From contig RPQN01000019.1 of the NCBI GenBank assembly GCA_003819715.1, positions 1 to 46,702 on the forward strand: DNA of 46,702 bases. The letters are read 5' to 3'. Made by a program: the position numbers and the translations under genes. Below the pieces are notes generated by a model. It ran no database searches. It saw nothing but the letters and a program-made list of their open reading frames with translations, and was not told the origin of the DNA. Source of the DNA: Ignavibacteriota bacterium (GTDB taxonomy: Bacteria > Bacteroidota > Ignavibacteria > UBA10030). Positions 1 to 46,702 of the stretch are shown one piece after another (the stretch's first letter is position 1; each line of letters opens with the position of its first letter).

Positions 1-450
1 CACTATTATATAAGTCTTACAGGAACGAATTCTTTGAAAGAAACGCAAGAAGGGCTCTCTCTCCTCGGAAAATCCATTGATGCTACAATAACCGCCCAAG
101 GGAAACCGGCTCTCGTGATATCGTTCGAACGTGCGGATATCAGCAAAATGGTATATCTCAAAGGAAATCTTGCGTTGATGAATGCCAGCAGAATGAATTT
201 TGGAGAAGAGTTCAAAATCGAAGACGGAATTCGATATGAACAGGGCACGGGAACCATGTTCATCTTCCGGTATGCCCATGAACAGGAATGCCAAAATAAT
301 TATTCCGTCTGTATTCGAAACCTGAACAATAACCCGACGTGCAGGCATCAACGTCTAAAGAATTTCATCGTACTTGTGTTTTCGAATAATTCATCTGAGA
401 GAGACCGCACCACGAAGAAAATTGCTGCGGTGCTCCAAGATCAATTCTAA
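1..450 (+). CDS. Hypothetical protein, 5' truncated by the window edge
   Basis: Frame is open from base 1 (the listed start at 34 is a TTG) to a stop at 448-450. No recognisable domain. Confidence 0.5.
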   Translation, partial: HYYISLTGTNSLKETQEGLSLLGKSIDATITAQGKPALVISFERADISKMVYLKGNLALMNASRMNFGEEFKIEDGIRYEQGTGTMFIFRYAHEQECQNNYSVCIRNLNNNPTCRHQRLKNFIVLVFSNNSSERDRTTKKIAAVLQDQF

Positions 451-554
451 ATGCGTGTTTTTCGGAACAATAACGAAATCTATTTATAACGCGTTCAACA
501 TTCTGTCGGGCGAGATTTGAAAATTATCCTGACGCGCGTCTCTTCCCGAATCGA

Positions 555-1568
555 TTACTTCACCAGCTCTCGAAATTTCGCCTCCGGTTTCAACACGTTT
601 AAATCGCCGTCGGCCGATGCCTGTTGTTTTAACTTCGGATTGAGCATGAGCGCTTTTTCCAGTGCCTCCAGCGCCCCGGAAATTTTACCCGCTGCCGTAC
701 GAATGACGGTAAGGTCGTACAATACCTCCGGATTTTCCGGCGCCAGGAGCGCAGTCCTCTCCATGCATGGTAATGCCCTCTCGAATTGTTTATGGGTGAA
801 GAACGTCCATGCTTCATTCCAGGAATAATTCATTTGCGCATAATTCAATAACCGGCCAAGTTCCCTGAACGGATCCGGATGATCATCCACACGGATATCG
901 ATCGCTTTATCGTTGAATCCGCCGTAGCCGGCATTTTTCTTCACCACGATTAACGCTGCCGACTGTCTTCCGCGCGAATCCCCGCCCTGCTGGTCCCCGG
1001 CACATAACGCCGCATACAACCGGTCGGCCAGCGTCCCTTTCGTCTTCAAAAAGACCGATTCCATTGCCGCCACCACTGGTTCACCGGTCAGGATATTTCC
1101 CTGGACGGCATATGTCCTGCCGGACCTTCCGCCTGCCCACGAAAGACATTCTTTCCCCGTAAAGGTTGTCGAGTTCCCGTCCGCCGCGACAATCCCGAAT
1201 TGTCTTTTCTGGAATTCTGAATCGGATTGCATAAATATCTCTTTTACCTGTTCGGGAGTTTTTCCACTGCCGAGCAGATCAAGTCCCCGCCAGCCATACG
1301 ATGTATTCGCAAACGATTGAGTCGCGATCGCACCGATATCGGCTCGTGCCCATGGGACAACAGTACCGACCGCAAAGAATCGGGACGCGACGGCAACTCC
1401 CGCTTCGCCGGCGAGAGTATCACATCCGACAATCGAAAATGTTGAAACGAGGTTGTGATCCAAGCTCTGATATTGCTGTGAAAAACTTTCAGCAGCGCAT
1501 ACTGTCAGGAAAAGAAACAGAACACCAAACGAACGCGGTGAGAGTATTGTTGCATTCATCAAAACCAT
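555..1568 (-). CDS. DUF1028 (Ntn-hydrolase-like) secreted protein with C-terminal TPR segment
   Basis: Signal peptide, then FSIVGCDTLAGEAGVAVASRFFAVGTVVPWARADIGAIATQSFANTSYGWRGLDLL...DDHPDPFRELGRLL typical of DUF1028. TPR-like C-terminus (ALLAPENPEVLYDLTVIRTAAGKISGALEALEKALMLNP). The true start may be the internal Met of MNATILS. Confidence 0.85.
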   Translation of the reverse strand: MVLMNATILSPRSFGVLFLFLTVCAAESFSQQYQSLDHNLVSTFSIVGCDTLAGEAGVAVASRFFAVGTVVPWARADIGAIATQSFANTSYGWRGLDLLGSGKTPEQVKEIFMQSDSEFQKRQFGIVAADGNSTTFTGKECLSWAGGRSGRTYAVQGNILTGEPVVAAMESVFLKTKGTLADRLYAALCAGDQQGGDSRGRQSAALIVVKKNAGYGGFNDKAIDIRVDDHPDPFRELGRLLNYAQMNYSWNEAWTFFTHKQFERALPCMERTALLAPENPEVLYDLTVIRTAAGKISGALEALEKALMLNPKLKQQASADGDLNVLKPEAKFRELVK

Positions 1569-1684
1569 CCTTTCCGTTTATATATTTTTGCGGATGATGC
1601 GCTCTTCGGATTTTCGTTTCCGGTCATGTTCCTGCAGGGCAATTTCCTGAATGACACTTCCCTGAGGAAAGTACTCTTCACTCT

Positions 1685-2611
1685 TCAGGAGAGGGTGACG
1701 CGCTCCATCTTGTTGATATCATCCAGATGAAGGACGACGGCGCCGTTCGCATCAATGGAGAACGCCGGAATGAATTTTGCACCCCAGATGATCTCATCAA
1801 ACGTGTACGAATACCGGACGTGGACCGTTTGTCCGAAGGATTCGTCAAATCCCTTGACGAGGATCAGTATCTCGGCATGGACTTTTGCGAGATCTTCGAG
1901 TGATTTTTCGTAGAGCGGACTTGTTTTATCAATAGGATGAACGATGGTCCATGGGAGAGGGAAAAAATAAACCGAAGGGCGCTCCAGGGCGAGCTGGGTA
2001 TACTTCCGGATGGGTGTTGCCCCGGATTTATCCACGACCATCAGGAGAACTTTCGCCTCCATTTCCAGAAGATTGACCTTTCGACGGTTGACGATCCGGA
2101 ACTGGAAGCTGGTGCCCCCCTGATATGGAGCAATAATTGCATTCGAACTGAAGCTGATATTTGCCGAAGGTTTTGAAAATCGGCCGAAGAGCAATCCGGT
2201 CGCAAGCGCGAGGCTCATCAATCCGGTTATGGCTTCGACCGCTGCAATAATATTGACGCCAAGTCCTTTCGGTGCAATAGTTCCATATCCGACGGTGGTA
2301 AACGTATGAACGCTGAAAAAGAATGCACTGAGAAACTCCTGAACCGGCGTCGACAGGTCTGCACCCTGCAGGTGTTCTATGCCGGCGAGCAAATAGAGTC
2401 CTGCAAAGACCATATTCAACAAGAGATATGCGAGAAGAACGATGATATGGAACTGGATCCAGGGTATCGTAATCATGTATTGATAATAACTGTGATCCTT
2501 CAAACGTGATCCTCTGTGGTAAATGTTGAATCCTCCATCTTTATTGATGGCACGACGGAGTTCACCGTTGTACTTTTGCGTCTACCCGGGATCGAATGGC
2601 TGCTGATTCAT
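1685..2611 (-). pseudogene. Inward-rectifier K+ channel (KirBac/IRK family); apparent in-frame TAG near the N-terminus
   Basis: ORF track gives 1685..2503 from a TTG. It contains the selectivity filter TTVGYG and a C-terminal IRK domain. Reading upstream in the same frame gives AGAGGA-ATGTT-ATG (2611) MNQQPFDPG*TQKYNGELRRAINKDGGFNIYHRGSRLKDHSYYQY, which looks like the KirBac N-terminus, interrupted by TAG at 2582-2584. Confidence 0.7.
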
Positions 2612-2848
2612 AACATTCCTCTGATCATGTTCATAATTACGAGCGGGTCATGTACGAATATCTCTCGCGCTCTTATTCCGATAGAATGTAGCCAAACCTG
2701 AAGCGTTTTGCAATATTCTGTTTGCACCAATTTTGTTGTTTTATGGCCGAAGTCGGCCCGCCTCGATTCTTGACCGGGGAAAAATGTTGCCGTTCATTGC
2801 CGGACTGCATCGAGAGCGCAAATCAATCGGACATATGGTACAAATGAA

Positions 2849-2878
2849 ATCCCGGCATCTTTCCAGACACCGGGATTA
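2849..2878 (-). terminator. Candidate hairpin terminator downstream of the T9SS gene
   Basis: AATCCCGG/CCGGGATT perfect 8-bp stem with 14-nt loop. On the minus strand it is followed by a T-rich stretch (TTTCATTTG). Confidence 0.5.
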
Positions 2879-2900
2879 GCTTTCCTTCATGAACTTTATA

Positions 2901-2953
2901 GCTCATTGGCTCATAGGCTCAACGGCTCAACTGCTCATATGCTCAACCGCTCC
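2901..2953. repeat. Degenerate 8-bp tandem repeat, about 6.5 copies of GCTCANNN
   Basis: GCTCATTG GCTCATAG GCTCAACG GCTCAACT GCTCATAT GCTCAACC GCTCC, ending just before the stop codon of the minus-strand T9SS gene. Confidence 0.85.
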
Positions 2954-2957
2954 TTCT

Positions 2958-4853
2958 TTACTTCATCAGCACGAGTTTCTTCACCGCAATAAATGGTCCT
3001 GATTGAATGCGGTAAAAATAGATGCCGCTTGCCAGCCGGGATGCATCAAACTTCACCTTGTAGCTTCCGGCTTCCGTTGTTCCATTCATGAGTGTTGCAA
3101 CCTCGCGGCCGACACCATCATACACTCGCAGGGTTGTTTGTTCTTTCGCCCCCGCCGGTATATCAAATTGAATGGTGGTTGCGGGATTGAATGGATTCGG
3201 GAAATTCTGACCCAAGCGGTACGTGACCGGTACATCGGCTGAATTCTTTTCGACTCCCGTACCAAGCGGGATACTGAAAACTGCATCGCTTGAATCTTTC
3301 ACCGTTGAATTTTCCAGCGAAGTGATCCGGACCCTGCAATTTGTTGAGACGGTATTCGGCACCGTCCAGCTGTAACTTCCGCTTGAAGCAGCGGTCGAAC
3401 CAACGACAGAACTCCAGCTCGTTCCGTTGTTCGTGGTATACTCGATCTTGATATTAGTGACCTGGGAGGACTGCCATGTAATCTGATTTATTGAACCGGT
3501 CGGCCATTGTTCTCCGCCGTTGGGCTGTGTGAGCGATATGGTTGGCAGCGGGATAATCTGGAACACATTATCACTCACATCAACGAAAGTCGCGTCGCTC
3601 GCATCACTGATCCGGACCTTGCAATTATTTGAAATCGTGTTCGGCACCGTCCAGTTGTAGCTTCCGCTCGATGCCGGCGTGGTGCTGACGACAGGATTCC
3701 AGCTTGTCCCATTATCTGTGGAGTACTCGATTTTAATATTCGTAATCTGGGTGGTCTGCCACGTAATTTGTTTTGAAGAGCCCACCTGCCATGCTTCTCC
3801 GCCGTTGGGCTGAGTAAGCGATATGGTTGGCAGCGGTGTAATCCGGAAGACGGCGTCGCTTGCGTCAGAGACCACCTGCCCCGCCAGCGATGTAATCCGG
3901 ACCTTGCAATTGGTAGAGGCCGCGTTCGGTATGGTCCAGCTGTATGTCCCGCTCGATGCCGCTGTAGATGCGGCGATGACATTCCAGCTCACCTCATTAT
4001 CTGTCGTATACTCGATCTTGATGGTACTGACCTGGGCCGCCAGCCATGTAATTTGTTTGACCGAGCCGACCTGCCATGATTCGCCTCCGTTTGGCGAAGT
4101 GAGCTGCAGTGAGGATGCCGGTGTTATGGTGATGACCGCATTCGTGCTGTCTGCCAGTTGTCCGTCCGAGACGCGAAATTTTACCGTGTACGTTCCTGCG
4201 GTCCCAAGTCCCGGAACCCAGAGGAATGTGCGCGTTGCCGGGTCGAACGTGGCTCCGGCCGGCGTCCCGGAAGCGGTATAAGAGAGGACATCTCCCGAGT
4301 TCGGATCTGTTGCGCTCACGACTATCCTGACGGTATCCTGTTCCTGTTTCGTTATTGCCGAAATCGCACTGATCGTCGGTTTCTGGTTTTGAACCTGAAC
4401 AAACGCAATCTTCCCATTGGTATACGTAATGCCGTTGATCACTGTACCCACACCGTCCGTCACTTCACAAAGAGACGGCGTGAACGCCAACGCGCTCGAG
4501 CCGGTCAAATATGTAAAATTCAGATCGAGGAGTTTCCCTGTGAGAGTCAACGGTGTGCTTCCCGTTGCATCATACCATATCAAGGTGATAACGCCATTCG
4601 CTGCATTACGTGTGAAATTTACGCCCGCGGGCGAATTGCTCGTGCTTACAAAGGTTGCGACCGCCGGGTCATACGTAATCTTTAACGTAATCGATCCAAC
4701 ACTGGAAAAATTTGCTGCCGTGACCGGCACAGCAACCGCTGCACCTGGAGCGGGGGCCGCGACCGAATCAATCGTGATTCTCACCCCCTGGCTCATCGCA
4801 AGACAGGTGACGCCCAATATCAGGATACCGAGAGTAAGTAATATATTTTTCAT
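2958..4853 (-). CDS. T9SS type A sorting-domain protein: N-terminal cohesin-like domain, Ig-like domain, three ~95-aa repeats
   Basis: Signal peptide; cohesin-like N-terminus (VRITIDSVAAPAPGAAVAVPVTAANFSSVGSITLKITYDPAVATF); Ig-like segment; three copies of LTxPNGGExWxxGSxxQITW...; C-terminus YRLGQNFPNPFNPATTIQFDIP...GIYFYRIQSGPFIAVKKLVLMK. Confidence 0.9.
   Translation of the reverse strand: MKNILLTLGILILGVTCLAMSQGVRITIDSVAAPAPGAAVAVPVTAANFSSVGSITLKITYDPAVATFVSTSNSPAGVNFTRNAANGVITLIWYDATGSTPLTLTGKLLDLNFTYLTGSSALAFTPSLCEVTDGVGTVINGITYTNGKIAFVQVQNQKPTISAISAITKQEQDTVRIVVSATDPNSGDVLSYTASGTPAGATFDPATRTFLWVPGLGTAGTYTVKFRVSDGQLADSTNAVITITPASSLQLTSPNGGESWQVGSVKQITWLAAQVSTIKIEYTTDNEVSWNVIAASTAASSGTYSWTIPNAASTNCKVRITSLAGQVVSDASDAVFRITPLPTISLTQPNGGEAWQVGSSKQITWQTTQITNIKIEYSTDNGTSWNPVVSTTPASSGSYNWTVPNTISNNCKVRISDASDATFVDVSDNVFQIIPLPTISLTQPNGGEQWPTGSINQITWQSSQVTNIKIEYTTNNGTSWSSVVGSTAASSGSYSWTVPNTVSTNCRVRITSLENSTVKDSSDAVFSIPLGTGVEKNSADVPVTYRLGQNFPNPFNPATTIQFDIPAGAKEQTTLRVYDGVGREVATLMNGTTEAGSYKVKFDASRLASGIYFYRIQSGPFIAVKKLVLMK
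3256..4112 (-). repeat. Three tandem 285-bp (95-aa) in-gene repeats
   Basis: TC(T/G)CC(G/T)CCGTT(T/G)GGC anchors recur at 3511, 3796 and about 4081, exact 285-bp spacing. Confidence 0.85.
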
Positions 4854-5024
4854 ATAACAACCCCTTCCTTTAAGAATGAATGCAGATTTATGATTTTAGG
4901 TTTACAAAACAAATCAAACGAAAACGAAAATCTCATTTTAAGTGCGATCTCAATTGCCCGCATGACAACTGATCAATGGTAATTTTATTTATTAACCTTC
5001 GCTGTGACAGAGAACAACTCTTAC

Positions 5025-5066
5025 GAATGAAGAATGGAGAATGAAGAATTATGAATGAAGAAAATA
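5025..5066. repeat. Degenerate 7-bp tandem repeat (GAATGAA-type, about 6 copies)
   Basis: GAATGAA GAATGGA GAATGAA GAATTAT GAATGAA GAAAATA in the intergenic region. Confidence 0.8.
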
Positions 5067-5172
5067 AAACAATTCAATCACGCTCTGCAGGAATCAATCA
5101 CAACGGGCAATAATATGAGGCGGTATTTGTTGGACCTGGTCTTATTATTCAAGATTGAATTATTTTATCGGA

Positions 5173-5210
5173 TCACCGTTCCGTATGACCGAAACGGTGA
5201 CTGCTGTCAC
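5173..5210. other. Overlapping inverted repeats in a long intergenic region
   Basis: TCACCGTT(12 nt)AACGGTGA at 5173-5200, overlapping GTGAC-TGCT-GTCAC at 5197-5210. Confidence 0.4.
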
Positions 5211-5470
5211 AACGATGGGCTGTCTTGGAGAGGGACGGAGTGCATCGAACATTCGGAAAATTTGTTCTCGAACGGGAGTCGGAAAGAGAAATGACGCATG
5301 TATGTTTCCAACCGGTACACGGAAGCGCAGGGCAAGCGGGGACGGTACATTGAGGATAGAGCGGTGTTTTACCATAATATTTCTCTGCCGGGATTCCATC
5401 AGCACTTGACATTTGCCCTTATAATTATTACTCTTCACCAACTTTTTAGATATTCAGAAGAGAGATATGT

Positions 5471-6016
5471 ATGAATAAACAAATCAGGAAACGACTGGTC
5501 AGGTTCTATAATGTATTTGATGCTGACGGTGACGGCTACATTACGCAGGTGGATGCGGAACGATCGCTTGGCAACCTTGCCGCATTGCGGGGTTATAAAA
5601 AAGGGTCTCCCGACTATGAGTCTTTCCGGGCGGCCTATTTAATATATTGGAACGATCTCCTGGAAGCCACGGACTTGGACCAGAACTCAGAGATCACGGA
5701 GGAAGAATGGCTGCAGTATCATGAAGAGTTATTAACCAATAAGTCCAAGGCGATGCAGACCATCCTGCCTTCGGTTTTTGCCCTGTTCGACGTCATGGAC
5801 GCAGACGGGAATGGATCCATCAGCATGACTGAGTACAGGAATTTCATGCATGCGTTCGGCGTACCCGATAAATGGATTGGTGACGAGGTATTCCAGAAGC
5901 TCGATATAAACAAGGACGGGTCGATTTCCAAAAAGGAAATGGGCGAGGTGGTAGACCAGATGTATTTTAATCCGGATCCGTCCTGTCCCGGTAACTATCT
6001 GTTCGGGATACTCTAG
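5471..6016 (+). CDS. EF-hand calcium-binding protein with four EF-hand loops
   Basis: Loops DADGDGYITQVD, DLDQNSEITEEE, DADGNGSISMTE and DINKDGSISKKE in 181 aa. No signal peptide, so calerythrin/sarcoplasmic-type layout. Confidence 0.93.
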   Translation: MNKQIRKRLVRFYNVFDADGDGYITQVDAERSLGNLAALRGYKKGSPDYESFRAAYLIYWNDLLEATDLDQNSEITEEEWLQYHEELLTNKSKAMQTILPSVFALFDVMDADGNGSISMTEYRNFMHAFGVPDKWIGDEVFQKLDINKDGSISKKEMGEVVDQMYFNPDPSCPGNYLFGIL

Positions 6017-6028
6017 GAACGTCCCCTC

Positions 6029-9000
6029 TCAAGGTCTCGTATCCAGCGCTTCGCGAAGTTTGCGAAGGACTTCATCGGGACTATACGGCTTCTGAATAAA
6101 GCCTTTGGCGCCAAATTTCAGGAGTTCTGATTTTAAATCCGGTTCAAAGAACCCGCTCGCAAAAAGAACCTGGACATTCGGAGTAATTTGCTTGAGATTC
6201 TTAAATAAATCCATCCCGGTCATCCCGGGCAATCCCATATCCGTCAAGACGATATCAATCTCATGAGTGTAACGGCCGTACATGTTGAACGCCTCATTGC
6301 CGTCCTGTGCCGTCATCACCCTGTACCCTTTTGATTCAAGCAAGAGACGCACCATTTCTAACAGTGATTCTTCATCCTCCACCAGCAGGACCATTTCTGT
6401 TCCGCCGACACTCTCGGCGGCGGCCTCGATGGGTACGCTGATGATTTTTTCACTCGCCAGCGGTACAGGGAAATAAAGCTGGAATGTCGAACCGTGCCCG
6501 AGTGTGCTTTCGACATCGATAAATCCATGATGCGATTGAATGACTCCATAGACCACCGCAAGGCCAAGTCCGGTACCTTTTCCCTGTTCCTTGGTTGTAA
6601 AGAACGGATCGAATATCTGACGGCGGGTCGCATCGGTCATTCCTTCGCCGGTGTCGGCAACATTGAGACAGACATAGAAATCCTGATCGGCGGAAGGAAA
6701 TTTTTCCTGGACCCGGGCCTTCGTGAGTTTTTCCACTTTAATGGTAATCGCACCGCCGTTCGGCATTGCATCACGGGCATTCACAAACAGGTTCAGCAGG
6801 GATTGATGGATTTGCATGCGGTCGGCATGGATCACCGGTAAATCCCTCTCCACCTCCTTGTGGAAGGTGATCACTCTGGGGAACGTCTGGCTGAGCATCG
6901 AGATAATTTCATTGAGGAGATCATTCAAATTCATGGGTGCCAGGATAATATCCGTTTTTCGCGCAAAGGTTAATATCTGGCGGACGAGCGCGGCACCGCG
7001 GTTTACGGCCTGAGTAATAATGCGGCTGTACTCCGATATTTTTTTATTATTCCCTGCAGACCGTTCCAGCATTGACGCATATCCCAGAACGATCCCCAGG
7101 ATATTGTTAAAGTCATGGGCGATTCCTGCCGCGAGTGTGCCAATACTCTGGTTCTTCTGCGCCTGCAATAACTGGCCCTGGAGTTTCTTTTGTTCCGAGA
7201 TATCGGTCGCAACACCCACCAGAGCAATCGGCTGGCCCTTATCATCCAGTACCACAGAAGTGGAAAGCAGGATAGGGAATTCAGTGCCGTTCTTTTTTCT
7301 GCCGACGAGCTCCCCCTGCCACGCCCCGAGGACGGTGCTGGCGAATATTTTCTCCATGGGTATTCCCGAGCCCGGATTGATCGCCTCCAGCGATTTGCCG
7401 AAGATTTCAGGTTCGGAATAACCGAACGTATTTAAAAATGCCTTATTGGCATAGAGGATTGTTTTCTGCAGATCCGTAATACAAACACATTCATTGATGC
7501 TTTTGACGGTGTGGCTGAAAAGATTCAAACGCTCCTCGGCATGTTTACGCTCGGTAATATCAATGGTATACCCTGCAAGAAAGCGCGGACGGCCGTCAAT
7601 AAGAATGGGGAATTTTATCGTCGTATAATATTTCCCGTTCAGCTCCTCTTCCACCACTACGGGTTTTTTCTCGCGTAATATCTTTTTATCGTCTATAATC
7701 ATCGATTTGGCAAGTTCGGAAGGGAAGAGTTCATCCATGGTTTTACCGATGAGCTCTTCTAACGGCCGACCGAGCATCTGTTCATAATTTTTACTCAGTC
7801 TGATCGCCCTTATGTTTTCATCTTTAAAGAAGACATAAATGGGGCTGTTCTCCATAAAGTGTCTGAAGATTTCTTCGCCTTCCTTTAACGCCTCTTCAAT
7901 TCGTTTGCGTTCGGTAATATCATTAATGGTGGTTATAAAAAACTGCGGGTTGCCTTCCGTGTCCCGCTGAAGGAAGATCGACGTGTCGGTCCAGACAAGA
8001 GTTCCGTTTTTATGAACGAACCTATTTTCATATCTTGCCTCATTGATCTTGTGGTCGAGGAATGCTTGAAATATCTCGGTGGATTGCCGGACATCTTCGG
8101 AGAATGTCACGTCCATCCATGTACGCTCCCTCAATTCCTCGTCCGAATATCCCAGCATCTCCCGGAAGGCCTTGTTGACACGGAGGGAACCGTCAATTCC
8201 GGTTATGGATTTTCCCACCGGTGAATTTTGAAACAGGTTGCGGAAGTTTGCTTCGCTGGCGAGGAGGTTCTCACGAGCCGTATGCTCCTCGGTCTGATCA
8301 TGGAAGACAAGAACTGCACCGGTGATTTCCCCGTCTTCGTTTTTAATCGGAGCGCCGCTGTTGCCGATTGGAATGGTCCTTCCATTCCTTGAAACCAGGA
8401 GGGGATGGGCGGTCAGTGTATAAAATACGCCTTCGTGCAATATTTTTTCTACCGGGTTTTCGACGTTCAACCGCGAATCTTCATCGATGATCGTGAATAC
8501 TTCTGTAAACTTTTTGCCGATCGCTTCCTGCTCACTCCATCCTGTGAGCTGCTCTGCAACCGGGTTCATATTCCTGATTGCACCTTCAATATCGGTCGTG
8601 ATCACCGCATCGCCAATACTGTAGAGCGTGGTCTGATATAATAATTTTTCATGTTTGATCTTGTCGAGATAGCCTTTATTCTCTTCCTGGTCCAGCAGGA
8701 CCTTACCAATGAGCAGCGTGATGAGGGGGAAAAAGAACATAACGGTCGCCGTAATGACGGTGTACGCCTGCCGGATCGATGCGGCCGGCAGTGTCAACAT
8801 TAACGCCATCATGACCGCACTGACTAAAAATCCAAACGCATATAAATCCGACCTGGTCGATTTAAATTTGCCCTGCGCTTTTTTACCGTAAAATATAAGT
8901 CCGATCAAAAAAGAAGCGGTCACGACCAGACAGCCGGTTAAAGCGCCTCCGCCTCCCAGGTAAATCCTGAAGGCCGCAGCCATGACGGATGAAATAATTC

Positions 9001-9241
9001 CCGAGAGAGGACCAATGAACAGCGTACATAAACTTATGACAATGGATCGCCCGTCAAATATGATCCCCTTCACAAAATGAAAAGGATACAGCATTCCGAT
9101 GATGGCAACCGCCCCAAACAGCACCCCCTGTAATATTTTTCCCGATGCCGACTTTCTGTCATGGCGCGAATCAATGAATCCGGAGAGCACGCTCAATGCC
9201 GCCAGAACCGACAGATTATAGATCAGATCAACGATTATCAT
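6029..9241 (-). CDS. Hybrid sensor histidine kinase: 5TMR-LYT (LytS-type) membrane domain, multiple PAS/PAC, HisKA, HATPase, receiver
   Basis: N-terminal KGIIFDGRSIVISLCTLFIGPLSGIISSVMAAAFRIYLGG; several PAS modules; GTLAAGIAHDFNNILGIVLGYA H-box; GKGTGLGLAVVYGVIQSHHG; C-terminal receiver VLLVEDEESLLEMVRLLLE...DIVLTDMGLPGMTGMDL. Confidence 0.95.
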   Translation of the reverse strand: MIIVDLIYNLSVLAALSVLSGFIDSRHDRKSASGKILQGVLFGAVAIIGMLYPFHFVKGIIFDGRSIVISLCTLFIGPLSGIISSVMAAAFRIYLGGGGALTGCLVVTASFLIGLIFYGKKAQGKFKSTRSDLYAFGFLVSAVMMALMLTLPAASIRQAYTVITATVMFFFPLITLLIGKVLLDQEENKGYLDKIKHEKLLYQTTLYSIGDAVITTDIEGAIRNMNPVAEQLTGWSEQEAIGKKFTEVFTIIDEDSRLNVENPVEKILHEGVFYTLTAHPLLVSRNGRTIPIGNSGAPIKNEDGEITGAVLVFHDQTEEHTARENLLASEANFRNLFQNSPVGKSITGIDGSLRVNKAFREMLGYSDEELRERTWMDVTFSEDVRQSTEIFQAFLDHKINEARYENRFVHKNGTLVWTDTSIFLQRDTEGNPQFFITTINDITERKRIEEALKEGEEIFRHFMENSPIYVFFKDENIRAIRLSKNYEQMLGRPLEELIGKTMDELFPSELAKSMIIDDKKILREKKPVVVEEELNGKYYTTIKFPILIDGRPRFLAGYTIDITERKHAEERLNLFSHTVKSINECVCITDLQKTILYANKAFLNTFGYSEPEIFGKSLEAINPGSGIPMEKIFASTVLGAWQGELVGRKKNGTEFPILLSTSVVLDDKGQPIALVGVATDISEQKKLQGQLLQAQKNQSIGTLAAGIAHDFNNILGIVLGYASMLERSAGNNKKISEYSRIITQAVNRGAALVRQILTFARKTDIILAPMNLNDLLNEIISMLSQTFPRVITFHKEVERDLPVIHADRMQIHQSLLNLFVNARDAMPNGGAITIKVEKLTKARVQEKFPSADQDFYVCLNVADTGEGMTDATRRQIFDPFFTTKEQGKGTGLGLAVVYGVIQSHHGFIDVESTLGHGSTFQLYFPVPLASEKIISVPIEAAAESVGGTEMVLLVEDEESLLEMVRLLLESKGYRVMTAQDGNEAFNMYGRYTHEIDIVLTDMGLPGMTGMDLFKNLKQITPNVQVLFASGFFEPDLKSELLKFGAKGFIQKPYSPDEVLRKLREALDTRP

Positions 9242-9703
9242 AATTCATGTCTAACAACATAATGGAAAAAGTAATTTCAAGAATATTCGGATAACGGGAT
9301 ATGTTCCCGTCACACATTTTAGAGACGCGCATATCGCATAACTTGAACAAGGTAGGAATTTCATACTCATTCTGCAATGACGCCGGATGACACTTCAACA
9401 AAAACAGGCGTGCAACGATACGTTCAGAAGGACCAGCCACATCCAACACCCATGAAAATTTCTTTGATACTGGCAGTCATGCACCTTCTCATAAATCTCT
9501 CCATTTCAAAATTGCCGCGAGGGACGATTTTCTCCTCAGAATCATAGGAAAAACGGCGAACCCGGTTGAATGAACGATTTGGAACAAATCTACGGCCACG
9601 CTTGTTCAACTATCGCTTCTCTTTATTCTTTGAGGCTGAACGAATGGTTTCAGAGAATAGTGCTATTGACCATGGAAACGCTTCATTGACGAGGGACATC
9701 ATG

Positions 9704-10257
9704 ATGAGAAAACTTATTATGTGGAATCTGGTGACACTGGACGGCTTTTTTGAAGGGGGAAAAAGTGGGATTTAGAGTGGCACAATTATTTCTGGGGTGA
9801 CGAATTGGAGCAATTGTCCCTTGAACAGTTAAAATCGATTGGTGTTCTTCTTTTTGGCCGCGTTACCTACGAAGGGATGGCCTCTTATTGGACGACGGAG
9901 GAAGAGGGGGAAATCGCAGAGTTCATGAACAGTCTGCCGAAAATTGTTTTTTCAAAATCGTTAACCGCGGCACCCTGGAACAATACCACACTGGTCAGGG
10001 AAAATGCCGCGGAATTCACGGCCGAACTGAAGAATCAGCCGGGCAAAGATCTGTATATTTTCGGCAGTGCCGACCTCTCTTCGACATTCTTTCATCATGG
10101 CTTGATTGACGAAGTCCGGCTCTGCCTCACCCCGCTGATTCTTGGCGCTGGTACTCCCTTATTTAAACCAAACTCTGAACGACAAAGGATGAAACTGTTA
10201 GAAGCCAGACCGATGAAATCCGGTTGTGTCATTCTTCGATATTCGGCAAACGGTTGA
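9704..10257 (+). pseudogene. RibD-C/dihydrofolate reductase-like family protein, interrupted by a -1 frameshift
   Basis: MRKLIMWNLVTLDGFFEGGK in one frame stops at 9773-9775. A -1 shift near GGGGGAAAAAG (9755-9765) continues as KWDLEWHNYFWGDELEQL...VLLFGRVTYEGMASYW...DLYIFGSADLSSTFFHHGLIDEVRLCLTPLILGAGTPLF. Confidence 0.85.
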
Positions 10258-10679
10258 TGACAGGAACCTTTAAGAAATATGTTCTCTTGTCCTTCTTCCT
10301 GGCTGGAATCAGTATTGTTCTACATTCATGCATCCCGCGGCTGGAATCGGCGTATGATGTGAGCGATCTCAAAATTGAAAAGAAGCTCAATGGCACTCTC
10401 ATCTGGTTCAAAGCACAGAAGCGGATCGACGGAACGGAAGCTTTTGTCAGTCAATCCAACTGGCTCATCATTACCATACCCCATGCCAGTATTGATCTCA
10501 ATAAAATAAATTCGGTGCAGCCATCGGGCATCATCGGTAAAATTGAAACGGAGCGGTTCGAATCCTCGGTGCAAATTTCAATGAAGCTCACGGATAAAGT
10601 AGGAAAAGTCGAGGTGGTCCGGCACCCGCAGACAAATGATATTTATGTAAACGTGCTGACACCTCAAGAGAATAGATAG
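10257..10679 (+). CDS. Putative lipoprotein/secreted protein of unknown function
   Basis: ATG at 10257 overlaps the upstream TGA (TGATG). Hydrophobic leader with Cys (LAGISIVLHSCIPRLES); beta-rich remainder weakly reminiscent of AMIN-type domains. Confidence 0.6.
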   Translation: MTGTFKKYVLLSFFLAGISIVLHSCIPRLESAYDVSDLKIEKKLNGTLIWFKAQKRIDGTEAFVSQSNWLIITIPHASIDLNKINSVQPSGIIGKIETERFESSVQISMKLTDKVGKVEVVRHPQTNDIYVNVLTPQENR

Positions 10680-10823
10680 TATATCCGTCCTCCCGATTCC
10701 CTCTCCGGATATTTGAAGAACTTCGTTGCGATGGACCGGTTGTGATTGATTGAACAATCGGTGGGATTCGTCTTACGATATACCGTGTGAAGAATGAGTC
10801 CGCCTCCAACGATGGAGATATCT

Positions 10824-13109
10824 TCACTCCTCCATGCCGGTCATTTTGATAAGTCGGAGTTGATCCAGCAAGGCTTCGTTGATATCGACATTCATATTCG
10901 TATTAAAAGGAAACAACTCGAGAACTAATTCATTTTCTCCAGCGTCGAGATGAACAACCAAGGCGTTGGTATATCCCCAATCACTCCAATTGCCGGTGCC
11001 TCGCTGTGGAAAAATGATCGCTCCCGCTCTTTTTTTATTCATGGTGAGCGTTCGGATTGCACATTTATTATCCGTGTTAATCGGTCCGTTTCCGTTTGCA
11101 TACCGGGCATCAATTCTGTAGAGACCGCTCTGGTTCATAACAGTTTTAAACACCACTCGCTGATTGTCGTCATTCGACAGACGAATGTATCCCTTCTTCG
11201 TGAAACCTGTGTGCTCTGTTCGCAGCGGCAATTTTGTCGACGACGCATCGAGTACCAGAAGATCTTTTTTAGGAACCACGGAAAGCGGTTCACTGAGGAA
11301 TGATTCAAATCCGTTCTCATCCACCGCCATAACCTGGTATTCGGCGAATGGACCATCCGCTGGAAGGTGGCAGGAAGTCCTCTGAACACGGGCTATTTCC
11401 CCGCCGTTTTTATAAACAGCATAGTTCTTCGCGCCGACGACTTTATTCCAGCGTAATATCCCTCCCTTTTTCCTGACCATAGGAGTTTCCGGGGCAACTC
11501 TATTCCTGTGAAGGTTGATTGAAGAATTCGCTGCGTTTTTATATCCTAGTACGATCGTGAATGTATGTTCACCTTTTATGCCGGCTGGAATAAATGCTTT
11601 TGCCTGTTGCAGAGTGTCCATGGTGACCGATGTTATAACATTCCCCGTTCCCAGGAGGTTTACTGTGAGAACTGCGTCCCGATATTTAAAGTTCTTCAGC
11701 GATTTATTTCCGCTGTACCCTTGCGGGATAAACGGTGAGAAGAGAATTCCGTCCTGCGTAAATGTCATTCCATAAAAGACCCGGTAGATCGTTGCCAGAT
11801 TGCCTGCGACGCTCCAGAGCTGCCGGTCCGAATTAATTTGCGTTCCCGCATAATCGCCGGTCGATGCGACCATGTTCTCCTTATTCGTATTGAAGAGCGC
11901 CGCTGCCCGGTAAATCGATGCCAGCCCGGTTTCCACAGATCGTTCATTCCCCGCTCTTGCCGAAGCCCATGTCCAGAATGCTTCGACAAAAGGCCAGACG
12001 GCATTGTTATGATATGGAGGAATATTGGGGATCTGTGGATAGATGCACGGGATTCCGTAATCCATGACCGGTGTGCTGGCGATAATTCTCATTGCGCGAT
12101 CCTCGCCGGCGACTTTAAAGAGGACCGACAGGGCTTCACCAAGAGCCTCTGATTTCGAGGAGACCGATTGATAGGTCCGCCCGTAGAGGAATTGTCCGTA
12201 ATACCCTTTTTCTTCCAGCCATAATGATTTATTCATACCAGATTTAATTGTGCCGGCAATATTTTGAAATATTCCCGGATCATCCCCGCACAAGCCCGCC
12301 ATTTCGGCAAGAATTTGATAGGCTCGATAATGAACTGCATTAGTCCCCAGTGCCTGCGACATATAAATATCTTTTGGATCCATCCAGCGCGGATAGGTTT
12401 GCTCGCGCCAATCCAGGAATGAGGATTCACCGAAGAGTAATCCCGTCGCTGGATTCACCGCATTGCGCTGATCATCTTCAACAGAATTTTTTATGACGGC
12501 GTAGGCATACCGCAGCCACTCTTCATCTCCGGTCACCACATACACTTCCCACGCCGCAAGAGTCCAGGTCATCCGGTCGGTCGAAACCGGCCAGGAGCCG
12601 CCTGTTCCCGTATCCTGAATGATGCGGTTATTTTTTACTTTTGCTTTCAGGCTGACTTTCGCGGCATCCGGATTGAGGATGGCGAGGGATAAAAGGATGC
12701 TGTAACTGATATCGCGTGTCCAGACGCCGTCCCATTTTGCGCCTGCCATAAAGGCGCCGTCCGTGCGTATATCCAGCAGCATCTCCTCGAGCGCTTTCGT
12801 ATAGAGTGCATCGACGATCATCTGACCGGAATGATATTGCGGAAAACCAGAAACATCTCTGGTCAGAGTCCATTCCGATTCGATCGGCTCCATGTGTCCC
12901 TGCAGTGCAGCCTGCCCGCCTGTCTGGCTTTTATACGACGAATGAATTTTTACTGCGGAGATTGCAGCCGCGCGGTAATTCCCTTCGATCACTTCCGAAG
13001 CAGTGATCGTGAATGACGGCGATTGAAATAAAACCGGTTGTCCATACATCATGCTCAAACTCAAGAGCAGCGGCAACGCACTGTACCCATATCCGCTCAT
13101 GGGAGTCAC
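10824..13109 (-). CDS. Secreted six-hairpin (alpha/alpha)6 glycosidase-like protein with C-terminal accessory module
   Basis: Signal peptide; WDGVWTRDISYSILLSLA, GGSWPVSTDRMTWTLAAWEVYVVTGDEEWL, YHNNAVWPFVEAFWTWAS. C-terminal fn3-like and jelly-roll-like segments. Confidence 0.75.
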   Translation of the reverse strand: MTPMSGYGYSALPLLLSLSMMYGQPVLFQSPSFTITASEVIEGNYRAAAISAVKIHSSYKSQTGGQAALQGHMEPIESEWTLTRDVSGFPQYHSGQMIVDALYTKALEEMLLDIRTDGAFMAGAKWDGVWTRDISYSILLSLAILNPDAAKVSLKAKVKNNRIIQDTGTGGSWPVSTDRMTWTLAAWEVYVVTGDEEWLRYAYAVIKNSVEDDQRNAVNPATGLLFGESSFLDWREQTYPRWMDPKDIYMSQALGTNAVHYRAYQILAEMAGLCGDDPGIFQNIAGTIKSGMNKSLWLEEKGYYGQFLYGRTYQSVSSKSEALGEALSVLFKVAGEDRAMRIIASTPVMDYGIPCIYPQIPNIPPYHNNAVWPFVEAFWTWASARAGNERSVETGLASIYRAAALFNTNKENMVASTGDYAGTQINSDRQLWSVAGNLATIYRVFYGMTFTQDGILFSPFIPQGYSGNKSLKNFKYRDAVLTVNLLGTGNVITSVTMDTLQQAKAFIPAGIKGEHTFTIVLGYKNAANSSINLHRNRVAPETPMVRKKGGILRWNKVVGAKNYAVYKNGGEIARVQRTSCHLPADGPFAEYQVMAVDENGFESFLSEPLSVVPKKDLLVLDASSTKLPLRTEHTGFTKKGYIRLSNDDNQRVVFKTVMNQSGLYRIDARYANGNGPINTDNKCAIRTLTMNKKRAGAIIFPQRGTGNWSDWGYTNALVVHLDAGENELVLELFPFNTNMNVDINEALLDQLRLIKMTGMEE

Positions 13110-14923
13110 TTCTTTTTTAATTGAGGAATGAAAACAGCATATCCCAAGGGGGCCAGCGTGACATCCAGATTATTCTTTTTCATTTCTAAAATATTTTTGG
13201 AGAACAAATCCATCCACTGGCCGCTGCCGGTGTACGGAAGCTGCAGATTTGCCGTCACCGTTGAGGACCCGAAGTTAATAACCGTCAGGACCATATCATT
13301 GGGGGATTTTCGGAGGAATGTCAACACGGTGGAACTGTCGGAGTTATGAACGGGTACATAACTCCCGCTCTGCAAAGCCGGATGGTTACGGCGAGTCTGC
13401 GAGAGTTCTTCAAATAAATTCCTGAAATCATTCCCTTTCGTCCAGTCAATATCCACTTTTTCAAATAGACTGAGTTTCCTGTCGTTTCCGGCTTCTTCGC
13501 CGTTATATATCAGCGGGACGCCGGGGTATGTAAAGACGAGGACATTCGTCGCTTTTGCGCCTTGCGGAGTGAATTTTTCGACGGCAGGCCCGTCCCAGGC
13601 GTTTTTATCATGATTGGTATTAAACCGCAGGCGGAGCGCTCTATGAGGGAACTGATTCGATTCCGTTTTCAGGAGATCATGAAAAATAGTGGCCGGTGTC
13701 GAACCGCTGATCACTTTTTCAAGGACATCATACATGTTCCAGGCATAGGTCAGATCAAATGCCTTGCTATACTGTTCGGGAAGTGTTCCCTCCGAGAGCA
13801 TCATCACCGGTTTGACGGCATCCAATTCTTTCCGTGCGGTCTCCCAAAAATTGGTCGGCACCAATTCAGCGACATCGCAGCGATAGCCGTCGATCCCAAT
13901 ATCGCGCACCCAGTATTTCATCATGGCGATCATAGAGTTCCGCAGCGCCGGTTGATCGTAATTCAAGTCGGCGACATCCGTCCAGTCTGGATTGGGCGGA
14001 ATAATTTTCCCCGATGAATCATGCGTAAACCATTCCGGATGTTCCTTCACCATCGGATTATCCCAGGCCGTATGATTTGCAACAAGATCAATAATTATTT
14101 TAAGACCCTGTGTGTGAACGGACTTCACGAGCGACTTGAAATCGTCCAGCGTCCCGAATTCCGGATTTATTGCATAGTAATCCTGAATCGAATAAGGACT
14201 GCCCAGGGGTCCTTTTCGTTTTATTGCACCGACGGGATGTATCGGCATAAGCCAGACGACGGTCACTCCCAGTTTTTTAAGCTCAGGAATTCTGCTCTCC
14301 AGCGCTTTCAACGTTCCTTCTTTTGAAAATGAACGAAGATACACTTCATAGATCACTGCCTCTTTCACCCACGCCGCACTTTTTCTCGACGACCTCTCCG
14401 CATACTTCGTCCGAAGCAATCGGCTGATTTGATCTGTCGGAACGATGGTCACCGGTTTATAGATGCCCCCGGGCCCGCTGTTGTCGTTCACCCGGACAAC
14501 AATTTCATTCCTTCCTTCCTTCACCGCATGGTCAATCGGCAGGCTGAACGGATCGCTGTATCCGGTATGTGATCCGACTTTGATCCCATTCACCCAGACT
14601 TCTGCATCGTCATCGACGCCTCCAAAAAAGATGGAAAGCGGCAGGTCGACACTCTTCACCTCGGCGGTCCGGAAATACCATCCGGCACCGTCATAGGCTT
14701 CCAAATTATTATATCGGTCCCAGTATGCCGGCACATCGATGGGAAGCCACTGACTCCGGTCGAAACCGGATTTGTACCACTGTTCTTGTATCCCCTTGTT
14801 CCCGGGATCAACTTTAAACTTCCAGACCCCTTCCAGCGTCACCGGCTTCTTGATCATCGCGAATCCTCCTGTTCCTAGGACCATCACCAATACCAGCAGG
14901 CTGAACATTTTTGTTATCATCAC
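13106..14923 (-). CDS. GH13 alpha-amylase-family enzyme with N-terminal GH2-type sugar-binding domain
   Basis: WYFRTAEVKSVDLPLSIFFGGVDDDAEVWVNGIKVGSHTGYSDPF; GH13 motifs DLVANHT, GYRCDVAELVP, LSEGTLP, FNTNHDKN. ATGA overlap with the downstream gene. Confidence 0.93.
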   Translation of the reverse strand: MMITKMFSLLVLVMVLGTGGFAMIKKPVTLEGVWKFKVDPGNKGIQEQWYKSGFDRSQWLPIDVPAYWDRYNNLEAYDGAGWYFRTAEVKSVDLPLSIFFGGVDDDAEVWVNGIKVGSHTGYSDPFSLPIDHAVKEGRNEIVVRVNDNSGPGGIYKPVTIVPTDQISRLLRTKYAERSSRKSAAWVKEAVIYEVYLRSFSKEGTLKALESRIPELKKLGVTVVWLMPIHPVGAIKRKGPLGSPYSIQDYYAINPEFGTLDDFKSLVKSVHTQGLKIIIDLVANHTAWDNPMVKEHPEWFTHDSSGKIIPPNPDWTDVADLNYDQPALRNSMIAMMKYWVRDIGIDGYRCDVAELVPTNFWETARKELDAVKPVMMLSEGTLPEQYSKAFDLTYAWNMYDVLEKVISGSTPATIFHDLLKTESNQFPHRALRLRFNTNHDKNAWDGPAVEKFTPQGAKATNVLVFTYPGVPLIYNGEEAGNDRKLSLFEKVDIDWTKGNDFRNLFEELSQTRRNHPALQSGSYVPVHNSDSSTVLTFLRKSPNDMVLTVINFGSSTVTANLQLPYTGSGQWMDLFSKNILEMKKNNLDVTLAPLGYAVFIPQLKKK

Positions 14924-14938
14924 CCGTTCCTTTTTATT

Positions 14939-16507
14939 TTACCTGTTTGGCGTTTCATCGACGTCGTTCACGCGAAGCACCAGGATTCCCGCAATAACCA
15001 TGGACGCACCGCCGAGCAGAAGCGCATACATCGCATCTCCCCCGCAGACATTTTTTACGTACCAGCCCAGGATCGCGGCAGCAGTAATCTGCGGAATAAC
15101 AATAAAGAAATTAAAAATTCCCATATAGACGCCCATCTTTTGGGCAGGCAGCGAACCGGCAAGAATCGCATAGGGCATCGCAAGAATGGAAGCCCACGCA
15201 AGTCCGATCCCCAGTTCAGAGACCAGAAGATAATTTGGATCTTTGATGACGGCAAAAGAAAAGAGTGCCGCACCGCCGCAAACGAGGCTGATGAGATGAA
15301 CGAACTTCCGGTTGGTTTTTTGCGCCAGCCAGACCAAAATAAAGGCCATCACTGCGGCAAAACCATTATATACCGCCATCAAGACGCCGACCCAGTCGGC
15401 TCCTTTATTATAGAGCTCGGAGGTCGGATCCGTCGCGCCATAAATATGATGCGTCACTGCAGGCGTCGTATAAATCCACATGGCAAACAGCGCAAACCAT
15501 GAAAAGAATTGCACCAGCGCTAATTGTTTCATGGTTTTCGGCATATGGTAAAAATCATTGAAGACCACCACCAATCCACCGTGAGTCTGTTCCCGCCGGG
15601 TGAGGAATCCGACAATCAACTGAAGGAGTCCAAAGACAATGGAACCGACAAAGAGAACATAGAGGCCGTAATCGGTCTGATGAAGAGAGAAATGCAGTAT
15701 CGCCGAACCGAGAAGTCCCGCGGCAAGCCATATCGTTCCAACGCCGAAAAATCTATTTGCAGAAACAAGGAGTCCTGTCCCGTCACCGGACCTGGAGTGC
15801 ACATCCTTTTCCGCATCCGAGAATTTTGAGAGCTCTTCGGGTGAATATTCTTTCGTACTGAGGACGGTCCAGAGAACGGCGCCGAAGAACACCGCTCCGC
15901 CGAAATAGAAGGCATATTTGACCGAGAGAGGAATTTCTCCGGGAGGCGCGGTGTTCGCAATGCCGAACCAGTTGGTCATCATATAGGGCAAGGCCGAAGC
16001 GACGATCGCCCCGGTCCCGATGAAAAAACTCTGCATGGAAAACCCGATCGTCCGCTGTTCGGAAGGAAGCATATCGCCGACGAATGCACGGAAGGGTTCC
16101 ATCGAAACATTAATCGATGCATCCATCATCCACAGCATCCCTGCTGCAATCCAGAGAACCGGTGAATTCGGCATCGCAAGCAGCGCCAAGGATGCGAGAA
16201 TGGCTCCCGAGAGGAAATACGGCCGCCGCCGGCCCAGCCTTCCCCACGTTTTATCACTCATATGACCGATGATCGGCTGAATAATCAATCCGGTCACGGG
16301 CGCTGCTATCCAGAGAATGGGGATATCATCGATCTTTGCACCCAGCGTTTCAAATATCCTGCTCACATTTGCATTTTGAAGGGCGAATCCAAATTGGATG
16401 CCGAGGAATCCAAAACTCATGTTCCAGATTTGCCAGAAGTGCAGTCGGGGTTTCATCATAGTGATCCAGTTCGCTGTTTCCATTATTGAATTTTGTACGC
16501 CCGCCAT
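14939..16507 (-). CDS. MFS sugar transporter, SLC45/GPH-like (maltose/sucrose-type)
   Basis: Multi-TM; GHMSDKTWGRLGRRRPYFLSG motif typical of SLC45-like transporters. Start overlaps the upstream GH13 stop by 25 bp; METANW at 16483 is an alternative start. Confidence 0.88.
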   Translation of the reverse strand: MAGVQNSIMETANWITMMKPRLHFWQIWNMSFGFLGIQFGFALQNANVSRIFETLGAKIDDIPILWIAAPVTGLIIQPIIGHMSDKTWGRLGRRRPYFLSGAILASLALLAMPNSPVLWIAAGMLWMMDASINVSMEPFRAFVGDMLPSEQRTIGFSMQSFFIGTGAIVASALPYMMTNWFGIANTAPPGEIPLSVKYAFYFGGAVFFGAVLWTVLSTKEYSPEELSKFSDAEKDVHSRSGDGTGLLVSANRFFGVGTIWLAAGLLGSAILHFSLHQTDYGLYVLFVGSIVFGLLQLIVGFLTRREQTHGGLVVVFNDFYHMPKTMKQLALVQFFSWFALFAMWIYTTPAVTHHIYGATDPTSELYNKGADWVGVLMAVYNGFAAVMAFILVWLAQKTNRKFVHLISLVCGGAALFSFAVIKDPNYLLVSELGIGLAWASILAMPYAILAGSLPAQKMGVYMGIFNFFIVIPQITAAAILGWYVKNVCGGDAMYALLLGGASMVIAGILVLRVNDVDETPNR

Positions 16508-18927
16508 CCAATCGCGGGAATGGATACATCTGCATGACCGCTCTTGACTGCGACGGATCCGCCGTCGACTATATCGATGAGTTTCCGGGGGCGGTACAGT
16601 TCCGGAATGACAAGATCAACCGGACGGGCATATTCACTCTTGTTCAAAACAACCAATATCCGTTCATGAAAATCCGAACGCACATATGCATAGATCGACG
16701 TATCTGCCAGCAGCGTGTAGAAATCTCCATACCGCAGAGCGGAAGATTGCCTGCGCATCCTGGCGATTTTTTTTGTCTCACCCAGCATGCGTTTCTCAAA
16801 GATGGAAAGCTGATCGCCAAAGCGCATCATCCGGCGGTTGTCCGGGTCGTCGGCTCCGGTCATCCCGAATTCTGATCCGTAATAGATCGCCGGCAATCCG
16901 GGAATGGTAAACATATAGGCGAGATACAGCTCCGCTTTTTGGTAACTCGATGGATGGTCGACCGTCGGCGGATCGTTCCATGCCATCTCGCGCGTATCGA
17001 CGCCTTGATTCTTCACCTTCCCATCCGCATAGGCCATATACCGGACCTTATCATGGCTGTCCATAATATTGCCCATGAGATTATTGTACCCAAACGACGA
17101 AAATGATTTTTTTATATGAAAATCAACCGCGGAGAATGAACGGCCTGGTTCAAGAAATACCGGAATAGCAAAATAAGAAAGGTTGAAATTGAACTGCGCA
17201 CTGAGCTGGCCGTTGTTCACGTACGATGCGATCAGGTCATAATCTCCGAATGTCTCGCCAATCTGATACACCTGTTTGTGCCGGGGAATCTCAATCTGTT
17301 CCCTCAACTTTCGGGTGAGTGTCCGCCAGAAGCGGTTCGGCACATGTTTCACTGCATCGTGTCGGAATCCGTCTGCCCCGGTTTCGTTCATCCACCAGAT
17401 GGCATTATCGGAAACTGCGTCGAGAGCGGCTGTCGATTTTGTAAAATCGAATGACGGCATGTAGGGCTCAAACCAGGTCGTCAGGCGCTGTTCATCCCAG
17501 AGACGCAGGTTTTTACGCCCATCCGGCAAATCGAGCGTTCCAAACCAATCGGGATGTTTTTTATAAAAGGGGTGCTGAATGTGAACATGATGCGCGACAA
17601 TATCCAGGAGGACTTTGAGATGATGCCGGTGTGCATGAGCAATCAATATTTTGAGGTCGTTCATCGTGCCGAATTTCTCTTCCACTTTCCTGTCGCTGAT
17701 CGGCCAATAGCCGTGATATCCGCTGTACCACCGATGCGGAGGCGGATATTCCCGGTATGCATTATCCGGATTGTCATAGACCGGTGAAATCCACAGCGTA
17801 TTGACTCCCAGAGAATCGAAATATCCGTCATCGATCTTATTCCTGATCCCCTTGAAATCTCCCCCCTGATAATTTGCCTGGGAAAATATCGAATCGTGGA
17901 CTACCGGTTTATCATTCGATTTATCACCGTCGTTGAAACGGTCGATCATAATTGAATATATCATCCCGTCGTTCCAGGACGAAAAATCGGAAGTGTTTCC
18001 CGCAGGTTTCCCGTTGTGGAGAATAGCCTGCTGGATATTCGTTGTTTTGCCGCCTTGAGAGATCATCACCCGTAATACTTTTTCACCCTGAAGTTCATGG
18101 GTTCCCAGCCGTATTTCAATCCGTTGATCATGAACGGCAATTTCGGAGGAATTAATTTTCCGGTTGTTCAACAGAGCGATGATATTCTTTTGCAGCAGCG
18201 CCGGCCCTGGGCCTGTGGTTTCATAATAAAAGGAAAACGTCATTCCGTCGGCGGTTTCTGTCCGCTCCCCGAGATGGAGGAATACTTTTATCGAATCGGA
18301 CTCTTTGATACGAAGGACTGAATTATAATCGTCAAATCCTGTCGGGGTTTTTTCCTGATTGCTTGAATCCAGAATTTCTTTTCCATCGACCAGAAATTTG
18401 TAAATATAACTGCCAGGCTCGAGCGGAAGAGAGAGTTCGTACACCCCGGTCCCATTCCTATCGGTCAATTGATCCTTCTCTTTATTCCAATTATTAAAAC
18501 TTCCGGTCACAAACACTTTTGAACTCTTGCCCGAAGGTTTATAGAAAAACGTATGCAGCTGCTGTGTGGCCGTCATCCCCTGCACGATGACCGGAAAGGC
18601 ATAGGCATGACCCTGGAGCGTAAACTCCGCCAGTGTTGCGCCGATAAAACCATGCTTCGGCTGAAAACTCACCATATGGTCTCTTGAGTTGTAAGAAATC
18701 TGCAGATTCTCGTTCACACCGAATTTCAGCCGGTAATCCTTCGCATAAAACATATCGCTGATCAGAATCGTGTCTGTTTTCCCGTAGGAGACACGCACCG
18801 GTTGAATGAGGTCCCGGATATCCTCGGCCTGGCTGGACGGCATCTGACACAGCATCATGGTCAGGATCGGTACGAATTGTTTTATGAATGACTTCATAGG
18901 ATGATCCAATGATTTCTTAATAACCAA
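16483..18927 (-). CDS. GH13 alpha-amylase/cyclomaltodextrinase-like enzyme with AMPK/CBM48-type glycogen-binding domain
   Basis: FVTGSFNNWNKEKDQLTDRNGTGVYELSLPLEPGSYIYKFLVDGKEI; DIVAHHVH, DGFRHDAVKHVP, IGETFGDYDL, NIMDSHDKVR. Confidence 0.93.
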   Translation of the reverse strand: MVIKKSLDHPMKSFIKQFVPILTMMLCQMPSSQAEDIRDLIQPVRVSYGKTDTILISDMFYAKDYRLKFGVNENLQISYNSRDHMVSFQPKHGFIGATLAEFTLQGHAYAFPVIVQGMTATQQLHTFFYKPSGKSSKVFVTGSFNNWNKEKDQLTDRNGTGVYELSLPLEPGSYIYKFLVDGKEILDSSNQEKTPTGFDDYNSVLRIKESDSIKVFLHLGERTETADGMTFSFYYETTGPGPALLQKNIIALLNNRKINSSEIAVHDQRIEIRLGTHELQGEKVLRVMISQGGKTTNIQQAILHNGKPAGNTSDFSSWNDGMIYSIMIDRFNDGDKSNDKPVVHDSIFSQANYQGGDFKGIRNKIDDGYFDSLGVNTLWISPVYDNPDNAYREYPPPHRWYSGYHGYWPISDRKVEEKFGTMNDLKILIAHAHRHHLKVLLDIVAHHVHIQHPFYKKHPDWFGTLDLPDGRKNLRLWDEQRLTTWFEPYMPSFDFTKSTAALDAVSDNAIWWMNETGADGFRHDAVKHVPNRFWRTLTRKLREQIEIPRHKQVYQIGETFGDYDLIASYVNNGQLSAQFNFNLSYFAIPVFLEPGRSFSAVDFHIKKSFSSFGYNNLMGNIMDSHDKVRYMAYADGKVKNQGVDTREMAWNDPPTVDHPSSYQKAELYLAYMFTIPGLPAIYYGSEFGMTGADDPDNRRMMRFGDQLSIFEKRMLGETKKIARMRRQSSALRYGDFYTLLADTSIYAYVRSDFHERILVVLNKSEYARPVDLVIPELYRPRKLIDIVDGGSVAVKSGHADVSIPAIGWRAYKIQ

Positions 18928-18973
18928 TAGTCGAAAACCATGATTTTCTCATTACACTTCTCGAAGGGTTCGT

Positions 18974-20251
18974 TCAATGATCTGATGCTGCGCCGATTTT
19001 TCGTTTCTCCTTCACCAAAGTCCAGAAGAGCGCTGAAAGAGCGAGCGCGACGCCGCTGATGATAAACAGAGTATTCTTATCGGCCGCATTTTTTATGATC
19101 GTTCCCACCAGAAGACTCACGAGAAGCTGCGGCAAAACGACCGAGAGATTGAATATTCCCATAAAGAATCCAGTCCGGCTTTGATCGATCTTTTCCGTCA
19201 TGATGGCGAACGGCAGGCTGACCACCGCAGCCCATCCGATGCCTGCAACCGACATCAGGATATAGAGCATCGTAGGAGTCGATCCCCAGAAGGCCATGCC
19301 GAAATAACTGATGGACATTATTGCCACGCATGTGAGATGCGTTCTCACACGGCCGATCTTTTCCACGACGGGCTCCAGAACGAACGCCGGCAGAATAAAA
19401 CCGACCGTATTGAGAATGGCAAACGCGACGGAGATGATCTGTCCCGAATGCGCATTGATGACGCTTTGATCTGCGATGCCCTGAAAATACTTTTGCTGGA
19501 TAAACGCGATGATATAGACAAACATGGTTTGAATGCCGATCCAGGAAAAACCATGCGCAAAATAAATGCGGAACAATTGCCCCCATTCGGTTGCAGTCGC
19601 AGGCTTTTTTTTCGTATCGGCTTCCGCCGCTGCCTGGTATTGTCTGCTCTCCGTGATGAAGAACATGGGAACAAAGGAGAACAGAAACACCAGCGCCACT
19701 CCGGCATAAATAAGAATATAATTTCCGAGTGTTGCTCCGATGAGATACGCCAGCACGCCGAAGAAACCGGAAATGGTCTGCATCCAGGTATACCCTTTCG
19801 TGCGCGGATTTCCCTCCGGAGTGACGTCAGCGATAATGGAACGCGTCGGATTGAAACTGATATTAATTGCAAGATCGAGGGTCAGCGCAACAACGATCGC
19901 AACCGCCAGCAAACTCCTGACGCCGAATTGAGCGGCGATGACATCGATATTGGGCAGCGCGATCAGCATTCCCGCAGCAAGATCACCCCCGATCAAGACG
20001 AACGGCCGGCGGCGTCCGCCCCAGAACCACACCTTGTCACTGATCAAACCGATGATGACCTGACCGAATATTCCGGCGAGCGGTCCCGCAGCCCAGACGA
20101 ACCCGACTTCATCAATATTCAAATGGTATCTGGTTGTCAACAGCCAGCTTAAAGCAGAAATCTGGATGGAGAGGGCAAATCCCATTGCCGTCGCCGGCAG
20201 ACTGAGCAATACGTAAAATGATTTTGTCAGATGTTCCTGTATGCGCCGCAT
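18974..20251 (-). CDS. MFS sugar transporter, SLC45/GPH-like (second copy in the locus)
   Basis: Multi-TM; GLISDKVWFWGGRRRPFVLIGG; packed between GH13 and GH57 genes. Confidence 0.87.
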   Translation of the reverse strand: MRRIQEHLTKSFYVLLSLPATAMGFALSIQISALSWLLTTRYHLNIDEVGFVWAAGPLAGIFGQVIIGLISDKVWFWGGRRRPFVLIGGDLAAGMLIALPNIDVIAAQFGVRSLLAVAIVVALTLDLAINISFNPTRSIIADVTPEGNPRTKGYTWMQTISGFFGVLAYLIGATLGNYILIYAGVALVFLFSFVPMFFITESRQYQAAAEADTKKKPATATEWGQLFRIYFAHGFSWIGIQTMFVYIIAFIQQKYFQGIADQSVINAHSGQIISVAFAILNTVGFILPAFVLEPVVEKIGRVRTHLTCVAIMSISYFGMAFWGSTPTMLYILMSVAGIGWAAVVSLPFAIMTEKIDQSRTGFFMGIFNLSVVLPQLLVSLLVGTIIKNAADKNTLFIISGVALALSALFWTLVKEKRKIGAASDH

Positions 20252-20269
20252 ATCTGCTCCCTTATGAGT

Positions 20270-22537
20270 TTATTTTACGCCGAATGTATCCAGAATGATC
20301 AACGGTTCGCCCGGTTTCACCGGACTCATGTAACTACGGTTATTGGCGGAGAACTCTTCACCCGGCACCCAGACTCCTTCGTCTCCGCTGTTGGTATATT
20401 TATATTCCACTTTATTATTCGGCGGCACCAGTAATTCGACGGACCAAATACCGTCGCCTTTGTTCCGGTCGCCATGAGTCCCATCGTCATACATGTTTAT
20501 GAGGTTGGGCGTCCAATTCCCGAGCGCACTCTGGTTGCCGACAATGAATATCGACCGGGGGACCTGAATTTTTGCCGCATTCACCTGAAAGAGCACCGCG
20601 ACCATATCTTTTTTACTTTGCGCCATCGTCCCCTGAGATTGATCATCGGCATTTGCCCGGCCGGAAATAAGAGGAAGAAATTCGCGCTGCGGCATTTCCG
20701 CTCCCGTTTCCAGTGCAAAGTGATAGACATTCTTCAACAACGTCACATAGGCGCGATCGAACGGTTTATCGCCTCCCGGTGCAGTCTGATCATTGCCGTA
20801 CCACCAGAACCAATCGGACCCTTCAGCCGCATACATCGATTCCCAGGCTTTGTAGGCAAACCATGCCGAAGTTCCTTTTGGGGGAACCGGTGCCGAAGGA
20901 TGAGGCGGCTGAATGCCGGAGTGCTCGAGGTCATTTCGCGCGGTGAGAAGATATTCCCATGCCTGATTCTCTTCGCTCTCTCCTATCCACGTATCAAAAT
21001 TTGCATTGATCCAGGAACCCGGCCAGAGCCGCTGCAGTTTTTGCATCGAGACGGCGGGATGCGCGGGGATATGCCTCTCAGGATTCCCATCAATGAATTC
21101 AGTCGGTGTCACGGTTTTGATCTGGCCGGATGCTTCCAGGTCGGTCAGTTTTCGATACATGGCATTGAGAAATTCTTTCCCGTCCGTATCGTACCGGTAG
21201 GACTCCCACGCATTCTCGCCGTCCAGAATGACGGTGAGCAATCGATCCGCTGAACTCCCGGGATCCGCATAGTTCAATACGCTCTTGATGAAATCATTGG
21301 CGGCGTCTTCGCCTTTAAAGGTCTGATAGGTAAACCCAATCTTGTCCGAAATTTCCGTATCCCGAAAGACGACGGCGATCGTTGCAGAGGTTTTGGTCTC
21401 GTCCAGAACGGCGTATGGAAAATATTTCGGCTGGTTCAGCGGAGTTGACCGGGCGAGGACCTTCTCGTCCGTCGCGATCCATTGAATGCCATGGTTCTTC
21501 AGGAGCGGCAGAATGTCATTTGCCACCGAACCTTCAGCGGGCCACATCCCTGAAGGTCTGACGCCAAATTGCTTTGTGTAGTAATCGACGGCTTTCGCAA
21601 TTTGCGCATCCGCGTCCTGCGGATAATGAAACCGGCGCGGAGCCGGATCGTTCGGCTGGCATATCTTTTCCAGATCGCTGTCATAAATCAATGGAAGGAT
21701 CGGATGGTAAAATGGAGTGGTGATAATTTCGATCTGTCCTTGATGCGTGTCGCGATGGTACATCAGCTGTTTATGAACTGGGATGACCGCAGAGAGCACG
21801 TTGTATGTCTCAGCAATGAGACGGTTGCAATCTTCTTCGCTGATTTTTTTCCTGAGCGTATATGTCCCGTCATTGTTCCGTACGATCAGATCCCGCAAAT
21901 CCACCGTCAAGCCATTCGCAAGAACGACTCGTTGCACGAGAAAATCGGGATCAAAATAAGCAAGAAAGAACCAGAATTTTATCTCGCGCCGTTCCTGTGC
22001 GGACAACACCTGTGAACCGCCTGCGATATATTTGTCCTTGAGCGCTTTGTATTGCGGGAAGCGGTCGATCATGACACTGCTGATCGCCAGTGCATTCCAG
22101 GGATTTCGGAGCAGGTATGCGAGATCATCCCCGGTAAATTCCTCGGCCGGCTTCAGGGCTAAATCGATCCATGGGTCCGTTTTGCCGGCCCAGGCATTTA
22201 AAAATCTTTTTGCATCGACTCTCTTCTTCTTCACATCGACGAACGGCTTCAACCGTTGAACATAATACTCATCAAGCTGATATAACAGGGATGAAGTAAG
22301 GTTGACCGTGCAGTGGATTTTCGGATATTTTCCGATAAGGGCTGCCATATCGTAATAATCCTTCGTCCCATGCGTTCTCACCCACGGTCCCTGCAGCTGG
22401 TCCTTTGCCGGATCGAGATACAAGGGCTGATGCTGGTGCCAGATAATATTGAGATACAAGGGCTTCTTCGGCGGATCCGCTTGCGGCCAGAGCAGTGCCG
22501 GAAATACGAGAATCAACGAAAGATATTTGAATGTCAT
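20270..22537 (-). CDS. GH57 amylolytic glycosidase with C-terminal starch-binding (CBM20-like) module
   Basis: LYLNIIWHQHQPLYLDPAKDQ; GMWPAEGSV (nucleophile Glu); TVILDGENAWESY (Asp); C-terminal SIFIVGNQSALGNWTPNLINMYDDGTHGDRNKGDGIWSVELLVPPNNKVEYKYTN. Confidence 0.93.
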   Translation of the reverse strand: MTFKYLSLILVFPALLWPQADPPKKPLYLNIIWHQHQPLYLDPAKDQLQGPWVRTHGTKDYYDMAALIGKYPKIHCTVNLTSSLLYQLDEYYVQRLKPFVDVKKKRVDAKRFLNAWAGKTDPWIDLALKPAEEFTGDDLAYLLRNPWNALAISSVMIDRFPQYKALKDKYIAGGSQVLSAQERREIKFWFFLAYFDPDFLVQRVVLANGLTVDLRDLIVRNNDGTYTLRKKISEEDCNRLIAETYNVLSAVIPVHKQLMYHRDTHQGQIEIITTPFYHPILPLIYDSDLEKICQPNDPAPRRFHYPQDADAQIAKAVDYYTKQFGVRPSGMWPAEGSVANDILPLLKNHGIQWIATDEKVLARSTPLNQPKYFPYAVLDETKTSATIAVVFRDTEISDKIGFTYQTFKGEDAANDFIKSVLNYADPGSSADRLLTVILDGENAWESYRYDTDGKEFLNAMYRKLTDLEASGQIKTVTPTEFIDGNPERHIPAHPAVSMQKLQRLWPGSWINANFDTWIGESEENQAWEYLLTARNDLEHSGIQPPHPSAPVPPKGTSAWFAYKAWESMYAAEGSDWFWWYGNDQTAPGGDKPFDRAYVTLLKNVYHFALETGAEMPQREFLPLISGRANADDQSQGTMAQSKKDMVAVLFQVNAAKIQVPRSIFIVGNQSALGNWTPNLINMYDDGTHGDRNKGDGIWSVELLVPPNNKVEYKYTNSGDEGVWVPGEEFSANNRSYMSPVKPGEPLIILDTFGVK

Positions 22538-22555
22538 GAGAATCGCCCGCCTCTC

Positions 22556-25500
22556 TTATTTCATCAATACAATTTTCATGGGTTCCGATGCGCTTCCGGT
22601 TTCGAGACGGACGAAGTATACTCCTGAACTTGCCTGCACTCCGGCGTCTGTTTTCCCATTCCACATCACCTGATGAACTCCGGCAGAATAAAGAGTATTT
22701 GTCAGTTCAGCAATTTCTTTTCCCAGGACATTATAGACGAATATTTTTACACGACTCTGCTCCGGGAGATCAAATTGGATCACCGTTTGGGGGTTAAACG
22801 GATTTGGATAATTCTGATACAATTGAAGTTTCCCCGGTGCAATATCAGACCTCCCTCGTTCCATACCGCTCGGAATTTGAAGCCGCTTTGCGCTGTCCGC
22901 CAGGATGCATATCGCAGATCCATATGACGGCAGCGAGAGATTCAGAATCGCGGCGCCGTTGGAAAAATGAATCGGGGTGGTGGTATTATTATATAAATCG
23001 CTGACGATATAATTGCCGCCGTCATTGACCCATCCGCCAAGATCGGCAACGGAAATCGTGATGGATACCGTGGACGGAGTGGAACCGAAATTTACTGCGA
23101 CAATGCCATCTTCATAGGCCGTCGGACGTGTATAGGCATAGACCAGTCCATCGGTGCTCCTAAGGCGTCTCATCGAATGTGTCGAGAATGCTTTATATTG
23201 TCCCCGAATTTGTGCGAGCTTCTGGTAATGCGGCGTAAGGAGTGATTTCCCGGAAAAGCTCCAATCGATCGTACCGCGCCGCCGGCTGTCGAAATTATTA
23301 TCCCCGTATCCTTTCCCGACCTCCTGTCCGTTCCATATCATCGGGAGTCCCGGAACCGTGAAGATAGTACTGGCCATCGGCATGGTTTTCATAAACGTAG
23401 TCGCTGCATCCAGTGATCCGCCGGATGAATAAAAATAAGCAATACGATCTTCGTCCTGCGACTCCATGAAACGCATGTATTCGGAATTCGGCCCCGGATA
23501 AAATCCGCCGTTGGTGATATCTCCGTCCAGACTGTTCACTGCAGACGTGTTGAATTCAAATCCGCGGACCTGATTAAAATATAATTTAAAATCATAAGCA
23601 GCATCGACCCCGCCGTTCACTCCTCCGCTGGTGTTGTCCGCGTAGATAACCTCTGTCCCCGATCCTGTTCCGTCATCTTCTGCCAGCAGCAGGATATCCG
23701 GTTTGATATGCTTCAATGCATCGCGAACCGGCTTCCCCATAACTTGTTCACCATATCGCCGGTGCGGCCCCCAATAGACATCGAACCGGTAGCCGTCCAG
23801 GCCGAATTCTTTAATCCAATATTTGTAAACGTTGATCATTTCCTGCCGTGCATCGATATCCGTCCAGTTATAATTCAACAACTGGTCGCTGAAGCCGCTG
23901 TAATAATTGAATCCATCGGCGTCCAGTGACTGACCGAGTCCGTTATCGTTGTGCGGAATAATCGTGTGCTGGTACCAATTCCAGTACGGAGATTTTTGTT
24001 TATTCGCATGGGCATCGACAGACCAGGGATGAAAACGGCTTGTATGATTTGGTGTGACATCCAGAATCACTTTGAGACCAAGCGCATGAGCCTGAGTGAT
24101 AAAATTTTTAAAGTCCTGATTCGTCCCGTATTCCGGCGCAACGTTGTAAAAATCGACAATATTATATCCCGGCCCGCTCTGCTGATTAATGGGAGATGCG
24201 TTTTTCATGACCGGCATCATCCAGACAATGTTAAAGCCAAGGTCCTTTATGTATGGCAGCCTCAGGGCAGCCGCATTTAATGTACCGGTGCTCGAAACCG
24301 CCTTGGGAAACAGAAAATAAATCCGCCCCTTTTTGACCCAATCAGGATTGCTCGCAATGGTCGGATTGGTGATTGAACCGCCATCATGAACAACGAAAGA
24401 GGAACGCGTTGTATCTCCATGTCCGTCCGGATCTGTGACGATCAATCCAAAATAATATTCCCCGGGAACAGGAGGTTTTACGATCGATACCTGAACTGCT
24501 GTCTGGCCGTTCAGACCAAGAGGCTGTAAAGGATCGTCAAGCCATCGAAAATTTGAAAGCGCTTGCGAGTCGGGATCTGTGCTCGCAGATGCATCCAGGA
24601 GAACAGAGCCGCCCGAAGACGTTGCAGTCACCGCCGCCCATGGTGTATGGTTCACGAGACGCGTCACAAGAACACTGTCCCGGCCGAGCAGAGTAGATAC
24701 CACAATCCAATTTTGCCCCTCTTGAATTGCCGTGGTATCGATGAAAGATCCATTGAGTACAGACGCTGTCTTTCCTCTCCCATTTACGGACAACGTGACT
24801 GAAGAAACCAAGCTGTCTAAGCCCGATCCATCCGGTTTCAGTACAATGCCTGCGGTGATGTATGCCGGCTTCCAGGTTGTAAATGCCGGTGTTTGAATTT
24901 GAACCGGGCGTGCCCGCACTTCAAAACGGACAGAATCCGTTCTGGCCGTTGAGCCGTCTGAAACGCTTACTGTAAATGTATGGGTGCCGTCGGCAAGCCC
25001 CGCAGGTTTATATGTAAAAATTCCTGATGCGGTGTTATAATAGAGAGAAGGATTCGCGATCACCGTTCCATCGACCGATGCCGTGAGCGTGGCGGCAGGA
25101 TTTCCCGTTGGTTGGAAGATTCCTGCAGAGAGCGATGGGGCATTGGTCCGGCAAACAAATTTGGATCCACTTGCGATGGCCTCGACGGTATAGGGATATG
25201 CGCAAAACTGAAACAACACCAGGCTGTTTACCTCCAGCACTGAATTCTGAATTCCGTTGCTCTCGGTGAGAACCGACCGGTTCAGGGGATCAATGATCCA
25301 GCTCCAATCGGTCGGCGTTACACTCCGCTGCCGATAAATTTTATATTGATAACTCCCGAATGGAAGAGAAATCGTTTTCATCCAACAGCCTGACGCAGCC
25401 TCAAGGCTGTCCGCCTGTGAAACGTCTCCGGCAGCAATCGTACCGCCTGTATTTGATCCCCAATTGTTAAACGTCCCGGGAAAATTTACCCGGGGATAGT

Positions 25501-25621
25501 TTGCATCCGAGAAATAGCGGAATGTGATTCGCACGGCCGGCTGAGCATACAAATTCGTAAGGCAGAACAGCGAAAGAATGACCGCAGGGATGAGAGCAGA
25601 GTTCAACAAAGATTTATGCAT
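22556..25621 (-). CDS. T9SS-exported GH13 alpha-amylase-family protein (glycogen-binding domain, Ig-like domains, GH13, T9SS CTD)
   Basis: NFPGTFNNWGSNTGG; GH13 motifs ILDVTPNHTS, LDGYRFDVYWGPH, LLLAEDDG; C-terminal LYQNYPNPFNPQTVIQFDLPEQSRVKIFVYNVLGKEIAEL...SSGVYFVRLETGSASEPMKIVLMK. Confidence 0.93.
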   Translation of the reverse strand: MHKSLLNSALIPAVILSLFCLTNLYAQPAVRITFRYFSDANYPRVNFPGTFNNWGSNTGGTIAAGDVSQADSLEAASGCWMKTISLPFGSYQYKIYRQRSVTPTDWSWIIDPLNRSVLTESNGIQNSVLEVNSLVLFQFCAYPYTVEAIASGSKFVCRTNAPSLSAGIFQPTGNPAATLTASVDGTVIANPSLYYNTASGIFTYKPAGLADGTHTFTVSVSDGSTARTDSVRFEVRARPVQIQTPAFTTWKPAYITAGIVLKPDGSGLDSLVSSVTLSVNGRGKTASVLNGSFIDTTAIQEGQNWIVVSTLLGRDSVLVTRLVNHTPWAAVTATSSGGSVLLDASASTDPDSQALSNFRWLDDPLQPLGLNGQTAVQVSIVKPPVPGEYYFGLIVTDPDGHGDTTRSSFVVHDGGSITNPTIASNPDWVKKGRIYFLFPKAVSSTGTLNAAALRLPYIKDLGFNIVWMMPVMKNASPINQQSGPGYNIVDFYNVAPEYGTNQDFKNFITQAHALGLKVILDVTPNHTSRFHPWSVDAHANKQKSPYWNWYQHTIIPHNDNGLGQSLDADGFNYYSGFSDQLLNYNWTDIDARQEMINVYKYWIKEFGLDGYRFDVYWGPHRRYGEQVMGKPVRDALKHIKPDILLLAEDDGTGSGTEVIYADNTSGGVNGGVDAAYDFKLYFNQVRGFEFNTSAVNSLDGDITNGGFYPGPNSEYMRFMESQDEDRIAYFYSSGGSLDAATTFMKTMPMASTIFTVPGLPMIWNGQEVGKGYGDNNFDSRRRGTIDWSFSGKSLLTPHYQKLAQIRGQYKAFSTHSMRRLRSTDGLVYAYTRPTAYEDGIVAVNFGSTPSTVSITISVADLGGWVNDGGNYIVSDLYNNTTTPIHFSNGAAILNLSLPSYGSAICILADSAKRLQIPSGMERGRSDIAPGKLQLYQNYPNPFNPQTVIQFDLPEQSRVKIFVYNVLGKEIAELTNTLYSAGVHQVMWNGKTDAGVQASSGVYFVRLETGSASEPMKIVLMK

Positions 25622-25629
25622 GATTCACA

Positions 25630-27516
25630 TTACGGCAATGGAACCGTCTCCGGGTTTTCAATATTGATCCAATCAAACTGCCGCGGTACAACCGGTGTCG
25701 CAAACATTCTTCCGCCGAAACCAAGAATCCGGAATGTCACCATGGGAAGCGGGGTGAGTTTGATCCGGTCGAGGCGCTCCTGAAAAATAGAAAAGCCCAT
25801 CTGCCGTCCGAGTTTGGCAATAAACATATTCAGGACACCCCTTTGTTTCAGCTTCAGAACCTCGTCTTTCGCTGCGTTGAATCGTGAAGCAAATCCGGTA
25901 TCGCTTGCCTCAAAAGGATTTTTTTTATCAACAAGCTCGAACATCATGGGTTCATGGTGAAGGGTGATCGGACCATATCGTTCGCCTATCTTCATGTTCC
26001 AGGCAATGGTCCCGACCGGCTGACGGCTGAAGATCGGAAAATATTCCGTCAGTCCTCCCGTAACTTTTGCACGCGGATCGTTCGACCATTTTGCGATCGT
26101 CTCCTCAAACGATTTCTTTTGATCCAGATCGCTGATGGCACCGCTCATGTCCGATACCGTCGCTGTTCGCAGTTCGCGGATCCTGACCATCGGCACTGCC
26201 AGAGTCGAATCCCCTTGCTTCATGAACGACCAGATCTCCGCATCGGAACACGTGATGGTATTCCTCATGTCCTGTTTCAACTGCTCTGCCAGAAAATGCT
26301 GGGACCACATTTCTATCTTCCGGCTCACCGCCGGCACCTGATCGAGCTGCCGGTCGATAGCGGTTTGAGACAGGAGCTCCTGCTGAGTCCATATCTTCAA
26401 TTGGGCATTCAATTTTGCAAATATCCGACGCGGTTCACGATCGGTTATTTGAAACCCTGATGATGCCAGCCGATCCAGGACATTCTCCAGTGACCACGAT
26501 TCTTTCCCTGCGACCGCCAATGGTTCATGCAGAGATTGTTCACAGATGCGCCGAACCCGGCGTTCAATATCCGGAGTAATCGTATACACGGAATCCACCG
26601 GTTCTTCCGCCAGAATGGTCGACAGAGATCGGCTGAGCACTCTTATGAATTCCGGCCGTCCGTACCCCTTTTTATCTTTCAGGATTTCATCGAGAAATAT
26701 ATCGAGCCGTTCTTTCTCTTTCCGTGCCCGGAGGATTGTTTCGACCTTATTGAGGATTTGTTCCGGCTGCATTGAAGCGTACCGGGCATTCCGTTTTATC
26801 GACTTGACGGTGATAATATAGAATCCTTCTCCGGCGGACAACACGGGAGAAACCCTCCCCATTTTCAATTGATATGCAGCATCTTCGATCACCGGGTCTG
26901 CTTCACCCCAAATTAACGTCGCCGTATCACGCAGAGCGGAAATGGTTGAATCGATGCGGAGTCGACTGATGCTGTTTGCATTCCTGAGACGCGCTTTGAT
27001 AAACCGGGCTTCCTCTTCTTTCTCAAAGAACAAATACTGGAGCTTCAGCTCACGCTGCGCACGCCATATTCCCAAATCCCGTTCTCGGGATGTCACCGTT
27101 ACTTTTCGGATTATTTCCCGGCGGTACAGCTCATCCCGTGAAAGCATCTTTCGAACATTTGCATTCGCCTGTTCATAGACGGTGTCTTTGTCGAGTTTAC
27201 GTTCGAGCGCCTCTTGAGCGAGCAATTTCTCCGCGATGATGGAATACAGCAGTTCCTGTTTCTCAATATCCTGCTGTGCCTGAACGCGGCCTCCAATACC
27301 GGCCGTCAGTTCATAGCGTTCGATAAATTCAGATTCCGATATAAAGATCTTCCCCGCCTTCGCCACATACGAATCCGTTCCAGAATTCCCCTGGCAATGA
27401 CCGACGGGGACAATCATGAAAGCGCCCAGCGTCAACAAGATCAAGCCGGTCCATCTCCGCCTCTTGCGGCCGCTCTTTGTACAATCGAACGCTCTATGGT
27501 TCTTTATGATCATCAT
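25630..27516 (-). CDS. Parvulin-type (PpiC/SurA-like) peptidyl-prolyl isomerase, periplasmic
   Basis: Signal peptide; SurA-like N-terminal helical region; IRNANS...GEADPVIEDAAYQLKMGRVSPVLSAGEGFYIITVKSI, then a second SWSNDPRAKVTGGLTEYFPIFSRQPVGTIAWNMKIGERYGPITLHHEPMMFELVDKKNP-like rotamase segment. Confidence 0.8.
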   Translation of the reverse strand: MMIIKNHRAFDCTKSGRKRRRWTGLILLTLGAFMIVPVGHCQGNSGTDSYVAKAGKIFISESEFIERYELTAGIGGRVQAQQDIEKQELLYSIIAEKLLAQEALERKLDKDTVYEQANANVRKMLSRDELYRREIIRKVTVTSRERDLGIWRAQRELKLQYLFFEKEEEARFIKARLRNANSISRLRIDSTISALRDTATLIWGEADPVIEDAAYQLKMGRVSPVLSAGEGFYIITVKSIKRNARYASMQPEQILNKVETILRARKEKERLDIFLDEILKDKKGYGRPEFIRVLSRSLSTILAEEPVDSVYTITPDIERRVRRICEQSLHEPLAVAGKESWSLENVLDRLASSGFQITDREPRRIFAKLNAQLKIWTQQELLSQTAIDRQLDQVPAVSRKIEMWSQHFLAEQLKQDMRNTITCSDAEIWSFMKQGDSTLAVPMVRIRELRTATVSDMSGAISDLDQKKSFEETIAKWSNDPRAKVTGGLTEYFPIFSRQPVGTIAWNMKIGERYGPITLHHEPMMFELVDKKNPFEASDTGFASRFNAAKDEVLKLKQRGVLNMFIAKLGRQMGFSIFQERLDRIKLTPLPMVTFRILGFGGRMFATPVVPRQFDWINIENPETVPLP

Positions 27517-27718
27517 GGTATGTATTCCGGCAACTTCACGACCAGAGTCGATTCTAATGTACCGAAATGCAGACGGTTACTCAACGGCATAGATTATGCA
27601 TTTTGCGGTCACCGGTGAGAGGAAACATTGAATTCGTGAAATTGCTTGCACATGGGACTTCAACTCCTTACATTTTTTTAATATCACATACTGTTGAAAC
27701 ACGTCTAACAAGAAATTC

Positions 27719-29689
27719 ATGGCGAACGCTGCATTCTCACGTAAAAAAGCGGTTCTCTTCAGCCTTGTTCCAACGGGCCTTCTTCTGGTACTGCTCGTTG
27801 CGACGGAATTTCTCCTCCGGGTTGCCGTTCCATCACTGGACCATCCTTTCGTTCGCGAAGTCAATGCGGACGGGATCGAATGGGTCCAGATCAACCGGCG
27901 GTATCTCACAAAATATTTTCCTGCAAACCAAATCGTGGTCCCAGAGCTCAGAGCGTCGGTATTCAGAAAAGTGAAGAAGCCGAGTACTTTTCGCATCGTC
28001 TGTCTGGGAAGCTCTTCGATGTTCGGCACCCCGTATGAAATGAACGCAAACATTGCTGCAATCGTCCGGAAGCAGCTCAGACATCTTTCCCCGGAAAAGG
28101 ATATTGAGGTAATCAACTTAGGCGCATCTGCAATAAACAGCAATGTCATCCTCGATCTCTTTAAGCAGTTTATTCGTTTCCAGCCCGATCTCGTTCTCAT
28201 GTATATGGGACACAATGAATTCTACGGCCCTGACGGTGTCGGTGCTTCCTTGCTTCAGCGTGAATTCCCGTCCACCATTCCTTTCATTTATTCTCTTCGC
28301 GATCTGCGGATCTACAGACTGTTCCAAGGACTTCTGACTCCGCATGGAACACCGGACGATCACCAGGAACGGAATCTGATGAAAGTGGTCTCACGAAATA
28401 CCGCCGTTTCTCTCGCATCATCCGATGCCGAACGCGTTCTCAATCTTTTTCAATCTAATCTGGGATCGATCATTCACCTCTGTCAGGACAAACACCTGCC
28501 TCTCATTGTGAGCGACCTGACCTCAAACCTGGATTTTCCGCCATTCCTTTCAGACAGCATCCGGAGTATTCCTCACTGGCAAAATTTCTGCAGCGGCGTC
28601 AGGAACGAATTCCAGCTGGGTTCATTTCATCTCCTTCGCGATACCTTGAGCATCCTCCGGCAGCAGGATTCAACAAATGCATTCGTCAACTACTGGCTCG
28701 GTCAAACCTATCGTAAACTCGGACAGCCTCAAACCGGGCGTTCCATGCTCGTTCTTGCACGGGACAACGATCTCCTGAAATTCCGGGCGCCAACGGCAAT
28801 CAACACCATCATCCGGAAACTTTGTGCATCCAACGAGGTCCCATTTTTTTCTTCCGATTCCCTGTTCGCTTCGCTGAGTCCGGAGGGTATCGCCGGCAGG
28901 AATCTTTTCTGGGAACATCTTCATCCGACCGCTGAAGGCTATTACCGGATTGCGACTCAATTTGTTCATACCATACTCCGCTCAAATTATTTCCCGGGCT
29001 CGATGCGATCCACCTCTTCTCTTCTTCCCTGGAACACCGATTCCTTAAGCATTTGCTGGCTGGACCTTTCGTATGCCGACATTTCCATGCGCAACCTGAC
29101 GACCAACTGGCCGTTCAGTGAATATACGGTCTCATCGGTGGTCATGCAGAATGCCGGTGACCAGCTCCGTCAAATCGCACTTGATACCTATATGTCAAAA
29201 TACTCGTGGAGCGAAGGATGTTACAAGTCCGCATTCGTTCTTCAGCGTTCAGGAAATCTCCGCGCTGCTCAAACAACGTACGAAGCACTGCTCGAGGATT
29301 ATCCCTTCAGTTACTATGCACACTACCTGCTCGGGGTGTTGCACAAAGAATCAAACAACCTTCTAGAATCCATTCATCATTACCGGCGTGCGATCGAGCT
29401 GAACCCGGATTATCCGTATGCACGAATCGATCTCGGCCTGCTCGAAGTGAATCAGGGCAAATTCACGGATGCCGCGCAGGAACTTCAAACGGCCCTCACA
29501 CTTATTGGTGACAAAAATATGGTTGTGGAAAAAGCGACCATTTATTATGGACTGTCCGCAATCTCGGCGAACAACGGCGATATGAACAAGGCCCTCGACT
29601 ATGTGGAACAATCGCTCCAGCTGAATCCCCGCTATGACGCTGCCCGGAATCTCCGCAGCAATCTCCTCAAAGTGATCGGAGCGCATTAA
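27719..29689 (+). CDS. Membrane-anchored SGNH/GDSL-like hydrolase fused to C-terminal TPR repeats
   Basis: N-terminal TM segment; FRIVCLGSSSMFG (block I), NLGASAINS, YMGHNEFYGPDGVG (block III-like), FWEHLHPTAEGYYRIA (Asp-His-like block V), then TPRs (SIHHYRRAIELNPDYPYARIDLGLLEVNQGKFTDAAQEL). Confidence 0.8.
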   Translation: MANAAFSRKKAVLFSLVPTGLLLVLLVATEFLLRVAVPSLDHPFVREVNADGIEWVQINRRYLTKYFPANQIVVPELRASVFRKVKKPSTFRIVCLGSSSMFGTPYEMNANIAAIVRKQLRHLSPEKDIEVINLGASAINSNVILDLFKQFIRFQPDLVLMYMGHNEFYGPDGVGASLLQREFPSTIPFIYSLRDLRIYRLFQGLLTPHGTPDDHQERNLMKVVSRNTAVSLASSDAERVLNLFQSNLGSIIHLCQDKHLPLIVSDLTSNLDFPPFLSDSIRSIPHWQNFCSGVRNEFQLGSFHLLRDTLSILRQQDSTNAFVNYWLGQTYRKLGQPQTGRSMLVLARDNDLLKFRAPTAINTIIRKLCASNEVPFFSSDSLFASLSPEGIAGRNLFWEHLHPTAEGYYRIATQFVHTILRSNYFPGSMRSTSSLLPWNTDSLSICWLDLSYADISMRNLTTNWPFSEYTVSSVVMQNAGDQLRQIALDTYMSKYSWSEGCYKSAFVLQRSGNLRAAQTTYEALLEDYPFSYYAHYLLGVLHKESNNLLESIHHYRRAIELNPDYPYARIDLGLLEVNQGKFTDAAQELQTALTLIGDKNMVVEKATIYYGLSAISANNGDMNKALDYVEQSLQLNPRYDAARNLRSNLLKVIGAH

Positions 29690-29733
29690 TTCGCGCTGTC
29701 CATCCGGAATCCCCTTTGAACCTTGAAATAACA

Positions 29734-29757
29734 AAGGCGGGAATCGCTTCCCGCCTT
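29734..29757. terminator. Candidate bidirectional hairpin terminator between convergent genes
   Basis: AAGGCGGGAA-TCGC-TTCCCGCCTT, perfect 10-bp stem with 4-nt loop between the + gene ending at 29689 and the - gene ending at 29798. Confidence 0.8.
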
Positions 29758-29797
29758 CCTTGAACACATGGATGCAACGATGAAGCAGTTGAACCTC

Positions 29798-32572
29798 TTA
29801 CTTCAACAGAAGCATCTTCTTCGTGCTGACGAATTGTCCAGCATTGATTTGATAGAAATAGACGCCGCTCGAGAGCTTCGAAGCATCAAATGTCACCGAA
29901 TAATTGCCGGAGACCTGCTTCTGATTCACGAGTGTTGCGACCTGCTGACCGATCAGGTTGTAGACATGAAGCGTCACATTCGCATCCTGCGGGATAGAAT
30001 ACCGTATGACCGTCGATGGATTGAACGGATTGGGATAGTTCTGATCCAGCGCAAATGTTTTTGCCACTCCGGCGATCTGTTCAGCAACACCGGTCGGTAT
30101 CTTGTTTGTGAAGTCCCAACGATTGTACTTCCCGGGGTTGATGCTGCCGAACTGAGTATTGAGAGTCGCGGTCGGCTGCGTATCGTCGATATTCTCGAGG
30201 TGATTCAACCCAAACGCAGTTTCATTATCCGAACCGCCGATACCAAACTTAAACACCTGCCCCACCGTGTTGGTGGTCGAATAGGCAATCTGAATGGTAT
30301 AGATGGTGTCATTTGCGACTGCATCACCATGCGTTCCATCATCCCACATTTTATGGTATCGGTTGGTATCCGCCACCATAAAATTATCCCATGCGGCCCA
30401 ACCGCCGGTTGCGGGATCTGCTGCGGGTCCGTTAAATCCGACACCCCATGACTTAATACTGTCCGCCTTGAGTACGGAGCGGGTTCCCTGTATCGCCGCC
30501 AGGCTGTCGCCAGCCTTCAGCTGATAATACGCCGGCCGGAGGTCCACCGTCCACTTCACCGTTACCGCCTTGGAGAGCTTTCGCTGGTTTTCAAAATACG
30601 GCTGACGCCGGGGATCAGACACACTGACGACGTTGTCACTGATGGTCATGGTCTTGGAGGTCATACTGATCTGGCGTCGTTCCTGCTCAGCAGCGACGAG
30701 ACCGGTAAATCCGAAGTTGAAATAATATTCACGGATATCCGTGTTGTTTTTGTGCAGGTAATACTGGTAATCAAGGAATTTGTTCAGGGCACTGACTATT
30801 TTCGTTGTGCCGCTGTACCGGTTGGTCAATCCCTGCCGCACGAGTGTCAGGGTCCGCTGCGAATCAGCCGTCGCAAAGAATCCCGCCTGTACCGTGATCG
30901 TATCGCCGATGGTAAAGCTTTGTTTTTGAATTGCCGTCGTCATATCGACATTAAATGTGATATTGATCGTATCGGCATTTGCGCGCGCGATGGGTTTGTC
31001 ATTGTTGTACCAGACCCATTGCAGCGTCGTATCGGATTTCCCTATCGGAATAGAAAATTGCCGGTTTGGTTTTCCGCCCTGCAATTCATCATTGCCCCAG
31101 TTCCAGCCGATGAGGAATTTATAATCGATTTTCTGTCCGACCGTGACCGCACTCTTTCTGAATTTGAGACGGCCTGAGAAAAACGTGCCCGGAGGAATGG
31201 TATACTGTCCGCCGCCATCGCCCGGAGGAATTTCCTGTTTCAGATAGAACGTGCTTCCCCACGAGAGATCGTCGCCGTCGTTTCCGCCGCCGCGGACGCC
31301 GACAGAATCCTTATCCGCTGCAGTCCAGCCGAACGAGCCGTTATTCATGACGTTCTGCATATTCACACGGAAATACACATTGATGAACGAATCCGGTGCA
31401 GCAGTCCACGGCCTGAAATATTGCGGCTGCGGTGTCTGCGCATTGTTCCAGAATTGAACGGGGAACGTCGTGTCTTTCGCAGCCACGATGTAGTTACGAT
31501 GGCCCTGGTTCAGGAAGCCATCAGAAAGATCTTTTTCCCATCCGCCGCCGCCGATCCTGATTTTGTATTTCAATGTATCGCCGACATTGACCTTGAAGGT
31601 GGTCTTCCAATAGTCGCCGCCGATATTGGTCAGGGCCTTTCCTGAGCCCCAGCCGGTCAGAGCGGTGTCTGCGGAACCCGTGCCGCTGCCCACCAACACG
31701 ACATTATAACTCGAGTTGACGGTATCTGGTACGGTTGCAGTATTGACCACAAATGTGAGGTTTGACGCAGTGGGAGCTGCACTATATTGTGGTGCTGCAG
31801 CCCAATGTGTTGCCACCCGGATTTTATCGATATCTGCGCTCGGTGTTGCAGTACCAGTAGCATTTCCTTGTCTGAATGCCAATCGCGTGATATTCGTAAC
31901 TGGTTCGGCCTGCGTACCAGAATAAAACGATACCGCGTCCGCAGCAGGCATGCCGCCGGTAAGACTTGGATTAATCCATAATCGAGAGGTATCATTCGTC
32001 GCACCATCGACAAATTCATAATCAAATACGACAAGATAGGTTGTCCCTGGCATATATTCCGTGGGTGCCCACGTTGCACTTGGCGAACCAGAAACTCGAA
32101 TACCTAACAGAAAACCATTTGTCGCACCTTTTTTGATACAAAGCCTTCCAACGTATGCGGTTGTATTTTCAGTTGGGAAAAATCCTGAAAAATACTCACC
32201 ACTAGACGAAGTGGTTACAGCAAGCTTTGCGGTATCAACAACGTTGATAAGCATCGCTGCGTACACTGTTCCCGATGTCTGCGATGTAAACTCGCGCATG
32301 ATATCTTCCGCACTTGCAGAAGGAGCCGTGAGTGTAATTTTACCATCATTGGTACCCGGGAAATTATATCCTGTATAGGTCAAATCCCCGGCAGAAACCT
32401 GAATGGCAAGGTTCCCTGCTCCACTAAAGGCAGTCCAGTTTCCCCCGTTGACAACTGTCAATTGTCCAGGAGCGTAATTAAAGTTCTCCTGGAAAAGTAC
32501 CTGTGCTGATGCCGGAACTCCAAAGAGGAGCAGCACCATCAGCACGGTGAAAAATAAAAAAATGTGTTTCAT
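29798..32572 (-). CDS. SusE/F-like starch-binding multidomain protein with T9SS CTD
   Basis: Signal peptide; N-terminal LamG-like region; beta-sandwich repeats (DTLKYKIRIGGGGWEKDLSDGFLNQGHRNYIV; KIDYKFLIGWNWGNDELQGGKPNRQFSIPIGKSDTTLQWVWYNNDKP; YHKMWDDGTHGDAVANDTIYTIQI); CTD FALDQNYPNPFNPSTVIRYSIPQDANVTLHVYNLIGQQVATL...GVYFYQINAGQFVSTKKMLLLK. Confidence 0.85.
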   Translation of the reverse strand: MKHIFLFFTVLMVLLLFGVPASAQVLFQENFNYAPGQLTVVNGGNWTAFSGAGNLAIQVSAGDLTYTGYNFPGTNDGKITLTAPSASAEDIMREFTSQTSGTVYAAMLINVVDTAKLAVTTSSSGEYFSGFFPTENTTAYVGRLCIKKGATNGFLLGIRVSGSPSATWAPTEYMPGTTYLVVFDYEFVDGATNDTSRLWINPSLTGGMPAADAVSFYSGTQAEPVTNITRLAFRQGNATGTATPSADIDKIRVATHWAAAPQYSAAPTASNLTFVVNTATVPDTVNSSYNVVLVGSGTGSADTALTGWGSGKALTNIGGDYWKTTFKVNVGDTLKYKIRIGGGGWEKDLSDGFLNQGHRNYIVAAKDTTFPVQFWNNAQTPQPQYFRPWTAAPDSFINVYFRVNMQNVMNNGSFGWTAADKDSVGVRGGGNDGDDLSWGSTFYLKQEIPPGDGGGQYTIPPGTFFSGRLKFRKSAVTVGQKIDYKFLIGWNWGNDELQGGKPNRQFSIPIGKSDTTLQWVWYNNDKPIARANADTINITFNVDMTTAIQKQSFTIGDTITVQAGFFATADSQRTLTLVRQGLTNRYSGTTKIVSALNKFLDYQYYLHKNNTDIREYYFNFGFTGLVAAEQERRQISMTSKTMTISDNVVSVSDPRRQPYFENQRKLSKAVTVKWTVDLRPAYYQLKAGDSLAAIQGTRSVLKADSIKSWGVGFNGPAADPATGGWAAWDNFMVADTNRYHKMWDDGTHGDAVANDTIYTIQIAYSTTNTVGQVFKFGIGGSDNETAFGLNHLENIDDTQPTATLNTQFGSINPGKYNRWDFTNKIPTGVAEQIAGVAKTFALDQNYPNPFNPSTVIRYSIPQDANVTLHVYNLIGQQVATLVNQKQVSGNYSVTFDASKLSSGVYFYQINAGQFVSTKKMLLLK

Positions 32573-32724
32573 AGATATTTCCTTTCTATGACGACCGTCT
32601 CACGGAACCACGAGTCATGAGAGAGCCTTGTTAATTGATGTGTTTATTAAAAGAAAATGATTTGTTGATGCCTGACTCTTCCCTCCTCCTTTCATCAATA
32701 AACATTTTATACCCCAGTGAAATA

Positions 32725-33780
32725 TTAAAACCTGATTGATACTGCTATCGTATTAAGATTTCCAAAATAACCGAATTTGTTCATGGCATAATCAACTTCC
32801 AACGCCCCCAATCCTTCCAGTGAATAGCGAAATCCGGCTCCGAAGGAGATGCCCTGCTGGTTCGTACTTTGCGCGTATCCTCCGCCGTCCGTCAGGACGG
32901 AGGCATAACCCGAGCGCAGGGAAAGCATATTCATCCACACCACCTCACCGCCAATATTGATGGACGTGTTATTGTCGTTCGGACGCAGCGCATCAACGGC
33001 GACGGTCAACGTGATGTCTTCATTTTTCACGACATCCATTGCCGTCCCGACACGAAAGAGCAGCGGCATCGGCCAGGGATCGGTTTTGAGTTTTCCGACG
33101 AGTGTTTTGTTCGAGCCGGAATGTGCCGGATCGATGTCGATCCGCTGGTATAAATCTTTTCCGTCAAGCGTCATATCACCGCCAAAATTCGACATCGACA
33201 TTCCAAGTCTCATGTTATTAAAGTCGGTCACGAAGAGAAGGCCCAGATCAAACGTCATACTGCTCGCCGATTCGTTCCAGATGCGCTGGCTGACATATTT
33301 TGCGGTTCCGCCGATGGAGAACCGGTCCGTCAACCGGCGCGAATAGGTGAGGCCGATCGCAAGATCATTGGCAGACCACCGCTGGCCGTTGCCGTCCGGG
33401 GCATCGACGGTCGTGACTTCTTCTTCGCCGTAATCGAGCTGCGTGAGACTTACCCCCACGCTGTTCGCCCCGTCAAAATTGACCATGAATCCAAACCAGC
33501 GAAATTTTGATCCGACCAGCCATTCGGAATTTGAGAACACAAATTCCGAATGAGTGGATTGCGAGACTGCTCCCGGATTCCAGAACAGCGACGTGACGTC
33601 TTCAGAAGAGGCCACATAGGCCCCTCCCATGGCGATCGCCCGGGGCCCGACGGCAATGCCAAGAAACTGAGCTGCGGTGGTTCCCACTTTTGATTGCGCC
33701 TGGACGGGAGAGAAGGTCGATGCCGCACCAATCGCAAGAAGGAGAAACCGCTGGAGGTGGTATAAGGTCTTTATTCGCAT
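32725..33780 (-). CDS. PorV/PorQ-family outer-membrane beta-barrel protein
   Basis: Signal peptide; AAQFLGIAVGPRAIAMGGAYVASSEDVTSLFWNPGAVSQ characteristic N-terminus; C-terminal beta strands ending VDYAMNKFGYFGNLNTIAVSIRF. Confidence 0.88.
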   Translation of the reverse strand: MRIKTLYHLQRFLLLAIGAASTFSPVQAQSKVGTTAAQFLGIAVGPRAIAMGGAYVASSEDVTSLFWNPGAVSQSTHSEFVFSNSEWLVGSKFRWFGFMVNFDGANSVGVSLTQLDYGEEEVTTVDAPDGNGQRWSANDLAIGLTYSRRLTDRFSIGGTAKYVSQRIWNESASSMTFDLGLLFVTDFNNMRLGMSMSNFGGDMTLDGKDLYQRIDIDPAHSGSNKTLVGKLKTDPWPMPLLFRVGTAMDVVKNEDITLTVAVDALRPNDNNTSINIGGEVVWMNMLSLRSGYASVLTDGGGYAQSTNQQGISFGAGFRYSLEGLGALEVDYAMNKFGYFGNLNTIAVSIRF

Positions 33781-33788
33781 GGTGTTCT

Positions 33789-36700
33789 CTACTTTATAAT
33801 TGCAAATTTACCGGTCATGGTTCCCGCTGTCGATTCAACCACGTAATAGTACACCCCGTAGGCAACATCGAGATTTTCCTTCGTCTTCACATTCCACGAA
33901 ACAGTTCCGTCTTCGATATTTCCATCATGACGAAGCGTCATAATATGATCACCCCGGGATGTAAATATCTGAATGGATGCCTGGGACGGAACATGGATGA
34001 AGTCAATTTTCCGCTGGCCCCGGCCGCTGGTCACGCCCGGATTCAGGGGCAATTCAAATGTCGACGCCGTGACGTACGGATTGGGCACCACCCTTACCCG
34101 GCGAAGACTGGCTGACGCCGCCGCTTCGTCCACTTTCGCCGGCACAGGAGTAAAGAGGTAATTATCCCCCTGACGGAACGGCTTTGTCGTCTTGATCGAC
34201 AGTTTATCTCCGGCTCCCAGCGCATAAACGGTATCGATCGGATCGTTTTGTTTGTTGGAAAATTTTATATCCCAGGTATAGATGTAATTTCCGAGAGGTT
34301 CTTTTTCCAGGAACACCAGCTCATCCTGAGGAGAAACTTTCCCATTCGCATCGATATCCGCATAAATGAATTTTATGAATGTACTGTCCGTCTCGTTGTA
34401 CACACGGAAATTCACCGGCAGTGCATCGGGCTGAAGATCCGGATCGCCGGTCGATGTGTCGACAATCGAATTTGAGAAAATAATGGAGTAATCACTCGGT
34501 TTCTGGATGCCCTTGTAGAATTTATTTCCCACCTGAACGTTGAGCGGAGTAAATCCAAAGCGATAGGCATCTTTCCCTGTCCATACCGACAATGAATCAA
34601 TGCGCTGCGCCTGCCATTGGTTTCTGAATGAAAGCTGAATGCCGTCGAAAATATCCGCGTCCTTGGCCTCTGAGACGTACGGCGATCCGTAGATATTGGA
34701 ACTGCGATAAACGGGATAATACTGATACGTTATGGTATATCTTCCTGCAGGCATACTCCCGGGAGAGGCGCCCCGGATGTTGCCCCGCAAGGTATCCAGA
34801 ATATAATTCGAAGCCGGAATCGCCGTGCTGGAACTGTTCCTGACGACGACCGATGAACGAACCAGGTTCGTGCGCTCCAGGGTCACGAGCGTGGTATCGA
34901 GCGCGTAAAAGATTTCGGTGATATCGTTCATATCCCTGACGGAATAGAAACTCGTGGTCCGCGTTGCCTCGGTGGAATCAAACGCATCGATCAATCCGTT
35001 GTCGTTGTTGTCAATGCCATCGATCCGCGAATCGAGGAATTCGAGCCGGTATGTATCCCGGGTTATTTTATTGGGATCGAGTACTTCTGAATAAATATCT
35101 CCCGTTCCGTAGTGCACCGTGGCACTCAGCTTTACTCCATTCGGCGGGGGAACATATCCTGCAACCTTCGTATTCGGTACAACAACGGCAACATTGGGGT
35201 CGTGTGTAATTTCTCCGCTCGTGGAAATTGTGACGAACTTTGAATTCTCCGACGGGAAAATGCCGAGGTAATTGTCTCCTTTATCATACGCGACCAGGGC
35301 ATAATAATACCGTCTGCCGTTCTGGACATCATTGTCAACATAACTGTGCTGCAGCCCATTATCGCTTCCCAGATAAAATGCATAACCCGCTGCGACGGTG
35401 AACGCATCTCCGGTTGCCTGAAAATATCCCTGGACTCCATCGACGATATCGACCTGCACCAGCGGACGGTATCCCTGCGGCGATCCCGATCCATCGGTAA
35501 TCGTGTAGATGTCTCTGAAATCCGGATCGGTCGATTTATAAAGTTTGTACCCCTCGAAGTCTTTCGTGAGGAGAACAGGATCCACCGATGCTTCCGCCTT
35601 TCGATCCCAGTAGAGGGTTACCTGTTTGTCGCCGGCGACTGCGGTCAGCGTCGGCTTATCCGGCGGCTGCGGGAATTGATAATTCGCATCGTAGATCTGC
35701 TGAACGGTTTGCTTATTTTTCAGAAGATCGGCAATGTCATCGTCGACGCTGCCGCCTCTGCCGCCGCCGTACACCAGCGCGAGAGAAAATCGTTCTGTCG
35801 AATGAGACAGCAGCGGAAAATAACCTGATCCATAGATAAAATCACCGTCCTCGCCGGCTGTCGGTCTGTTGTTCACGATGGACGCAGGAACATCGAAAAA
35901 TCCCGGAGCGAGATTCGTCCACATCGATTCGTCATCACCCAGACGGACCTGGTTCGACGGCGCAAAGTAATAGAAGTTCGTCAAACCGATCTGATCCGAT
36001 TCGCGGACATCGGTCTTGTCAATGTGCGGTTCGCCGGGCAATCCCGTGTCGTTGCCGTTGGCATCATAGCCGGAGGTCGGAATTCCGTCGCCCTCTCCGA
36101 GATCACCGGTATTGGGAATTCCATCTCTGCCGACATCGTCGTGAGCAATATTCCAATTCGTGTTATTATCGATCAGGTCATTCCGGCGCTCATCGATCAT
36201 GCTGGTCGGGCTTGTCCCATTCCCTGTTATAAAATCGGTGTAATGCAGCGGCCTCGTTTGATCAATGAGGGGAGGATTTGCCGGATTCTTCGAGCGTTTG
36301 AGCTGGCGATAGTGGACATAATAATTCTCATCAATAATGCCGTCGAAATCGTTATCCACGCCGTCGTACGCATTCGGATTGACATAGTCCACCTTGATCG
36401 CGCCAAAGGTCGGATCAATCACGGTCCTCTGCAGCACGTTGCCTTCTGCAACCTTTGTTATTCCGGGTTTGATCCAGGTCGACAATCCCCGGGTGGTGAT
36501 CAGGAGAGAATCTCCAGGAGCGACCGACGGAACCGTATAAAGAAACCTGCTGTAATCATTCCGGATAAGAACCAGCTGCATGCCGGGAGTAATGAGCGTC
36601 GAATCAAAACTTGCCGACGTAAATTTCGGCGTGAGCTGTCCCACGGCGGACGAATCGGCATCGCCGTCGTTGTCAATGCCGTCAAACGGATTGCCCGGAC

Positions 36701-37628
36701 TTTCGAGAAATGCATAACCGACCATGCCGACGGTGCCGACCCACAACGGATTTAAAATTTGTCTTCCGTAATCGCCGGTATAGGTGATATTATCTTTCGC
36801 GCTGTAAAACGACCAGTCATCTGCATATTCGCGATAATCTTCCGTAGAAGTCACGCCGACGTACGTGCCGACCAGCATTCCAAACACGGCGCGGTTATAC
36901 GTTGTCGTCCCGGTATTGGTGATTTCGTACAGCCAGAAAATATTATCCTTGGCAAGAAACTGGCTCCACTGCATTGCCCGCACGCTCATAACCAGCGCCA
37001 TCCCGTTGCGCTGCGGCTTCGTGGAATCCGGTTTAAATGCAACTCCGAGCGTGTTGTTGGATGCTTTATTGAACCGCTCATCATTGTTATCATCCATCAC
37101 AAAGTACGTTTCAAGGTCGGCATTCGCCCGCTTTCCGAAATAGCCGTTCCAGGAGCCTCTCCATCCGGGATCTTTTGTATCATTTAATTTGTCGGGCCAG
37201 AACGGAGGCCACGAGTTCGGATCGTTGCTCATCGCCACGCTTTGCTGATTGGTATTGAAATATCCGCCGTCAGGTTGGAACGTCCACCACTTGCTGGTCA
37301 ACGGGTCCTGGTCCTGAATCTGCGCAGGCCTCTCGACGAAGCATGTGGCAACCGAATGAAACGTTTTGCCGGCGTAATTAATTTCAGCACCGACGAGCGG
37401 CGTCACGTCGCCGATATATCCGTCGTTGTCATTCCTCCACGCACCGCGCTTGCCCTTGGCCGCAGGTTGTCCAATGACTCCCCAGTTCCCGAAGACCGTC
37501 CTCACCTGATTGCCGTTCATATACGCACTTCGCTGAAATTGGGGACCGCTCTGGCCGTAGGACGTTGAGCAGAGTTCTCCGAGAACGACCGAGAGGATAA
37601 AAAGAGGGAACAGAATTTTTTTCATCAT
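33789..37628 (-). CDS. Very large secreted protein (1279 aa) with fn3-like domain, DxDNDxDGxxD motifs and divergent T9SS-like CTD
   Basis: Signal peptide MMKKILFPLFILSVVLGELCSTSYGQ; repeated PFDGIDNDGDADSS, YDGVDNDFDGIIDE, RIDGIDNNDNGLIDAFD; C-terminus RVRVVPNPYVTASTFELPLN...IQIFTSRGDHIMTLRHDGN...GVYYYVVESTAGTMTGKFAIIK. Confidence 0.85.
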   Translation of the reverse strand: MMKKILFPLFILSVVLGELCSTSYGQSGPQFQRSAYMNGNQVRTVFGNWGVIGQPAAKGKRGAWRNDNDGYIGDVTPLVGAEINYAGKTFHSVATCFVERPAQIQDQDPLTSKWWTFQPDGGYFNTNQQSVAMSNDPNSWPPFWPDKLNDTKDPGWRGSWNGYFGKRANADLETYFVMDDNNDERFNKASNNTLGVAFKPDSTKPQRNGMALVMSVRAMQWSQFLAKDNIFWLYEITNTGTTTYNRAVFGMLVGTYVGVTSTEDYREYADDWSFYSAKDNITYTGDYGRQILNPLWVGTVGMVGYAFLESPGNPFDGIDNDGDADSSAVGQLTPKFTSASFDSTLITPGMQLVLIRNDYSRFLYTVPSVAPGDSLLITTRGLSTWIKPGITKVAEGNVLQRTVIDPTFGAIKVDYVNPNAYDGVDNDFDGIIDENYYVHYRQLKRSKNPANPPLIDQTRPLHYTDFITGNGTSPTSMIDERRNDLIDNNTNWNIAHDDVGRDGIPNTGDLGEGDGIPTSGYDANGNDTGLPGEPHIDKTDVRESDQIGLTNFYYFAPSNQVRLGDDESMWTNLAPGFFDVPASIVNNRPTAGEDGDFIYGSGYFPLLSHSTERFSLALVYGGGRGGSVDDDIADLLKNKQTVQQIYDANYQFPQPPDKPTLTAVAGDKQVTLYWDRKAEASVDPVLLTKDFEGYKLYKSTDPDFRDIYTITDGSGSPQGYRPLVQVDIVDGVQGYFQATGDAFTVAAGYAFYLGSDNGLQHSYVDNDVQNGRRYYYALVAYDKGDNYLGIFPSENSKFVTISTSGEITHDPNVAVVVPNTKVAGYVPPPNGVKLSATVHYGTGDIYSEVLDPNKITRDTYRLEFLDSRIDGIDNNDNGLIDAFDSTEATRTTSFYSVRDMNDITEIFYALDTTLVTLERTNLVRSSVVVRNSSSTAIPASNYILDTLRGNIRGASPGSMPAGRYTITYQYYPVYRSSNIYGSPYVSEAKDADIFDGIQLSFRNQWQAQRIDSLSVWTGKDAYRFGFTPLNVQVGNKFYKGIQKPSDYSIIFSNSIVDTSTGDPDLQPDALPVNFRVYNETDSTFIKFIYADIDANGKVSPQDELVFLEKEPLGNYIYTWDIKFSNKQNDPIDTVYALGAGDKLSIKTTKPFRQGDNYLFTPVPAKVDEAAASASLRRVRVVPNPYVTASTFELPLNPGVTSGRGQRKIDFIHVPSQASIQIFTSRGDHIMTLRHDGNIEDGTVSWNVKTKENLDVAYGVYYYVVESTAGTMTGKFAIIK

Positions 37629-40399
37629 GATCCAAACTCCAGGTTCACGCCGAATTCGATTCTGCGTGGTTCCGAATAAAATCTTGGAATGCGAAAGAAT
37701 TCATCGAGTGTATTGACATATTCGTGGGGATTCGATGCGCGCGCAGTGGCTTCATCCGTGGTAAATCCCGCACGGCCTGTATCGTTAAACACATTGACTT
37801 CGTTGCGCGTATCCAGGAGATTGAAGACGCGGGCAAAAAACACAACCCGCACCGAACTGATATCGGCCTCATAGAATGAACGAAGGTCGATGTTGAAATA
37901 GTTCGGTTTGATTTCACTGTTGGTCAGGATGGCGGAAATATCCTGCGTATTCCTCGGGGTGTAGGGTGTGCCGCTCCCGTAACTGCCGATGGTGCTGACC
38001 CCCCAGTGTTTCCCGGAATAGTTCACCGAGACATTCAACGTGTGGCGTTGATCCCATCCCAGAGGCGTCAGTTGAACTTCCGGCCGGGCCCCTCCTGCGA
38101 TCGCATTACGTGCCTCCTGAGGATCCGATGCACTGCCCTTTGCCACCTGGAAGGTATAATCCAGCCGGGCGCTTACTCCGGAAGAAATCCGTTTATCCAT
38201 CGTGAGCACGATGCCTTTGACAAAACCAAAATCGCTGTTCACATACCGGCTGTATCTGGTTGCCGTCCCAAACACGAGCAGTTCCTCCCCCCGTGTTCCG
38301 GCTAAGTTCCGGATGTCCCGCAGATACGCTGTCACATCGATTGAAAGATCTTCTGTCAATTGCTGCTGAACGCCAAGTTCACCGTTAATGGTCTGTTCAG
38401 GTTTCAGGTCTGCGTTGCCGATGATCCCCTGATTGCCGCTCCCCTGAGAGACTTTGAAAAACGGATTTTCATACAACAGTTCGAACCGCGGTACCTGGAA
38501 AAAATAGCCGTAAGAAAAATGAACGATCCCGCGGGCAGTAATGGGGAACGATACGCCGAGCCGCGGACTGACTGCGGACTTCGCCGAGGCGCGGTTGTAC
38601 CAGTACGCTGCGCGCTCTTCATAGGTCCTGTCCGTCTCTCCGGGATCCTGCACGCCGTTGCCGTTGACATCATGGAAGCGGTTATTCGGCTTGATCGGAT
38701 TGAAAATACTCGGGTCCGTCGGATCCGCGAGGACGACGCCGTCCGGCTGAAAGTAATCGAACCGGACGCCGAGGTTGACGATGATGTCTTTGAATTCCAT
38801 TTTGTCCTGAATGTACCCCGAGAACTCCGTGGGACGATGATCATAGACGTCATGCGATGTGGAAGAAACATCGAGGACCTGGGTCTGGATAAATGGACTC
38901 GCCGTGGCGAGGTTGATATCCGATTGCGCCTGGATCGGTTGAAGCTGGATGTTTTCGTACGTCAGATGGTGGTTCCGGTATTCGGCCCCGACTTTGAACA
39001 TATGGGTCTCAGAGACCTGACTGGTCAGATCAAACTTGAACAGCGCCGTGGTGGTCTCGCGGTGAAACCGGGCGAGATCGGTACCGCCGGTCAGCGCGCT
39101 GTAGGAATCATTGCTCTGGAACAGTTTCGGGTGAACATACCGGGGATCATGAATATCTTCATAGAGATAGTATTTAAAATCCTTGATAAAGTAAGAACCG
39201 CCTAATGTATAGAAGGTGGAGTTGCTCAACGAGTGGTTCAACTGGGCGATGACGGTATTACTGGTATTGTAGTTGTTGCCAATGCCGTCCGGATTATAAA
39301 AATATGCGCGATCGTACGCTTTGGCGATTGAATAATCATAGATATAATTTGTCGTGAGTTTGATCAGCGGCGTTATTCTCCAGGTCAGTTTTCCCTGTCC
39401 ATAATTTCGTTTGCTCCAGTTCATGGGCACGACCGAACTGTCGCCCATGCCGGAGACATCCCGAGATAAATGAAAAACGCCGGCGCTGTCGGTGTAGGAA
39501 ATATTGCTCGGATTGAACCGGCGGTATCCATTGAGATATCCATTAAAATAAATAGCGCGTCCGTTGACAAAAAAGGTCAGGTCGTTACTGAGCAGCGGGC
39601 CGCTGAGGTTCGCTTCGATATTGCGAACATTCGTTGGTTTGAATCCCGGGCCCGGAAAAAGTGTTTTGTCCGCCGTCGCATAATCACCGCCGTAAAGGCC
39701 GATTCCCCCTGAATATTTTTCGTTCCCTTCTTTTGTTGAAATGTTCACAATACCCGACATGGCCTGACCATACTCTGCATTAAACGCGCCGGAGATTACC
39801 TGAAGTTCCTGGACGAGGCTCTTGTTTACTTCGACGACCTGGGCGCCATCATATGCATCCGTCACGGGAACACCGTCGATAAAATACGCCACTTCACCGC
39901 TCCGCCCGCCGCGAAGGCTTCCTGCGACAAACCCTGCCTGCAAATTGACCACCGCTCCTATCTCAGACACCGGCAATGATGCAATATCGTTGCCGCTCAC
40001 AATCGCTGTTGTTGCGGTGAGGTCTTTTTGCACGAGCGGGCGCTCCGCAACGACGACCACTTCCTGACCCACCTGGAGAACGGTCTCTGAAATTTCCACA
40101 TCGATGGTCGTGGTCAGGTCGCCCTGAACGCGGACACCCGTGACTTTTGACGAAGTATAACCGACCAGAGTCACCACCACATCGTATTCTCTTGGCGGGA
40201 TGTTGATCATAAAATACTTCCCTTCGATGTCGGTGGTACTCCCGAGCGATGTTCCATCGAGCCGGACATTTGCCCCGATAATCGGTTCGCCGGTTTTTTT
40301 ATCTTTCACGACCCCGGTGATCTTACCCGTGGAGCCCCCGAGCGCGAACGACGAAATCAGCGCGACGAGCAAAAGAGAATGCGCTATGCGTGTGGACAT
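37625..40399 (-). CDS. TonB-dependent receptor (SusC/CirA-like) with N-terminal carboxypeptidase-regulatory-like domain
   Basis: KITGVVKDKKTGEPIIGANVRLDGTSLGSTTDIEGKYFMINIPPREYDVVVTLVGY; plug AYFIDGVPVTDAYDGAQVVEVNKSLVQELQVISGAFNAEYGQAMSGIVNISTKEG; terminal aromatic beta-barrel strand. 4-bp overlap with the next gene. Confidence 0.94.
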   Translation of the reverse strand: MSTRIAHSLLLVALISSFALGGSTGKITGVVKDKKTGEPIIGANVRLDGTSLGSTTDIEGKYFMINIPPREYDVVVTLVGYTSSKVTGVRVQGDLTTTIDVEISETVLQVGQEVVVVAERPLVQKDLTATTAIVSGNDIASLPVSEIGAVVNLQAGFVAGSLRGGRSGEVAYFIDGVPVTDAYDGAQVVEVNKSLVQELQVISGAFNAEYGQAMSGIVNISTKEGNEKYSGGIGLYGGDYATADKTLFPGPGFKPTNVRNIEANLSGPLLSNDLTFFVNGRAIYFNGYLNGYRRFNPSNISYTDSAGVFHLSRDVSGMGDSSVVPMNWSKRNYGQGKLTWRITPLIKLTTNYIYDYSIAKAYDRAYFYNPDGIGNNYNTSNTVIAQLNHSLSNSTFYTLGGSYFIKDFKYYLYEDIHDPRYVHPKLFQSNDSYSALTGGTDLARFHRETTTALFKFDLTSQVSETHMFKVGAEYRNHHLTYENIQLQPIQAQSDINLATASPFIQTQVLDVSSTSHDVYDHRPTEFSGYIQDKMEFKDIIVNLGVRFDYFQPDGVVLADPTDPSIFNPIKPNNRFHDVNGNGVQDPGETDRTYEERAAYWYNRASAKSAVSPRLGVSFPITARGIVHFSYGYFFQVPRFELLYENPFFKVSQGSGNQGIIGNADLKPEQTINGELGVQQQLTEDLSIDVTAYLRDIRNLAGTRGEELLVFGTATRYSRYVNSDFGFVKGIVLTMDKRISSGVSARLDYTFQVAKGSASDPQEARNAIAGGARPEVQLTPLGWDQRHTLNVSVNYSGKHWGVSTIGSYGSGTPYTPRNTQDISAILTNSEIKPNYFNIDLRSFYEADISSVRVVFFARVFNLLDTRNEVNVFNDTGRAGFTTDEATARASNPHEYVNTLDEFFRIPRFYSEPRRIEFGVNLEFGS

Positions 40400-40449
40400 G
40401 ATTCTCCTGTTTCAAATTGAATATAATTTTGTGTCGTGGACCTGTTCAT

Positions 40450-41481
40450 TTAAACCAACTTTGTGATCTTGCCCATGGGAAGCGTCGACCTGCGGACAAT
40501 CAGTGTCGGTTCGAACGTTTTATGATAAATCGGAAGACCCGGGTTCTCGAACCGGTCCAGGAGCCGTTCGACCGTCAGCATGCCCATCTCGGACATCGGC
40601 TGGAGCATCGAGGTCAAACCGAGCGGGCCGGAAAGTTCCAGATCGTCAAATCCGATAACGGCAATATCCCGCGGGCAGCGCAGACCCATCTCGGCAATTG
40701 CGGCAAGCGCACCGTACGCCTGAATATCGCTCGCTGCAAAAACTGCAGTCGGCCGCTTCGGACCAAGTTTCAACAGCTCCTTCATCATCTCATAACCGTT
40801 CTCTCTGGTAAATCCGTCAAGGTATTCCGATTTCGTTTTCAGGACCAGCGAATTGGAAATTTTTTTATGCGCATCCATCATCGCCATCTGGTACCCCTTG
40901 AACCGGTCTTTTGCCGGCACGCTTCTCAGGTTTGCATTCAGCATGGCGATCCTCGTATGACCCAGGTCCAGGAGATGTTTTGTGGCGGTGTACCCGCCCC
41001 GGACATTATTCACGGCAATGGAATCGAATTTTTTGTGGTACGTATCCACAAGGACCATGGGAAGCTTCTTGAAGAGCGCAATCTTCGCCAGCTGGTCCGG
41101 GATCTTCATGGAACAGAGGACGATGCCGTCGACGCGATGACGATGGATATTGTTGCGGAGCGTTTCGGTAATCTGATCCGGGTGATTGATCCCGAGTAAA
41201 ATAATACTGACGTCGAGATCCGACAGTCGTTTTTGAATTCCGCGGAGAATTTCGAGGAAGAAAAATGTGGCAAAAAATGGAATGGTGAAGAGAATGGAAT
41301 TGGTCCGCTGACGGGCAAGTCCGATGGCAAAGGGATGAGGCCGGTAATTTAATTTTGAAACAACCTGCAGAACGCGTTTCCGGGTTTTCTGCGAGACGCT
41401 TGCATGCTTATTGAGGACACGCGACACCGTTCCGATTCCCACACTTGCCTGCTTTGCAACATCATAAATCGTAGCCGTCAT
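40450..41481 (-). CDS. LacI-family transcriptional regulator
   Basis: MTATIYDVAKQASVGIGTVSRVLNKHASVSQKTRKRVLQVVSKLNYRPHPFAIGLARQRTNSI HTH plus periplasmic-binding-like effector domain (AVIGFDDLELSGPLGLTSM). Confidence 0.97.
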   Translation of the reverse strand: MTATIYDVAKQASVGIGTVSRVLNKHASVSQKTRKRVLQVVSKLNYRPHPFAIGLARQRTNSILFTIPFFATFFFLEILRGIQKRLSDLDVSIILLGINHPDQITETLRNNIHRHRVDGIVLCSMKIPDQLAKIALFKKLPMVLVDTYHKKFDSIAVNNVRGGYTATKHLLDLGHTRIAMLNANLRSVPAKDRFKGYQMAMMDAHKKISNSLVLKTKSEYLDGFTRENGYEMMKELLKLGPKRPTAVFAASDIQAYGALAAIAEMGLRCPRDIAVIGFDDLELSGPLGLTSMLQPMSEMGMLTVERLLDRFENPGLPIYHKTFEPTLIVRRSTLPMGKITKLV

Positions 41482-41504
41482 GTCATAGAGTCTCGTCTAA
41501 TTAA

Positions 41505-41518
41505 TGGAAGCGCTTCCA
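41505..41518. promoter_or_regulatory. Probable LacI-family operator
   Basis: TGGAAGCGCTTCCA is a perfect 14-bp palindrome with central CG, 23 bp upstream of the lacI-family start codon. Confidence 0.8.
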
Positions 41519-41657
41519 AAAAATCCGAATATTCATGACGAGAGTCAAGCATTATTTGAAATAATTTTTTCTCTCATGAACCAAAGCAAATGGTGTTCCA
41601 GAGAAAGGACGACCGCCGGACGAAGAAATGAACTGTGTATAATTTACACACTCGGAG

Positions 41658-41685
41658 AATTCCCTTTCCTTAGAACAAGGGAATT
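41658..41685. terminator. Candidate hairpin downstream of malQ
   Basis: AATTCCCTT(10-nt loop)AAGGGAATT perfect 9-bp stem in the gap after malQ (minus strand, stop at 41740). No clear U-tract. Confidence 0.4.
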
Positions 41686-41739
41686 TATTTCGACGTGCTT
41701 ATTTCACAACAGAAGAAAAAGAACTGCCGGGAATGAGGA

Positions 41740-43275
41740 CTACTTGACCGGCGCCAGATTTAACCGGTCCGAATTGGTTCTCCCGTATAACGCGGACAGT
41801 TCATATAACCGCGATGCCGCCCACGGTTCAACCTGTTCCCACGTAAACCGCCATTCCCAATTTCCATCAACGGTGCCGGGGAAATTCATACGGCCTTCGC
41901 TCCCCAATCCCAGGACATCCTGAAACGGGATAATGGCCATATCCGCAACCGATTGAAGCGCCAGCTTCATTAAATCCCAATGAACTTCAGTGCCGTTGGT
42001 CTTGCAATACCGCCGGACAAAATCGCGTTCATGTTCCGTCGCTTTTTCGTACCATCCCAGGGTCGTATCATTATCGTGCGTGCCGGTATAGACAACAAAA
42101 TTCTTCTGATAGGTATGCGGAAGGAAATTGTCCTGGGGATTGGAGGAGAATGCAAACTGCAGCACTTTCATTCCGGGGAAACCAAATGATTCACGCAGAG
42201 CGGTGACTTCCGGCGTCACCACGCCCAGATCTTCTGCAATAATCGGCAATGTTCCCAGTTTCTTGATGATGGCGTTGAAGAGGTCCCCTCCCGGACCCTT
42301 GACCCATTTTCCAACACGCGCTGTCTTTTCCTTCGCCGGAATCCTCCAATACGCTTCAAATCCTCTAAAATGATCGATCCGGAGAATGTCAAAGAGCTCA
42401 AATGTTTTCCTGAACCGTTCAATCCACCATTGATATTTCTGCTGCTTCATAACATCCCAGCGATACAAGGGATTCCCCCACCGCTGGCCGTCTTCGCTGA
42501 AATAATCCGGTGGAACACCTGCAACGACGAACGGCTTTCCATCCCTGTCCAGTGTGAATGCCTCCTGGTTGGACCAAACATCCGCACTGTGATTTGCGAC
42601 GAAGATGGGAATATCGCCGACCAATTTGATATTTCGATCGTTCGCATGCTTCTTCAATTTCTTCCAATGCCGGAAAAAGCACCATTGCATAAATTTATGG
42701 TAATTCACCTGCGCTTTTCGTTCTTCTGCCGCGTGCCTGAGGGCCGACGGTTTTCGATGGACCAGGTCGCGGTCCCAGACAATCCACTCTTTTCCGCCGT
42801 AATGGTCGTTCAACGCCTGGAACATGGCATAATCGTCCAGCCAGTTTTTTTCTTCCTTGCAAAATGAGTCGAACTGCTGCCGGTCCGCTTTATTCCCCTG
42901 TTCAAAAAAGGTCTGCGCCGCTTTCCAGAGCATGTTCATGCGAAAGACGGTGACCTCATGATACTTGACTCGGATTTTTGAACTCTGGATAAATGACTCA
43001 AGATCCTGCGGCACCAGCCAGCCATGGGAGAGCAGTTCCTCCAGGTCAATAAGCAGGGGGTTTCCTGCAAACGCGGAAAATGACATGTAAGGGGAATTCG
43101 CCATGCCGGCGGGCCCCAGGGGAAGCATTTGCCAGAGCGATTGACCTGCGGAAGATAACCAATCGATGAATTGATATGCTGAAGTGCCCAGATCTCCGGA
43201 TCCGAACCGGCCCGGCAACGATGTGGGGTGCAACAGAATTCCGCTACTTCGAGCAAATTGCATTTCTCGCCTCAT
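41740..43275 (-). CDS. malQ: 4-alpha-glucanotransferase (GH77, amylomaltase)
   Basis: RSSGILLHPTSLPGRFGSGDLG...LWQMLPLGPAGMANSPYMSFSAFAGNPLLI; DILRIDHFRGFEAYWRIP; IAEDLGVVTPEV; YTGTHDNDTTLGWY. Confidence 0.97.
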   Translation of the reverse strand: MRREMQFARSSGILLHPTSLPGRFGSGDLGTSAYQFIDWLSSAGQSLWQMLPLGPAGMANSPYMSFSAFAGNPLLIDLEELLSHGWLVPQDLESFIQSSKIRVKYHEVTVFRMNMLWKAAQTFFEQGNKADRQQFDSFCKEEKNWLDDYAMFQALNDHYGGKEWIVWDRDLVHRKPSALRHAAEERKAQVNYHKFMQWCFFRHWKKLKKHANDRNIKLVGDIPIFVANHSADVWSNQEAFTLDRDGKPFVVAGVPPDYFSEDGQRWGNPLYRWDVMKQQKYQWWIERFRKTFELFDILRIDHFRGFEAYWRIPAKEKTARVGKWVKGPGGDLFNAIIKKLGTLPIIAEDLGVVTPEVTALRESFGFPGMKVLQFAFSSNPQDNFLPHTYQKNFVVYTGTHDNDTTLGWYEKATEHERDFVRRYCKTNGTEVHWDLMKLALQSVADMAIIPFQDVLGLGSEGRMNFPGTVDGNWEWRFTWEQVEPWAASRLYELSALYGRTNSDRLNLAPVK

Positions 43276-43415
43276 TTCTCATCTGTCTTGCATATTTTCC
43301 AAAACGACCTGTCAAACATAAATAAGCATCCATACAAACGCAAGGGAAAACATTTTCAATTGATAAGAGAACAATGAACGTACTTCGATTGTTCAACGAT
43401 GACAGCACTATTCTC

Positions 43416-43433
43416 TCGTTCAATATTGAACGA
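43416..43433. promoter_or_regulatory. 18-bp perfect palindrome, candidate regulator binding site
   Basis: TCGTTCAATATTGAACGA in the divergent malQ / efflux-operon intergenic region. Confidence 0.5.
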
Positions 43434-43748
43434 TCTCCTGCACAATTTCTGTCAATCGTAAATCTTTTTTATGGAGAACAGAAACGAGAAAACATTTTGG
43501 ATTCATGATCATTCCGCACCACATGCCTCCGCAAGAACGATGAACAAAATATTATTCATCCCTCCCATTCAATACATACGATCATATCATGTACTGCTGT
43601 CTCCCCGCGACTCTTCCCCGGGAACTAAACTCAATTATTCACTTGTTAAAACCAATATTACTGAAAGAAAACAAGATATCAGGCTGCGGAACCTCATTCA
43701 TTAGAGAGACTACGGTTTAACTTAAAACCTCATTTTATCACCCGCGGC

Positions 43749-45335
43749 ATGCAATTCATTCTGATGAGTCGTGAAGGAGTCGTGACAACCATGAAAGGCT
43801 GTTTACACGTTGTGTTCATAATGAGTCTCATCCAGCCGGCTGTGTCTCAACAACAGACGGACCGGGATAGTTCTCTTGCCGGCATCCTCGGGGGCATGCA
43901 GGGGACTTCACTCACTCTCGCTCAGGCAGTTCAGTACGGATTGACCAATGCAACCTCCGTCCGGAAATTCGAAGCGAAGGTTCTCGCTGCCGGGGGTTCT
44001 GTCAAAAAAGAATCCGGTGCATTCGACCCCCAGCTGTTTTTCTCTCTCAACCACACGGATCAGCAGCAGCCTACTGCTTCATTTTTTTCGGGAGCCCCGG
44101 TCCTTTTCACACAGGAGACGAACGTGCAAACCGGTCTCCAGATCGTTCTTCCCATCGGTACCCAGCTGCAGTTAGCGCTCGACACGAGGAGTATCTCAAC
44201 AAACAGCACGCTTGCGTTCTTGAATCCGGAATATGACGCGGTCGGGACGCTCAGCATTCGTCAACCCCTCCTGGGCGGGTTTGCGGCATCCGCCCGGAAG
44301 CGGCTGACACAATCCGAACAGCAGCTTGAATCAGCGAAAGACCGCTACGATCAGGCATCGTTGTCTGTGAAAACAGATGTGGAACTGAGATACTGGAATC
44401 TCTATGCCTCGGAACGCGATTATGCAGTGCAGAAACTTACCCGGGACCGGGCCGAGGAATTCCTCAAAGAGACGCAGCTGCGGGCCCAGACGGGACTCAT
44501 CGGACCGAACCAGGTGGCAAACGCAAAAACGTTTCTTGCGGAACAGGAACTCCTCCTCATCGAACGGGAAGAACAGTTTGAACAGCAATCCGAACAACTG
44601 GCCGCCCTCATCGGAATCCGCCCGGAGAGTGTCCCGCCCCGGTTTATTCCTGTGGATGAACCGGCAGAAGATTTTCCTCAAGCTCCGGAAGAACTTCTGG
44701 TGGAGCATGCGTTATCCCGCAATCTGGATCTTCTGGCGGCACAAAAGGATATCGAGAGTGCAAAGACGTTTGCGAATGCGGCCCGCTGGGAAGCTCTTCC
44801 CCGTGTCGATCTCGTCGGTTCCCTCGGCGGCAACGGCCTCGCGGGAACGGGGAATACGGTCGTTATTTTTAACGATACTCTTCCTGTTGCCCGCACGGCG
44901 TCGTGGAGTAACGCCCTGAACCAGGTGGGGAAACGCGATTATCCAAACTGGAGTCTCGGTGTCGATGTGAACATTCCTCTCGGACTCAGGAGCGGTCTGG
45001 GGGAACAAGACCGCACGGAAGCCGTCGTACGCGAACTGGAGCAAAATTATATTGAACAATCCCGTCTGATCCAGCAGCACGTACGAACGACGTACCTGGA
45101 ATTATCCAACGGAAAAAAAAGACTGCAGTTTGCGCGGCAGGATGTCGAGGCAGCAGACGAGCAGGTCAGAATCGGAATGATAGAATTTCATAACGGCCGC
45201 TCGACCGCATTTGAACTGGTGCGGCTCCGGGAAGATCTTGCTGTCGCCCAGCAGAGATATTCCTCAGCACTCATCCGGACAGCGCGAGCAGCGGCCATTC
45301 TCAAACAACTCACTTCAGGATGGTATCCGCAATAG
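43749..45335 (+). CDS. TolC-family outer-membrane efflux protein
   Basis: LTLAQAVQYGLTNATSVRKFEAKVLAAGG...; LRYWNLYASERDYAVQKLTRDRAEEFLKETQLRAQTGLIGPNQVANAKTFLAEQELLL; second repeat with ARAAAILKQLTSGW. A Met at about 43791 is an alternative start. Confidence 0.92.
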   Translation: MQFILMSREGVVTTMKGCLHVVFIMSLIQPAVSQQQTDRDSSLAGILGGMQGTSLTLAQAVQYGLTNATSVRKFEAKVLAAGGSVKKESGAFDPQLFFSLNHTDQQQPTASFFSGAPVLFTQETNVQTGLQIVLPIGTQLQLALDTRSISTNSTLAFLNPEYDAVGTLSIRQPLLGGFAASARKRLTQSEQQLESAKDRYDQASLSVKTDVELRYWNLYASERDYAVQKLTRDRAEEFLKETQLRAQTGLIGPNQVANAKTFLAEQELLLIEREEQFEQQSEQLAALIGIRPESVPPRFIPVDEPAEDFPQAPEELLVEHALSRNLDLLAAQKDIESAKTFANAARWEALPRVDLVGSLGGNGLAGTGNTVVIFNDTLPVARTASWSNALNQVGKRDYPNWSLGVDVNIPLGLRSGLGEQDRTEAVVRELEQNYIEQSRLIQQHVRTTYLELSNGKKRLQFARQDVEAADEQVRIGMIEFHNGRSTAFELVRLREDLAVAQQRYSSALIRTARAAAILKQLTSGWYPQ

Positions 45336-45347
45336 CCAATCAGGAGC

Positions 45348-46448
45348 TTGACGATCATGAACAACATAAGAGTTACCGTTTCCGGCCGCAAAAGTTTTAT
45401 CAGCGCCATGGCTGCAGCCGGCGTCGTACTGGGTGCTGCTGGGTGCAGTTCGAATCCGCAGGCGGGCGGCGGAAAATTCTCCATGCCTCCGACGCCGATC
45501 GAAGTGACCCATGCACTGAAGCAAAAGGTGGAAGACAAATTCGGAGTGATCGGCTCCATTGAGGCGATAGAAGCAATTACCGTCGTGTCGGAAATCGACG
45601 GCACCATCATCCGGATTCCTTTTACGGAAGGAGGCGTTATCCGGAAAGGAGAGTTGATTGCACAGTTGGACGATGCGCAGCTTGCCGCCGAACTGAAACG
45701 CGCTGAAGCATTGATGGAACAGAGCAAAACGCATTTCGATCGTGTCCAGGTGATCGTCAATCAAAAAGCGGGGGCGCCGCAGGACCTGGACGATGCGGCG
45801 GCAGATTTGAAAGTGGCCGAAGCAAATCTCTCGCTTGCAAAATCCCGGTTTGCAAAGACACGGATCACCGCACCGTTTGACGGAACCATCGGCGCCCGCA
45901 AAGTCAGCGTCGGTACCTTTGTCCGCAGCGGAATGCCGATTACAGAACTCGCCAATATTGATGAAATCAGAGTGAATTTTTCGGCGCCGGAAAAATATCT
46001 TCCCCTGTTGAATCGCGGAGCGAGTGTATTGGTATCAACGATCGCCTATCCGGGTATTGCACTCCCCGGAAGAATCATTGCCGTTGAACCGGTCCTCGAT
46101 CCCGGTACGCGAAGCGCCCGTGTGGTGGCAAGGGTTTCAAATCCGGGAAGAAAATTCCATCCCGGGATGTCCGCATCCGTTTCGGTGGTCCTCAACGAAC
46201 GCCCGGACGCCGTCACGGTCCCCAATGAAGCGGTATTCGCTAACGGCGATCAATCGTTTGTCTATGTTGTAAAATCCGACAGCACGGCAGCTCGGGTCCC
46301 GGTCACACTGGGGACACGCATGACCGATGTCGTCGAGATTGTCCAGGGCCTGACGCCGGGAACAGAAGTGGTCAAAGCCGGATATCAGAAACTCTTTGAA
46401 GGCGCAAGAGTCATGCCGATTAGTTCACCAGCCAAATCGATGGATTAA
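45348..46448 (+). CDS. RND efflux periplasmic adaptor (HlyD/MFP family), lipoprotein
   Basis: Lipobox VLGAAGCSS; GSIEAIEAITVVSEIDGTIIRIPFTEGGVIRKGELIAQLDDAQLAAELKRAEA; KTRITAPFDGTIGARKVSVGTFV. Confidence 0.95.
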   Translation: MTIMNNIRVTVSGRKSFISAMAAAGVVLGAAGCSSNPQAGGGKFSMPPTPIEVTHALKQKVEDKFGVIGSIEAIEAITVVSEIDGTIIRIPFTEGGVIRKGELIAQLDDAQLAAELKRAEALMEQSKTHFDRVQVIVNQKAGAPQDLDDAAADLKVAEANLSLAKSRFAKTRITAPFDGTIGARKVSVGTFVRSGMPITELANIDEIRVNFSAPEKYLPLLNRGASVLVSTIAYPGIALPGRIIAVEPVLDPGTRSARVVARVSNPGRKFHPGMSASVSVVLNERPDAVTVPNEAVFANGDQSFVYVVKSDSTAARVPVTLGTRMTDVVEIVQGLTPGTEVVKAGYQKLFEGARVMPISSPAKSMD

Positions 46449-46486
46449 TTAAAGAGCGAATCCACCTCAATCTTGAAGAGCGATTT

Positions 46487-46702
46487 ATGAAACTCAGTGA
46501 TATTTCCATACAGCGTCCGGTATTCGCAACGGTATTGAGTCTTGCGATTGTACTCTTTGGTGTCATTTCCTTTCTGCGGCTGCCGGTGAGAGAATACCCC
46601 GATATCGATCCGCCGATTGTCTCGGTCGTCACGTTTTACCGGGGAGCGAGCCCGAGCGTCGTCGAAACGGAAATTACAAATATTCTTGAAGAACAATTTG
46701 CC
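46487..46702 (+). CDS. RND (AcrB-type) efflux transporter, N-terminal part, truncated by the window edge
   Basis: Read directly because no ORF is listed: MKLSDISIQRPVFATVLSLAIVLFGVISFLRLPVREYPDIDPPIVSVVTFYRGASPSVVETEITNILEEQFA, typical AcrB N-terminus. Confidence 0.95.
   Translation, partial: MKLSDISIQRPVFATVLSLAIVLFGVISFLRLPVREYPDIDPPIVSVVTFYRGASPSVVETEITNILEEQFA

Follow-up and report, generated by a model that had tools for sequence, protein, structure and literature searches.

A conserved trio of TonB-dependent receptor, giant exported protein and PorV/PorQ-family barrel, probably a nutrient-uptake machine of a type not described before

What does a TonB-dependent receptor do beside a giant exported protein and a PorV-like barrel, in a starch locus devoid of SusD? 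The question is raised by a contig of 46,702 nucleotides from an Ignavibacteriota bacterium (hereafter, the whole stretch is called the window), in which an earlier note, made from the sequence alone, had described a Sus-type starch uptake system with the giant protein in the place of SusD. The module is encoded on the minus strand and is transcribed in the order LacI/PurR-family regulator (40450–41481; PF00356 and PF13377), TonB-dependent receptor (37625–40399; 924 aa; CarboxypepD_reg and Plug), giant exported protein (33789–37628; 1279 aa; a signal peptide and a body without family match), PorV/PorQ-family outer-membrane barrel (32725–33780; 351 aa; PF19572/NF033709) and a type IX secretion system (T9SS) type A cargo protein with CBM20-like domains and a Por_Secre_tail (29798–32572; 924 aa). 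The receptor and giant genes overlap by 4 bp (37625–37628) and 8 bp (33781–33788) separate the giant from the PorV-family gene; the open reading frame coordinates confirm the gene set and the spacing given in the earlier note exactly. The module also reaches upstream of the receptor, where the regulator is its first gene, 50 bp away, preceded by a LacI-type operator, the perfect palindrome TGGAAGCGCTTCCA (41505–41518, no strand).

The conserved operator, the surrounding GH77, GH13 and GH57 genes and the CBM20-like cargo tie the window copy to starch, and the starch setting proposed earlier is thereby borne out. The upstream neighbour is a 4-alpha-glucanotransferase (GH77; 41740–43275, minus strand; PF02446, 617 bits), and a starch cluster (10824–27516, minus strand) contains, by Pfam matches, a T9SS-tailed GH13, a GH57 with CBM20, two further GH13, two MFS transporters, a GH78-like 6-hairpin protein and a peptidyl-prolyl isomerase (PPIase). 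The operator has no second exact match in the window, and the same palindrome TGGAANCGCTTCCA is found again in 14 related loci, close to where LacI begins. In a few cases it falls just inside the longest LacI frame called by our script, so those frames may be over-extended. Of the 61 orthologue-like loci (window included), 26 have a LacI homologue on the upstream side of the trio, compared to 4 of 45 other giants. Homologues of the downstream protein, searched with the T9SS tail removed, show a similar distribution (50/61, window included, versus 7/45). This last protein had been called SusE/F-like, a label that the families do not support: it has no match to SusE or SusF and carries a T9SS tail and CBM20-like modules instead. 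Its orthologue in locus L037 contains four CBM_20 domains, and Foldseek relates its structural model, which is good only past residue 240 of the modelled stretch, to the CBM20 of cyclodextrin glucanotransferases (CGTase), glucoamylase and STBD1.

Several other genes of the window deserve mention. SurA/PPIC-type PPIases, which may help giant folding or export, recur beside trios (window 25630–27516; L021:2393–4102; L022:13559–15139, a weak match), and a GDSL-like/TPR protein (window 27719–29689) recurs with a PPIase downstream of the trio in several orthologous loci, L028, L030 and L093 among them. Further away, a cohesin-domain protein with a T9SS tail (2958–4853) lies near an EF-hand protein passing the Dockerin_1 cut-off (5471–6016), possibly a cohesin-dockerin pair on the cell surface, and a Kir-type bacterial inward-rectifier potassium channel is encoded at 1685–2503.

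Judged by its plug, barrel and N-terminal carboxypeptidase-like domain, the receptor is a TonB-dependent receptor; it matches CarboxypepD_reg families, with Plug slightly under the cut-off and partial matches to several TonB receptor models. The same profile comparisons place it outside the SusC/RagA subfamily. More specifically, it scores 66.7 bits against the SusC/RagA model TIGR04056 (cut-off 368), the other trio receptors score 42–97 bits, best over the N-terminal part, and the SusC signature (TIGR04057) is absent from the trio receptors. For receptors linked to SusD within the same class, the scores are 658 and 732 bits and the signature is present.

The observation that nothing in the locus resembles SusD extends to the whole genome (94.8% complete), in which neither PF07980 nor PF14322 has a match; a Bacteroides positive control was matched. 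Because the receptor is not a SusC, this lack is unremarkable. To relate the giant to SusD more broadly, we used 297 genomes of the phylum together with a class sample; two candidates per genome were scored for giants, which makes the giant counts lower bounds. Both were present in 57 phylum genomes, the giant only in 51, SusD only in 102 and neither in 87, so that SusD occurs in 57 of the 108 giant-bearing genomes and a correlation of the giant with SusD absence does not appear (Fisher p = 0.90 for the phylum, p = 0.17 for the class sample). Five or more SusD matches are found in 10/108 giant genomes versus 82/189 others (p = 1.6e-10), a scarcity of giants in SusD-rich genomes that follows class membership and is therefore not independent evidence. 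In the closed genome G153, a trio (L126) coexists with a SusCD pair (L159). Within the class, the family f24 (G148, G156, G176 and G240) has 4–8 SusD matches per genome, yielded no giant and is the one clade that looks Bacteroides-like. Replacement of SusD, deduced as a general rule from its absence, is thus rejected since giant and SusD coexist. With a non-SusC receptor, SusCD occurring separately in the same class and no negative association, the picture of a Sus system with SusD exchanged is unsupported, and the label 'SusD-less Sus' is misleading.

The giant itself is not an accidental reading frame, as the chance of such a stop-free codon run is about 1e-15, and its homologues number in the hundreds. 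It consists of a signal peptide, recognised by eye, a large beta-rich body with acidic DxDxDG-like motifs that includes an FnIII-like segment (residues ~650–790), and a T9SS-type C-terminal domain (~1165–1279). No lipobox, which SusD and BtuG have, was seen by eye. Conserved positions are rich in glycine, aspartate and aromatic residues. The body has no family match in Pfam, NCBIfam or the PDB sequences, and no carbohydrate-binding family was recognised in it. A confident AF2 model of residues 26–1180 built from 65 aligned sequences (pLDDT 88.4, pTM 0.78) predicts a beta-rich, multidomain fold, for which the Foldseek matches from the PDB were all modular, of FnIII/Ig type, at query TM-scores of 0.05–0.08. 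Two assignments were accordingly discarded: membership of a known family, and a SusD fold, which is alpha-helical. Profile comparison recovers the FnIII-like part in divergent partners as well (E 7e-25 and 3e-12, and a weaker 7e-6). It is not matched in one partner type (A9), which leaves a single superfamily for all partners unproven.

We then considered how far the three genes travel together. A scan of genome contigs yielded at least 454 relatives. The best 80 of these come from Ignavibacteriae/Bacteroidetes, KSB1, Neomarinimicrobiota, Calditrichota, Cloacimonetes and one Gemmatimonadota-labelled MAG. These 80 named-MAG loci are top matches and mostly represent a single orthologous locus, which is why two further samples with less bias were drawn. 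In seven closed genomes, all 16 giants stand in the same-strand order receptor, giant, PorV, and in sister-class closed genomes the trio is present at 10/10 sampled giants, one having about 520 bp between receptor and giant. Among the 106 giants examined, drawn from the best 80 and other collected loci, 90 are flanked immediately by the receptor on the upstream side and by PorV on the downstream side, and 15 are cut by contig ends; the sole exception not due to contig ends is L019 (1–4750), where PorV precedes the giant and the contig end has removed whatever preceded PorV. Taken singly, PorV lies directly 3' of the giant in 95/106 (all but one of the remainder being contig-end cut) and the receptor lies upstream in all testable loci except one. 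Furthermore, in BLAST-negative genomes the profile finds divergent proteins of 1100–1550 aa that likewise sit between a receptor and a PorV. The triplets thus recur across related genomes, and these results support a modular trio conserved in this lineage, as the earlier note had supposed, and beyond it. Their repeated joint occurrence across several bacterial groups makes it probable that the three genes form a nutrient-uptake machine of a type not described before. The module is real, conserved and apparently undescribed: no earlier description was found in the open-access literature, and subscription journals might hold one.

Some loci depart from the standard form. The receptor frame is split into two open reading frames, by sequencing error or decay, in L045 (4796–7978) and in L125 (3724–6540, a closed genome), the rest of the trio being intact. 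In L131, L133 and L137, PorV directly follows the receptor with no giant between, and in two of these a separate tailed protein of 692–699 aa is encoded nearby.

The window's own genome contains 11 receptor-partner-PorV loci. Four are complete giant trios (the window and loci C68, C39 and C96), and seven have shorter partners of 729–1107 aa (C65, C62, C79, C172, C116, C129 and C105), whose BLAST similarity to the giant is confined to the region near the C-terminus; in C79 and C172 a contig end truncates the receptor, and C79 also has a small open reading frame between partner and PorV. Nearest-paralogue agreement between genomes was calculated for the components, with 92 of 244 expected by chance. 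Receptor and giant agree in 185/244 cases and PorV and giant in 145/244, values reached in 0 of 500 permutations. Agreement so far over chance indicates that the modules are mostly inherited as units.

These numbers bear on the strongest alternative, namely that the giant is a surface-anchored scaffold or polysaccharide binder that sits near the receptor and concentrates substrate or enzymes there, without contact or lid function, the genes being clustered by a common substrate. A modular beta-rich fold containing FnIII is typical of adhesins and binding proteins, and the adjoining CBM20-like T9SS cargo shows that surface binding belongs to the locus. However, functional clustering alone rarely yields a fixed order across many loci, phyla and paralogues, and a receptor-giant paralogue agreement of twice chance speaks against it. 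We regard this explanation as a serious contender, though less likely than not.

How the giant is held at the surface can be approached through its barrel and its C-terminal domain. The window barrel belongs to the PorV/PorQ family (NF033709, 200 bits, cut-off 90), ranks PorQ (113 bits) above PorV2 (71) and PorV (68), and falls below both canonical models (68.5 bits for NF033710, cut-off 250; 113 bits for NF033711, cut-off 220). By these scores it is a paralogue nearer PorQ than PorV and not the housekeeping protein. C-terminal domains of giants and of shorter partners are at least as similar to those of PorZ/PorU as to the type A sorting model (TIGR04183, cut-off 23), to which the window giant scores 14.8 bits and three of four tested shorter partners 25–30 bits. 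The resemblance to PorZ/PorU is weak for the window giant (E 0.0014 and 0.002) and solid for shorter partners (L138, E 1.8e-10; L144, E 5.9e-10). PorU and PorZ are kept on the surface by PorV and PorQ, respectively (PMC5562754), SprB is anchored by SprF (PMC9143113), and type B cargo is both handled and anchored by a barrel whose gene usually lies immediately 3' of the cargo gene (PMC12618676, PMC9143113). Because its C-terminal domain resembles domains held by PorQ/PorV barrels, the giant is probably anchored by the neighbouring barrel, and a dedicated barrel holding it at the surface would be the simplest reading by analogy. Gene order and co-inheritance may reflect a dependence of the giant on the adjacent barrel in the manner of SprB and SprF. 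The genome has 20 PorV-family matches above cut-off, of which 15 follow a giant-like partner (one with a small open reading frame between); together with the PorZ/PorU-like C-terminal domain, this makes the PorV paralogue look dedicated to the giant, as had been proposed. The SprA translocon gene is present in the genome.

Alternatively, the PorV paralogue could be a substrate-specific secretion shuttle only, with the giant released or attached to LPS like type A cargo. In F. johnsoniae all type A cargo indeed uses PorV as a recycled shuttle (PMC12618676), but such a role needs one PorV where this genome has 20, with 15 downstream of a giant-like partner, and the C-terminal domain resembles PorZ/PorU more than it does the type A model. 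We consider the shuttle unlikely. Finally, a module that exports, assembles or senses, as a surface layer or signalling receptor might, instead of importing nutrients could suit those genomes with few trios and no carbohydrate enzymes recognised alongside with the references used (L127–L129), but it is very improbable for a window copy embedded in alpha-glucan genes under a LacI operator, next to which no anti-sigma/sigma pair was seen.

We therefore favour, at roughly 55%, the reading that the window locus is the starch version of a widespread, co-inherited three-part uptake module, in which the giant is anchored by its barrel beside the receptor and captures or gates substrate. Against this reading stand the lack of a lipobox and of a recognised carbohydrate-binding family in the giant, the weak PorZ/PorU similarity of the window giant's C-terminal domain, and the few loci in which receptor and PorV have no giant between them. 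Uptake as the general role of the trio is suggested by the receptor class, and barrel anchoring, receptor contact, ligand capture and transport are what we infer from the above. More specifically, LacI would sense an alpha-glucan product and release the operon. The giant would be exported via Sec and then the type IX system, and its C-terminal domain would dock on its own PorV/PorQ-like barrel, as PorZ does on PorQ and SprB on SprF. Docking would set the beta-rich body beside the receptor, a gated and TonB-powered pore, where it would capture or gate maltooligosaccharides. The CBM20-like cargo and a secreted GH13 amylase would bind and cut starch, and the MFS transporters and the GH13, GH57 and GH77 enzymes would complete its use. 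The giant would thereby play the part of the SusD or BtuG lids elsewhere. Such a lid is plausible, and BtuG on BtuB is a precedent for one that is not a SusD (PMC10404256).

The trio shares features with several known systems. Like SusC-SusD (RagA-RagB), it has the gene for a surface partner directly after the TonB receptor gene, many paralogues per genome and, here, a starch locus with surface binding proteins and an amylase. The differences from SusC-SusD, which occurs separately in the same class, are that neither model nor signature identifies the trio receptor as a SusC, that a dedicated PorV/PorQ barrel joins the pair, and that the partner is not an alpha-helical lipoprotein but a predicted beta-rich giant without a lipobox, for which T9SS export is proposed. 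BtuB-BtuG likewise pairs a TonB receptor with a non-SusD partner, and a surface location is predicted for the giant; BtuG, however, is a lipoprotein without a T9SS signal or barrel partner, and the giant's lid role is a proposal. SprB-SprF and PG1035-PorP (type B) combine a large cargo with a dedicated barrel, whereas in the trio the barrel is of the PorV/PorQ and not the PorP/SprF family, the C-terminal domain is type A/PorZ-like, and a TonB receptor is present. The PorZ-PorQ and PorU-PorV attachment complex has a similar C-terminal domain and barrel families (PMC5562754), whereas the trio lacks a sortase or PorZ body, occurs in substrate-specific loci and has a receptor partner.

Taken further, the trio may represent a second family of lidded TonB transporters, built independently and used by Bacteroidota outside Bacteroidia and their relatives. 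A T9SS-delivered partner would be clamped by its own PorV/PorQ barrel, and one genome could hold about a dozen such modules for different substrates, parallel to SusCD. We hold this broader proposal tentatively, at somewhat less than even odds. If true, uptake in abundant uncultured Ignavibacteria, Marinimicrobia, KSB1, Calditrichota and sister classes would use a receptor system missed by annotation: the giant has no family name, the barrel carries a secretion-machinery label, and locus finders based on SusCD pass over the receptor. The type IX system would acquire a new function, the assembly of transporter complexes, and the abundance of PorV-like genes in the window's genome would be explained. 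Some of the closed genomes may belong to cultivated relatives, and the trio is a simple search key for substrate-specific uptake loci.
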